Assembly: GCA_030765065.1 (NCBI GenBank)
Contig: CM060990.1
Location: 9,175,501 to 9,239,500 of the forward strand
Reading direction: 5' to 3'
Source of the DNA: Deroplatys truncata
Taxonomy: Eukaryota; Arthropoda; Insecta; Mantodea; Mantidae
Length of the DNA stretch: 64,000 bases
Below are positions 1 to 64,000 of the stretch, one piece after another (position 1 is the stretch's first letter; the number at the start of each line of letters is the position of its first letter). A program made the translations under genes and the position numbers. A model generated the notes under the pieces. That model did not search any database, was not told the DNA's origin, and saw only the letters and a program-made list of their open reading frames with translations.

Positions 1-113
1 GCCATGCAGCACGCGGATACAGTCATGCTGCCATGCAGCACGCCGACCAGGTAGGTCCGCACCTATGTATTAGCTTGCATTTTTTTCTATCCCGTTTATC
101 TCTCTATTCCTCA

Positions 114-225
<112 letters not shown>

Positions 226-241
226 GTTTTGTGTGTTCCAG

Positions 242-500
242 TATAACCGGATGTCAAACCCCGACCACCTCGAAACCCGGGGAAAAAAGAAAACTACCCA
301 TCTTCGACATCCAACAGCATCCCGACAGACCTGCTCTGCCAGAACAGTTCCAACACAGTGCAGTTGTGGGTCCTCTGGCGGATATCTACTTCCTCAACCC
401 GCAACAAACTAAATTCGTCAGTGTGGGATTCTCCCCCAGTCGCCGCACCATCTCGTCGTCACCATTGCCAAATGTGGACAGCACAACGCAGTCGTCATGA
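242..500 (+). CDS. C-terminal part of an unrecognised virus-like protein
   Basis: An open frame of about 86 codons reads into the TGA at 498-500 and overlaps the ATG of the next gene by ATGA. It is rich in Pro, Ser, Gln and Lys, with a basic stretch (GEKRK) near its start and a Ser/Thr-rich tail. No domain is recognised. The upstream limit follows an acceptor-like AG at 240-241, so the true N-terminus probably lies further left. It is accepted as coding mainly from its tight junction with the 497 gene and its C-ending codons. Confidence 0.35.
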
Positions 501-952
501 GTTCCTCTCAGTGGCACAAACTCGTCGAAGCCATCCCCATCATTCACAAACGCTTGAATGACCCACAGGGACGTCTACAGGAATTTCAATTCAGCGACAG
601 CGTCACAATCGTGTTTAAGTTTGTGTTCGGAAAGCTAAAGCTCGTTTTCAAAGACTCACAAGGCGCATCCGTTACGCTCTACCAACAAGAATGGCACGTG
701 TTGCATGACCTGCACCGCATCATTACCGACATCATGTATCACAAAAAGAAGGAAGAGATGGACGTGCAAAATCAAATCATGGAATACCACAAGTACATGC
801 TTCACAACCATGCCTCCAACGTTCCCTTACATAACCTGAATTTCACGCAGTTCACCAAGTGCATACGGTGCGCCAATTTTAGAACATTCCTCGAGGTGCA
901 TCATTTCCTCAACACCCATTTCGCACTGCGCATCTCACAAAATAGTCCTTAG
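497..952 (+). CDS. Virus-like protein, 151 aa, possibly PC4-like
   Basis: An intact ATG frame of 151 codons. Residues around 35-75 alternate hydrophobic and basic positions (FKFVFGKLKLVFKD, then VTLYQQEW). This resembles the fold of PC4/p15-type single-strand DNA-binding coactivators, in which a basic strand precedes a 'hsL..eqW..L' segment. The match is from memory and weak. A His-rich region follows, with a CIRC pair near residue 123. The start is chosen because ATG overlaps the previous stop, and codon use is C-ending like its neighbours. Otherwise it is an unrecognised small nucleic-acid-binding candidate of the cluster. Confidence 0.5.
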   Translation: MSSSQWHKLVEAIPIIHKRLNDPQGRLQEFQFSDSVTIVFKFVFGKLKLVFKDSQGASVTLYQQEWHVLHDLHRIITDIMYHKKKEEMDVQNQIMEYHKYMLHNHASNVPLHNLNFTQFTKCIRCANFRTFLEVHHFLNTHFALRISQNSP

Positions 953-1022
953 TGCGCATGTATTTCTACCAGCGTTCCAACCGCACCTCACCCAATCATC
1001 TCGCGCCCTTCGCTCTCGCATC

Positions 1023-1495
1023 ATGGGTTACAGAAATTACCTGTCGGTGTACTACCATGACAGTAAGGTGTTTAAAAACTACGAGGTGGACGGTCACCCC
1101 CATAAAAATACACCTTATGCACTTCGCTTCGTCGACAGCACCTACGACGGAAAATCCGTCTCCGCCAGAGTTCACAGCTGCGAAACCAAAATTCATTTTG
1201 TGCTATCTAACATGTCTTCAACGATATCCATTTCAAAGCAGATAAAGAAGACGCACAACATCAGTGGTTCCAATTTGTGCCCGCAAGAGGTTTATTCATC
1301 GTTTTCTACGAACAGCAATACATTTCCACAGACAAAATGCAGCAAATGTTAAACGAAAACCCCATGTGCTACAGCACGTGCTTAGCGGCGCATTTGGGTT
1401 GCGAATCACCCTATATCATACCCGATCACATTCACGGCGTTTGCATGTTCAGCACCGTTCAAAACAGAGTTCTCCTCCAAGAGGAAAACCGTTAA
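1023..1495 (+). pseudogene. Decayed virus-like gene, unrecognised
   Basis: It opens with an ATG at 1,023 (MGYRNYLSVYYHDSKVF...). Protein-like, C-rich codon use continues to about 1,495, where the text is rich in aromatic, Cys and Met residues. The region is not open as one frame and is treated as a broken fossil gene. No family is recognised. It sits 70 bp after the 497-952 gene on the same strand. Confidence 0.4.
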
Positions 1496-1559
1496 ATCAA
1501 CGGACACAGTGCTTTTCCTGCGGATGTTGTGCAATAATCGCTAAGCGCTTCCGGCGGAT

Positions 1560-1693
1560 GTAGTGAACCTCCAACGAACGTTTCCCCCACCAGTGCTTCC
1601 CCCTGATGTGGTATTTCTCCAACGAACTTTTCCCCCACCAGTGCTTCCCCCTGATGTGGTAAATCTCCAACGAACGTTTCCCCCACCAGTGAT
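1560..1693. repeat. 48-bp tandem repeat, about 3 units
   Basis: The segment CTCCAACGAACGTTTCCCCC starts at 1,569, 1,617 and 1,665, a spacing of exactly 48 bp. Each is followed by ACCAGTGCTTCCCCCTGATG, and the third unit is partial. A degenerate half-unit seems to precede it (GCTTCCGGCGGATG at about 1,547). It lies between the decayed 1,023 gene and the Cys-rich gene. Confidence 0.9.
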
Positions 1694-1774
1694 TTCCTGC
1701 TTCCGGCAGTTGGGTTATATTTATGCACGCGCATTCTTTTCCCCTTCATTCGGTGCTAGCCAGCCGTGGGGGGA

Positions 1775-1936
1775 ATGCCAGGACCGACGTGTAAAGACTT
1801 CCACTGCTCGTTTTGCTTTCACCAAACGTGCAGCTGCGAACTTAGGCACCATCTCACCCGCCTGTGCACGCAGTGTCAACTCGGTTTCTACGAAGACCTC
1901 GATCAACTCCACAAGCAAATTCAACAATTCCTTTGA
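1775..1936 (+). CDS. Cys/His-rich small protein, 53 aa (virus-like cluster)
   Basis: The ATG at 1,775 opens 53 codons ending in TGA at 1,934-1,936. The sequence begins MPGPTCKDFHCSFCFHQTC and continues with Cys and His pairs up to CTQC. At least seven Cys and four His residues in about 40 residues suggest a treble-clef or RING-like zinc site. A Gln/Leu-rich amphipathic tail follows. It is short but fits the compact gene order, as the next ATG is 24 bp downstream. The zinc-binding role is inferred from residue spacing only, and no family is assigned. Confidence 0.4.
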   Translation: MPGPTCKDFHCSFCFHQTCSCELRHHLTRLCTQCQLGFYEDLDQLHKQIQQFL

Positions 1937-1959
1937 AGGTACTCCGCTAGAAACACCAC

Positions 1960-2259
1960 ATGAACTGCTTCATCGTGCTCTTTCGGTATCTCGATAACGA
2001 ACGAAGAATCCACCTGCTACTGCCCAGGGAGCGCCAAGTGCTGCTGCAGAACGGCATATACATCTTTGAACGTTATCCCCCAAGCGACGTCGACCTTGTG
2101 TGGAACCAAATTCCCAGAGACGCACAGGTAGTTTTCGCACCTTATCGCAGATGTAAACAACACTACAACCTTCCTCATCGAACCACTCATATATACGGTC
2201 CTCCCCCGTTTATCAAAAACTGCCATCTGCGCCGTCATAATGTCACAGGACGCCCTTAA
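1960..2259 (+). CDS. Unrecognised virus-like protein, 99 aa
   Basis: An intact ATG frame (MNCFIVLFRYLDNERRIHLL...), mildly basic, with a central acidic/aromatic stretch (FERYPPSDVDLVWNQIP). It runs 20 bp into the next gene's start at 2,240 in another frame, the same compact style as the rest of the cluster. No motif is recognised. Confidence 0.4.
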   Translation: MNCFIVLFRYLDNERRIHLLLPRERQVLLQNGIYIFERYPPSDVDLVWNQIPRDAQVVFAPYRRCKQHYNLPHRTTHIYGPPPFIKNCHLRRHNVTGRP

Positions 2260-2557
2260 TGAGCTAGAAGAACTTTCCCGCAGCGCCGACACTCTGAGCG
2301 TATCTACGCTTCAACAGCACGTACCATATCGTGTCGTCGGCGTCAAAACACTCGACACCGTTCACGGTACAAAGCTCGTCGCCAAACTCGACAACGACAC
2401 AGAAGTTTTCCTACCAACAAGATTTGCAAAAGCCTCTCCAGAACTCATCAGCAAACTCAACTCTACCTCATTCTGCATCATATACGCAGGCGAGGAAAAA
2501 CTACGTAGCGGTTTCAAACGTCACATCGTCACGTTCTCCCCATATAACCCTAAATAA
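2240..2557 (+). CDS. 'YGT/LPxR' family small protein, 105 aa
   Basis: An intact 105-codon frame. Its centre (residues about 31-62) has a lysine-bearing strand, then HGTKLVAKLDND, then EVFLPTRF. This mirrors the Polinton-arm protein at 28,519-28,866 (RYGTRIVSSLED, then QVLLPERY), with similar spacing and a similar C-terminal basic strand. I recall comparable 'hGT...LPxR' proteins in insect Polintons and related elements, but their function is unknown to me. The order of short strands suggests a small beta-rich, perhaps nucleic-acid-binding, protein. The stop overlaps the next ATG (TAATG), which suggests translational coupling in a virus-like operon. Confidence 0.6.
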   Translation: MSQDALNELEELSRSADTLSVSTLQQHVPYRVVGVKTLDTVHGTKLVAKLDNDTEVFLPTRFAKASPELISKLNSTSFCIIYAGEEKLRSGFKRHIVTFSPYNPK

Positions 2558-2970
2558 TGTCCGACGAAACCTATCCCGTCCCCGTGGGGAACAATCTTAA
2601 CCTACAACTCATTCTCAACGCAGTATCACCTATCCGTATCCTCTGCATCTCCAACTCCTATTTCCGCAACAGCAGAGTTGTGACCATCACACTCGACGTC
2701 CAAGGGGCTCACGCCGTCCACGTCAAATGCGTACCTACCAAAGTGCACTAGCATCAACAAGACGCACTATGCATCATATACCTCGGCAACAGCAACATTC
2801 CTGCTCTAACCAACAAAGTCACATCCACAGGATGCTTCTCAAGCAGCCATTACAACGAATTTACCATCCCCATCTATATACCAACCTTCACCGAGTTCGT
2901 CAACGAAAGTTTCTCTCACCTGCTCGTCACCTGCATCACCAAACCTATCCACTAATTTACCGTCGATAGC
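2557..2970 (+). pseudogene. Decayed virus-like gene following the LPxR gene
   Basis: It begins with ATG overlapping the previous stop (MSDETYPVPVGNNLNLQLIL...). Protein-like hydrophobic strands and C-ending codons continue to about 2,970, where the text becomes Ser/Asp-rich (SSSSDDED). It is broken and no family is recognised. A short AATAAAG at 3,261-3,267 could have served as a poly(A) signal. Confidence 0.35.
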
Positions 2971-3020
2971 AGCAGCAGCGATGACGAGGACTCAAAGTGC
3001 ACCTTGTACTTTAAAATCAT

Positions 3021-3271
3021 TGTTGTGCGTGAAATCTGTGTGTCCTAGTGCCTCAACAAACTATGAATTTTAATGTGCATTTTTTCTCCTAATATTTCTT
3101 ATATTGTTCATTTATTGTATTCATATGTTAATCTCCTGTAATCAAATAATCCATTATGTTATTCTCAAACTATGTATTCATATGTTAAGCAAATAATACA
3201 TCATGTTAATCTCAACTATGTATTCATATCTTTATCCAATGTAGTGTATTCAAATTATAAATAAAGAAAAC
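3021..3271. other. A+T-rich non-coding stretch with short repeats
   Basis: CTATGTATTCATATGTTAA-like words recur two to three times between about 3,110 and 3,240, followed by AATAAAG at 3,261. No gene is seen. It may be the 3' flank of the virus-like cluster. Confidence 0.6.
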
Positions 3272-3423
3272 AGTCCCGGATTAGCCAATTGCAATAACGA
3301 TAATCCTTCCGCTCATGGCGCTTTTCAAACTTACCGCCGTCGCTCTTAATCCGCGGTGACACTAGCGACACTAGCGCCCCTAGCGGCAGGATTATCGTTA
3401 TTCCAATTGGCTCATCCGGGACT
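3272..3423. mobile_element. 152-bp palindromic MITE / foldback element
   Basis: The left end AGTCCCGGATTAGCCAATTG and the right end (reverse complement AGTCCCGGATGAGCCAATTG) form inverted repeats of about 42 bp with roughly four mismatches. The ends converge on GCTCATGGCG / CTAGGGGCGC. The loop is G+C-rich and holds repeated ACTAGCG words. No transposase and no clear target duplication are seen. The size and perfect end symmetry fit a MITE. Confidence 0.75.
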
Positions 3424-4240
3424 TATACTACTCCTGTTATTACGGGCAATAATTTTTTTTCAGATTTACACCGATTTTTAGCTTGTAGAATCGACCTAGG
3501 AAATGTTTTAATAAATGTATTGTATTTTTTTAGCTTAAAGTATCTACATTTTTAAAGTTAGCATGCCCGTTATTTGTATTTAGCGTAAAGATTATCATAT
3601 ATCATTTTTAAATCCCTCTTCTTAAATATAATGTATCGCAATCCATTTTTAAAATCAAATCATTCATGCGTTTAATGCATATAATGGATGTCTTCATATA
3701 CCCAATATGGCTGCCATGCGCGTTAAACATTCAATATGGACGCGTCAGGCATCTTTTTCATTGAACATGCTTCCGACTCTCTCCTGTCGCGACAGCATGC
3801 TCTTGCCACAGTACAAGTGAATAAAATTACATTGACACCATACGACGATAACAGAATTATTGCTGAGGACGGTATAACGACATACGCCTATGGATATTAT
3901 AGCATTACAAGCAGTGCATAAGAGAATGTAAGTCGAATATGAAGATTTTCTCGTGAGTCTACAATCTTAAAAAAAGGAGGTTATCCGTGTGCTGTAGCTA
4001 GCTGACGACCGATGAAGAAAGAAGAAGATGGAAGGGAAGGTGGTATCCCTGCCATTAGGAGCAATCCTAGTGCTAGTCTCAAGCCTAGATAAAAAGGGTA
4101 GAGACACCTACAACGAACTAAAATAAAGGTATGTTGATGTAAAACTTTTCAATTAAGACTCTCAAATAATAAAAAAACCTGAATAAAACGTTTCAACTTC
4201 ACTAAAACAACTCGAGGTTATCTCTGGTTAGGGAGATTAG
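3424..4240. other. A+T-rich stretch without a recognised gene
   Basis: It holds one unassigned ATG frame of 61 codons (3,736-3,921, starting MDASGIFFIEHASD) with no recognised motif. CAATATGG occurs twice, at about 3,701 and 3,732. Nothing else is seen. Confidence 0.5.
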
Positions 4241-4592
4241 GTGTTACGTCTTTTGGTTATGTTACGTATTTTACGTGCTTATGTTACTTTCTTACGTAGT
4301 GTTACGTCTTGTTGTGTGGTTATGTGTATATGTTACGATGTGTTACGTCTTGTTACTTTCTTACGTAGTGTTACGTCTTGTTACGTGGTTAGGTTACGTG
4401 GTGTTACGTCTTGTTACGTAGTTAGGTCACGTGGCATTACGTCGTGTTACGATGTGTTACGTGCTTACGTGCTTTTGTCATGTGGTGTTACGTCTTGTTA
4501 CATGGTGTTACACGGTGTTACGTCTTGTCACGTGGTTACGTGTTTACGTTACGTCTTGTTACGTGGTGTTACGTCTTGTTACTTTCTTAAGT
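4241..4592. repeat. Degenerate ~19-20 bp minisatellite (GTTACGTCTTGTTACGTGGT)
   Basis: GTTACGT and TTACGTCTTGTTACGTGG words recur throughout. Spacing is irregular and units vary. The open frames crossing it are repeat translations. Confidence 0.85.
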
Positions 4593-4599
4593 GCTTCCT

Positions 4600-6905
4600 C
4601 GTCTCTCTCATATAAACGCATACTCTACCATTCAACCCTTGCTATCCTAATACCTCTCCTCGGTTTGCTATCTCTCTCATATAAAACACATTCTACCTTT
4701 TACTCTGTCTAGTCTAGCACTTCTCAACGTTTCCCCTATCTCTGCTCGTATAAAGTGAATCCTTCCCTCCTTCAGCATCTGTCTAGCCTATTATCTCTCC
4801 CGTTTTCCATACTTCTCCCATATAAACGTATACTCTGCTCCTCAACCCATGTCTAGACTAGCACCTCTCCTCATATGTCCTACCGATCTCATATAAATGC
4901 ATTTTCCTCCTTGAAGACTCTCTCAACCTAGCACCTACCTTCGTTTTCCCTATCTTTTCCCATATAAACGCATACTCTGTCATTCAGACCTTCCTGTCTA
5001 GCCTAGCACTTCTCCTCATATTCCCCTACCTCTCTCATATAAGACGCATTCCCTACTTCAACCCTGTCTAGCCTAGCATCGACTTTCGTATTCCCTATCT
5101 CTCGCATATAAACGCCTACTCTATCATTCAAAACTCCTAGCCTAATACCTCTCCTCGGTTCGCTATCTCGCTCATATAAAACGCCATATTCTACCCTTCA
5201 AGTCCTGTTTAGTATAACATCTTTACTTGTATTCCCTATCTCTCTCGTATAAAGCGTATCCCTCCCTCCTTTAGCATCTGACTAGCCTAGCATCAGCCCT
5301 GGTATTCCCTATCTCTCCCCCATAAGCGCATTTTCCTCCTTGAACTGTCGCATATACCCTCGTTTTCCCTATCCTTTCCCATATAAACGTAAAAGTGGCC
5401 CAGCTTCTGTCTATCATACCGCCTGCCCCCGTTTTCCATATAATCCTCATATAAACGTATACCGTACTCCTTAACCTCTGTCTGCACTAGCACCTCCCCT
5501 CGTATGCCCTATCTCTGTCGTATAAAGCATATCTCTCCCTCCTTCAGTCCCTGCTCTACCTCAGAACTCTCCTCGTTTTCCCTATCTCTCCCATATAAAC
5601 GCATTTTTTCCTCCTTGAAGGTTCTCTCAACCTAGCATATACCCTCGTTTTCCTCGTCTCTTCATATAAAAAGCCATATTCTACCCTTCAAACCCTGAAT
5701 AGTCTAGTACCTCTCCACGTATCCCCTATCTCTCCTGTAAATATGTTCATATTCCCCCTGCTTCAGCATCTGTCTATCCTAGCCTCTGTTCACGTTTTCC
5801 CTATCTTTCCCATATAAATGCATATTCCACATCTCAACCCCTATCTAGTCTAACACTTCTCCTCGTATTCCCCGTATCTCACATATAAAGCACATCCTCA
5901 TTCCTTCAACCTCCATCTAGCCTAGCATCGATCCTCGTAGTCCCTATCTTCCCCATATAAACGCATTTTCCTCCGTGAACCTCCGCATATATCCTCGTTT
6001 TCCCTCTCTTTTCCCATATAAACGCAAGAAAACTGGCCCAGGTCTGCCCTATATAAGCTACTTCTAGTCCTCAACCTCTGTCAAGCCTAACACCCCTACC
6101 CCTGTTCCCTACCTGTCTCATATAAAAGACAAGCTCTACCCTTCAACTCTGTCTAGCCTAACACCTCTCCTCCTGTTCCCTACCTCTCTCATATAAAAGA
6201 CATACTCTACCCTTCAACTCTGTCTAGTCTAACACCTCTCCTCGTTTTCCTATATCTCTCATATAAACCATACTCTACTCCTCAACCTCTGTCTAGCCTA
6301 ACACCCCTCCTCCTGTTCCCTACCTCTCTCATATAAAAGACATACTCTACCCTTCAACTCTGTCTAGCCTAACACCCCTCCTCCTGTTCCCTACCTCTCT
6401 CATATAAAAGACATACTCTACCCTTCAACTCTGTCTAGCCTAACACCTCTCCTCGTTTTCCTATATCTCTCATATAAACCATACTCTACTCCTCAACCTC
6501 TGTCTAGCCTAACACCCCTCCTCCTGTTCCCTATCTGTCTCATATAAAAGACATACTCTACCCTTCAACTCTGTCTAGCCTAACACCTCTCCTCCTGTTC
6601 CCTACCTGTCTCATATAAAAGACATACTCTACCCTTCAACTCTGTCTAGTCTAATACCTCTCCTCGTTTTTCCTATACCTTTCATATAAACCATACTCTA
6701 CTCCTCACCCTCTGTCTAGCCTAACACCTCTCTACTATCTCTTCCATATAAACGTATTTCCCTCCTTCAACCCTGTCTAGCATAGTATCGTTCGTCGTAT
6801 TCCCTATCTCTCCCATATAGACCCATTTTCCTCCTTGAACCGCTCCATCTAGCCTCGTTTTCCCTATCCTTTCCTATATATGCCCAAAAAGTGGCCTCGC
6901 TCTCT
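4600..6905. repeat. ~70-bp minisatellite with a TATAAA motif per unit
   Basis: About 33 units of roughly 69-71 bp with the layout CTCTCCTCGTTTTCCCTATC - TCTCTCATATAAACGCATAC - TCTACCCTTCAACCCTGTCT - AGCCTAACAC. Between about 6,060 and 6,720 units are nearly identical and grouped in sets of two to three. Earlier units are diverged. Almost every unit keeps CATATAAA. Confidence 0.93.
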
Positions 6906-8095
6906 CTCTAATAACCTACTCTTGGTGAAATACGCACAATTATTAGAACTGAAAGCAGGCACAACATACACCTTACATAGGTATTAATTTATATATCTTA
7001 TGTATCTTCGGCTTAACAGATACAAGTTTACTCTAGACATTTATGTAAAATACCCTAATTTAATCAAGGAACATGAAGAGACTAATATTGCAGAAGAGAC
7101 AACCGTGAATAGGAATACCAGCAAAAAGATTCTAATCGGTTTTTCTAAGCGCGTTTTAAGATCTTTGTGATGTGCTACACAACATAAGAGTACATGTCTT
7201 GTATGTATATCAGTTGATATTCGCTAAAATTGAAATAATTAACGTTTTAGCTCGAAGAGGCACTGTCGCATGTTCTGGGAGAGAGGAGGATGATCGATGT
7301 GATAACATTGCTTCCTTTTTTTAGTTTCATTCTCCACGGCTGGGCCGCATGTAAAGAGAAAAAGCATTTTGCGCTGCTCATGTGACATGCCTGCACAAAG
7401 GATGTTACTCTCTGTTCGTGCAGATTTTGTAACGGCCTGCAAACGACAGAAGTATGCAAAATATTGAGATTAGTTTTTTCAATATCATTGCTCTTAAGTT
7501 AGTCCAATAGTGGAATTTATTGATCTAATGCATGTTCGCATCTGCAGTTCCTATTCTGTGGGAGACAGCTTCTGCAGTGATATTTCCTCTTTTAAATCTA
7601 GAAAGTGAAAATGTACAACCCTTACAGAATCAAATACCTATAGTAAAAAAGTTGTATTCCTATGAGTTAATATTACCTTAACAACGCATTATAGTACAGA
7701 AGGCCGTACGCGCAGACATAAATATACATTCAGTGGGAAACGTACCTTTTAGCGATTCAACAGGGAAGCTTTATCTAAGGCAGCATGTGGCACTAACCTG
7801 TTGTTGGTAAAAATCCTTTGTAAGCTCACGCCAATAGGACCTAGGAGTATGTGTAGAAGGTTAAGGCTTTTTAAGGTACGAGACTTACCTTGTGACCCCA
7901 TCAGATCCCATGAGAACGTTTATAATTCAGATTCATAAAAGCAAGTCAAGTGGGGAAGCTCTGTTATATTTCTCCACCATTACGAAAATTACATTTATTA
8001 TAAAGAAATTCCATCAAGGAATAGTATTAAAGAAAGGTGTCAGTGTCTAGGTAGAAGAATTGCAAAATTATAGGCGAGATCTTGTATACACAAGT
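6906..8095. other. Non-repetitive stretch, no gene recognised
   Basis: Both strands were read. Only short frames without recognisable motifs are present, for example a minus-strand frame near 7,240-7,460 that lacks domain features. Confidence 0.6.
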
Positions 8096-8099
8096 AAGA

Positions 8100-11000
8100 T
8101 CACCCACAATCTGGAAGTGCGCGAAGACAGATATGTCAAACACCATCTGGAAGTGCGCGAAGACAGATATGTAAAACACCATCTTAAGTGCGCGAAGACA
8201 GATATGTAAAACACCATTTGGAGGTACCCAAACAAGAAATTTAAAACACCATCTGGAAGTACGCGAAGACAGATATGTAAAACACCATACGGAAGTACGC
8301 CAAGACAGATATGTAAAACACCATCTTAAGTGCGCGAAGACAGATATGTAAAACACCATCTTAAGTGCGCGAAGACAGATATGTAAAACACCATCTTAAG
8401 TGCGCGAAGACAGATATGTAAAACACCATTTGGAGGTACCCAAACAAGAAATGTAAAACACCATCTGGAAGTACGCGAAGACAGATATGTAAAACACCAT
8501 ACGGAAGTACGCCAAGACAGATATGTAATCCACAATCTGGAAGTGCTCGAAGACAGATATGTAAAACACCATCTGGAAGTGATCGAAGACAGATATGTAA
8601 AACACCATCTGGAAGTACGCGAAGACAGATATGTAAAACTTCATCTGGAAGTACGCAAAGACAGATATGTAAAACACCATCTGGAAGTGCGCGAAGACAG
8701 ATATGTAAAACACCATCTGGAAGTGCGAGAAGACAGATATGTAAAACACCATCTCGAAGTACGTGAAGACAGATATGTAAAACACCATCTGGAAGTACGC
8801 GAAGACAGATAAGTAAAACACCATCTGGAAGTGCGCGAAGACAGATATGTAAAACACCATCTTAAGTGCGCGAAGACAGATATGTAAAACACCATTTGGA
8901 GGTACCCAAACAAGAAATGTAAAACACCATCTGGAAGTACGCGAAGACAGATATGTAAAACACCATACGGAAGTACGCCAAGACAGATATGTAATCCACA
9001 ATCTGGAAGTGCTCGAAGACAGATATGTAAAACACCATCTGGAAGTGATAGAAGACAGATATGTAAAACACCATCTGGAAGTACGCGAAGACAGATATGT
9101 AAAACTTCATCTGGAAGTACGCAAAGACAGATATGTAAAACACCATCTGGAAGTGCGCGAAGACAGATATGTAAAACACCATCTGGAAGTGCGAGAAGAC
9201 AGATATGTAAAACACCATCTCGAAGTACGTGAAGACAGATATGTAAAACACCATCTGGAAGTACGCGAAAACAGATAAGTAAAACACCATCTGGAAGTGC
9301 GCGAAGACACATATGTAAACCACCATCTGAAAGTACGCGAAGACAGATATGTAAAACACCATCTGGAAGTGCGCGAAGACAGATATGCAAAGCACCATCT
9401 GGAAGTGCGCGAAGACAGATATGTAAAACACCATCTGGAAGTGCGCGAAGACAAGTATGTAAAACACCATCTGCAAGTACGCGAGGACAGATATGTAAAG
9501 CACCATCCGGAAGTGCGCGAAGTCTGATATGTAAAACACCATCTGGAAGTACGCGAAGACAGATATGTAAAACACCTTCTGGAAGTGCGTGAAGACAGAT
9601 ATGTAAAACACCATCTGGAAGTACGCGAAGACAGATATGTAAAGCAGCATCTGGAAGTGCGCGCAGACAAGTATGTAAAACACCATCTGGAAGTACGCGA
9701 AGACAGATATGTAAAAAACCATCTGGAAGTGCGCGAAGACAAGTATGTAAAACACCATCTGGAAGTACGCGAAGACAAGTATGTAAAACACCATCTGGAA
9801 GTACGCGAAGACAGATATGTAATACACCATCTGGAAGTGCACGAAGACAGATATGTAAAACACCATCTGGAAGTGCGCGAAGAGAGATATGTAAACCACA
9901 ATCTGGAAGTGTGCGAAGACAAGTATGTAAAACACCATCTGGAAATACACGAAGACAGATATGTAAACCACAATCTGGAAGTTTGCGAAGACAAGTAAGT
10001 AAACCACAATCTGGAAGTGCGCGAAGACAGATATCTAAACCACCATCTGGAAGTACGCGAAGACAGATATCTAAACCACCATCTGGAAGTGCGCGAAGAC
10101 AGATATGTTAAACACCATGTGGAAGTACGCGAAGACAGATATGTTAAACACCATGTGGAAGTACGCGAAGACAGATATGTTAAACACCATGTGGAAGTAC
10201 GCGAGGACAGATATGTAAAACACCATCTGGAAGTGCGCGAAGACAGATATGTAAAACACCATCTGGCGGTGCGCGAAGACAAGTATGTAAAACACCATCT
10301 GGAAGTACGCAAAGTAAGATATGTAAAACACCATCTGGAAGTGCGCGAAGACAGATATGTAAAAAACCATTTGGAAGTGCGCGAAGACAAGTATGTAAAA
10401 CACCATCTGGAAGTGCGCGAAGACAGATATGTAAAACACCATCTTAAGTGCGCGAAGACAGATATGTAAAACACCATTTGGAGGTACCCAAACAAGAAGT
10501 GTAAAACACCATCTGGAAGTACGCGAAGACAGATATGTAAAACACCATACGGAAGTACGCCAAGACAGATATGTAATCCACAATCTGGAAGTGCTCGAAG
10601 ACAGATATGTAAAACACCATCTGGAAGTGATAGAAGACAGATATGTAAAACACCATCTGGAAGTACGCGAAGACAGTTATGTAAAACTTCATCTGGAAGT
10701 ACGCAAAGACAGATATGTAAAACACCATCTGGAAGTGCGCGAAGACAGATATGTAAAACACCATCTGGAAGTGCGAGAAGACAGATATGTAAAACACCAT
10801 CTCGAAGTACGTGAAGACAGATATGTAAAACACCATCTGGAAGTACGCGAAAACAGATAAGTAAAACACCATCTGGAAGTGCGCGAAGACACATATGTAA
10901 ACCACCATCTGAAAGTACGCAAAGACAGATATGTAAAACACCATCTGGAAGTGCGCGAAGACAGATATGCAAAGCACCATCTGGAAGTGCGCGAAGACAG

Positions 11001-14000
11001 ATAGGTAAAACAACATCTGGAGGTGCGCGAAGACAAGTATGTAAAACACCATCTACAAGTACGCGAGGACAGATATGTAAAGCACCATCTGGAAGTGCGC
11101 GAAGTCTGATATGTAAAACACCATCTGGAAGTACGCGAAGACAGATATGTAAAACACCTTCTGGAAGTGCGTGAAGACAGATATGTAAAACACCATCTGG
11201 AAGTACGCGAAGACAGATATGTAAAGCAGCATCTGGAAGTGCGCGCAGACAAGTATGTAAAACACCATCTGGAAGTACGCGAAGACAGATATGTAAAAAA
11301 CCATCTGGAAGTGCGCGAAGACAAGTATGTAAAACACCATCTGGAAGTACGCGAAGACAAGTATGTAAAACACCATCTGGAAGTACGCGAAGACAGATAT
11401 GTAATACACCATCTGGAAGTGCACGAAGACAGATATGTAAAACACCATCTGGAAGTGCGCAAAGACAGATATGTAAACCACAATCTGGAAGTGTGCGAAG
11501 ACAAGTATGTAAAACACCATCTGGAAATACACGAAGACAGATATGTAAACCACAATCTGGAAGTGTGCGAAGACAAGTATGTAAACCACAATCTGGAAGT
11601 ACGCGAAGACAGATATCTAAACCACCATCTGGAAGTGCGCGAAGACAGATATGTTAAACACCATGTGGAAGTACGCGAAGACAGATATGTTAAACACCAT
11701 GTGGAAGTACGCGAGGACAGATATGTAAAACACCATCTGGAAGTGCGCGAAGACAGATATGTAAAACACCATCCGGCAGTGCGCGAAGACAAGTATGTAA
11801 AACACCATCTGCATGTACGCGAGGACAGATATGTAAAGCAAAATCTGGAGGTGCGCAAATACAGATATGAAAACACCATCAGGAAGTGCGCGAAGACAAG
11901 TATGTAAAACACCATCTGGAAGTACGAGAAGTAAGATATGTAAAACACCATCTGGAAGTGCGCGAAGACAGATATGTAAAAAACCATTTGGAAGTGCGCG
12001 AAGACAAGTATGTAAAACACCATCTGGAAGTGCGCGAAGACAGATATGTAAAAAACCATTTGGAAGTGCGCGAAGACAAGTATGTAAAACACCATCTGGA
12101 TGTACGCGAAGACAGATATGTAAATCACTATCTGGAGGTGTACAAAGACAGATATGTAAAACTTCATCTGGAAGTGCGCGAAGACAGATATGTAACCCAC
12201 AATCTGGAATTGCGCGAAGAAGGTTATGTAAACCACAATCTGGAAGTGCGCGAAGACAGATATGTAAACCACCATCTGGAAGTACGCGAAGACAGATATG
12301 TAAAACTACATGTGGAAGTACGCGAGGACAGATATGTAAACCACCATCTTGAAGTACGCCAAGACAGATATGTAAACCACCATCTTGAAGTACGCGAAGA
12401 CAGATATGTAAACCACCATCTGGAAGTGCACGAAGACAGATATGTAAAACACCATCTGGAAGTACTCGAAGAGAGATATGTAAAGCACCATCTTGAAGTA
12501 CGCGAAGACAGATATGTAAACCACCATCTTGAAGTACGCGAAGACAGATATGCAAAGCACCATCTGGAAGTGCGCGAAGACAGATATGCAAAGCACCATC
12601 TGGAAGTGCGCGAAGACAGATATGTAAAACACCATCTGGAAGTGCGCGAAGACAGATATGTAAAACACCATCTGGAAGTGCGAGAAGACAGATATGTAAA
12701 ACACCATCTCGAAGTACGTGAAGACAGATATGTAAAACACCATCTGGAAGTACGCGAAAACAGATAAGTAAAACACCATCTGGAAGTGCGCGAAGACACA
12801 TATGTAAACCACCATCTGAAAGTACGCGAAGACAGATATGTAAAACACCATCTGGAAGTGCGCGAAGACAGATATGCAAAGCACCATCTGGAAGTGCGCG
12901 AAGACAGATAGGTAAAACACCATCTGGAGGTGCGCGAAGACAGATAGGTAAAACACCATCTGCAAGTACGCGAGGACAGATATGTAAAGCACCATCTGGA
13001 AGTGCGCGAAGTCTGATATGTAAAACACCATCTGGAAGTACGCGAAGACAGATATGTAAAACACCTTCTGGAAGTGCGTGAAGACAGATATGTAAAACAC
13101 CATCTAAAAGTACGCGAAGACAGATATGTAAAGCAGCATCTGGAAGTGCGCGCAGACAAGTATGTAAAACACCATCTGGAAGTACGCGAAGACAGATATG
13201 TAAAAAACCATCTGGAAGTGCGCGAAGACAAGTATGTAAAACACCATCTGGAAGTACGCGAAGACAGATATGTAATACACCATCTGGAAGTGCACGAAGA
13301 CAGATATGTAAAACACCATCTGGAAGTGCGCAAAGACAGATATGTAAAACACCATCTGGAAGTACGCGAAGACAAGTATGTAAAACACCATCTGGAAGTA
13401 CGCGAAGACAGATATGTAAAACACCATCTAGAAGTACGCGAAGACAAGTATGTAAAACACCATCTGGAAGTGCGCGAAGACAGATATGTAAAACACCATC
13501 TGGAAGTACGCGAAGACAAGTATGTAAAACACCATCTGGAAGTACGCGAAGACAGATATGTAATACACCATCTGGAAGTGCACGAAGATAGATATGTAAA
13601 ACACCATCTGGAAGTGCGCAAAGACAGATATGTAAACCACAATCTGGAAGTGTGCGAAGACAAGTATGTAAAACACCATCTGGAAATACACGAAGACAGA
13701 TATGTAAACCACAATCTGGAAGTGTGCGAAGACAAGTATGTAAACCACAATCTGGAAGTGCGCGAAGACAGATATCTAAACCACCATCTGGAAGTACGCG
13801 AAGACAGATATCTAAACCACCATCTGGAAGTACGCGAAGACAGATATGTTAAACACCATGTGGAAGTACGCGAAGACAGATATGTTAAACACCATGTGGA
13901 AGTACGCGAGGACAGATATGTAAAACACCATCTGGAAGTGCAGGAAGACAGATATGTAAACCACTATCTGGAAGTACGCGGAGTCAGATATGTAAACCAC

Positions 14001-14710
14001 TATCTGGAAGTGCGCGAAGACAGATATGTAAACCACTATCTGGAAGTACGCGAAGACAGATATGTAAACCCCCATCTGGAAGTACGCGGAGTCAGCTATG
14101 TATACCACTATCTTGAAGTACGCGAAGACAGATATGTAAACCCCCATCTGGAAGTACGCGGAGTCAGATATGTAAGCCACAAAGTGGAAGTACGGGAAGA
14201 CAGATATGTAAAACGCCATCTGGAAGTACGCGAAGACAGCTATGTATACCACTATCTTGAAGTACGCGAAGACAGATATGTAAAACACCATCTGGAAGTA
14301 CGCGAAGACAGATATGTAAAACACCATCTGGAAGTGCGCGAAGACAGATATGTAAAACACCATCTGGAAGTGCGCGAAGACAGATATGTAAAACACCATC
14401 TGGAAGTGCGCGAAGACAGATATGTAAAACACCATCTGGAAGCACGCGAAGACAGATATGTAAAACACCATCTTGATGTACGCGAAGACAGATATGTAAA
14501 CCACCATCTGGAAGTACGCGAAGACAGATATGTAACCCACCATCTGGAAGTACGCGAAGACAGGTATGTAAAACACCATCTGGAAGTACGCGAAGACAGA
14601 TATGTAAAACACCATCTGGAAGTACGCGAAGACAGATATGTAACCCATGATCTGGAAGGGCGCGAAGACAGATATGTAATTCAGCATCTGGAAGGGCGCG
14701 ATAGTGTGTA
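8100..14710. repeat. 36-bp minisatellite, about 183 units
   Basis: The unit is GAAGACAGATATGTAAAACA + CCATCTGGAAGTGCGC. Because 36 is a multiple of three, five of six frames stay open over long runs. The plus frame spells the 12-residue REDRYVKHHLEV. The minus frames spell MVFYISVFAHFQ, CFTYLSSRTSRW and HICLRALPDGVL. The longest run is 621 codons on the minus strand, and a 545-codon plus-strand run ends at 14,711. A 35-bp unit variant (CATCTTAAGTGCG) shifts frames at intervals. Higher-order duplications occur: the block at 8,543-8,812 recurs at 9,009 and 10,591. I judge it non-coding. Confidence 0.97.
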
Positions 14711-14711
14711 G

Positions 14712-15476
14712 TGCTGGTGACAGTGGAATGTTTGTTGGACGATAAAGGTATTTACCGCGAAAAGCTCTAGAGATAGGCCTCTGATGCAACGATATAAATA
14801 TTTCGTGTGGTCGGGATTAATGTGGGAGAGGAACTAACGACAGTACCTAACGTGCATGCGAATAAAGTTGTTTATGCATGAACATTGGAAAACTACGATT
14901 CGAGATAAGAAACGCATGTTTTTATCCACGCACCTCAGTACCTCCTCCTCTCCGTTTGAACGCAATGAACCACCCTGCCCCAAAACAGGGTTTTATGTAA
15001 TCTATTATTACCCTTTGAATTCATGCGTGCTTAGACACGTAATGAAAATTTTAAATGAAATAAAGCGAAATCACAAGTCAGTTTTTATGAATATAAACTG
15101 TTTTTTTCAAGCACTCCTGAAGCACTAAACACATGCTAACGTTTTCTTAAAGAGTGTGAACAGTGTAACTTTCGTGTTGCAGGAGTTTTCGCCTTTGCTT
15201 CTGTGCGCGGAAATCTCAAGTTTGCTTATTCACCACGTGTCCTTTGTCTCAGTGAATAATAACGAAAAATCAACGAAACTAGGCCAGAGTTTGGTAATCA
15301 CAATCGGTTGAAACAAGGTTCGAGACATCTAACATTCGTTCTTTGAAAACGTGTTACATAAGCAAGTTTATATTCATATTTCACACGAAATCTACTGCTG
15401 GTTAATATCTGTTCCTGAAATAAATTTTATATCTCTCCAGTTTTCTAGAAGTAAAGATATAATCACACAAGAATAC
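14712..15476. other. Unique A+T-rich stretch, no gene recognised
   Basis: A 90-codon plus-strand frame (14,856-15,128) shows no recognisable motif. No tRNA-like or terminal-repeat features were seen. Confidence 0.5.
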
Positions 15477-15983
15477 TGTGATGCAGCGGCTATGCCCTCA
15501 ACTTATCGGGAGGTCGGCGCGAAGCGGTCCGAGTAAACAGCAATAACGTAAACACCGTGCGGTGTATCGGGAGATAACTTAATTTTTCTGGAAGCTTTAT
15601 CTCTCCCCTCCTCCAGAAAGTACGTTGAAATAGTTCTGGAAGGTTCGACAACTTTCTGTGGAAGATTCCACTACTTATATAAATAAACGAGCGCTCTCGC
15701 GGGCAATGAGGCAGTCGCGAGTTGAAAGCGATTGAATGCGTGTCGAGTTGCGAGTCGAGTGCGCGTTAGTCAGCGTGCGAGCGAGCGAGTTTGCGACTGC
15801 GTTTTAGGTGCGACATATAGAGCGATTCTTCGAGCGAGTTGAGGACGACTGTTGTGAGGTGCAGCGAGTGCTACCGCGGAACGATGACTCCCGAGTGAAC
15901 TGAATCGTCCGGCGTGAAGAGGCTTCGTCACGAAGAAAGTGAACTGACGAAGAATTGAACTAGTTCACTTTATTGAAGTGACA
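15477..15983 (+). mobile_element. LTR-like repeat, copy 1, with heat-shock-type promoter (fossil)
   Basis: A ~507-bp segment starts TGTGATGCAGCGGCTATG and ends ...GTGACA. It is followed by TTGGCGAAGTGAAC, which resembles an LTR-retroelement primer-binding site. A second, diverged inverted copy at 59,734-60,178 starts TGTGCCGCAGCTGCTATG and ends before TTAGCGAAGTGACAG, so the boundaries agree between copies. Both share TATCGGGAG and GAGCGCTCTCGC blocks. The LTR reading is inference. The alternative is a dispersed copy of a heat-shock gene 5' region. Confidence 0.5.
15586..15683 (+). promoter_or_regulatory. Heat-shock elements and TATA box
   Basis: TTCtgGAAgcTTt lies at 15,586-15,598. A perfect three-module heat-shock element, TTCtgGAAggTTC, lies at 15,634-15,646, and GAAgaTTC lies at 15,661-15,668. 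The TATA box TATATAAA follows at 15,676-15,683. A GGCAGTCG initiator-like site is at about 15,710, some 30 bp downstream. The order and spacing match an insect heat-shock promoter. GTGAAC-rich leader sequence follows, but no chaperone gene. Confidence 0.75.
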
Positions 15984-16369
15984 TTGGCGAAGTGAACTCC
16001 CGAGGTGAAGGTGAACCACATAAACCCGAACAGTGACACTGAACAACAAAATAGTGACAGTGAGAACTTATAAGAGAAAAGTGACAATTGAAATACTGCA
16101 CGAAGTCATAATACAGCTTGAGATGTCTCAAAATATTCTCTGGGGCATCAAGAACGTTTTTGTGGCTCTACGTTTGTTAATGGTCAATTTATTGCTTACA
16201 TTATATTCCTTTGTAAAGAAATAACTGTTCCATAATGTATGAAATGTTCTACGACTTCTTTTAGGAATTGTCTAAACCACTTAACTCGGTAATGTTCTAA
16301 ACTCCACTGTTCCAAAATACAGTATAGAAATACGAGTTTGGCGTATAGAATTGCTGAGCATACGTCGGA
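15984..16369 (+). other. Leader-like sequence after the LTR-like repeat
   Basis: Purine-rich GTGAAC/GTGACA repeats up to about 16,090 give way to A+T-rich DNA. A 63-codon frame at 16,033-16,224 begins at a non-ATG codon and has no recognisable motif. Confidence 0.45.
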
Positions 16370-17300
16370 TGGTTGAAACCGGAATTATTAACCCGTACGA
16401 TTAATAAGTTTATAAAGACATGATAGAGAGATATATAAATAATTGCAATAAATAATTTCTATATATTAAAATCAATGCATAAGGTAAGAAGAACGGGTAA
16501 CAATTTTGCCAGAGAATAGGAAGTCAGTACCAGGTTAATTACCAGTTGGGGAAAATCTATTATATGTCAGAGTAGCTAAGGCAATTAGGTGTTCCGGCAA
16601 ACTCGGTCAACAAGAAAACCATTAGCTCAAGATTAGGGTAATTAGAACTCAGTACGTTAAGAAATCACAGACTTGCATGAAAATACACGTCTACGGTTCT
16701 GACGATTAGAAAGGGAAACAATTCTTAGAATTTAAGTAGTCAAAGAGGAAAACTTGTGTTTCAGATGCAAATATGAAGCTTAACATTTGGCAATGTATAA
16801 CGTAGGACTTTGGTTGGGTAGTCGCAAAGTAGGCGGGAGTTAAGTTAATAAAAGAGTTCGTATTTCTAAATTAGTGTCTTGTACAGTCTTAAAAGTCTTT
16901 ACGGAAGCGCTACTGTGATCGATTACCGACAGTCCAAAGCGCCTAAGGACTACGCTGGGGTTCTCACCTACTTAGCGGCAGCTGTTTAGTATTTCAGCGA
17001 TTCAAAGCAACTTACGCTTCCCGTTGTTGTTGTTGCAATAGCTATTTTAAACCATAAATTTATTGATACCTCAGAAGTTAGTAGATATAATAATTCAATA
17101 GTTACAGTTTCTCGTGCCAAGGTTCAGAAACAGTTTAATTCTTCATAGTCGAACGGTCGGTAACTCCTTCAAATAACTCATGAATTAGCGTCCAGTAAGT
17201 CTCTGACTCAACTTAACTGGTGTTGTCCATTCCCACACCCACCCACTCATGCATACTCTCGTAGAAAGATTCCATAGCCCATCACTGAAGCATTCGGCAG
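16370..17300 (+). mobile_element. LTR-like dispersed repeat family R, copy A (fossil)
   Basis: This segment is colinear with copy B (17,935-18,830, plus) and copy C (62,400-63,188, minus). Shared landmarks in order are CCGGAATTATT, GATTAATAA, AATTGCAATAA, TATATTAAAATCAATGCA, a G+C-rich GTAGGCGG block, TTAATAAAAGAG (TATA-like), CAATAGTTACAGTT and CTCGTGC. The TGTT start in copies B and C and the internal TATA-like box suggest an LTR plus the start of an internal region. The copies are diverged and old. No coding domain is visible. Confidence 0.5.
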
Positions 17301-17934
17301 CACAAGTATCTCAGATAGGGATATGTCGTCAGTAGAAACGTATATGGACGTGACTAATAATTATAATTGTACTGTGAACAACAAAACAGCTGACTAAGGA
17401 GACCGAAAAGTCATTGCCAGTGTCCTTCTAATAGAAGTCTAATAACAAACAGTAGAAACTGCAATTTGCAGCAAATGGCAGTACATCATTATTGTTGCTT
17501 CAGGTCAAGACAGATTAGAGACTGCACAAGATGATTTGCGAAGACGTTTCAATCTGAATTTATAAATCCAAATTTAACGTTTGACTGTTTCAGTTACTTT
17601 CCGGATTCAGCATTCCACTAAGATGAAACTTTATCAGAGAAAACTGCATTGTGGTATAATTTTCCAGATGAAAGGAAACTGTGACCAGAATCTAAAAAAA
17701 CCGTTTACGTCAGTTGAGGAAAATCAAGAAAGGCTTTTGGTCAAATGTGAGACATCACAATACTTGGTGTCACAGACGTAGGTTACACAACAATATTAGT
17801 AATACATATTTACAGATTATTTGTAATATCACAGAAGTGTCGTTTCTATACCATATTGTCGCATTTGGTCACCCAAGTTCTTCATCATCTCAGGTGGAAG
17901 TTAGAGACGGCAACGAATACATTACGGAGGATAT
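17301..17934 (+). other. Spacer between repeat-R copies A and B
   Basis: A+T-rich with two short frames (17,581-17,781 and 17,714-17,965) lacking recognisable motifs. If A and B are the two ends of one element this would be its interior. Their strong divergence from each other makes two independent insertions equally likely. Confidence 0.4.
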
Positions 17935-18830
17935 TGTTACCGTAATTATTGACAGGAACACATAATTAATTAAGTAAAGAAATAATGCTAAGATAGAGAA
18001 AAAGTTGCAATAAGCAGTTCTTGTATATTAAATCATTTTATAATGTAATAAGCTTGAGTTGAAAGATTTGTTTGGAAAGAAGGTAATTGGCGTGTCATGT
18101 TAAGAAAAACCCTTAGCAACAGCGAGGAGTGAAAGCATTAGCTTAAAGATTTTTGGAAGGCAGTTTAGAGTTAAGTTCAATACCTTTGAACCGGACATAG
18201 ACAGAATTTCTGAAAAACAGAAATGAAATATATTTCTAGGAGTTTAGCCAAGACATCATAGCAACAATTCGGAGACGCATACTTAGCAGTTTAGAGGGTG
18301 GTCCGCCTACCAAATAACTTTGTTAGGAGGAGCCCTAGGTAGGCGGAGCTTGAGTTAAGAAATAGGCCTCAAATTCTAATCGGAGACATTCGTTCGTGTA
18401 TACTCGTGCATACATTCGTTCGTGCATACATTCGTCACTCTCGATACTTGTGACGACCAGTGTGATTTTTTAAGCGCTCAGTGACGGGCTTGTGTGAGTA
18501 AGCGGTCTTCACGAGGGGTTTTGCCGGTAAGCATTTTAGCGACTTACGGCAAGTTACACTTTCAGTTTCTTTTATTGCCGAACAGTTATTTCAAACCGTA
18601 AAATTGGTACTGCAGAAGTTAGCAGGCATAATAGGTCAATTGTTATGGTTTTGAGTGCTAAGATTCATAATCAGTTTTATTCTTTATCTTCAAATGGTCT
18701 GCAACTCCCTTCATTACTTCAAGTATTAGATCACATTAAATTTATCAGTCAATTTAAACTGCTGTTATCTTTCACATTGCACTCGCACATACCCTGAGAA
18801 AGTACTCGTAGCTCTACCACTGGAGTAGCT
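17935..18830 (+). mobile_element. LTR-like dispersed repeat family R, copy B (fossil)
   Basis: It starts TGTTACCGTAATTATTG and shares the ordered landmarks of copy A: TTGCAATAA, TATATTAAATCATT, the GTAGGCGGAGC block, GTTATTTCAAACCGTAAA, CAGAAGTTAGCAGGCATAAT and CCCTGAGAAAGTACTC. TTCGTTCGTGCATACA is locally duplicated at about 18,390-18,440. It is diverged and has no coding domain. Confidence 0.5.
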
Positions 18831-19315
18831 GGCGCACGTGATAACAGAACGAGCTACAAGATAACGGCATCAGTAGCAGGTAAAGCATACTGCTCCATCG
18901 CGGTATTATACAACTCCTTCAACATTCTACCTCAGAAGTGTTGTTCACGAGGGAGGAAGGAGGATCAGAATTGAGTAGAGTAGAGTGATATATTCATTGG
19001 TCTTAAACGTGTTACTTAGACTCATATTTTGTACCAGTCGTGTTTATATAATACACTGTAGTCCGCAAGTTTCAGTCTATATTCGTCACACCAAGCTTAA
19101 CAAACAAAACCGAAATTAACATACGTACGTACACAAGCTAGTGTTTATAAAGCAAACGTAATGCACTAACCACCCTTCCCGCTCTTCCTTACACTCCGGT
19201 CTGAGTTGCATCACCTTTTCCTAACCCTCCCTCTCCTTGAGTTAAGTTAAAGAAATCTGGCAACTGGTCTGTCTTAGTAAAATGTCCCGGAATATGAACC
19301 CAAGTTCCTTCCAAG
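18831..19315. other. Unique stretch, no gene recognised
   Basis: No frame, tRNA-like motif or repeat structure is recognised on either strand. Confidence 0.5.
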
Positions 19316-19570
19316 CCCGTCTCTGGGTGTGGGTCCCGAGTTCGAATCTCGGTTAGGGTGAGTTACCCGGATAAAATTTTCCCGGGGTTTTCCCTAATCC
19401 TGAAAAGATGAATGTCGAGCATCTTTAAGCTCTAGAGATCCCGGGCTCATTTGAGCATCACTTCACCCATTTGATTGATTCATCGTCCGATATGACCTAA
19501 GCAGTTAAAGGATGCTAAGCCAAGCCTTGGTCGCTGACCCTTGACGGAGTCTCTATTAGATATACAAGAA
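19316..19570 (+). mobile_element. tRNA-derived SINE (3' part well preserved)
   Basis: A B-box-like GAGTTCGAATCTC lies at 19,340-19,352. The SINE core TTTTCCCGGGGTTTTCCCTA is at about 19,377, and the later motif CCGGGCTCATTTGAGCATCA at about 19,441. The A-box end is not clear, so the copy is probably 5'-truncated. This core type is one I associate with cockroach and related insect SINEs (from memory). Confidence 0.7.
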
Positions 19571-19869
19571 CAATTAGCACACTCAGGGATGCTAATTAAC
19601 GCGAGAATATGGGCAGAGGGGGAGGTAGAAAACATTCGAAGAACACGAAGAAGCAAAGGTCGTATGTTAAATACGAGCGGAGGAGAGTGAGTGTTAAACG
19701 GAAAGTACGGTGAGGATAATTATAAACTTTATTGACTACATAGTAGATAATCAAAACCTTATAAGCGAAGTTAGAGAGGTTTCCAGTAGGGGAATAGAAT
19801 TGAGTCACATCACTGTCCAATTATTCTGGACCTACATTTCGATAAAATAGATAAAGGGGTGGTGAGGAA

Positions 19870-21330
19870 GGAGTAATGAATAAGGAAGAGGATAGAATGT
19901 TAAGCCGATGCAGGTGGAAACTGGAATATGTGGAAACATTTCAAACTAACATTGAACAGGATTTAAAAGGAATTAGTATGGTGACAATAGAGAATTTGAG
20001 ACGTATTTTTATCAAGGGTCGCATCCGTGATAAGAAGACTAAAATTAAACCTGTAGGGAAATCGCGTGGCTAGCGCGACCGCCAGTGTAAGGAGGCCAAA
20101 AGAAAAGCAAAAAATGCGCTTAAAGTGTTTATAAAGGGGCGGGGAAGTGAAGGGATTTGATTGAAAATGGCAAGAAATCAAATATATAATTACACAAATG
20201 AGGGCAGATTGACAAACTGAGAGGAGGTGTGAAATTTGCAAAGTTGTGGGGACAGGAATATATTACAGAAATATAGAAGATAGAAAACCTCACAGAAAGA
20301 AATTTCACCAGGAACCTGACCGAACTACTTCAAATGGATATTTGAGGATGTGTCAGACGGTTTGAGAGGTGGGTGCAGGGGCTTGATACATCTACAGTAC
20401 CATTACTTAGTGGGGAGATTTCGAAGGAGGAGGTCACGCAGTCCAAGAAACGGAAAAACTCCGGGGTGTGAAGGACTGCCACCGGAAATGCTTAAAGCAG
20501 AATGCAATGTTGGCGAGTTTAGTAGAATAATGCTCCGAACTTTCAGCAGTCTTTTAAGTGGAGGAATCTATCTAGCTAACTGGAAGATCGGAGTTATTCA
20601 TGCGATTTGTAAGCGAGAGGGAGCGATGGGGTCACCCTAAAATTACACGAGAGTGACTTAAATGCTGATTATGGGGAAAGTCTATGGCAGAATACTGAAC
20701 GAAAGGATAAAGGCGTTTTAACATAATTTCAAAATTTCAAGCAGGGTTTATGGAGAAGTTTACTTCTGTGGATAACGTGTTCACTAAGGGTGAAACAAAT
20801 GTCTAAAATGGGGAGAAATTGCTTGTTCATTTGTTGATTTTAAGAAAGCATTTGACTCTATAAATCGCAAAGCAAAGTGGTGTAAATTACAGGTTAAGCG
20901 GTTATCCAACAGTGATCACAGCTTTGTAGGCTACGTCCATAAAGTGAAATTCTACGTAAAGTACGACATGAATAGAATTTTGGACAGCTTCCAGATCCAC
21001 TAAGGTTTTAGCCAAAGTTGTCCAACTTCCCTTTAATCTATTTATGGATGACGTAGCGGATATAATATTGAGAGAAAACATGAGGCGTTTGAGGTCTGTG
21101 GCATTCAGATCCCAGTAGTTTTATGTGCAGACGATATGACATTGTTCTCTAAAAGTTATTGTGAGGAAAGACAGTTTACCGTTAATGTAAATACGTTTAA
21201 AGGTAGCGACAGGCAAATGACGCCAGTTCAAAAGCAAGATCGCATTTAACATGGAAGGACAACATTTGAAGAACGAAGTGGTGATAAAACACTGTTTTGG
21301 TTATTTATCGAAGCAGAATATGCAAATTGA
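19870..21330 (+). pseudogene. Broken non-LTR retrotransposon (LINE) ORF2 fragment
   Basis: Translation in shifting frames shows LINE ORF2 landmarks in order. A pre-RT linker has RQCKEAKRKAKNALKVF (about 20,076-20,126). The RT entry region has PPEMLKAE, then SGGIYLANWKIGVIHAICKR (about 20,480-20,615), equivalent to 'g..P..WK.g.i.PI.K' of reverse transcriptases. FVDFKKAFDSI follows at about 20,830, and the catalytic-loop remnant VLCADDMTLFS (normally hhYADDhhhh) at about 21,120. The endonuclease domain and the 3' end are absent. Several frameshifts and stops make it non-functional. It belongs to the large I/Jockey-like group of LINEs. The exact clade is not decidable by eye. Confidence 0.8.
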
Positions 21331-21682
21331 ATTACTTCTAATTGTTTGTCAACCTATTTTGGATAGGAGAGGGGAAAGTATTATTTAGTATGCTATTTAA
21401 GGTTTTTACCAGCGGGGTGGGCAGGGTAGATACATTGACTGCGCAAAATAAACACATTTCGATACTAATTTTGAAATATTGGCACAAAATACTGACATAA
21501 ACACTGAGCTTTATTTCAGAACGAAGATTACGAAGAAGAAATTAAATAAATACTATATAGACAACAGACATAAGAGTTCTAGTTAAAACTTAAACACACT
21601 GTTACACGCTAAAAATCTGATATTTCGGGCTGTTCATGCTTCTTCAAAAGGTAGAGGTTAGTATTTACAAGCGAAAGTTAAA
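21331..21682. other. Unique stretch after the LINE remnant
   Basis: A+T-rich; nothing recognised. Confidence 0.4.
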
Positions 21683-21713
21683 GTCCCGCATTAACTGTTA
21701 GTTAATGCGGGAC
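21683..21713. repeat. Perfect 13-bp inverted repeat (hairpin), 5-nt loop
   Basis: GTCCCGCATTAAC - TGTTA - GTTAATGCGGGAC. The right arm touches the 5' end of the SINE at about 21,709. It is not a Rho-independent terminator context. It may be an inverted duplication made at SINE insertion. Confidence 0.9.
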
Positions 21714-21990
21714 CGAGCGACATGGCTCCGCGGTGACGTGTGAGACTCGCATTCGTTAGGTCCTGGCTTCAGTCCTCGTCCACCACCCACTTAGACCTTG
21801 AGCTTTTCGTGGTTTTTCCTGGTCGATAGGCGAATGCTGGAGTGGTTTCTCAACTACCACTATTTCGTATGTATCATTTCCCTTTCTTAACGCTTCCTTT
21901 ACATATTTCAGGTTCACTTATAAGTTTCGTGGCGTATGAGTCGTTCTTAGCAGCTCCAGTAGTAGGACAGGTCTCTGTGACCTGTCTGCC
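21709..21990 (+). mobile_element. tRNA-derived SINE
   Basis: An A-box-like TGGCTCCGCGGTGAC lies at about 21,723, with a degenerate B box (GGCTTCAGTCCTCG) about 40 bp further. The typical insect SINE body CGTGGTTTTTCCTGG - TCGATAGGCGAATGCTGGAG is at about 21,808-21,842. The 3' end is uncertain. Confidence 0.7.
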
Positions 21991-23450
21991 TGCGGCTCCT
22001 TCACTTCATCCCTTCCTCCTGGTAATAAATACATCGTAGGTTGCAGTGCGCAGGTGTATACCCTACATTTAGGCGCGGGGTTTGTATGGAAGACGAATGA
22101 ATGTGCCTTTTTCTCTTCAGTATCGCGCATAGGATTATAAGACCAAGTTGCACGCTATCATCGAATCCACTGATAAGGGATACTAAGGTTTTGTATTTCG
22201 AAATAGCTTATATCCTTTAAATGAAGCTTTAGAGAAGAACTTAACTATAACATATGTCTATTGGCTTGCTAACTCATTTCTGAGAAAAATTGCTTCAAAA
22301 ATTCTTCGGAAATGGCCAGTCTTTGTCGGTTCAAATGAATTGAAATATGCCTTATCTGCCCACAACTGAAGGGAGCTGTTCTCCTTTTTATAATTGGAAT
22401 GAAGTCTAATCCTTTCACCCAACATAATTATTACTGAATTATTTTCAAAGTTACGAAACACTCCCCCGTCCGTTAATGTGATAGTTTAGCACTGCTAGGT
22501 TGTGTAGTACAGTCAGATGTTGATTACTTTTAGCGCTTATCGGAGGAAACAGCATTTTTATGTATTGGCCATGTGTGAATAAAGCACGGTTCTTTCGGGA
22601 AATGATTTTGCCCTTGTTGACAATAGGTAGTCTTAAAGACAAATTCTCTTCAGCTAGTTCCAGGTTGAGTTCTCATGATGAAGTGATGGAATGAACATTA
22701 CCAAGAAAACAGAAATACTTTTATAGAAAGTTTCCTGACAGTGAAAAAATGATGCCACATCTTTGAATGTCCAGGAGAACGTGAAGAAGAAAATTAAGAA
22801 AGAAAGAAAGAGACACAGAAATGAGGGGAGTTGTGAATATAAAATACTTCGTTAAAAGATATTTGCATTGCCTAACAGCGTAAATGCGCATTGCATAAGA
22901 TCTTGAAGAATCAAGCTAAATGATGTAAGGAAAGCATCCGAAATGAGTGAGGAAATAAAAGAAAAGAAGCAGAGCTCGAAGTATATATGTGGAAAAAGTT
23001 TTAAGATGTTTCTTACAATAACAGCAAAGCACAGAAGGTTGCGTTCTGGCTTTTAGGTACTTATTCTAATTTCAGAGAAATTATGTAAACAGCTGCAATT
23101 TTGAGTTTAACTTCTGTGCTGCGTTAATAACACGTTCTCTCTGTTCAACTCTTGTAATAGTCTGGCGTATAATCCTATATAAGTATTTAGCCAAGGATTT
23201 GCAACTCTATAAGAAACTGAGGTATAAAAGAATATGAGGGTTGCTTGTTTCAAATACATACAGTCATTGTTTGGAGATGTGGTAGTAGACTATTAGTATA
23301 GCATTCTGCAAGTTCACTCATTGTCGTGAGGTACACGAGCATAGAACATGTTAAAATAATACATATGTAGGTATCTGCATGTTAAACACCCAAGCAAATA
23401 CACGCACACACATGCACATACATACACACACGTTGAAGCAATAAGATCCA

Positions 23451-23456
<6 letters not shown>
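21991..23456. other. Unique stretch, no gene recognised
   Basis: Only short frames without motifs on either strand. A short CA-rich tract lies at about 23,400-23,432. Confidence 0.5.
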
Positions 23457-23493
<37 letters not shown>

Positions 23494-23545
23494 AATCATC
23501 ATAGTCATAATAATAAATGAAAGGAATAATAATAATAAGAAAGAA
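23457..23545. repeat. (AAT)n microsatellite
   Basis: AATAATAAT... from about 23,457 to 23,490, with interrupted ATA-rich continuation. Confidence 0.9.
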
Positions 23546-23625
23546 GAATAAAGATAATATTAAGCATTAGGAAAGGGGGAATAAAATCATAACGACGGAG
23601 ATTAAGTAAAGAACAGACACTAACA

Positions 23626-24522
23626 AATAGTGTCCCGCTATATTGTTTATCATGGTGTTCATACATTTAATGTCCCGCTATATTGTTTATCCCGGGGTTC
23701 ATACATTGTGTGCCCCGCTATATTGTTTATCATGGAGTTCATACATTTAATGTCCCGCTATATTGTTTACCGCGCGTTCATACATTTTATGTCCCGCTAT
23801 ATTGTTTATCCCGGGGTTCATACATTGTGTGCCCCGCTATATTGTTTATCATGGAGTTCATACATTTAATGTCCCGCTATATTGTTTACCGCGCGTTCAT
23901 ACATTTTATGTCCCGCTATATTGTTTATCCCGGGGTTCATACATTGTGTGCCCCGCTATATTGTTTATCATGGAGTTCATACATTTAATGTCCCGCTATA
24001 TTGTTTACCGCGCGTTCATACATTTTATGTCCCGCTATATTGTTTATCCCGGGGTTCATACATTGTGTGCCCCGCTATATTGTTTATCATGGAGTTCATA
24101 CATTTAATGTCCCGCTATATTGTTTACCGCGCGTTCATACATTTTATGTCCCGCTATATTGTTTATCCCGGGGTTCATACATTGTGTGCCCCCTATATTG
24201 TTTATCATGGAGTTCATACATTTAATGTCCCGCTATATTGTTTACCGCGCGTTCATACATTTTATGTCCCGCTATATTGTTTATCCCGGGGTTCATACAT
24301 TGTGTGCCCCGCTATATTGTTTATCATGGAGTTCATACATTTAATGTCCCGCTATATTGTTTACCGCGCGTTCATACATTTAATTTCCCGCTATATTGTT
24401 TACCACGCGTTCATACATTTTATGTGCCGCTATATTGTTTATCCCAGGGTTCATACATTTTGTGTCCCTACTATATTCTTTACCACGCGTTCATACATAT
24501 TATGTCTGGCTATATTTTTTCT
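23626..24522. repeat. 39-40 bp minisatellite, left part, with 119-bp higher-order unit
   Basis: The unit is TGTCCCGCTATATTGTTTAT + CATGGAGTTCATACATTTAA. Three variants (CATGGAG, CGCGCG, CCCGGGG forms) alternate in order and repeat every 119 bp, at least five times almost unchanged. The final units are more diverged. The same family in the same orientation resumes at 40,530, so the Polinton-type element splits one array. Confidence 0.95.
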
Positions 24523-24528
24523 CACGGA
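24523..24528. repeat. Target-site duplication, left copy (CACGGA)
   Basis: It sits directly left of the AGTAGT terminus. It pairs with CACATA at 40,524-40,529, matching 4 of 6 bases. Outside the element the minisatellite reads TCACGGA on the left and GTTCAT on the right. Joined, these give the expected unit sequence TCACGGAGTTCAT. Confidence 0.7.
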
Positions 24529-24739
24529 AGTAGTTATAAATTGAGGGTTGAAAATCTCTTAATATTCATGGAATGTCTATTCATATGCAAATTAGCTCCC
24601 CTCCCTTACCTCCCTCCTCCCCTCCCAGCTCCTTAGGGCTTCCAAGTGCAGCTGCGGCCATAAATCTTGTTGAGTACAATGGAAGCTTGACAGTTAAGCA
24701 ATTAACGTTATCCTTCACCTGTCAAAACGAACAAAGGGG

Positions 24740-25270
24740 CCATAAAGTTTAAGCTTCTGTAACAAAGGCGAGATGTTTGTCCTACCCATTCCACATCAGC
24801 CTACGTGCTTTCCTGCAATGCAGCAACTCACTCCACTCCTATTGTTTCTCGAACACGTGCGGGAACAAAGAGCTTGCTGGACAAAGGGAAGAGATTTCTA
24901 TTGTGTGCCTTTCTATTGTCCGGGGCAAGGCTACTTTCTGGCATACTCATTCAACTAGATTTTAACAAAAGAACAACGCTTGCCCTTCAGCTGTCAAAAT
25001 GAACAAAGTTCATGATGAATTAGGGTCGTGACAAAGAGAACCTAAAGCCAGTTAACAGAGAAACAAGTTCTATTGTCCGGGCCAAGCCTTCTTTCAAAAT
25101 GAACAAAATGGATGCAGGAAAAGGAAGAGATTCTATTGTGTGCCTTTCTATTGTCCGGGGAAAGACTACTTTAGAAAGACCATCTGGCATTTCTCATTCC
25201 ACAACCCTATAACAAAGCCGGTCCCTTTCCATTGTTCGAACACCTGGTAGCTTAACAAAAGAATCTGAGG
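24740..25270. repeat. Subterminal short repeats of the left arm
   Basis: TCTATTGTCCGGGGCAAG-like words occur at about 24,914, 25,070 and 25,147. CTGTCAAAATGAACAAA-like words occur at about 24,719, 24,991 and 25,093. They are mirrored in the right arm at about 39,890-40,340. They are the only clear repeats near the tips, a position where replication or transposition proteins often bind. A role here is inference. Confidence 0.7.
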
Positions 25271-25400
25271 GTGGCCTTATGCTAGTCCTGTCCTTGTTCG
25301 CGTGAAAGAGAGAGAAGCTTGTTTACCAGCTATACGTAAAGACTTTAACAACGTCAGAGTCAGCCATGATGGTTTTTGGCCTGAGGAGCTGTTCTCTTCG

Positions 25401-25619
25401 ATGTTTTACGAGATCCTACGAATATATCCGAGCATAGTTAACAAGCATTCTGTTTGGCTTATTTCAAGCAGCGACTCCGAAAGGCGTTTAATATACATTT
25501 CATTACATGCATTAAACCTCTGCGTGGATATCCATAGATTGGTGTTCGATTCTTACTGTAATCAAGAGTATATTGCTAATGAGAAATTAATGATTGATAT
25601 TATTATATCATTATCCTAA
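25401..25619 (+). CDS. Unrecognised 72-codon frame, conserved in both arms
   Basis: An ATG frame (MFYEILRIYPSIVNKHSVWL...) is also open in the right arm (39,433-39,651, minus) with only about four residue differences. No motif is recognised. Because a B-box-like GTTCGATTC lies inside it and the arms are similar anyway, conservation of the frame is weak evidence for coding. Confidence 0.2.
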   Translation: MFYEILRIYPSIVNKHSVWLISSSDSERRLIYISLHALNLCVDIHRLVFDSYCNQEYIANEKLMIDIIISLS

Positions 25620-26290
25620 TTAATAAAAGGGCGTTCAGAGGATTGTAGCTCGAATCTTACCAAGTGAAACTCTAACGCGTAATAACTATTAAACTATGCA
25701 CCGCCAGATTAAAAATGTATTTAACAAATATAATTTAATTTTTACATATCATTACCCCAATTAATGAAACGGGGTTCACAGGGTTCTAGCTCGAATCTTA
25801 CCCAGCGAAACTCTAATGCTTAATAAATATTAAACTATGCAAGGTCACATTAAAATGCATTTAACAAATATAATTTGATTTTTATATATCATTACAATAA
25901 TTAATAAAAGGGTGCTCAGGGGGTCCTAGATCGAATCTGCGAAACTCTAATGCGCAATAACTATTAAACTATGCACGGCCAGATTAAAATGTATTTAACA
26001 AATATAATTTAATTAATGAAAGAGTAATCAGAGGGTTCTAACTCGAATCTGCGAAACTCTAATGCTTAATAAATATTAAACTATGTGAGTATTGGGCGGT
26101 CAGATTAAAATGTGTTTAACAAATATAATTTAATTTATACGACATTACAATGTTTAACGAGCTGTATTCTTAGGAACCCAGAGGCCCCTAGTTCGAATCT
26201 TACCCTAAGAAACGCTATAATAACTATTAAATTATTGAAGCAGGGGCGGTCGGATTAAAATTGCATTTAACAATTATAATTGTTTATATT
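25617..26290. repeat. ~115-140 bp tandem repeat carrying B-box-like motifs (left arm)
   Basis: About five units, each with AATTAATAAAAGGG - CAGAGGGTTCTAGCTCGAAT - CTTACC - GAAACTCTAATGC - TATTAAACTATG - CAGATTAAAATG - ATTTAACAAATATAATTTAA. Each keeps a T/CTCGAATC core resembling a tRNA B box. Mirrored at about 38,760-39,440. Confidence 0.85.
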
Positions 26291-26339
26291 AAACCACCGC
26301 GTATACTCAGATATCCCGATGCCTGGACACCATTCTTTC

Positions 26340-26690
26340 TTCTCTCTTTTTCTTTCTATCATATCTCATATGATTTTCGCTAGACGCTCTTCTTGCATAA
26401 ACAGTCACATGATTTCTCCTCGCATTCTTCTATTAACATTCATATGATTTCACTACATGTTCTTCTTCTGAACACATTCATATGGTTTTCTCAACACATT
26501 CCTCTATTGACAGTCACATGATTTCTCCTCTAATTTTTCTATCAACATTCATATGATTTCACTACACGTTCTTCTTCTGAAAACATTCATATGGTTTTCT
26601 CAACACATTCCTCTATTGACATACACATGATTTCTCCTCGCATTCTTCTATTAACATTCATATGGTTTTCACTATACGTTCTTCGAATGA
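26340..26690. repeat. Degenerate ~40-bp repeat (CATATGATTT...CATTCTTC), left arm
   Basis: Recurring CATTCATATGATTTC - CTCGCATTCTTCTATTAA words. The same family returns at 28,030-28,430 as CATTCACACGATTTTC - ACATTCTTC, and is mirrored in the right arm. Confidence 0.8.
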
Positions 26691-26859
26691 AAAGAGACAA
26701 AATGATGCAATAAAAACCGATTATAGCTCGGGATGCGACGCGTCATTTACGAATTTTTCGAAACTGGTCTGGATGCATGGGTTCGAATCCTGGGAGTGAT
26801 TACAAATTCATCTTCTAATAACTCCAAAACTAATTAAAATAAAGACGGTAAATAAACTT

Positions 26860-27560
26860 TATTACTTTTATGTCATTAGCTCGTTTCTTGTGCATGTATA
26901 TTAGAGTACCAGGTGTCATGGCTTCGATTCTTAATTATAAAATCTCAACTATCTCAGAAGCTAACAGGGATAGAGGAGCGGACCAAAGCATGATTGTTAG
27001 CTCCTATGATGGGCAATTAATGCCTGTATATAATTTCCAATCAGTTGTCCCTAGTTCGAATCCCGATCTTTCAGTGACTTCTTTAATTTTCCACTGTGCT
27101 CTAGAATATATCACCTAGATCAATGTTGTGACTGCATACAGGTCTTTAAACATGACAAACTGATATTATAAATAATTTCGTCCTGGTGTTCTGAGTTCGA
27201 ATACTGATTCAATGAAATTTACTTATAAATTTAATAACATAGTAAATAATTAAGATAAAGGCACCTAGTATACCTTATTACGTTTATGTCATCAGATAGT
27301 ATCTTGTGGGTGTACATTAGGTTATCTAACGTCCAGGGTTCGATCCTTAAGTTTAAATCTCAATTATCGCAGAAACTAGCAGAGATAGAGTTGCGAGAGA
27401 AAGCATGTTTGATAGCTCCTGCAATGAATAATTAATGGTGTATATAATTTCCAATCAGTTGACCCTAGTTCGAATCCCGATCTTTCAATGACTTCCTTAA
27501 TTTCCTCTGTAATCTAGAATACATCACTTAGATTGATGCTGTAACTGCATGCAGCTTTGT
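26860..27560. repeat. Two direct copies of a ~270-bp repeat with paired B-box-like motifs
   Basis: Copy 1 (about 26,862-27,135) and copy 2 (about 27,280-27,555) share TTATGTCAT, AATCTCAA, TATAATTTCCAATCAGTTG, CCTAGTTCGAATCCCGATCT and CTAGAATA. Each has one B-box-like motif near its start and a better one (GTTCGAATCCCG) later. An 82-codon frame in copy 1 is identical in both arms but is not open in copy 2, so I treat the repeat as non-coding. Mirrored at 37,590-38,290. Confidence 0.8.
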
Positions 27561-27763
27561 GTAAAGACATTATAGATGTACTCTGTGTGTGAGAGAGAGA
27601 GCGAGAGAGAGCGAGAGGAAGGGAAACAAGTAGGGATAGAAGTGCTGAAAGTCTCTGCACATGCGCAGCAGGCGATGGTGTCATTGGCTGTAATAATCAC
27701 GTGATGTGTAAGCATCACAGCCATGATGACGTGCCGGCATCGCCTGGAGGGGGTTTAGATCCC

Positions 27764-27771
27764 TATATGAA
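27764..27771 (+). promoter_or_regulatory. TATA-like box upstream of the LPxR-family gene (left arm)
   Basis: TATATGAA here corresponds to TATATAAA on the minus strand of the right arm (37,399-37,392). It lies about 130 bp before the short ATG at 27,895 and the donor-like GTGAGT at 27,902. Confidence 0.45.
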
Positions 27772-28029
27772 CAGATATCTGCTCATGTTAGAACTGTTGT
27801 GTGCTTATTAACTTTACATTTAAGTTTTAAAGAACTTTAAAAGCAACGCGAGGTGGAGGCCATCTACACGTACAGCGCATATCAACACATAACAATGCAA
27901 GGTGAGTTTTTTACATACCTATACAAAATCACTGTTGGCTTTTACAATAAATTTAATTTTGTTTGAACGTTACAGTACATGAAAGACGATTCGTTGCAAA
28001 GAGCATGATATTTTCTAATCTGTGCTTTA

Positions 28030-28435
28030 CATTCACATGGATTTCACTGCGTACTCTTCTCCAGTTCACATGATTTTCTCCTCACATTCTTCTTACATAA
28101 ACATTCATACGATTTTCCCCCTCATTCTTTGTTTCACTATACACTCACATGATTTCCTCTACTCATTCTTTGTTTCCCTGCAGGTTCATGCTCTATTAAC
28201 ATTCACACGACTTTCTCTGCAGATTCTTTGCTTCCATTAACATTCACACGATCTTCGCTACACATTCTTCCTACATAAACATTCATGCGATTTTCTCCAC
28301 TCATTCTTTGTTTCGCTATACACTCACACGATTTCCTCTACTCATTCTTTGTTTTTCTACACGTTCATATTCACATGATTTTCTGTACTTATTCTTTTTT
28401 TTCTCTACACATTCATAAGCATACTTACAAAACAT
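28030..28435. repeat. Degenerate ~40-bp repeat, second block (left arm)
   Basis: CATTCACACGATTTTC - TACTCATTCTTTGTTT words recur about ten times. It lies in the presumed 5' non-coding part of the LPxR gene and is mirrored at about 36,740-37,150. Confidence 0.8.
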
Positions 28436-28518
28436 ACACACACCCTAGTTCTAATATAAAGTAGTGTATAACTTGTTCTTCAACTTGAAAAATGTAGTGA
28501 AAATAATAATTCATTTCA

Positions 28519-28866
28519 ATGTCTGTTACAGATTGTTTAACTGATAGACTTAACAAGATGGTTGAAGAGCGTAGTTTCCTACCGACTCGTCGAGTTCAAG
28601 ATCTCGAAATAGATCTTAACTATGAGATAAAGTCCTTAAAGAGAGTTCAAACAAGATATGGTACCAGGATCGTATCTTCACTGGAGGATTGTCAAGTGTT
28701 GTTGCCAGAGCGCTATAATTCGTTAACCGATCAAGAGATTGCAGAAATACCTGGGAACGTATACCTCCAGTATAACGGTATGGCAGAGATGGGGAAATTT
28801 AAGACATGTAAATTGTCTTTTTTACATGCACAGAAGGTATGTAGAAGTGTTAAACTTAAGTATTGA
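28519..28866 (+). CDS. 'YGT/LPxR' family small protein, 115 aa (left arm copy)
   Basis: An intact ATG frame. Residues about 38-57 read YEIKSLKRVQTRYGTRIVSS, followed by LEDCQVLLPERY, then an acidic linker and a basic C-terminal strand (KFKTCKLSF). The pattern parallels the 105-aa protein at 2,240-2,557. The right-arm copy (36,299-36,646, minus) differs at very few residues. A donor-like GTGAGT at 27,902 and an acceptor-like TTACAG at 28,531 suggest an alternative short first exon, present in both arms. Splicing is not shown. I recall similar proteins in insect Polintons. The function is unknown, with nucleic-acid binding only a guess. It is the best-preserved gene of the element. Confidence 0.7.
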   Translation: MSVTDCLTDRLNKMVEERSFLPTRRVQDLEIDLNYEIKSLKRVQTRYGTRIVSSLEDCQVLLPERYNSLTDQEIAEIPGNVYLQYNGMAEMGKFKTCKLSFLHAQKVCRSVKLKY

Positions 28867-29199
28867 GTGCCCCCTATTTTAACATGAAAAAATCATAAAT
28901 AAAACAACTGACTCATTGATAATACATATAAAGCTACAAAAGATACACGCTATAGAATTTATAACAAAATCGAAATATCGCATATGTTTAAATTTAGTTA
29001 TATCTAATGCATTGAAATAACAATAAATATCCGAATGTTTATAACACATCTTTTGTGTTTCATTTTACATGCATCATAACAAAAAATGTAATTCTTTTCA
29101 GTTTGCTTTTAATAGTCTAAATCAGTTTTCTAAGACATTCATTGTGCAATGTTTCAGACTGTGCAATAAGGGGAAGAAGAAGAGGAATAGCCTGCCGCC

Positions 29200-29349
29200 A
29201 TGCAAAGGATGCTGACGCTATTGGAGGGTAGAATAAGCAGCATCGGCACCTACAAGAAACATTTCGGCAAGAAGCGGGTGCTGCGACATCTACATCACCG
29301 AAACACGTTAAGACAGGATCCTTATATAACATTACAGGACATACAATGA
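29200..29349 (+). CDS. Possible 49-aa basic protein (left arm)
   Basis: ATG in a strong eukaryotic context (GCCGCCATGC) opens 49 codons rich in Arg, Lys and His (KKHFGKKRVLRHLHHR) before TGA at 29,347. The same start context exists in the right arm. It is too short for firm support. It lies 330 bp downstream of the LPxR gene on the same strand. Confidence 0.25.
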   Translation: MQRMLTLLEGRISSIGTYKKHFGKKRVLRHLHHRNTLRQDPYITLQDIQ

Positions 29350-29829
29350 AAAAATACGGGCAATTTTGTATACAATTCAATGCATAGCTGAGAGTTAGCT
29401 TGAGCGAGTCTCCCTATATTCACTGAAATTAAGCATTGTGAGCAATAATTTAAATGACGGTGAAAATACTTTAAATAATGGTGAAATTTATATACCTAAA
29501 AAGACTTGAATCCTATATACATTAACAATATCAAAAACCTGTTTGCTGTGTTGGAATACAAATTATGAAAATAAAGAGACTTTCGTTTAAATAATACTCA
29601 ATAAATTTGCATAACCTACTGTTGCAGGTGAAACGCCATATGCTGGAACAATGAGCTGGACGAGGAAAGTGATGGAAATGCAAGTTAAATAATAACAATA
29701 AAAAAGAATGAAGGTATGCTTTTACATAATGTTTTTATTCATTAAAAATCCTTACATTCCTAATGAAAAAATAAATTCTTACAATGAATAGTTTAAAATA
29801 TAAGCTGCATCACGTGAGTCAGAGGCCTG

Positions 29830-30765
29830 CATGTAAATACTGTATCACGAATTATTAAACAATTCAATGAGCTCTATACAGGGATATTAACACTGGTGTT
29901 GACACAGCCATTTACAACTTCCTCTGGTTGATGAGAGCAATCTATAATAAATATAGGAGCAAATTTAAGTAATATTTTCTCTTCAATAAAGGATAATTCT
30001 CTTTTTTATAATAATAAGAGATTGAGTGCATATCATGCAATGATGCAAGTCTAGAGTTTCCAAGTCAAAGGATAACATTCGCTATTAAGATAAAGTCTAA
30101 AATTAGTTATGTCACAATGATCAAAAAAAGAGAACCGTCTTTAGATGCATTACTCGATCTTAAGTCAGAGCACCAAAAATGACAAATCACGGCTTCTCCA
30201 TTTTAGATGCGGTGTCACTATTCAGGTAAATTCCTGTAACACAGCAGGTTGAGTATGCAGATCCATGATCCTAAATGGGTTAAACAGAGTCTTATCCAGC
30301 TTAACAGTCTTGAGGATCTCAGCATCAGAAAGTCAAATCACAGGCCTTCTCCACTCGATGAGTACAGGTTTAACAACGGCATTCTCTTCACCCTGAGACG
30401 GGGTAAAGTATATAAGTGTTCAACTTGACAAGGGATTCTAAACTCGTTGTTAGAGTGCAGAGCTGATGTATTATATGGTGAAAACAGTGTTCCTCTTCTT
30501 AGTGATCTTGTCGTCGAATCTCGGTGTCATTGATGTGTCGGTAACATTGAAGATGCCCATGATGCTGCTGATTGCGTGATGTTAACCTGATGGGCGTCAA
30601 GGGCAGAGCATGATGTGTGCGTCGAATCATTCCATTATTATATCCTCGACGTCGTTGACTTCTTCTAAAATCTATAGGCATTATGCTTATATCCTTGTTT
30701 CTAAAGGCAATGATATTGCTGTTATGCTCCCCTGTTTGCTCTATGAAGCGGATGTTTATGAACAA
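29830..30765 (-). pseudogene. Decayed double-jelly-roll capsid-like gene (left arm copy, fossil)
   Basis: The mirror image of 34,355-35,360, with the same landmarks in reverse orientation, so it reads outward from the core toward the left tip. It is broken in several places. See the right-arm copy for the recognisable motifs. Confidence 0.5.
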
Positions 30766-31140
30766 CAGGTAAAATTTGATTTGATGGTTCCTGTGAAATA
30801 CGGTATCCAGGCGTAACAGATGGGAAAACTGATAGATTGAGTGTCCACTTTTACTATCGAGGAAGGAGACTGATGCAATACTGCGCTAAATTCGTATGAT
30901 GCTCAACCTAAATATATTCACTAGGAAATCAGATTCAGACATCTGATTAGGTGGAATAACGTTGTCATTGAAGGGACACAGAACGTTCCTATAGAACAAT
31001 CACTGGAAAAAAATCAAGAGTGAAAGGACATTTTAATGACATTGCATTATTATTAATTGATCTAATAAAGAAGACTTTCGCATCCTAATAGGAGGAATCT
31101 TTCTAACTCTTTCCTTGTTTCAATGTTCTGCAGATGCTTA

Positions 31141-31713
31141 TCACGCTATAAAACCGCCCAGCTTTAAATTCTGAATAATTTCGCTAATCGCATCGGAAAA
31201 GTCATTTTTATCAGGTGTTTGAAGCATCATTAGTACCCTTAGCATGTTTACCAAATCAATAGGTTCGGTGTAGCGGTATAGCATCTCCTCTGTATTCGCT
31301 TTGGATATATCTTCTAATTTAGGTGATTTGACACTAGTATGCTTGCTTTCATTGGTGTGTTTATTCAGAACTTGCTGATTCAGAGAAACTGCTCTCATTG
31401 TTTCATCAGTGGTAGCTCGTGACGTTATTACAGGATCATCTGAACTGGTTCCAAGTACGGTACATCTTGAATCCCGCTCTTCGGAACTTGAAAAGATTTC
31501 AGGATCTCGTTTGGCTGTTGTAGTCAATGCACAGCTGGTCATCGCTTTACAGCATCTTCTCCTATGTTGCTTAAGCCTTGAAATTGTCCTGTTTTTTAAA
31601 GTTCTATTACATATGCAGCACTTAACAAAGCGATTACTCCCCCCTTGGGAAACATACAAAAAATCAAGATTCTTGTAAATTGACTGTAATTGTCCATCTT
31701 TGTGGGTGTTCAT
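31141..31713 (-). CDS. BED-like zinc-finger protein, 190 aa (core of element)
   Basis: Intact frame from the ATG at 31,713. Near the N-terminus, after YKNLDFLYVSQGG, comes CCICNRTLKNRTISRLKQHR ending RRC. This C-x2-C...H-x4-C arrangement resembles the BED/hAT-type zinc finger used for DNA binding. The middle is Ser/Thr-rich and looks disordered. The C-terminal 50 residues are predicted helical by eye (DLVNMLRVLMMLQT...FSDAISEIIQNLKL) and might mediate dimerisation. It lies just inside the left arm boundary, divergently arranged to the pX-like gene across the 21-bp array. It could instead be a captured transposase or host fragment. The role, such as binding element DNA, is inferred. Confidence 0.55.
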   Translation of the reverse strand: MNTHKDGQLQSIYKNLDFLYVSQGGSNRFVKCCICNRTLKNRTISRLKQHRRRCCKAMTSCALTTTAKRDPEIFSSSEERDSRCTVLGTSSDDPVITSRATTDETMRAVSLNQQVLNKHTNESKHTSVKSPKLEDISKANTEEMLYRYTEPIDLVNMLRVLMMLQTPDKNDFSDAISEIIQNLKLGGFIA

Positions 31714-32106
31714 GCTCAAGCAGTATATATAAACTGGTCAATGTATACTGTAGATGTTGAATTCGTATACGATAACACGAGACTGAGCTATTTTTTCAAC
31801 ATTTATGTATTTATGTATGTTCTCAGGCTTTGATGCATATAAACAGTCATATCCAAATTAGACTAAGCAAAATATTGTAGCATTTACACATAATAGTTGT
31901 AATTCCGTTAATTATAACTATCTCATTAAGCACAAGCAGATTCAAGTAGCATGAAATGGATTCATAGAGGTAAGAGTACAAGTTTTCTTGATAGCTAGCA
32001 CAGAGAATGCGAGAGTTGACTGAGATACTGGTCTAGCTAGCACGAGTCTGAAGCTCATGTATCATCCTTTAGCGAAATGGCACACGCATCTGAGAGCCTT
32101 TAGCGA

Positions 32107-33190
32107 GAGCGGGTCACCTTTTCCCTGTCCTTTACTCTGAGAAGGTTACCTTTTTTCCTGTGTGTGGGTCAACTTTGTCCCTGAGCGGGTCACCTTTTTC
32201 CCTTTGTGGCTCAACTTTTTCCCTTTATGGGTCACCTTTTTCCCTTTGTGGCTCACCTTTTTCCCTTTATGGGTCACCTTTTTCCCTTTGTGGGTCACCT
32301 TTTTCCTTTTGTGGGTCACCTTTTTCCCTTTATGGGTTACCTTTTTCCCTTTATGGATCACCTTTTTCCCTTTGTGGGTTACCTTTTTCCCTTTATGGGT
32401 TACCTTTTTCCCTTTATTGGTCACATTTTTCCCTTTGTGGGTCACCTTTTTCCCTTAGCTGGTCACCTTTTTGCCTTTATGGGTGACCTTTTTCCCTTTA
32501 TGGGTCACCTTTTTCCCTTTGTGGGTCACCTTTTTCCCTTTGCTGGTCACCTTTTTCCCTTCGTGGGTCACCTTTTTCCCTTCATGGGTCACCTTTTCCC
32601 TTTGCGGGTCAACTTTTTCGCTTTGCTGGTCACCTTTTTCCCTCTGATGGTCACCTTTTTCCCTTTGCTGGTCACCTTTTTCCCTTTATGGGTCATCTTT
32701 TTCCCTTTATGGATCACATTTTTCCCTTTGCGGGTCACCTTTTTCCCTTTGCTGGTCACCTTTTTCCCTTTGATGGTCACCTTTTTCCCATTGCAGGTCA
32801 CCGTTTTCCCTTTATGGGTCACCTTTTTCCCTTTGCTGGTTACCTTTTTCCCTTTGTGGGTCACCTTTTTCCATTTGTGAGTCACCTTTTTCCCTTTGTG
32901 GGTCACCTTTTCCCTTTAAGGGTCACCTTTTTCCCTTTATGGGTCACCTTTTTCCCTTTGCTGGTTACCTTTTTCCCTTTGTGGGTCACCTTTTTCCATT
33001 TGTGAGTCACCTTTTTCCCTTTGTGGGTCACCTTTTCCCTTTAAGGGTCACCTTTTTCCCTTTATGGGTCACCTTTTTCCCTTTGCGGGTCAGCTTTTTC
33101 CCTTTTGCTGGTCACCTTTTTCCCGTTGCAAGTCACCTTCCCTGAGCAGTCACCTTTTTGCCTGAGCGAGTCACCTTTTGCCTGAATGGG
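32107..33190. repeat. 21-bp minisatellite (GGGTCACCTTTTTCCCTTTRT), about 50 units
   Basis: Units of 21 bp, each with a GGTCAC word and a CTTTTTCCC tract, run almost without interruption. Variants alternate GTGGG, ATGGG, GCTGG and GCGGG at the junction. Because 21 is a multiple of three, frames stay open. The plus strand gives GHLFPFM repeats and the minus strand gives the lysine-rich THKGKKV. It lies between the two core genes, which point away from it. Confidence 0.97.
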
Positions 33191-33368
33191 TTACGTGATG
33201 GGCATGTCTAGAACATTGACATGAAACAGTTTTCCACTAAGTTCACGTCTAAAGTCACTTTCAAAGTCTAACATATGAATAGGCTGTGAGCATTCTTGTT
33301 TCATCCGCTCTAGCTTGACAGCTAAAATAAAATAAATCGCTCTTAATGTATATACGCTAATGAGAAAG

Positions 33369-33376
33369 TATAAAAG
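33369..33376 (+). promoter_or_regulatory. TATA box of the pX-like gene
   Basis: TATAAAAG, 78 bp upstream of the ATG at 33,454, is a good core-promoter match in the A+T-rich DNA right of the 21-bp array. Confidence 0.6.
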
Positions 33377-33453
33377 AACAGCTTGGAAAAGAGTGCAAAC
33401 ATCTGATGTTACATTAGGTGAAAAATTTGGCAGCGTGACTAGTAACAGCAATT

Positions 33454-33990
33454 ATGAAGGGAAAGGTAGTTCTAGGTGTAGGAACCACGAAGAAGAAACG
33501 AGGAGGATTTCTACCTCTCATACCAATTATTGCAGCTCTAGGCGCTGCTGCTGTAGGTGCAGCCCAAATTGCCTCAGCAGTAAATAAGAAAAAGTCAGCA
33601 GATAAACAAATTGCCGAAATGATGAGGCATAAGAGAGAAATTGAGAGAAAGGTATCTGTTGGCGGCGGGTCCAAAAAGAAGAAACAAGGAGGATTTCTAC
33701 CGCTCATACCAATTATTGCAGCACTAGGAGCCGCCGCTGGAGGTGCATCACAAATTGCTACAGCTGTAAATAAGAAAAAAGCTGCGGATAAACAACTTGC
33801 GGAAATGATGAGACGTAACACAGAAATTGAATCAAGAGGGAAAGGACTACGAGTGAAGAAGAATAAGGGGAGGAACATCGAATCGAAGAGGGGGACAGAG
33901 CCTGAAAGGGAATTCAAAAACTCTAGCAGAGGGCTATACTTGTCCCTAAAAAAAGCATTAAGTAACATACATCCCCGCTTCTATGTTTAA
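33454..33990 (+). CDS. Adenovirus pX/mu-like minor virion protein of Polinton, 178 aa
   Basis: The frame is open from ATG to stop. It contains a direct internal duplication. Residues about 10-55 carry a KKKRGG basic start, the hydrophobic Gly/Ala helix GGFLPLIPIIAALGAAAVGA and then NKKKSADKQIAEMMRH. Residues about 71-118 repeat this with few changes. The C-terminus is Lys/Arg-rich and ends with SRGLYLSLKK, like the 'GLYLKPYK' tail I recall from insect Polinton and adintovirus pX-type proteins. Such proteins combine a membrane-active helix with a DNA-condensing basic region and are processed in virions. A TATA box lies 78 bp upstream. The duplicated helix is unusual. Confidence 0.75.
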   Translation: MKGKVVLGVGTTKKKRGGFLPLIPIIAALGAAAVGAAQIASAVNKKKSADKQIAEMMRHKREIERKVSVGGGSKKKKQGGFLPLIPIIAALGAAAGGASQIATAVNKKKAADKQLAEMMRRNTEIESRGKGLRVKKNKGRNIESKRGTEPEREFKNSSRGLYLSLKKALSNIHPRFYV

Positions 33991-34354
33991 TGTTTTAGGA
34001 TTCCTCATATTAGGATGCGAATGTCTTCTTTATTAGATCAATTAATAATAATAATTATAATAATAATAATAATGCAATGTCATTAAAATGTCCTTTCACT
34101 CTTGATTTTTTTTCCAGTGATTGTTCTATAGGAACGTTCTGTGTCCCTTCAATGATAACGTTATTCCACCTAATCAGATGTCTGAATCTGATTTCCTAGT
34201 GAATATATTTAGGTTGAGCATCATACGAATTTAGCGCAGTATTGCATCAGTCTCCTTCCTCGATAGTAAAAGTGGACACTCAATCTATCAGTTTTCCCAT
34301 CTGTTACGCCTGGATACCGTATTTCACAGGAACCATCAAATCAAATTTTAACTG

Positions 34355-35360
34355 TTGTTTATAAACATCCGCTTCATAGAGCAAACAGGGGAGCATAACA
34401 GCAATATCAATGCCTTTAGAAACAAGGATATAAGCATAATGCCTATAGATATTAGAAGAAGTCAACGACGTCGAGGATATAATAATGGAATGATTCGACG
34501 CACACATCATGCTCTGCCCTTGACGCCCATCAGGTTAACATCTCGCAATCAGCAGTTCCTACAGTTATTGGGCTTCAGAATCCTATAATCATGGGCATCT
34601 TCAATGTTACCGACACCTCAATGACACCGAGATTCGACGACAAGATCACTAAGAAGAGGAACACGTGTGTTCACCACATAATACATCAGCTCTGCACTCT
34701 AACAACGAGTTTAGAATCCCTTGTCAAGTTGAACATTTATATACTTTTCCCCGTCTCAGGGTGAAGAGAATGCTGTTGTTAAACCTGTACTCATCGAGTG
34801 GAGAAGGCCTGTGATTTGACTTTCTGATGCTGAGATCCTCAAGACTGTTAAGCTGGATAAGACTCTGTTTAACCCATTTAGGATCATGGATCTGCATACT
34901 CATCCTGCTGTGTTACAGGAATTTACTTGAATAGTGACACCGCATCTTAAATGGAGAAGCCGTGATTTGTCATTTTTGGTGCTCTGACTTAAGATCGAGT
35001 AATGCATCTAAAGACGGTTCTCTTTTTTTGATCATTGGGACATAACTAATTTTAGACTTTATCTTAATAGCGAATGTTATCCTTTGACTTGGAAACTCTA
35101 GACTTGCATCATTACATGATATGTACTCAATCTCATATTATTATAAAAAAACAGAATTATCCTTTATTGAAGAGAAAATATTACTTAAATTTGCTCCTAT
35201 ATTTATTATAGATTGCTCTCATCAACCAGAGGAAGTTGTAAATGGCTGTGTCAACTCCAGTGTTAATATCGCTGTACAGAGCTTATTGAATTGTTTAATA
35301 ATTCGTTATACAGTATTTACATGCAGGCCTCTGACTCACGTGATGCAGCTTATATTTTAA
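34355..35360 (+). pseudogene. Decayed double-jelly-roll capsid-like gene (right arm copy, fossil)
   Basis: Scattered segments recall the insect Polinton 'double jelly roll-like domain' structural protein. One reads RLYLNSECYP (about 35,055-35,084). Another reads APIFIIDCSHQPEEV near 35,200-35,235, resembling the family's late 'APL.VIDCS.QNE' motif. An upstream IEWRRP segment lies at about 34,786. The gene reads outward from the core and is broken in several places. It is present in both arms. Family identification is from memory of these motifs. Confidence 0.55.
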
Positions 35361-36298
35361 ACTATTCATTGTAAGAATTTATTTTTTCATTAGGAATGTA
35401 AGGATTTTTAATGAATAAAAACATTATGTAAAAGCATACCTTCATTCTTTTTATTGTTATTATTTATCTTACATTTCCATCACTTTCCTCGTCCAGCTCA
35501 TTGTTCCAGCATATGGCGTTTCACCTGCAACAGTAGGTTATGCAAATTTATTGAGTATTATTTAAACGAAAGTCTCTTTATTTTCATAATTTGTATTCCA
35601 ACACAGCAAACAGGTTTTTGATATTGTTAATGTATATAGGATTCAAGTCTTTTTAGGTATATAAATTTCACCATTATTTAAAGTATTTTCACCGTCATTT
35701 AAATTATTGCTCACAATGCTTAATTTCAGTGAATATAGGGAGACTCGCTCAAGCTAACTCTCAGCTATGCATTGAATTGTATACAAAATTGCCCGTATTT
35801 TTTCATTGTATGTCCTGTAATGTTATATAAGGATCCTGTCTTAACGTGTTTCGGTGATGTAGATGTCGCAGCACCCGCTTCTTGCCGAAATGTTTCTTGT
35901 AGGTGCCGATGTTGCTTATTCTACCCTCCAATAGCGTCAGCATCCTTTGCATGGCGGCAGGCTATTCCTCTTCTTCTTCCTCTTCTTCTTCCCCTTATTG
36001 CACAGTCTGAAACATTGCACAATGAAAGTCTTAGAAAACTTATTTAGACTATTAAAGGCAAACTGTAAAGAGTTACATTTTTTGTTATGATGCATGTAAA
36101 ATGAAACACAAAATATGTGTTATAAACATTCGGATATTTATTGTTATTTCAATGCATTAGATATAACTGAATTCAAACGTATGCGATATTGCGATTTTGT
36201 TATAAATCCTATAGCGTGTATCTTTTGTAGCTTTATATGTATTATCAATGAGTCAGTTGTTTTATTTATGATTTTTTCATGTTAAAATAGGGGGGCAT

Positions 36299-36646
36299 TC
36301 AATACCTAAGTTTAACACTTCTACACACCTTCTGTGCATGTAAAAAAGACAATTTACATGTCTTAAATTTCCCCATCTCTGCCATACCGTTATACTGGAG
36401 GTATACGTTCCCAGGTATTTCTGCAATCTCTTGATCGGTTAACGAATTATAGCGCTCTGGCAACAACACTTGACAATCCTCCAGTGAAGATACGATCCTG
36501 GTACCATATCTTGTTTGAACTCTCTTTAAGGACTTTATCTCATAGTTAAGACCTATTTCGAGATCTTGAACTCGACGAGTCGGTAGGAAACTACGCTCTT
36601 CAACCATCTTGTTAAGTCTATCAGTTAAACAATCTGTAACAGACAT
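36299..36646 (-). CDS. 'YGT/LPxR' family small protein, 115 aa (right arm copy)
   Basis: An intact frame nearly identical to the left-arm copy at 28,519-28,866, differing at about two residues: Asp/Gly in the segment before NYEI, and Lys/Arg near the C-terminus. The TATA-like box (37,392-37,399), the short upstream ATG at 37,266-37,268 and the donor-like site next to it are also conserved. Two intact copies in a decayed element suggest either recent duplication of the arm or gene conversion. Confidence 0.7.
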   Translation of the reverse strand: MSVTDCLTDRLNKMVEERSFLPTRRVQDLEIGLNYEIKSLKRVQTRYGTRIVSSLEDCQVLLPERYNSLTDQEIAEIPGNVYLQYNGMAEMGKFKTCKLSFLHAQKVCRSVKLRY

Positions 36647-37391
36647 TGAAATGAATTATTATTTTCACTACATTTTTCAAGTTGAAGAACAAGTTATACA
36701 CTACTTTATATTAGAACTAGGGTGTGTGTATGTTTTGTAAGTATGCTTATGAATGTGTAGAGAAGCAAAGAATAAGTACAGAAAATCATGTGAATATGAA
36801 CGTGTAGAGAAACAAAGCATGAGTAGAGGAAATCGTGTGAGTGTATAGCGAAACACAGAATGAGTGGAGAAAACGTATGAATGTTTATGTAAGAAGAATG
36901 TGTAGCGAAGATCGTGTGAATGTTAATGGAAGCAAAGAATGTGCAGAGAAAGTCGTGTGAATGTTAATAGAGCATGAACCTGCAGGGAAACAAAGAATGA
37001 GTAGAGGAAATCATGTGAGTGTATAGTGAAACAAAGAATGAGGGGGAAAATCGTATGAATGTTTATGTAAGCAGAATGTTAGGCGAAAATCATGTGAACT
37101 GGAGAAGAGTACGCAGTGAAATCCATGTGAATGTAAAGCACAGATTAGAAAATATGATGCTCTTTGCAACGAATCGTCTTTCATGTACTGTAACGTTTAA
37201 ACAAAATTAAATGTATTGTAAAAGCCAACAGTGATTTTGTATAGGTATGTAAAAAACTCACCTTGCATTGTTATGTGTTGATATGCGCTGTACGTGTAGA
37301 TGGTCTCCACCTCGCGTTTCTTTTAAAGTTCTTTAAAACTTAAATGTAAAGTAAATAAGCACACAACAGTTCTAACATGAGCAGATATTTG

Positions 37392-37399
37392 TTTATATA
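37392..37399 (-). promoter_or_regulatory. TATA-like box of the right-arm LPxR gene
   Basis: TATATAAA on the minus strand, a better match than its left-arm counterpart. Confidence 0.45.
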
Positions 37400-37589
37400 G
37401 GGATCTAAACCCCCTACAGGCGATGCCGGCACGTCATCATTGGTGTGATGACTACACATCACGTGATTATTACAGCCAATGACACCATCGCCTGCTGCGC
37501 ATGTGCAGAGGCTTTCAGCACTTCTATCCCTACTTGTTTCCCTTCCTCTCGCTCTCTCTCGCTCTCTCTCACACACAGAGTACATCTAT

Positions 37590-39450
37590 AATGTCTTTAC
37601 ACAAAGCTGCATGCAGTTACAGCATCAATCTAAGTGATGTATTCTAGATTACAGAGGAAATTAAGGAAGTCATTGAAAGATCGGGATTCGAACTAGGGTC
37701 AACTGATTGGAAATTATATACACCATTAAATATTCATTGCAGGAGCTATCAAACATGCTTTCTCTCGCAACTCTATCTCTGCTAGTTTCTGCGATAATTG
37801 AGATTTAAACTTAAGGATCGAACCCTGGACGTTAGATAACCTAATGTACACCCACAAGATACTATCTGATGACATAAACGTAATAAGGTATACTAGGTGC
37901 CTTTATCTTAATTATTTACTATGTTATTAAATTTATAAGTAAATTTCATTGAATCAGTATTCGAACTCAGAACACCAGGACGAAATTATTTATAATATCA
38001 GTTTGTCATGTTTAAAGACCTGTATGCAGTCACAACATTGATCTAGGTGATATATTCTAGAGCACAGTGGAAAATTAAAGAAGTCACTGAAAGATCGGGA
38101 TTCGAACTAGGGACAACTGATTGGAAATTATATACAGGCATTAATTGCCCATCATAGGAGCTAACAATCATGCTTTGGTCCGCTCCTCTATCCCTGTTAG
38201 CTTCTGAGATAGTTGAGATTTTATAATTAAGAATCGAAGCCATGACACCTGGTACTCTAATATACATGCACAAGAAACGAGCTAATGACATAAAAGTAAT
38301 AAAGTTTATTTACCGTCTTTATTTTAATTAGTTTTGGAGTTATTAGAAGATGAATTTGTAATCACTCCTAGGATTCGAACCCATGCATCCAGACCAGTTT
38401 CGAAAAATTCGTAAATGACGCGCCGTATCCCGAGCTATAATTGGTTTTTATTGCATCATTTTGTCTCTTTTCATTCGAAGAACGTATAGTGAAAACCACA
38501 TGAATGTTAATAGAAGAATGCGAGGAGAAATCATGTGTATGTCAATAGAGGAATGTGTTGAGAAAACCATATGAATGTTTTCAGAAGAAGAACGTGTAGT
38601 GAAATCATATGAATGTTAATAGAAGAATACGAGGAGAAATCATGTGACTGTTTATGCAAGAAGAGCGTCTAGCGAAAATCATATGAGATATGATAGAAAG
38701 AAAAAGAGAGAAGAAAGAATGGTGTCTAGGCATCGGGATACCTAAGTATACGCGGTGGTTTAATATAAACAATTATAATTGTTAAATGCAATTTTAATCC
38801 GACCGCCCCCTGCTTCAATAATTTAATAGTTATTATAGCGTTTCTCAGGGTAAGAATCGAACTAGGGGCCTCTGGGTTCCTAAGAATACAGCTCGTTAAA
38901 CATTGTAATGTCGTATAAATTAAATTATATTTGTTAAACACATTCTAATCTGACCGCCCAATACTCACATAGTTTAATATTTATTAAGCATTAGAGTTTC
39001 GCAGATTCGAGTTAGAACCCTCTGAACACCCTTTCATTAATTAAATTATATTTGTTAAATACATTTTAATCTGGCCGTGCATAGTTTAATAGTTATTGCG
39101 CATTAGAGTTTCGCAGATTCGATCTAGGACCCCCTGAACACCCTTTTATGAATTATTGTAATGATATATAAAAATCAAATTATATTCGTTAAATGCATTT
39201 TAATGTGACCTTGCATAGTTTAATATTTATTAAGCATTAGAGTTTCGCTGGGTAAGATTCGAGCTAGAACCCTCTGAACACCGTTTCATTAATTAGGGTA
39301 ATGATATGTAAAAATTAAATTATATTTTTAAATACATTTTTAATCTGGCGGTGCATAGTTTAATAGTTATTACACGTTAGAGTTTCACTTGGTAAGATTC
39401 GAGCTACAATCCTCTGAACGCCCTTTTATTAATTAGGATAATGATATAAT
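37590..39450. repeat. B-box-bearing repeats of the right arm
   Basis: The mirror image of the tandem and direct repeats at 25,617-27,560, with GATTCGAA-type motifs on the plus strand (minus-strand B-box orientation), for example at about 37,683, 38,099, 38,374 and 38,856. Confidence 0.8.
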
Positions 39451-40523
39451 AATATCAATCATTAATTTCTCATTAGCAATAAACTTTTGATTACAGTAAG
39501 AATCGAACACCGATCTATGGATATCCACGCAGAGGTTTAATGCATGTAATGAAATGTATATTAAACGCCTTTCGGAGTCGTTGCTTGAAATAAGCCAAAC
39601 AGAATGCTTGTTAACTATGCTCGGATATATTCGTAGGATCTCGTAAAACATCGGAGAGAACAGCTCCTCAGGGCAAAAACCAATGATGGCTGACTCTGAC
39701 GTTGTTAAAGTCTTTACGTATAGCTGGTAAACAAGCTTCTCTCTCTTTCACGCGAACAAGGACAGGACTAGCATAAGGCCACCCTCAGATTCTTTTGTTA
39801 AGCTACCAGGTGTTCGAACAATGGAAAGGGACCGGCTTTGTTATAGGGTTGTGGAATGAGAAATGCCAGATGTTCTTTCTAAAGTAGTCTTGCCCCGGAC
39901 AATAGAAAGGCACACAATAGAATCTCTTCCTTTGTCCTGCATCCACATTGTTCATTTTGAAAGAAGGCTTGCCCCGGACAATAGAACTTGTTTCTCTGTT
40001 AACTGGCTTTAGGTTCTCTTGGTCACGACCCTAATTCATCATGGGTTTTGTTCATTTTGAAAGCTGAAGGGCAAGCGTTGTTCTTTTGTTAAAAGCTAGT
40101 GGAATGAGTATGCCAGGAAGTACTCTTGCCCCGGACAATAGAAAGGCACACAATAGAAATCTCTTCCTTTGTCCAGCAAGCTCTTTTTTCCCGCACGTGT
40201 TCGAGAAACAATAGGAGTGGAGTGAGTTGCTGCAGTGCAGGAAAGCTCGTAGGCTGATGTGGAATGGGTAGGAAAAACATCTCGCCTGTGTTACAGAATC
40301 GTAAAATTTATGGCCCCTTTTTTCGTTTTGACAGATGAAGGATAACCTTAATTGCTTAACTGTCAAGCTTCCATTGCACTCAACATGATTTATGCCCGCA
40401 GCTGCACCTGGAAGCCCTAAGGAGCTGGGAGGGGGAGGGGGGAGTGGGGGAGGGACCTAATTTGCATATGAATAGACATTCCATGAATATTAAGTGTTTT
40501 TCAACTCTCAATTTATGACTACT

Positions 40524-40529
40524 CACATA
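40524..40529. repeat. Target-site duplication, right copy (CACATA)
   Basis: Directly right of ACTACT; the minisatellite phase resumes with GTTCATATATTTT. It matches the left copy CACGGA at four of six bases. Confidence 0.65.
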
Positions 40530-43500
40530 GTTCATATATTTTGTGTTCCGCTATATTGTTTACCACGCGGTCGTTCATTTTGTGTCCGAGTATATTGTTT
40601 ACCACGAGTTCATAAATTTTATGTGCCGCTATATTGTTTGTCACGGAGTTCATACATTCTGTGTACCGCTATATTGTTTACCACTCGTTCATACATTTTA
40701 TGTCCCGCTATATTGTTTATCACGGCGTTCATACATTTTGCGTCCCGCTATATTGTTTACCACGCGTTCATACATTTTATGTCCCGTTATGTTGTTTATC
40801 ACGAGTTCATACATCATATGTGCCGCTATGTAGTTTATCACGAGTTCATACATTTTATGTCCCGTTATCTTGTTTATCACGAGTTCATACATCTTATGTG
40901 CCGCTATGTTGTTTATCACGAGTTCATACATTTTATGTGCCGCTATTTTGTTTATCACGTGTTTATACATCTTATGTGCTGCTGTGTTGTTTACCACGAG
41001 TTCATATATTTTATGTCCCGCTATATTGTTTATCACGAGTTCATACATTTTATGTGCCGCTATTTTGTTTATCACGTGTTCATACATCTTATGTGCCGCT
41101 GTGTTGTTTACCACGAGTTCATATATTTTATGTCCCGCTATATTGTTTATCACGAGTTAATACATCTTATGTACCGCTGTGTTGTTTATCACGAGTTCAT
41201 ACATGTTATGTGCCGCTGTGTTGTTTATCACGAGTTCATACAATTTATGTGCCGTTGTGTTGTTCATCACGAGTTCATACATTTTATGTGCCGCTATGTT
41301 GTGTATCACAAGTTCGTACAATTTATGTGCCGTTGTGTTGTTCATCACGAGTTCATACATTTTATGTGCCGCTATGTTGTGTATCACGAGTTCATACATT
41401 TTATGTGCCGCTATGTTGTTTATCACGAGTTCATACATTTTATGTGCCGCTGTGTTGTTTATCACGAGTTCATACAATTTATGTGCCGTTGTGTTGTTCA
41501 TCACGAGTTCCTACATTTTATGTGCCGCTATGTTGTGTATCACGAGTTCATACATTTTATGTGCCGCTGTGTTGTTTATCACGAGTTCATATATTGTATG
41601 TGCCGCTGTGTTGTTTATCACGAATTCATGGACGTTATATGCCACTGTGTTGTTTATCACGAGTTCATGTATTCTATGTGCCGCTATGCTGTTTATCACG
41701 ATTTCATGTATTTTGTGCGACACAGTGTTAATTATCACAAGTTCATGGATTTTATATGCCACTATGCTGTTTATCACGATATCATGCACTCTTTGTACCA
41801 CTATATTGTTTCTCACGAGATCTTGCTATTTTTGTGCCACTATATTGTTTCTCACGATATCATGCACTCTTTATGCCACTATATTGTTTCTCACGAGATC
41901 ATGTCCTGTCTGTGTCACTGTGTTGTTGTTTATGTACCTTTTGTGCAGCAATGTTGTTTCTCAAGATCTCATGTCCTTTTGTGCCGCTATGTTGTTGTAC
42001 TTGCCACCTTATTGTTTCTCACACTTCATGCACTGTTTGTGCCAATGTATTGTTGCTCACGGCATCGTGCAGATTTTTTTTTTGCCACTGTGCTGCTTTT
42101 CACGGGCTCATGCCCTTTTTGTGCCGGTAGGTTTTTCTCGAGCTCGTGTACTGCTTGGGCCGCTATGTTGTTTCTCACGAGCTCGTGCACTCTTTGTGCC
42201 GCTAGGTTGTTCAGGAGCTCATGGCTTCTTGTGTCGCTATAGTGTTTGTCACGAGATAATGCATTTTTGTTGTGCTATGTTGTTCCTCACGAGCTCGAGT
42301 AGTGTTTCTTCTGCTATGTTGCTTTTCAGGAGCTCGTAAACCTTTTTCACTGTTATGTTGCTTCTCACGAGCTCGCATACGTTTGCTCTGCTATGTGGTT
42401 CCTCACGAGCTCCAGCACTGTTTGTTCTGCTATGTTGCTTCTCACGAGCTCGAATACCGTTTGTTCTGCTATGTTGCTTCTTAGGAGCTCGAGCACTGTT
42501 TGTTCTATGTTGTTTCTCACGAGCTCGTACACTTTTTGTGCCCCTAATTTGTTTCTTCTAAACTCGAGACCTTTTGTGCCGCTATGTTTCTTCTCACGAG
42601 CTCGAGTACTGTTAGTACTGCTATGTTGTTTCTCACCAGCTCGTCTACTTTTTGTGTCTTCTATGTTGTTTCTTCCGAACTCGTGTACTTTTTGTGCCTC
42701 TATGTTCTTTCTTACCAGTTCGAATGCTGTTTGTTTTTCCATGTTGTTTTTCACCAGCTCGTGTACTTTTTGTGGCTCTATGTTGTTCTTCCCGAACTCC
42801 AGACCTTTTGTGCCACTATGTTGCATCTCACGAGCTTGAATGCTGTTTGTTCTTCCATGTTTTTTCGTATGCGTTCGTGTACGTTATTGTGGTGCTATGT
42901 TGTTCCTCCCGAACTCGAGACATTTGTTGCGCTAGGTTGTTCCCGAACTCGAGAACTTTTGTGGCACTATGCTGCTTCTCACGAGCTCGAGTACTGTTTA
43001 TTCTTCTATGTTGTTCCTCCCGAACTCGAGACTTTTGCGGCGCTATGTTGTTCTTCCCGAAATCGAGACATTTGGTGGCACTATGTTGTTCTTCCCGAAA
43101 TCGAGACATTTGTTGCGCTAGGTTGTTCCCGAACTCGAGAACTTTTGTGGCACTATGCTGCTTCTCACGAGCTCGAGTACTGTTTATTCTTCTATGTTGT
43201 TCCTCCCGAACTCGAGACTTTTGCGGCGCTATGTTGTTCTTCCCGAAATCGAGACATTTGGTGGCACTATGTTGCTTCTCACGAGCTCGAGTACGGTTTG
43301 TTCTTCTATGTTGTTTCTCACGTGTTCGTATACGGTTTGTTCTGCTATGTTGTATCTCACGAACTCGAGTACTGTTGTTCTGCTATGTTGTTTCTCTCGT
43401 GTTCATGTACTGTTTGTTCTGCTATGTTGTTTCTCACGTGTTCGTGTACTGTTTGTTCTGCTGTTGTTTCTCACGAGCTCGAGTTCTGTTTGTTTTGCTA

Positions 43501-44050
43501 CGTTGTTTCTCACAAGTTCGTGAACTGTTTGTTCTGCTATGTTGTTTCTCACGAGCTCGAGTACTGTTTGTTCTGCTATGTTGTTTCTCACGTGTTCGTG
43601 TACTGTTTGTTCTGCTATGTTGTTTCTCACGTGTTGGTGTACTATTTGTTCTGTTATGTTGTTTCTCACGTGTTCGTGTACTGTTTGTTCTGCTATGTTG
43701 TTTCTCACGTGTTGGTGTACTGTTTGTTTTGCTATGTTGTTTCTCACGTGTTCGTGTACTGTTTGTTCTGCTATGTTGTTTCTCACCTTTTTCGTGTACT
43801 GTTTGTTCTGCTATGTTGTTTCTCACGTGTTCGTGTAGTGTTTGTTCTACTATGTTGTTTCTCAGGTGCTCGTCTACTTTTTTGCCGCTGTTGTTTCTCA
43901 CGTGTTCGTGTACTGTTTGTTCTGCTATTTTGTTTCTCACGTGTTCGTGTAGTGTTTGTTCTGCTATGTTGTTTCTCAGGTTCTCGTCTACTTTTTTGCC
44001 GCTATGCTATTTTTCACTTCATCACAAGCCTTGTTGGCACTATGTTGTTT
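40530..44050. repeat. 39-40 bp minisatellite, right part, about 89 units
   Basis: It starts with units like CCGCTATATTGTTTACCACG - CGTTCATACATTTTATGT, matching the left block. It drifts gradually to CTATGTTGTTTCTCACGAGC - TCGAGTACTGTTTGTTCTG by 42,400-44,000. A ~225-bp stretch at about 42,905-43,090 is repeated at 43,110-43,265. Frames of up to 582 codons (40,494-42,242) cross it because 39 is a multiple of three. They have no protein-like composition and occur in several frames at once, so I treat them as non-coding. Confidence 0.95.
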
Positions 44051-45807
44051 CTCATATGCTAACAACTTATTTATGTGCAGTTTTTTTTCTTTGGAATATT
44101 TTACATATATCTTACATATATTTTAGTATCCATTTGTTGTTCCTATTAGTTCATTTCTTAATTTAGGTAGAGTTGATTTACTATCTCCCGATTATAGAAA
44201 TGTGTACTAGCTAACAGAAATCACTTTCATTCAAGTTGATTTTAATTATGTTGAAGCTAGTAGAAGGATAATCTTCAATGGAAAGAGGCAGAAAAATTCC
44301 TATGAAATCAGCAGATTACATTTCTCGTCTGTCACACCTTAAATTGTTAGCTTCCATCAGCGATTCGTGTCTACCTGTATTAGAGGAGGGAGCATTCATC
44401 AATCTAAAATTCCCTTTGGGACTACCGGTGTCCTAGAGTAGCAGAAAGTATTATTATCATCATTATTATTACTATTATTATATCACTGAAATCACTGATG
44501 TTAATCGTGCACGAGCCGATTTTACTTAAACGGGTCGAATTTTATTACCAATAGTAAACAAAACATATTTTGCTGTTAGTATTACATATGTTGCAGTTCC
44601 TCACACTTTAGTGTGCTTTGATTTCCGTACATTTGCTTAAGTTGTATGTGTATTCCAAATTACAATATTTGCGCCCCTTTAATCATTTCTGAGACGTGTT
44701 TTTGGGTTCTGACTGTATTTATGCGTTAGGTTTCCTTTTAGGTACAACAATATTCTATTTTTTTTGAAGTTTAAATGCTGATACACAAACGTATGTCAAT
44801 GCACAGTGTTTAAGAGACTTAGGTAGTACGAATAAAAACTAATTTGAATGCGAAGCCTTTATTATTACTGTGCATATTCACATGTCAGTAGCGTGGTGTA
44901 TTAACAATATTATTTGTCATGTAGGATTCTCGCGATGTTTTACTCCTTGACCCACAACGTTACAGCAACTCAGTGTCACATTCATGATCACGTAATTTCT
45001 CGTTAATTAGAATGCAACTCTTGAGTTGTGTTTTATAGCCACTATGATAGGACTTGTGAATGATCTCGTAAACACGAGAGGGATGATGAATTGCGGTTAC
45101 TGTGGCAGACCTATGTTTTAATCTACTGCAAAACTAAACGTCCAGTTTATTTAAAGTTTTCACTCAGTTTAACCCGACATTTAATTACAAATTTTTCTTA
45201 AACATAAATTGAGTGGCTTTTAATTTGACTAATATTGTTTCAAGTTATTACGTTACAAACATAAAGTTTATAGGCCTATGCGGAAAGTTCCACAACATGA
45301 AGTTATTTTGTTTAATTTATTATTTTTAATCTCGTTTTCATCTGTTTGATGGTTGTGTAATAAGAGTAATATACTAGTTTTAGATCAAGAAAAGAAACAC
45401 CCAAATCATTATCATTGCGTACATATTTATATTTTTAAAACTCCCCTATTTCTTAAAAATAACTTATTCAAAAACATTTTATCGTACAGTAAGTGTACGT
45501 CATAATTTTCCGGAACGTTTACGGAACATTTAAGAGAGACAGAATAAATCTTTTGTCCTGTGGAACATTTTACTGGGCAAATTAATGAGTAAAAGAACTA
45601 CCAAAAACCTATTTGAAGCGAAGCATTTTAATTTTAAATTTTTAAGTTATTGCAGAGTAAGAAAGATTAAAATTGATTTGAAAACATACAGTGCTAGTAT
45701 TTAGGTATATCATATAAATGTGGTCATATAAACTTCAGGAATGCACTTCCTTTAATAAACTCAAGGACAACACATCCATGCTTAAAGACACAAAATCTTA
45801 GTTAGCC
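44051..45807. other. A+T-rich unique stretch, no gene recognised
   Basis: Only a short interrupted ATT-rich tract (about 44,450-44,485) is notable. Confidence 0.5.
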
Positions 45808-45990
45808 AGAAGAGATGGTTCAGTGACAACGCTGAGATTTGCACTCGGAAGGCATTAAAGGTTAGAATCCTTATTCCGATCAACGTGTCTGGAATTTTCT
45901 CATACATTTTGCTAGATACACAGGTGAATATCGAGTTGATGTACAGTTTTCATGATTTCCAAAGCTCACGTGTCAATAAAACCCAGGTGA
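45808..45990 (+). mobile_element. Degenerate tRNA-derived SINE
   Basis: An A-box-like TGGTTCAGTGAC lies at about 45,825 and a B-box-like GGTTAGAATCC at about 45,861. A body similar to 'TTTTCTCATACA...GTGAATATCG' follows. It is diverged and has no clear ends. Confidence 0.5.
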
Positions 45991-46147
45991 ACACAGTACG
46001 CTAGGCGAATCTAGACTGACCAGTGTCAATCGAAGCAAACCAAACTGTGCAGTAAGCATTTCTAAGGGCATGTGCATTGCTCCCTACAGATATGCAAACT
46101 CGAAAAACAACACGTAAAGATGTTAAAAACTAAAACGACAATACATA

Positions 46148-46991
46148 CAGAGGCGGAGAAAAGTATTGTAATCGCTTTAAAAAGTTCTAACAGCCAAATT
46201 AATGGAGATAAAATTCCACTTTTTGGTACACAGAAAGAACAAAGTATTACAGTTTACGTGTTGGTGCGTTTTTACAGAATCGTTCATTTTGTGGTTTTAG
46301 AATGTTTTGAAAATTTCACCGATTTTTCAACCTGTTCATCTGTGGTGTTTATAAAATGATTTTGTATGAATTTAGTAGTGTAATTCTTTGTGGATACTAC
46401 CTGATATTTGCATCGACGTGTGATTTAAACTTGTGGAGAAATACATTTTTGAATGTGTAACATTTGAGGCGTTAATGAGGAAGCCGAGGAAAAACGTTGA
46501 AAATCTCTGACTTTGACAACGTATTCTTCCTACAAATGAAAACCTATTTCCGCCGCAAAATCAAGTATCCCACAAAAACATCGCTCTATTTAATGCATGA
46601 AAAATAGTTCTGTAAACAAAACTTACAAAAAAGTTGAAATATCTTTGTATTTGTTAACAAAAATGTAAAACTAATAATAATATACAATACACTGAAAGCT
46701 GCCAAAACAAGTAAGCTGTAATACTGGTGGAAGTTATTGTTCTTCCACGGAAGCTATGGCAAAGTGCCGGTACGATATTAAATCCCCCCTGGTAACTCAG
46801 TTGGTTAGAGCAACCGGACGGAAATCGGAATATCCGCAGTTCAAATCCCGGCTATAACATTGAATTTTTCAGTCGTCTGACTCTACCTTCCCAAACTGTA
46901 ACGCTATTTGTTCTTTATCTCTATTAAAAATGAGAGTTTTATCTCCATTAGTTTGGCTATTATAATGTTTAAGATACTTTTGCCGCCTCTC
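46148..46991. mobile_element. Tc1/mariner-type non-autonomous element, 844 bp
   Basis: Ends CAGAGGCGGAGAAAAGTATT on the left and, as reverse complement, GAGAGGCGGCAAAAGTATC on the right. They are flanked by TA/TA at 46,146-46,147 and 46,992-46,993. Similarity continues inward for about 110 bp (GGAGATAAAATTCCACTTTT against its mirrored GGAGATAAAACTCTCATTTT). No transposase frame is visible. The end sequence is of the 'CAGNGGCGGANAAAAGTATT' kind common in Tc1-like elements (from memory). Confidence 0.7.
46785..46860 (+). mobile_element. tRNA-like SINE head inside the Tc1-like element
   Basis: An A box TGGTAACTCAGTTGG at about 46,789 and a B box AGTTCAAATCCC at about 46,841 have tRNA spacing. 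I do not see a clean acceptor stem, so this is tRNA-derived and not a tRNA gene. It probably inserted into the DNA transposon. Confidence 0.5.
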
Positions 46992-47224
46992 TAAGTGCAA
47001 TGGAAACCTACTTCATTGGAGATACGAAACCCCACCCTGCAACATCTATGCAGGAATAAAATATCTGACCTCCCTTACATATGAAATATGTCCCATTGCA
47101 CAATGACGTAAAACAAATGGAAGTATAGTGAACCAACAGTACCTCCGCTCCGGATGGCTGAAACAAGCTTCCAAAAAGTGACACAACTCCGCAACAGAGA
47201 ACGTTAATTCTATGCCATCTTGAA

Positions 47225-47400
47225 GACAACAAGAGTTTGTTAGCGAGGCGGTTAGAGCACGCACTTGCTCTCTTTGGGAAGCAAGTCACGTAGAGGCCCA
47301 GGTCGAGCCCGCACTTCATCACATTTCTTGTTGTGCCTGGCGTCGCACTTGATACATGCACGTCGTCGCTTTCTTTCGCACTTCATCACACTAAATAATG
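47225..47400 (+). mobile_element. tRNA-like SINE
   Basis: A-box-like AGCGAGGCGGTTAGAGC lies at about 47,240 and B-box-like AGGTCGAGCCC at about 47,301. TTCGCACTTCATCACA is repeated downstream (about 47,310 and 47,375). A tRNA gene is not supported. Confidence 0.5.
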
Positions 47401-48059
47401 TTCATGTGTTCGCTTTGAAAGCTCAACTAAGAGATAAGTGCATGTCGTTTTGTTCCAAAGAGTTGGACCTCCATTCTACTTATTCTAACCTTTAATGTAT
47501 TCGTTGCAACTGCGTTTAACTCTTCATTTTATTGACTGTAGCATTATTTTGATGATCATCAGTTAAAAGAAAACGCTTTCGTCGTGAACTAAACAACTGC
47601 TGGACGTACTCATTGCAAATTTATAAATCTAATTGGAGTGGATATTTTCGTGTCCAGTCCAACATTTTTGTGGTATAGAAACTGAAACTCTTATCCTTAT
47701 AACACGAACAACAATAGTTGGAAATATTTTTGTATCGCCAAATGAACTTCTGCAGATGTTTCGATGAGTTAACTCGGAAACAATGTGACCGATAGAAGCC
47801 TATCTGCATTTCCGTGTATGAAAGCCGTAATTTCTTGGAGGCTATTTGCAAGTTCATGTCCTCAGAGAGGTATTCACAACAATTCCACTTTGCTGTATTT
47901 TAAAAGCTATCAGTTTGTTTGCTATTCGTTATATACTCATTACTACTATAACAAAACTGCAGATGAAACTACCTCTAATCTACAAAACTGAACAATTTTA
48001 GGTTAAAGTAAATAGCAAACTGCAACAAATCTGAATCAATAACATGATGCACGCTTTAC
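47401..48059. other. Unique stretch, no gene recognised
   Basis: Short frames only; nothing recognised before the minisatellite begins. Confidence 0.5.
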
Positions 48060-51000
48060 ACTGTGATATCACAAGATGTAATAATGCATACGATATCACC
48101 ACAGATGTTAAAACACAAATGCGAGTCATCACCGCATGCAGTGATGACATATATAATCATACCGCAGATATTGATACAGGATAACGGGATGCAATTGTAC
48201 CGTAAAATCACAGCAATTTACAGATTGCTGGTTCATCATAGGATGCAACGATGTCATATATTCACGCCACAGATTTTACAGACTGCTGAGTCATCATAAG
48301 ATGCAACGATGTCATATATTCACGACACACATGTTACTGACTGCTGGTTCATCATAGGATGCAACGATGTCATATATTCACGAGACAGATGTTACTGGCT
48401 ACTGGTTCATCATAGGACGCAACGCTGTCATATATCCACGCCACCAATGTTACAGATTGCTGGTTCATCATAGGATGCAACGATGTCATATATTCAGGCC
48501 ACAGATGTTACTGCCTACTGGTTCATCATAGGATGCAACGATGTCATATATTCACGCCACAAATGTTACAGATTGCTGGTTCATCATTAGATGCAACGAT
48601 GTAATATATTCACGCCACATATGTTACACACTGCAGGTTCATCATAGGATGCAACTATGTCACATATTCACGCCACAGATGTTACTGACTGCTGGTTCAT
48701 CATAGGATGCAACGATGTCATATATTCACGCCACAGATGTTACACACTGCAGGTTCATCATAGGATGCAACGATGTCACATATTCACGCCACAGATGTTA
48801 CTGACTGCTGGTTCATCATATGATGCAACGATGTCATATATTCACGCCACAGATGTTACTGACTGCTGGTTCATCATATGATGCAACGATGTCATATATT
48901 CACGCCACAGATGTTACTGACTGCTGGTTCATCATAAGATACAAAGATGTCGTATATTCACGCCACAGATTTTACAGACTGCTGGTTCATCATAGGATGC
49001 AACGATAACATATATTCACGCTACAGATGTTACTGACTGCTGGTTCATCATAGGATGCAACGATGTCATATATTCGCGACAGATGTTACTGACTGCTGCT
49101 TCATCGTAGGATGCAAAGATGTCACTTATTCACACCACAGATGTTGATAGAGACTACTGGTTCATCACAGGATGTAATGATGTCTTATATTCACAAAACA
49201 GATGTTGATAGAGAATACTGGCTCATCACAGAATGTAATGATGTCTTATATTCACAAAACAGATGTTGATAGAGAATACTGGTTCATCACAGAATGTAAC
49301 GATGTCGTATATTGACACAACAGATGTTGATAGAGAATATTGGTTCATCACAGAATGTAATGATGTTGTATATTCACAAAACAGATGTTGATAGAGAATA
49401 CTGGCTCATCACAGAATGTAATAATGTCATATATTCACAAAACAGATGTTGATAGAGAATACTGGCTCATCACAGAATGTACTAATGTCATATATTCACA
49501 CAACAGATGTAGATAGAGAATACTGGCTCATCAAAGGATGAAACGAGGTCATATATTCACGCCACAGATGTTACTGACGGCTGGTTCATCATAGGATGCA
49601 ACGATGTCATATATTCACGACACAGATGTTACTGACTGCTGGATCATCATATGATGCAACGATGTCATATATTCACGCCACAGATGTTACTGACTGCTGG
49701 TTCATCATAGGATGCAACGATGTCATATATTCACGACACAGATGTTACTGGCTACTGGTTCATCATAGGACGCAACGATGTCATATATCCACGCCACAAA
49801 TGTTACAGATTGCTGGTTCATCATAGGATGCAACGATGTCATATATTCAGGCCACAGATGTTACTGCCTACTGGTTCATCATAGGATGCAACGATGTCAT
49901 ATATTCACGCCACAACTGTTACAGATTGCTGGTTCATCATTAGATGCAACGATGTCATATATTCACGCCACAGATGTTACACACTGCAGGTTCATCATAG
50001 GATGCAACTATGTCACATATTCACGCTACAGATGTTACTGACTGCTGGTTCATCATAGGATGCAACGATGTCATATATTCACGCCACAGATGTTACACAC
50101 TGCAGGTTCATCATAGGATGCAACGATGTTACATATTCACGCCACAGATGTTACTGACTGCTGGTTCATCATATGATGCAACGATGTCATATATTCACGG
50201 CACAGATGTTACTGACTGCTGGTTCATCATAAGATACAAAGATGTCGTATATTCACGCCACAGATTTTACAGACTGCTGGTTCATCATAGGATGCAACGA
50301 TGTCATATATTCACGCTACAGATGTTACTGACTGCTGGTTCATCATAGGATGCAACGATGTCATATATTCGCGCCACAGATGTTACTGACTGCTGCTTCA
50401 TCGTAGGATGCAAAGATGTCTCATATTCACGCCACAGATGTTGATAGAGACTACTCGTTCATCACAGGATGTAATGATGTCTTATATTCACAAAACAGAT
50501 GTTGATAGAGAATACTGGCTCATCACAGAATGTAATAATGTCATATATTCACAAAACAGATGTTGATAGAGAATACTGGCTCATCACAGAATGTACTAAT
50601 GTCATATATTCACACAACAGATGTAGATAGAGAATACTGGCTCATCAAAGGATGAAACGAGGTCATATATTCACGCCACAGATGTTACTGACTGCTGGTT
50701 CATCATAGGATGCAACGATGTCATATATTCACGACAGATATGTTACTGAATGCTGGTTCATCATATGATGCAACGATGTCATATATTCACGCCACAGATG
50801 TTACTGAATGCTGGTTCATTGTAGGATGTAACGATGACATATATTCACGCCACCGATGTTACTGACTGCTGGTTCATTGTAGGATGTAACGATGTCATAT
50901 ATTCACGCCACAGATGTTGATGGAGACTACTGGTTAATCACAGAATGTAATGATGTCATATATTCTCAAAACAGATGCTGATAGAGAATTCTGGCTCATC

Positions 51001-54000
51001 ACAGGATGTAATGATGTATATTCACGCCACAGATGTTACAGAATGCTGGTTCATCATAGGATGCAACGATGTGATTAATTCACGCCACAGATGTTGATAG
51101 TGACTGCTGGTTAATCACAGAATGTAATGATGTCGTATATTCACGCTACAGATTCTACTGAATGCTGGTTCATCATAGGATGCAGCGATGTGATATATTC
51201 ACGCCACAGATTTTACAGATTGCTGGTTCATCATAGGATGTAACGATGTGATATATTCACGCCACAGACGTTACAGATTGCTGGTTCATCACATGATGTA
51301 ATGATATGATATATTCACACCACAGATGTTACAGAAAGGTGGTTCGTCTTAGGATGCAACGATGTGATATATTCACACCAATTATGTTACAGACTGCTGG
51401 TTCATCACATGATGTAACGATGTGATATATTCACAACACAGATGTTACAGAATACTGGTTCATCATAGAATGGAACCATGTCATATATTAACGCCACAAC
51501 GTTACAGATTGCTGTTCGGCATATAATGTAATGATGTCATTTATTCACGCCACAGACGTTATAGAATGCTGGTCCATCATAGGCGGTAACGATGTCATAT
51601 ATTCACACCACAGATACTACAGAATGATGTCCTTCATAGGATGTAACGATGTGATATATTCACGCCACAGATGTAAACAGATTGCTGGTTCAGCGTAGGA
51701 TGTAACGATGTCATATATTCAAGCCACAGATGTTACAGACTGCTGGTTGATGATAGGATGCAACGATATCATATATTCACGCCACAGATGTTACTGACAG
51801 CTGCTTCATCGTAGGATGCAACCATGTCATATATTCACGCAACAGATGTTGATGGAGGATACTGCTTCATCACAGAATGTAATGATGGCGTATATTGACA
51901 CAACAGATGTTGATAGAGAATACTGGTTCATCACAGAATGTAATGATGTCGTATATTCACAAAACAGATGTTGATAGAGAATACTGGCTCATATTAGAAT
52001 GTAATAATGTCATATATTCACAAAACAGATGTTCATAGAGAATACTGGCTCATCACAGGATGTAATGATGTCATATATTCACACAACAGATGTTGATAGA
52101 GAATACTGGCTCATCAAAAGATGCAACGATGCCATAAATATTTACGCCACAGATGCTACTGACTGCTGGTTCATCATAGGATGCAACGATGTCATATATT
52201 CACGCCACAGATGTTACTGACTGCTAGTTTATCACAGGATGTAATGATGTCATATAATCACACAACAGATGTGTTTAGATAATACTGGCTTATCAGTGGA
52301 TGGAATGATGTCATATATTCACACAACAGATGTTGATAGAGAATACTGGCTCCTAAAGGATGTAGCGATGTGATATATTCACGCCACAGATGTTACAGAA
52401 TGCTGGTTTATCATAGGATGCAACGAAGTCATATATTCACGCCACAGATGTTACTGACAGCTGGTTTATTATAGGATGCAACGATGTCACATATTCACGC
52501 CACAGATGTTGATGGAGACTACTGGTTAATCACAGAATGTAATGATGTCGTTTATTCACGCCACAGATGCTACAGAATGCTGGTTCATCATAGGATGCAA
52601 CGATGTGATATATTCACGCCACAGCTGTTACAGACTGCTGGTTCATCTTAGAATGCAACGATATAATATATTCACGCCAGTGATGTTACAGACTGCTGGT
52701 GCATTTCACGATGTAACGATGTGATATATTCACGCCAAAGGTGTCACAGACTCCTGGTTCATCTCATGATATAATGGTGTGATATATTGACGCCAAAGAC
52801 GTTATAGAATACTGGTTCATCATATTATGTAACGATGTCATATGTTCATTCCACAGACGTTACAGAATGCTGGTTCATCATAGGCTATAACGATGTCATA
52901 TATTCACGCCACAGATGCAACAGAATGCTGGTTCATCATAGAATGTAACGATGTGATATACTCACGCCACAGTTGTTACAGATTGTTGGTTTATCGTAGA
53001 ATGTAACGATGTGCTACATTCACGCCACAGATGTTACAGATTGCTGGTTCATTGTATGATGTAACGATGTGCTACATTCACGCCACAGATCCTACAGAAT
53101 GATGGTTCATCATAGGATGTAACGATGTGATATATTCACGCCACAGATGTTACAGATTGCTGGTTCATCATAGAATGTAACGATGACATATATTCACGAT
53201 ACAGATGTAACAGAATGCTGGTTGGTTACAGAACTTAGCTAAATTATAGTATATAATCACACTACAGATGTTACAGTATACTGGTTTATTACATTATGTA
53301 ATGATGTTGTTTATTTACACAACCGATGTCGATAGAGAATACCGGTTCATCGCATAATGTAATGATGTCATATATTCACACAACAGATGTGGATAGAGAA
53401 TACTGGCTCATCACATTATGTAATGGTGTCATATATTCACACAACAAATGTTGATAGAGAATACTGGCTCATTCAAGGATGCACGATATCATATATTCAC
53501 GCCACCGATGTTCCAGAATGCTGGTCCGTCGTAGGATGCAACGATGTCATATATTCACGCCACAGATGTTACAGACTGCTGGTTCATCATAGGATGAAAC
53601 GATGTCATATATTCACGCCACAGATGTTACTGACTGCTGCTTCATCGTAATATGCAACGATGTCATATATTCACGCAACAGATGTTGATAGAGAATACTG
53701 CCTCATCACAATATGTAATAATGTCATATATTCACACAACAGATGTTGTTAGAGAATACTAGCTCATCACAGGATGTAATGATGGCATATATTCAAACAA
53801 CAGATGTTGATAGAGAATATTGGCTCATCACAGGATGTAATGATGTCATATAATCACACAACAGATATTGATGGAAAATACTGGCTCATCACAGGATGTA
53901 ATGATGTCATATATTCACACAACAGATTTTGATAGAGAATTCTGGCTCATCACAGGATGTAATGATGTCATATATTCACACAACAGATGTTGATAGAGAA

Positions 54001-57000
54001 TACTAGCTCATTACAGGATCTAATGATGTCATATATTCACACAACAGATGTTGATAGAGAATATTGGCTCATCACAGGATGTAATGATGTCATATAATCA
54101 CACAACAGATGTTGATAGAGAATACTTGCTCATCACAGGATGTAATGATGTCATATATTCACACAACAAATTTTGATAGAGTATACTGCCTCATCACAGG
54201 ATGTAATGATGTCATATATTCACACAACAGATGTAGATAGAGAATACTGGCTCATCACAGGATGTAATGATGTCTTATATTCACACAACAGATGTTGATA
54301 GACAAAACTGGCTCATCACAGGATGTAATCATGTCATATATTCACACAACAGATGTTAATAGAGTATACTGGCTCATCACAGAATGTAATGATGTCATAT
54401 AATCACGCAACAGATATTGATAGAAAATATTGGCTCAGCACAGGATGTAATGATGTCATGTATTCACACAACAGATGTTGATAGAGAATACTGGCTCATC
54501 AAAGGATGAAACGATGTCATATGTTTACGCCAAAGATGTTACAGAATGCTGATTTATCATAGGATGCAAATATGTCATATATTCACGCCACAGATGTTAC
54601 TGACTGCTGGGTCATCACAGGATGCAACGATGTCATATATTCACGCCACATATGTTACTGACTGCTGGTTCATTGTAGAATGTAACGATGTCATATATTG
54701 ACGCCACAGATGTTACATACTGTTGGTTCATCACAGGATGCAACGATGTGATATATTCACGCCACAGATGTTACAGAATGCTGGTTTATCATAGGATGCA
54801 ACGAAGTCATATATTCACGCCACAGATGTTACTGACAGCTGGTTTATTATAGGATGCAACGATGTCACATATTCACGCCACAGATGTTGATGGAGACTAC
54901 TGGTTAATCACAGAATGTAATGATGTCATTTATTTAAGCCACAGATGCTACAGAATGCTGGTTCATCATAGGATGCAAACGATGTGATATATTCACGCCA
55001 CAGCTGTTACAGACTGCTGGTTCATCTTAGAATGCAACGATATAATATATTCACGCCAGTGATGTTACAGACTGCTGGTGCATTTCACGATGTAACGATG
55101 TGATATATTCACGCCAAAGGTGTCACAGACTGCTGGTTCATCTCATGATGTAATGGTGTGATATTTTGACGCCAAAGACGTTATAGAATACTGGTTGATC
55201 ATATTATGTAACGATGTCATATGTTCATTCCACAGACGTTACAGAATGCTGGTTCATCATAGGCTATAACGATGTCATATATTCACGCCACAGATGCAAC
55301 AGAATGTTGGTTCATCATAGAATGTAACGATGTGATATACTCACGCCACAGTTGTTACAGATTGTTGGTTTATCGTAGGATGTAACGATGTGCTACATTC
55401 ACGCCACAGATGTTACAGATTGCTGGTTCATCGTATGATGTAACGTTGTGCTACATTCAGGCCACAGATCCTACAGAATGATGGTTCATCATAGGATGTA
55501 ACGATGTGATATATTCACGCCACAGATGTTACAGATTGCTGGTTCATCGTAGGATGTAACGATGTCATATATTCAAGCCACAGATGTTACATATTGCTGG
55601 TTCATCATAGAATGTAACGATGTGATATATTTACGCCACAGATGTTACAGAATGATGGTTCATCGTAGGATGTAACGATGTCATATATTCAAGCCACAGA
55701 TGTTACATACTGCTGGTTCATCATAGAATGTAACGATGACATATATTCACGACACAGATGTAACAGAATGCTGGTTGGTTACAGAACGTAGCTAAATTAT
55801 AGTATATAATCACACTACAGATGTTACAGTATACTGGTTTATTACATAATGTAATGATGTTGTATATTTACACAACCGATGTCGATAGAGAATACCGGTT
55901 CATCGCATAGTGTAATGATGTCATATATTCACACAACAAATGTTGATAGAGAATACTGGCTCATCAAAGGATGCGCGATGTCATATATTCACGCCACCGA
56001 TGTTCCAGAATGCTGGTCCTTCGTAGGATGCAACTATGTCATATATTCACGCCACAGATGTTACAGACTGCTGGTTCATCATAGGATGAAACGATGTCAT
56101 ATATTCACGCCACAGATGTTACTGACTGCTGCTTCATCGTAATATGCAACGATGTCATATATTCACGCAACAGATGTTACAGACTGCTGGTTCATCATAG
56201 GATGAAACGATGTCATATATTCACGCCACAGATGTTACAGACTGCTGGTTCATCATAGGATGCAACGATGTCATATATTCACGCCACAGATGTTACAGAC
56301 TGCTGGTTCATCATAGGATGCAACGATGTCATATATTCACGCAACAGATGTTACAGACTGCTGGTTCATCATAGGATGCAACGATGTCATATATTCACGC
56401 CACAGATGTTACAGACTGCTGGTTCATCGTAATATGCAACGATGTCATATATTCACGCCACAGATGTTACTGACTGCTGCTTCATCGTAATATGCAACGA
56501 TGTCATATATTCACGCAACAGATGTTGATAGAGAATACTGCCTCATCACAATATGTAATAATGTCATATATTCACATAACAGATGTTGTTAGAGAATACT
56601 AGCTCATCACAGGATGTAATGATGGCATATATTCAAACAACAGATGTTGATAGAGAATATTGGCTCATCACAGGATGTAATGATGTCATATAATCACACA
56701 ACAGATATTGATAGAGAATTCTGGCTCATCACAGGATGTAATGATGTCATATATTCACACAACAGATGTTGATAGAGAATACTAGCTCATTACAGGATCT
56801 AATGATGTCATATATTCACACAACAGATGTTGATAGAGAATATTGGCTCATCACAGGATGTAATGATGTCATATAATCACACAACAGATGTTGATAGAGA
56901 ATACTTGCTCATCACAGGATGTAATGATGTCATATATTCACACAACAAATTTTGATAGAGTATACTGCCTCATCACAGGATGTAATGATGTCATATATTC

Positions 57001-59600
57001 ACACAACAGATGTAGATAGAGAATACTGGCTCATCACATGATGTAATGATGTCTTATATTCACACAGCAGATGTTGATAGACAATACTGGCTCATCACAG
57101 GATGTAATCATGTCATATATTCACACAACAGATGTTAATAGAGTATACTGGCTCATCACAGAATGTAATGATGTCATATAATCACGCAACAGATATTGAT
57201 AGAAAATATTGGCTCAGCACAGGATGTAATGATGTCATGTATTCACACAACAGATGTTGATAGAGAATACTGGCTCATCAAAGGATGCGCGATGTCATAT
57301 ATTCACGCCACCGATGTTCCAGAATGCTGGTCCTTCGTAGGATGCAACGATGTCATATATTCACGCCACAGATGTTACTGACTGCTGGGTCATCACAGGA
57401 TGCAACGATGTCATATATTCACGCCACAGATGTTACTGACTGCTGGTTCATTGTAGAATGTAACGATGTCATATATTCACGCCACAGATGTTACAGACTG
57501 TTGGTTCATCACAGGATGCAACGATGTGATATATTAACGCCACAAATGTTACTGACTGCTGCTTCATCGTAGGATGCAACGATGTCATATATTCACGCAA
57601 CAGATGTTGATAGATACTACTGGTTCTTCACAGAATGTGATGATGTCTTATTTTCACAAAACAGATGTTAATAGAGAATACTGGTTCATCACAGAATGTA
57701 ATGATGTCATATATTCACGCAACAGCTGTTAGATAGAGTTAATGGTTCATCACAGAATGTAATGATGTCGTATATTCACAAAACAGATGTTGATAGAGAA
57801 TACTGCTTGATCGCAGAATTTAATGATGTCGTATATTGACACATCAGATGTTGACAGAGAATACTGACTCATCACAGAGTGTAATGATGTCGTATATTGA
57901 CACAACAGATGTTGACAAAGAATACTGGTTCATCACAGAGTGTAATGATGTTTATAGGCACAACAGATGTTGACAGAGAATACTGACTCATCACAAAGTG
58001 TATTGATGTCGTATATTGACACGACAGATGTTGATAGAGAATACTGGTTCATCACAGAGTGTAATGATGTTATACAATCACACAACAGATGTTGGTAGAT
58101 AATACTGGCTCATCACAGGATGTAATGAGGTCATATATTCACACAACAGATGTTGATATAAAATACTTGCTCATCAAAGGATGCAACGATGTCATATATT
58201 CACGTCACAGATGTTACAGACTTCTGGTTCATTATAGGATGTAACGATGTCACATATTCACGCCACAGATGTTGATGGAGACTCCTGGTTAATCACAGAA
58301 TGTAATGATGTCATATTTTCACAAAACAGATGCTGATAGAGAATACTGGCTCATCACAGGATGGAATGATGTCGTATATTCACGCCACAGATGTTACAGA
58401 ATGCTGGTTTATCATAGGATGCAACGATGCGATTAATTCACGCCACAGATGTTGATAGAGACTACTGGTTAATCACAGAATGTAATGATGTCGTATATTC
58501 AGGCCACAGATGTTACAGAATGCCGGTTCATCATAGGATGTAACGATGTGCTACATTCACGCCACAGATGTTACAGATTGCTGTTTCATCGTAGGATGTA
58601 ACGATGTCATATATTCACGCCACAGATGTTATAGATTGCTGGTTCATCATAGAATGGAACGATGTCACATATTCATGCCACAGATGCTGCAGAATGCTGG
58701 TTCATCATAGGATGTAACCATTTCATATATTCACGCCACATATGTTACAGATTGCTGGTTCATCATAGGATGTAACGATGTCATATATTCACGACACAGA
58801 TGTTACAGAATGCTGGTTGCTTACAGAATTTAGCTAAATTATAGCATATAATCTCACTACAGATGTTAGCGTATACTTGTTTATTACATAATGTAATGAT
58901 GGCGTATATTTACACAACAGATGTTGATAGAGTATGCTGGTTCATCGCATAATGTAGTGATGTCGTATATTCACACAACAGATGTTGTCAGAGAATACTG
59001 GTTCATCGCAGAATGTAATGATGTCATATAATCACACAACAGATGTTGTCAGAGAATACTACTGGTTCATCGCATAATGTAGTTATGTCGTATATTCACA
59101 CAACAGATGTTGTCAGAGAATACTGGTTCATCGCAGGATGCTATGATGTCATATAATCACACAACAGATGCTGATAGAGAGTACTTTTGCATCGCAGAAT
59201 GTAATGATGTCATATATTCACACAAAAGATGTTGACAGAGAATACTGGTTCATCAGTATGTAATGATGTCATATAATCACACAACAGATGTCTACAGAGA
59301 ATACTGTTTCATCACAGGATGTAATGATGTCATATAATCAGACAACAGATGTTGATAGATAATACTGTTTCATCGCAGAATGTAATGTCATATAATCAGA
59401 CAACAGATGTTGATAGATAATACTGTTTCATCGCAGAATGTAATGTCATATAATCATACAACAGATGTTGATAGATAATACTGTTTCATCGCAGAATGTA
59501 ATGTCATATAATCAGACATCAGATGTTGACATAGAATACTGGTTCATCACAGGATGTAATGATGTCATATAATCAGACAACAGATGCTGATACTGAAAAC
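48060..59600. repeat. 58/61-bp minisatellite, about 190 units, two interleaved unit classes
   Basis: Class A (58 bp): CAGATGTTACTGACTGCTGG - TTCATCATAGGATGCAACGA - TGTCATATATTCACGCCA. Class B (61 bp): CAGATGTTGATAGAGAATAC - TGGCTCATCACAGGATGTAA - TGATGTCATATATTCACACA - A. The classes occur in alternating blocks. Large internal duplications are visible: about 48.3-49.5 kb against 49.65-50.7 kb (offset about 1,353 bp), and about 52.4-54.5 kb against 54.8-57.2 kb (offset about 2.4-2.5 kb). Short frames across it are repeat translations. Confidence 0.96.
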
Positions 59601-59733
59601 TACGCTATTATGGTACAACGATGCCTTTAATCATATCACATATATTTAAATTAGAAAGCTCTCGTTACAGAATATTGTAACGCTTTACAGTTAACAGTGT
59701 CACCTCACGAAGTTTTAACTGTCACTTCGCTAA

Positions 59734-60178
59734 TGTGATGTAGTTAAGTTTTTTACTGTTACTTAACCTTCTTCGTAACCTGGTGGTATAATAAATACGC
59801 AAGAGGTAGCCTCATTCTTCCGGACCGTTCACCCGCTGGTGAGTCGAACAAAAGACCTTTGTTAATCTCTCGAAGTAGCAGCAGTCTCTGTACGTTGCAG
59901 CAGTTGTCACAACCTTACTAACAGAGCGCATTTTATGTTCACTTATCTTATTTATCGTCTGACTAGCGAGAGCGCTCGCTTGTACCTAAGCCGCTGGAAA
60001 TTTCTGGAATGTTCTGGATGCGGGGGAAAGGTAAACATCCACAAGTTTCTATTCTTTCGATAGTACTTCTGGTGTTTATGGTGGGCAAGGGTGCTACCGC
60101 ATCTGTTATATATGTTTCTCTCTTCAACTGCGCGGCGTCGATCTCCCGATAACCTTGGATCATAGCAGCTGCGGCACA
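59734..60178 (-). mobile_element. LTR-like repeat, copy 2, with heat-shock element (fossil)
   Basis: Inverted, diverged copy of 15,477-15,983. It shares GCAGCTGCTATG, TTATCGGGAG, GAGCGCTCTCGC, CGGTCCGG and TAGCGAAGTGAC landmarks in the same order. It keeps the TG start and CA end. It abuts the 58/61-bp minisatellite on its downstream side, with about 130 bp of leader-like sequence between. No coding domain is attached. Confidence 0.5.
59950..60014 (-). promoter_or_regulatory. Four-module heat-shock element and TATA-like box
   Basis: GAAatTTCtgGAAtgTTC at 59,997-60,014 is a perfect alternating heat-shock element, readable on either strand. On the minus strand GATAAATA (59,957-59,950) follows about 40 bp downstream, then AAGTGAAC leader sequence, as in copy 1. 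Confidence 0.7.
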
Positions 60179-61774
60179 ATATGCTGTATCATCATTCCAG
60201 AGTTACCTCTAAACAATATTAAGGAATTACTGGATGGAAGGATGGTGTTCTATCATATCAGGTTACCGATGCAGAATAATGTGAGTTTACAGAATGGAGT
60301 TATGGTTCGTATAAGGAATCCTCTCAACTCGCAAGAAGCAATGATTCTCTATAATCAAGCCTCAGATATTAATGCAGTATGCTGAGGTATTATATGTTGC
60401 AATTAACCTCTGAAAAATAATTGCAGCAGGTTTCTACAATTTGAAGCGATTAATTAGTTCTTAGCGATAGAAACTGAATTCTTTTGGAATATGTTTGTTG
60501 TCTATTTAATGTCAAAGAATTATTTCCTACTTGCGGATTTTCGTGATGTTTTATATTTAAATATACCTTAGTGAAGAAACTTCAACTTCTCCATGAGAGC
60601 AAGCATGGTACAGTCTAAACAAAATGTTGTGGAGAAAACGCGAAGTAGAGGGTTTACACTGTGAATTGCAGACCTGCTCCAGAACTTGCCCTAGAGGATC
60701 AATTTGTTTGTCTGAATGAAGCGCACAGAAGTTGTTTTCTCTTAGGCAACTAATTATAAGTGGGTTTTCCTTCTCTTCACTTCCCTTCTAACGTTCAGTT
60801 CCAAGATCACTTTCGCGATTGCTTCGCAGAATCCTTTGATGTTATGTGTTGCTGATATTCTTCCTTCAATGTTCATTTCAATTTACAAATATGCAAGTTA
60901 TTGTTCAGAAATTACAACTATTTTTTTCGACTCAAAGGATGAAAGTTATAAGAAATGTTGAAATTTGTGCTTTTGTCAGCGTTTGCGCGAAATTAACGAT
61001 CTATAAACCATTTACGATTTAATCTGAAAAACAAGATGTTTCGTGGCTTTTCCGTGTGAAAAATGATGTTATAAAACCACACGAGAGATTCGACAACGTG
61101 ATGCATAAGTTCTGTGCGTTGTTTATTCCTTACACATTTAATATTAGTCTCCACATTATCACGACCTTATTTGTGGAATTTGTTTTTAGAGCATCTTAAA
61201 ACAGCTAACAGTCACATTCCAAACAAGTTTATCAATTAATCAGAGCTTGGACATGGAAGGCCCAGAGTCCATAGTTCTGGAATTAGCCAAATCCAATCCT
61301 TCTTTTTAAAATTAAAGGTAGCGTTTTCAGATGCACGTCTATTCAACACCGTTACAGTAAGAAAATTGATAATTCTATTTCTGGTGACAATGGAGAGATG
61401 AGAGCATCGTATTCATTTAGTTACTGCACAATTTCGTTTTCTGTACAAAGTCCCCTTTCATAGGGATGCCCGTTATGTTTGTTCTTCCGCTCTGGAATCA
61501 TAGAAAGTCAATTGGACTCCTGTCAACATTCAGAACAGTTAGCAGATCTTCATTGTGAAAGTGGTGCAATAAAAACATGAGCATAGCTAAAATTGTCGTC
61601 TTCTTCTCCCTTTCAAACGTTACGCCTTATGGCCTGTTACGACCCCAGAGTTAAATTTTCAATGCAACATTCCCTTGGACCACCTAAAGGCCTCTTGGAT
61701 GACAGCCATTGTGATTGTATCCATTTGTTCTAGTAATGCTATATGAGATCAATTCAAGTTTTAATTGTAATTCT
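60179..61774. other. Unique stretch, no gene recognised
   Basis: A 76-codon plus-strand frame (60,155-60,385, MDHSSCGTICCIIIPELP...) begins inside the LTR-like repeat. It has no recognisable motif. Confidence 0.45.
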
Positions 61775-61940
61775 TTCATTTTTTTTCCTTCCTTTGTTTA
61801 TGGACCCATTTGGTATATCCTACGTGTATCTCATAAATTTCAATTCATTAGCAGTTATTCTGCTTTCTTAATGTCCATGTCTCGCTGCCGTGACCAAGTG
61901 CAGGTCTCGTTAAGGTCTTGCATAAGCGAATTCTAGTATA
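61775..61940 (-). pseudogene. LINE ORF2 C-terminal remnant
   Basis: The minus strand reads RLCKTLTRPALGHGSETWTL (about 61,925-61,866). This corresponds to the widespread LINE motif 'LYKTLIRPVLTYGSETWTL' after the reverse transcriptase. It is followed by ELKFMRYT and, after a frame change, GYTKWVHKQR ('MRFLRRTAGYT..DHKRN' in intact elements). A stop and a frameshift are present. The rest of the element is missing. Confidence 0.75.
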
Positions 61941-62399
61941 ATGGCGTATTTAAAATAAGATGTTAAAAGTGACCTAAATCACAAGTACCGGTCATTTAGA
62001 GTACAAACAGCACATTCCAAGGGTAAGAATATTTATGTCGTTAGCAGTGAAAAGACGAGTATTCTAAACCTGCGGTTAATGTCGCTATCCATGTAAACTT
62101 TAAAACGACTATTAATAAAACTTACATTAACAAGTCTTTTTTCTTCGGTTACGCTATGACAAATGCCGATATTGAATGGAGAGGTTCATTTATTTAATTG
62201 GAAATCCCTATTCTCTCTCATCAATTTTTCCCGACAGTGCATTGATGTGAATGTGTATGATGCAGGATGGTTCACCTAATTATTAGGCAATAGACGTGCC
62301 TCCTAGTTACATAGAATAGTTGCCGCTTGACAAGATACGTTATATTGCCTATGAGGTAAACATGTGACGACGTCGTCGCTAATGTCTGCTTATGAATCT
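61941..62399. other. Unique stretch, no gene recognised
   Basis: A+T-rich; nothing recognised. Confidence 0.4.
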
Positions 62400-63188
62400 A
62401 CTGCGGCTGCTACAGTGGTGAACTATGAGATCTTTCTCTCAGGGCATGCGTGAGGATAGACGAACCACTTAAGTTGACTAATAAATTTAATGGAGGCTAG
62501 TATGTACATGAGCACGAGGAACTGTAACTATTGAATTATATCCGAAGTATCAAATTTAAGGCTTAAAATAACTGTTTCCGTAATAGCAATGAGAAGCGCA
62601 AGTTGCCGCTGCGGCCGATCACAGTAGAACACTTCTATGAAATCTGGAAGACTGTAAATGAAGGACGCTTATTCCAGAAATGCACGCTCTTTTATTAACG
62701 TAAGTTCCGCCTACTTTTCGACTACCCTATTCCACCAAAGTTCCTACGTTATACGTTGTCAAATCTTAAGCTTCTATTCGCATCTGAAACATAACTTTTA
62801 CTCTTTGACTTGCTAAATTCTAAGAATTGTTTCCGTTTCTAATCTTTAGAACTGCTATACGTACGTTTTCATGCAACTCTCTGATTTCTTAATGTACTGA
62901 GTTGCAATTACCTGAACCAAGCTAATGGATTTATTGTTGACTGAGTTTGCCATAACACCTAATTGCCTTAGCTACTCTGACTTCTAACTAATTGATTTCC
63001 CCAAAATACGTAATTTGCCTGATAGTGGCTTCCTTATTTCCTTTACAGAATTGTAATTCTTTATTCTTATCTTGTGCATTGATTTTAATATATGGAACTT
63101 ATTTATTGCAATTATTTGTCCATCTCCCTAACTGGTCTTTATAAATTATTAATCGTACAGGACAATAATTCCGGTATCACATGTCAAC
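62400..63188 (-). mobile_element. LTR-like dispersed repeat family R, copy C (fossil)
   Basis: On the minus strand it begins TGTTGACATGTGATACCGG and follows copy A closely: AATTGCAATAAATAAG, TATATTAAAATCAATGCA, AAATTAG-rich block, GTTTCAGATGCGAATA, AACGTATAACGTAGG, GTAGGCGG, TTAATAAAAGAGCG, CAATAGTTACAGTTCC. It ends near CCACTGTAGCAGCCGCAG. It is closer to copy A than copy B is. Confidence 0.55.
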
Positions 63189-63807
63189 ACCAGAAAGAAT
63201 TGTAACACATAGCAACTTGGAGAAACACTGGCAGCAAGGAGAGGTTTGTTGTGGTACAAAAGTTGTTTCATGTTTATGTTTATTACCTATTTGAAACATA
63301 ACGATAAAACAATGATACACATATGAAATATTCTGATTATGCATAAATTTAAATAAAATTGAGACCTGTTATCTAATGTAATTTGTATATGCCTTGCTAT
63401 GCACACTATGACATGCATGTGGAGCATTTCTCAACCCCTTTGTTCGCAAGAAACTGCAAAGGCTTCCAATTGGCTACAGTCTTGGCACGCGTTTCTTTAT
63501 TTTGAATATGCGTTTACTCAAAACATTTCCAAATATAATTTTGACATAAAAGTAATAAACTATTATTAATTCAATTGGTACCCTTATAAGGCAAATAAAG
63601 AATTACTGATAAAAGGAAGATAACTGCTTTCAAGGGGTTTTATAAAAACTGATACCTGGGATTGATTCCACTTCAGAGCAGTTGATTACTCAGAGTTTTA
63701 CTGGAAAGATTCCTTAACTTCCTTGTTTTAGAAGTCCGCCACAAATTGTTATTAAACAAAACGTGACTGTATAAATCTTTGTATAAAAATATCAGAATAG
63801 TCATAAG
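63189..63807. other. A+T-rich unique stretch, no gene recognised
   Basis: Nothing recognised on either strand. Confidence 0.45.

Positions 63808-63856
<49 letters not shown>
63808..63856. repeat. (GT)n microsatellite
   Basis: About 22 GT units with one GA interruption near the right end. Confidence 0.97.
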
Positions 63857-64000
63857 TGTGTGCATGTGCATCGTGGAGCACAACCTTAAAGATGTAGTCT
63901 CATCTCCACCAGATTCGTCAGATCTGAAGCCATTGTAGTACAACATGGCCAATTTCTACTTTACAAAGAGATACTCAGGACTACGATTTGACAGAGCAGC

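Follow-up and report, generated by a model that had tools for sequence, protein, structure and literature searches.

A probable non-autonomous, palindromic Polinton derivative with giant inverted arms in the genome of Deroplatys truncata

Results

A mirror-image element interrupts a minisatellite

How does an element with the ends of a Polinton come to consist largely of its own mirror image, and has such a structure spread? The question was raised by a 64,000-nucleotide stretch of the Deroplatys truncata genome (assembly GCA_030765065.1, contig CM060990.1, positions 9,175,501 to 9,239,500), here called the window, in which a 15,995-bp element at 24529-40523 has inverted 6.5-kb arms flanking a 2.9-kb core. 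The following features define the locus:

24529..31099, plus strand: left giant inverted arm, 6,571 bp, tip AGTAGT; its inner end (31099/31100) is common to other loci
33999..40523, minus strand: right giant inverted arm, 6,525 bp, tip ACTACT
31100..33998, no strand: single-copy core, 2,899 bp, delimited by arm alignment
32144..33139, no strand: 21-bp minisatellite in the core, 47 copies (Tandem Repeats Finder)
24523..24528, no strand: left 6-bp target-site duplication CACGGA (flank comparison)
40524..40529, no strand: right 6-bp target-site duplication CACATA (flank comparison)
23631..24527, no strand: 39/40-bp minisatellite left of the insertion site (Tandem Repeats Finder, register check)
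40529..41902, no strand: 39-bp minisatellite right of the insertion site (Tandem Repeats Finder, register check)

A first-pass annotation had described AGTAGT/ACTACT tips, a 6-bp near-duplication and inverted arms of about 6.5 kb that make up more than 80% of the element, and all three descriptions held. Together the arms account for 82% of the element, and they are 97.8% identical (143 mismatches in 6,454 aligned columns, plus indels), so that homology does not end close to the tips. CACGGA and CACATA agree at four of six positions, as a decayed 6-bp target duplication. The same 39/40-bp minisatellite flanks the element on both sides and is interrupted in register; in-silico excision of the element and one 6-bp copy brings the minisatellite unit back into register, which fixes both ends of the element.

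Divergence between the arms is uneven. It reaches 6.9% in the outer ~580 bp (6.2% without a pyrimidine tract) and is 1.75% elsewhere, a change-point reached in 0 of 200 permutations, and the interior mismatches are patchy, with one identical run of 638 bp (0 of 1,000 permutations). B-box-like motifs are present in the arms. A tRNA scan of the whole window and an Rfam scan of positions 24000-41000 each returned none.

The element carries a pX gene and broken virion genes

The coding content of the element comprises one pX ORF, remnants of virion genes, a second core ORF and a gene within the arms:

33454..33990, plus strand: pX ORF, 178 aa, two tandem pX domains (Pfam Adeno_PX PF05829, E = 1.9e-8, two stretches)
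29796..30631, minus strand: broken DJR major capsid gene, left-arm copy, with stops and gaps (tblastn with the capsid ORF of the full-length relative E3)
34492..35357, plus strand: broken DJR major capsid gene, right-arm copy (tblastn with the same E3 ORF)
33191..33451, minus strand: packaging ATPase gene, N-terminal fragment (limits taken from the stop-to-stop frame; by-eye comparison with a relative's ORF)
31141..31719, minus strand: 192-aa ORF in the core, with a sub-threshold match to a BED-like zinc finger (Pfam zf-BED, E 0.025)
28532..28836, plus strand: arm gene 1, main coding exon, 102 aa, with predicted splice sites
27895..27901, plus strand: arm gene 1, proposed first coding exon, ATGCAAG before a GTGAGT donor, predicted from sequence alone

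The pX-like gene noted earlier in the core was thus borne out; the PLA2 domain of the relatives' PLA2-pX is absent from it. A whole-genome family search with Adeno_PX gave 0 matches and carries no information, as it likewise gave 0 in the 14 controls. Both arms combined, remnants of the DJR capsid gene fall into 8 pieces that contain 19 stops and cover 69% of the query, and the packaging ATPase query was matched over 22% of its length. Protein-primed PolB was unmatched in the element and in the remaining window at 1e-6, and the rve integrase was unmatched in the element, in agreement with the first-pass description of a duplicated end without replication genes. Residues 142-192 of the 192-aa core ORF are 39% identical to an integrase-adjacent ORF in four full-length relatives.

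The main exon of arm gene 1 differs at one position in 305 bp between the arms, and its mirror copy lies within 36302-36646 on the minus strand. Arm gene 1 had no Pfam match, was unmatched in pieces of the six full-length relatives, and its frame gave one match in PDB (E 0.89). Scans of viral contigs with pX and arm gene 1 produced 13 and 3 pattern matches, of which 0 were confirmed, and a by-protein search of phage records returned none. pN/pS was 0.54 to 0.72 for the three ORFs; the pX ORF carries stops in two other giant-armed copies (E11 and E13).

Full-length relatives are present in the same genome

Six full-length relatives of 17 to 21 kb, with terminal repeats of ~0.7 to 0.9 kb, were read in the same 4.3-Gb assembly. 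They carry PolB and integrase near one end and capsid and PLA2-pX near the other. PolB was found in 6/6, the DJR capsid, ATPase and PLA2-pX each in 6/6, and integrase in 5/6, a count on which an unread 1.65-kb gap in E2 bears. Matches of single ORFs to Pfam included DNA_pol_B_2 (2.4e-10, E9), rve (4.2e-10, E8; 5e-9, E6), DJR-like (1.6e-107, E3; 8.7e-76, E8), Pox_A32 (9.8e-6, E9) and Phospholip_A2_4 (1.2e-14, E2). In several full-length copies PolB or integrase is interrupted by stops.

One end of these relatives aligns, with gaps, to the right arm of the window element together with pX, which, with the gene content of the six, upholds the proposed Polinton origin. Part of the arm is common to both of their ends:

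24529..25297, plus strand: arm part common to both ends of full-length relatives, ~770 bp (for example, positions 201-969 of the left half of E2 correspond to 24529-25297); mirror copy at about 39756-40523 by arm alignment

Judged by sequence comparison, 24529-25297 is the ancestral short terminal inverted repeat, and the right arm together with pX is the ancestral arrangement. About 2.7 kb of arm (26358-29076, including arm gene 1) is lacking in the full-length copies, which match the rest of the arm at 66 to 93% with gaps; a direct parent of the window element was not found among those read. The window element no longer has the end bearing PolB and integrase; that position is taken by a second, inverted capsid end, and neither arm holds an unbroken capsid gene.

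The arm/core architecture recurs at other loci

The genome search with arm tip and core proposed by the first-pass annotation revealed several loci that share the architecture. Among 40 long tip matches there were 13 tip pairs, including that of the window, and all 13 were read. Six had arms longer than 4 kb (the window element, E1, E4, E5, E7 and E11), one (E12) had a 1.0-kb repeat, and six had repeats of ~0.7 to 0.9 kb. E13, picked through pX and joint matches, is likewise giant-armed. Neither PolB nor integrase was found in any of the eight giant-arm or derived elements (0/8 each).

Both arm/core joints were found again at five further loci, of which four lie on the window's own chromosome and one on C15, as expected of the propagated non-autonomous subfamily that had been suggested. 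The joints are identical in type in the window element, E1 and E13, and the left joint is slightly altered at three of the five loci: E11 and L035 have an 18-bp addition there, and L033 has a different sequence on the arm side. The inner ~75 bp of the left arm of L033 differ from its right arm, and this copy also has an internal deletion. In L034 the pX side is present and the left side truncated. When pX loci were sampled regardless of architecture, two of three had the arm/core arrangement. All 40 scored matches to the pX-core query (window included) were 94 to 100% identical over 97 to 100% of the query, on 11 contigs, and all 40 scored matches to the joint query (window and E5 included) cross the joint at 92 to 100%.

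A mirrored or mis-joined contig could in principle produce such a locus, and long inverted repeats are difficult to assemble in general. The 143 substitutions and the indels between the arms, the insertion site in register on both sides and the return of the structure, with differing divergence, on both C16 and C15 make an assembly artefact highly improbable.

A 6-bp duplication, intact or decayed, was present in 13 of the 14 elements read at both tips once the tips were aligned, E5 being ambiguous. Under a naive rule, 11 of 14 agreed at no fewer than four positions (six at 6/6, four at 5/6, one at 4/6), and the lower three were E1 (3/6), E5 (2/6) and E9 (0/6). By-eye alignment of the tips brought E1 and E9 to 6/6; E5 requires a 2-bp slip. 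Mismatched pairings of flanks gave 6/6 in 0 of 182 and 5/6 in 4 of 182. That two separate Polintons inserted head to head is barely conceivable at the window locus: related sequences do match this genome many times, but a single target duplication lies inside one minisatellite unit, and identical joints occur at other loci.

The mirror arm probably predates the insertions

We also considered that the mirror arm was made on the chromosome after insertion, by break-induced replication or gene conversion from a short terminal repeat. The step from 6.9% to 1.75% divergence fits later copying of the interior alone, and the patchy mismatches with their 638-bp identical run point the same way. However, the step is explicable by conversion of the interior without the making of an arm, and the same joints are present elsewhere in the genome, where both the flanks and the 6-bp duplications are different. 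Joints shared by differently flanked sites mean that the architecture predates those insertions, and we regard a post-insertion origin of the arm as improbable.

Arms within a single element tend to be more alike than those of different elements. The two terminal repeats pair as sisters in 9 of 12 elements, as do same-element arms in 7/7 for segment 26690-27700 and in 4/5 for segment 30120-31080. The arms of E1 differ from each other by 4.8% and 3.7% and from the window arms by 4.3% and 2.9%, and so are no closer to each other; likewise, the window tips differ mutually by 6.1% and from the E1 tips by 5.8%. Arm-to-arm gene conversion after insertion may have evened the interior of the window element and not its tips.

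Discussion

The window element is very likely a non-autonomous, palindromic Polinton derivative that has been propagated, with full-length copies of its family in the same genome; the comparison of giant-arm and full-length copies is drawn from one assembly. Like autonomous Polintons/Mavericks, it has AGTAGT//ACTACT termini, terminal inverted repeats and a 6-bp target duplication, and it lacks PolB, the rve integrase, an intact DJR capsid gene and a complete packaging ATPase gene. It has the ends of its fuller relatives, is without their enzymes and occurs at several sites. As in a snap-back genome, one end is joined to its own inverted copy.

The replication mode of Polintons is inferred from their polymerase. 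We lean towards copy-back as the source of the second arm: while the linear element was being replicated by protein priming, a strand switch and fold-back would have copied one end onto the other. Such a palindromic product would still have good ends for replication and integration on both sides, and full-length relatives could supply the PolB and integrase that copy and integrate it in trans, much as with a snap-back defective viral genome. The spread of the subfamily was probably driven by the enzymes of the fuller relatives in this genome.

Alternatively, the founder palindrome may have arisen once by ordinary chromosomal recombination, either through a deletion combined with an inverted duplication or through the fusion of two oppositely oriented copies, and then been mobilised. 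One joint pair is common to the window-type loci, and the left joint bears a short motif, TGAGGAAT, that also occurs beside pX, which fits microhomology joining. The one point against this is indirect: linear replicons with terminal repeats elsewhere yield just such products, as described for AAV snap-back genomes in part of PMC8235507. We consider chromosomal recombination possible, though less likely than copy-back.

By either route, one founding inverted duplication is evidenced rather than many, because E5, E7 and E12 can each be derived from a single palindromic ancestor by loss of its centre; an initial reading of these three as recurrent snap-back products was dropped. We also dropped an order of events in which the duplication followed a deletion at the inner end of the arm, as L033 retains other sequence there. 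The left arm and deletion of L033 are not explained by a simple mirror copy.

A subfamily without one whole end, and with a mirror image of the other, still inserts with 6-bp duplications and has ends that are mostly alike. This would be natural evidence that replication and integration need the ends and not the unique genes, and for a linear intermediate whose ends copy each other. Mirror architecture offers a way to spot Polinton satellites that would escape marker-gene surveys, since PolB, integrase and an intact capsid gene are all absent from them. More tentatively, Polintons may yield chromosomally fixed copy-back satellites, that is, endogenous defective interfering genomes, which become abundant through helper PolB and integrase and may restrain the full-length family. 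In the literature searched, represented mostly by titles and the beginnings of abstracts, no non-autonomous or palindromic Polinton was found.

Among known systems, adenovirus variants in which a duplicate of one end replaces the opposite end are likewise linear protein-primed replicons with enlarged inverted ends; those variants are free virus, whereas the window type is a genomic subfamily. Vertebrate Polintons/Mavericks, as presented in an excerpt of PMC8097293, share the AGTAGT//ACTACT ends, 6-bp duplications and size, and, with the full-length relatives, PolB, integrase, capsid and ATPase; the window element differs in its 6.5-kb repeats, its missing PolB and integrase and its broken capsid gene. 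The first-pass view that its arms exceed the usual Polinton repeat length stands against the 134 intact vertebrate Mavericks given there (46 to 1,447 bp, mean 402), although for protist Polinton-like viruses a passage of PMC12220804 mentions terminal repeats of "hundred-to-thousands" bp. These viruses also have terminal repeats and short target duplications, but, in the sections of PMC12220804 and PMC10120064 consulted, are gene-complete and found through capsid or other markers; "palindrom" and "non-autonomous" are absent from the two main texts. Adintoviruses share with this family the combination of PolB, an rve integrase and adenovirus-like virion genes, but in the available part of PMC11071296 are defined on gene-complete viruses. 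Teratorn resembles the window element in being mobile, of viral origin and equipped with long inverted repeats, but is described in extracts of PMC6431247 as a herpesvirus/piggyBac fusion of 41 to 182 kb with 18-bp TIRs. AAV snap-back genomes, in the portion of PMC8235507 cited above, are self-complementary, consist of one end and its mirror copy in symmetric or asymmetric form, and replicate with the aid of helper functions; they are parvovirus genomes in particles, whereas copies of the window type are inserted in chromosomes, have target duplications and contain a 2.9-kb spacer.

An inverted-arm Polinton-type element inserted in a minisatellite

The element (window G000:C16:9175501-9239500; assembly of 4.29 Gb in 818 contigs) consists of two long inverted arms around a single-copy core:

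24529-40523: Polinton-type element
24529-31099: left arm
31100-33998: single-copy core, containing
a 192-aa ORF, minus strand
a 21-bp minisatellite
an ATPase N-terminal fragment
a pX ORF with two pX domains
33999-40523: right arm

The two arms differ by 143 mismatches in 6,454 aligned columns. One 39/40-bp minisatellite flanks the element on either side, and because its unit comes back into register once the element and one 6-bp flank are removed, the element ends are exact. The target duplication, CACGGA/CACATA, is identical at four of six positions. The host minisatellite comes in addition to two very long ones in the window (36-bp unit × 184 and 58-bp unit × 192, at 8105-14701 and 48218-59586).

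We also noted a B-box-like motif, GTTCGAATC (≤1 mismatch), nine times per arm (25540-27480 and the mirror 37685-39510), always facing inward and in several cases within 140-bp and ~415-bp repeats. Its total in the window was 24 versus 14.1 ± 4.0 expected, a count reached in 1 of 100 shuffles, with the arms being copies and thus non-independent. A longer B-box consensus was not enriched in the window (33 versus 26.8).

The same architecture recurs at other loci

The boundaries between arms and core (joints) were found in identical form at two related elements, E1 and E13; they were also found at E11 and L035, where the left joint has an 18-bp addition, and, altered on the left, at L033. Tips led to E1, tips and pX to E11, and joint and pX to E13, while L033, L034, and L035 were picked from the list of pX matches regardless of structure (n = 3). 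Two of these three loci had arms on both sides in the ~4.7 kb read at each, the tips lying outside the pieces; L034 had the pX side only within its read piece. At L033, on contig C15, the left joint is bordered on its arm side by ~75 bp of different sequence, and the same arm has a deletion farther out. These inner ~75 bp are unlike the element's own right arm and, by eye, resemble capsid-side sequence of the full-length relative E8, making L033 a mirror element in which the two arm ends are not equal.

A pX-core query gave 40 scored matches (window included) at 94 to 100% identity on 11 contigs, two of them adjacent on C3, and all 40 scored matches to a joint query (92 to 100%) ran across the joint. 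Flanking sequence varied from element to element. When 6-bp flanks were compared naively at both tips of 14 elements (with the E7 right tip and the E13 search ranges set by hand), they agreed at 6/6 positions in six elements, 5/6 in four, 4/6 in one, and fewer in three (E1, E5, and E9). At E1 and E9, the naive rule had caught a GTAG that occurs by chance within or next to the duplication, and the aligned tips, judged by eye, give TAGGGG and CACGGT on both sides; E5 requires a 2-bp slip. Mismatched flank pairings, used as a control, reached 6/6 in 0 of 182 cases and 5/6 in 4 of 182.

Full-length relatives in the same assembly

A 572-bp tip query returned 73 matches from 40 scored of 2,976 first-look candidates, which is not a copy count. 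Among 40 long tip matches, 26 formed thirteen tip pairs (window included) delimiting elements of 7 to 21 kb, and 14 were single tips. Sequence was read for all thirteen pairs (two pieces each; one piece for the two shortest) and for a fourteenth element, E13. Terminal repeats measured ~0.7 to 0.9 kb in six elements (E2, E3, E6, E8, E9, and E10) and 1.0 kb in E12, and seven elements had arms of >4 kb (window, E1, E4, E5, E7, E11, and E13). The best matches often lay on C16 (tip, 32/40 long matches; pX, 25/40; joint, 18/40; PolB, 31/40), a contig of 707 Mb, or 16.5% of the assembly; this preponderance may reflect bias, as all four queries originate from C16.

In tblastn searches with ORFs taken from the six short-repeat elements themselves, PolB was found in 6/6, integrase in 5/6, and ATPase, PLA2-pX, DJR capsid, and three further ORFs in 6/6 each, several matches being interrupted by stops. 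A Pfam search covered 16 ORFs of these elements and one of E1. It identified DNA_pol_B_2 (2.4e-10) in an E9 ORF only, the remaining PolB-region ORFs being weak or without a match; rve in E8 and E6; DJR-like in E3 and E8; Pox_A32 in E9; and, in E2, Phospholip_A2_4 (1.2e-14), Adeno_PX (0.00014, below its cut-off), and a weak match to T7 tail fibre. No Pfam match was obtained for six of the 17 ORFs. The 21-kb full-length E2 also contains a Mutator-like transposase ORF (L011:1693-3324; PF20700, E 1.1e-55), which is probably a nested insertion. With a PolB probe, 40 scored of 1,709 candidates matched at 96 to 100%, the query's own locus included. Fuller relatives that could have supplied PolB and integrase are present in the genome and alike among themselves.

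The arms correspond to one end of the full-length form

In each short-repeat element, one end aligned with two stretches of the window arm, from the tip to ~26357 and from ~29056-29083 to 31085 (66 to 93% identity, gapped), and this end runs on into pX, oriented as on the window's right side. The opposite end shared its first ~770 bp with the arm; farther in, similarity was limited to minisatellite-like stretches and, in E9, a match of 122 bp. Given this alignment, the ancestral order is that of the right arm with pX. The left arm is the right arm copied in inverse orientation and occupies the place of PolB, integrase, and the other end. The full-length copies lack ~2.7 kb of arm (26358-29076), which rules out all six as the direct parent. 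This segment, which contains the inferred 102-aa arm gene 1, is present in E1, E5, E11, E13, E12, and E7 and partially in E4. Residues 142-192 of the core 192-aa ORF showed 39% identity to the integrase-adjacent ORF of E3, E6, E8, and E9 (E about 1e-6); E10 matched more weakly and E2 did not match. This agrees with derivation from the full-length form.

PolB and integrase had no tblastn match in any of eight elements (window, E1, E4, E5, E7, E11, E12, and E13). The DJR capsid gene of the window element survives as pieces only, with 19 stops summed over both arms; the PLA2 domain is absent from the window element and left stop-bearing remnants in E1, E11, and E13. Among 12 arm copies of arm gene 1 (the sequence labelled E5_R being a repeat of the E5 left copy), 7 were stop-free over the full 102 residues, including two (E5 and E7 left) that have a gap of 18 residues. 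The E13 copies both ended five residues short, E12 had a stop, and E1 right and E7 right ended early in an altered frame. Pairwise pN/pS was 0.54 for arm gene 1, 0.72 for the core ORF, and 0.72 for pX, which has stops in E11 and E13; these values and stops offer weak evidence at best for selection on the three ORFs. Separately, window positions 1-3050 form a GC-richer block (43 to 49%) with several ORFs, five of which had no Pfam matches; the protein at 2240-2554 matched arm gene 1 at 27 to 29% (E 3e-8). The block may be a further virus-like element that extends beyond the left edge of the window.

The two ends of an element are mostly alike

In a tree of 24 terminal repeats (without E11 and E13), the left and right repeats of the same element were sisters in 9 of 12 cases; the window and E1 formed an unresolved group of four, and E9 was split. 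Same-element pairs were sisters in 7/7 cases for arm segment 26690-27700 (modest support for E5 and E1) and in 4/5 for segment 30120-31080, the exception being E1, whose arms are by plain distance no closer to each other than to the window arms in both segments. In segment 26690-27700, the window arms were 0.6% apart versus 4.3% to their nearest neighbour. This similarity is consistent with ends copying each other in replication, with conversion after insertion, or with both.

Divergence between the window arms was 6.9% over the outermost ~580 bp (6.2% without the pyrimidine tract) and 1.75% over the remainder, a change-point matched by 0 of 200 permutations. Mismatches in the interior were clustered (dispersion equalled in 1 of 2,000 permutations), with a single mismatch across 26793-27651 and an unbroken match of 638 bp (0 of 1,000 permutations). 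This pattern suggests that conversion between the arms took place after insertion and left the tip untouched. The tip bin was tied highest in E1 (27/500), where the interior nevertheless averaged 3 to 4%; E4 divergence was raised in two places, the outer 1.5 kb and the inner end; and E5 and E7 had no simple step along the arms.

Proposed origin and relation to known elements

The most likely origin is a strand switch in a linear, protein-primed replicon, which would have copied back along its own capsid end to yield a product whose two ends are equal. This product would retain the substrate for PolB and integrase, enzymes that fuller relatives could provide, and it then multiplied. The structure, the gene loss, the shared joints, the insertions with duplications, and the similarity of ends are observed; we infer the copy-back origin, the supply in trans, and any interference. 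The palindromic form with its centre deleted would account for E5, E7, and E12, to judge by their appearance.

Intact vertebrate Mavericks are described with terminal repeats of 46 to 1,447 bp (PMC8097293). For protist Polinton-like viruses, repeats from hundreds to thousands of bp are on record (PMC12220804), so repeat length alone is not new. The new feature is that one end has been replaced by the mirror of its opposite, in a form that has propagated and lacks PolB and integrase. No non-autonomous or palindromic Polintons were recognised in the literature searched, as judged from titles and abstract openings. Snap-back genomes have already been described for AAV (PMC8235507). Within the limits of the literature searched, a Polinton counterpart that is genomic and propagated appears to be new.
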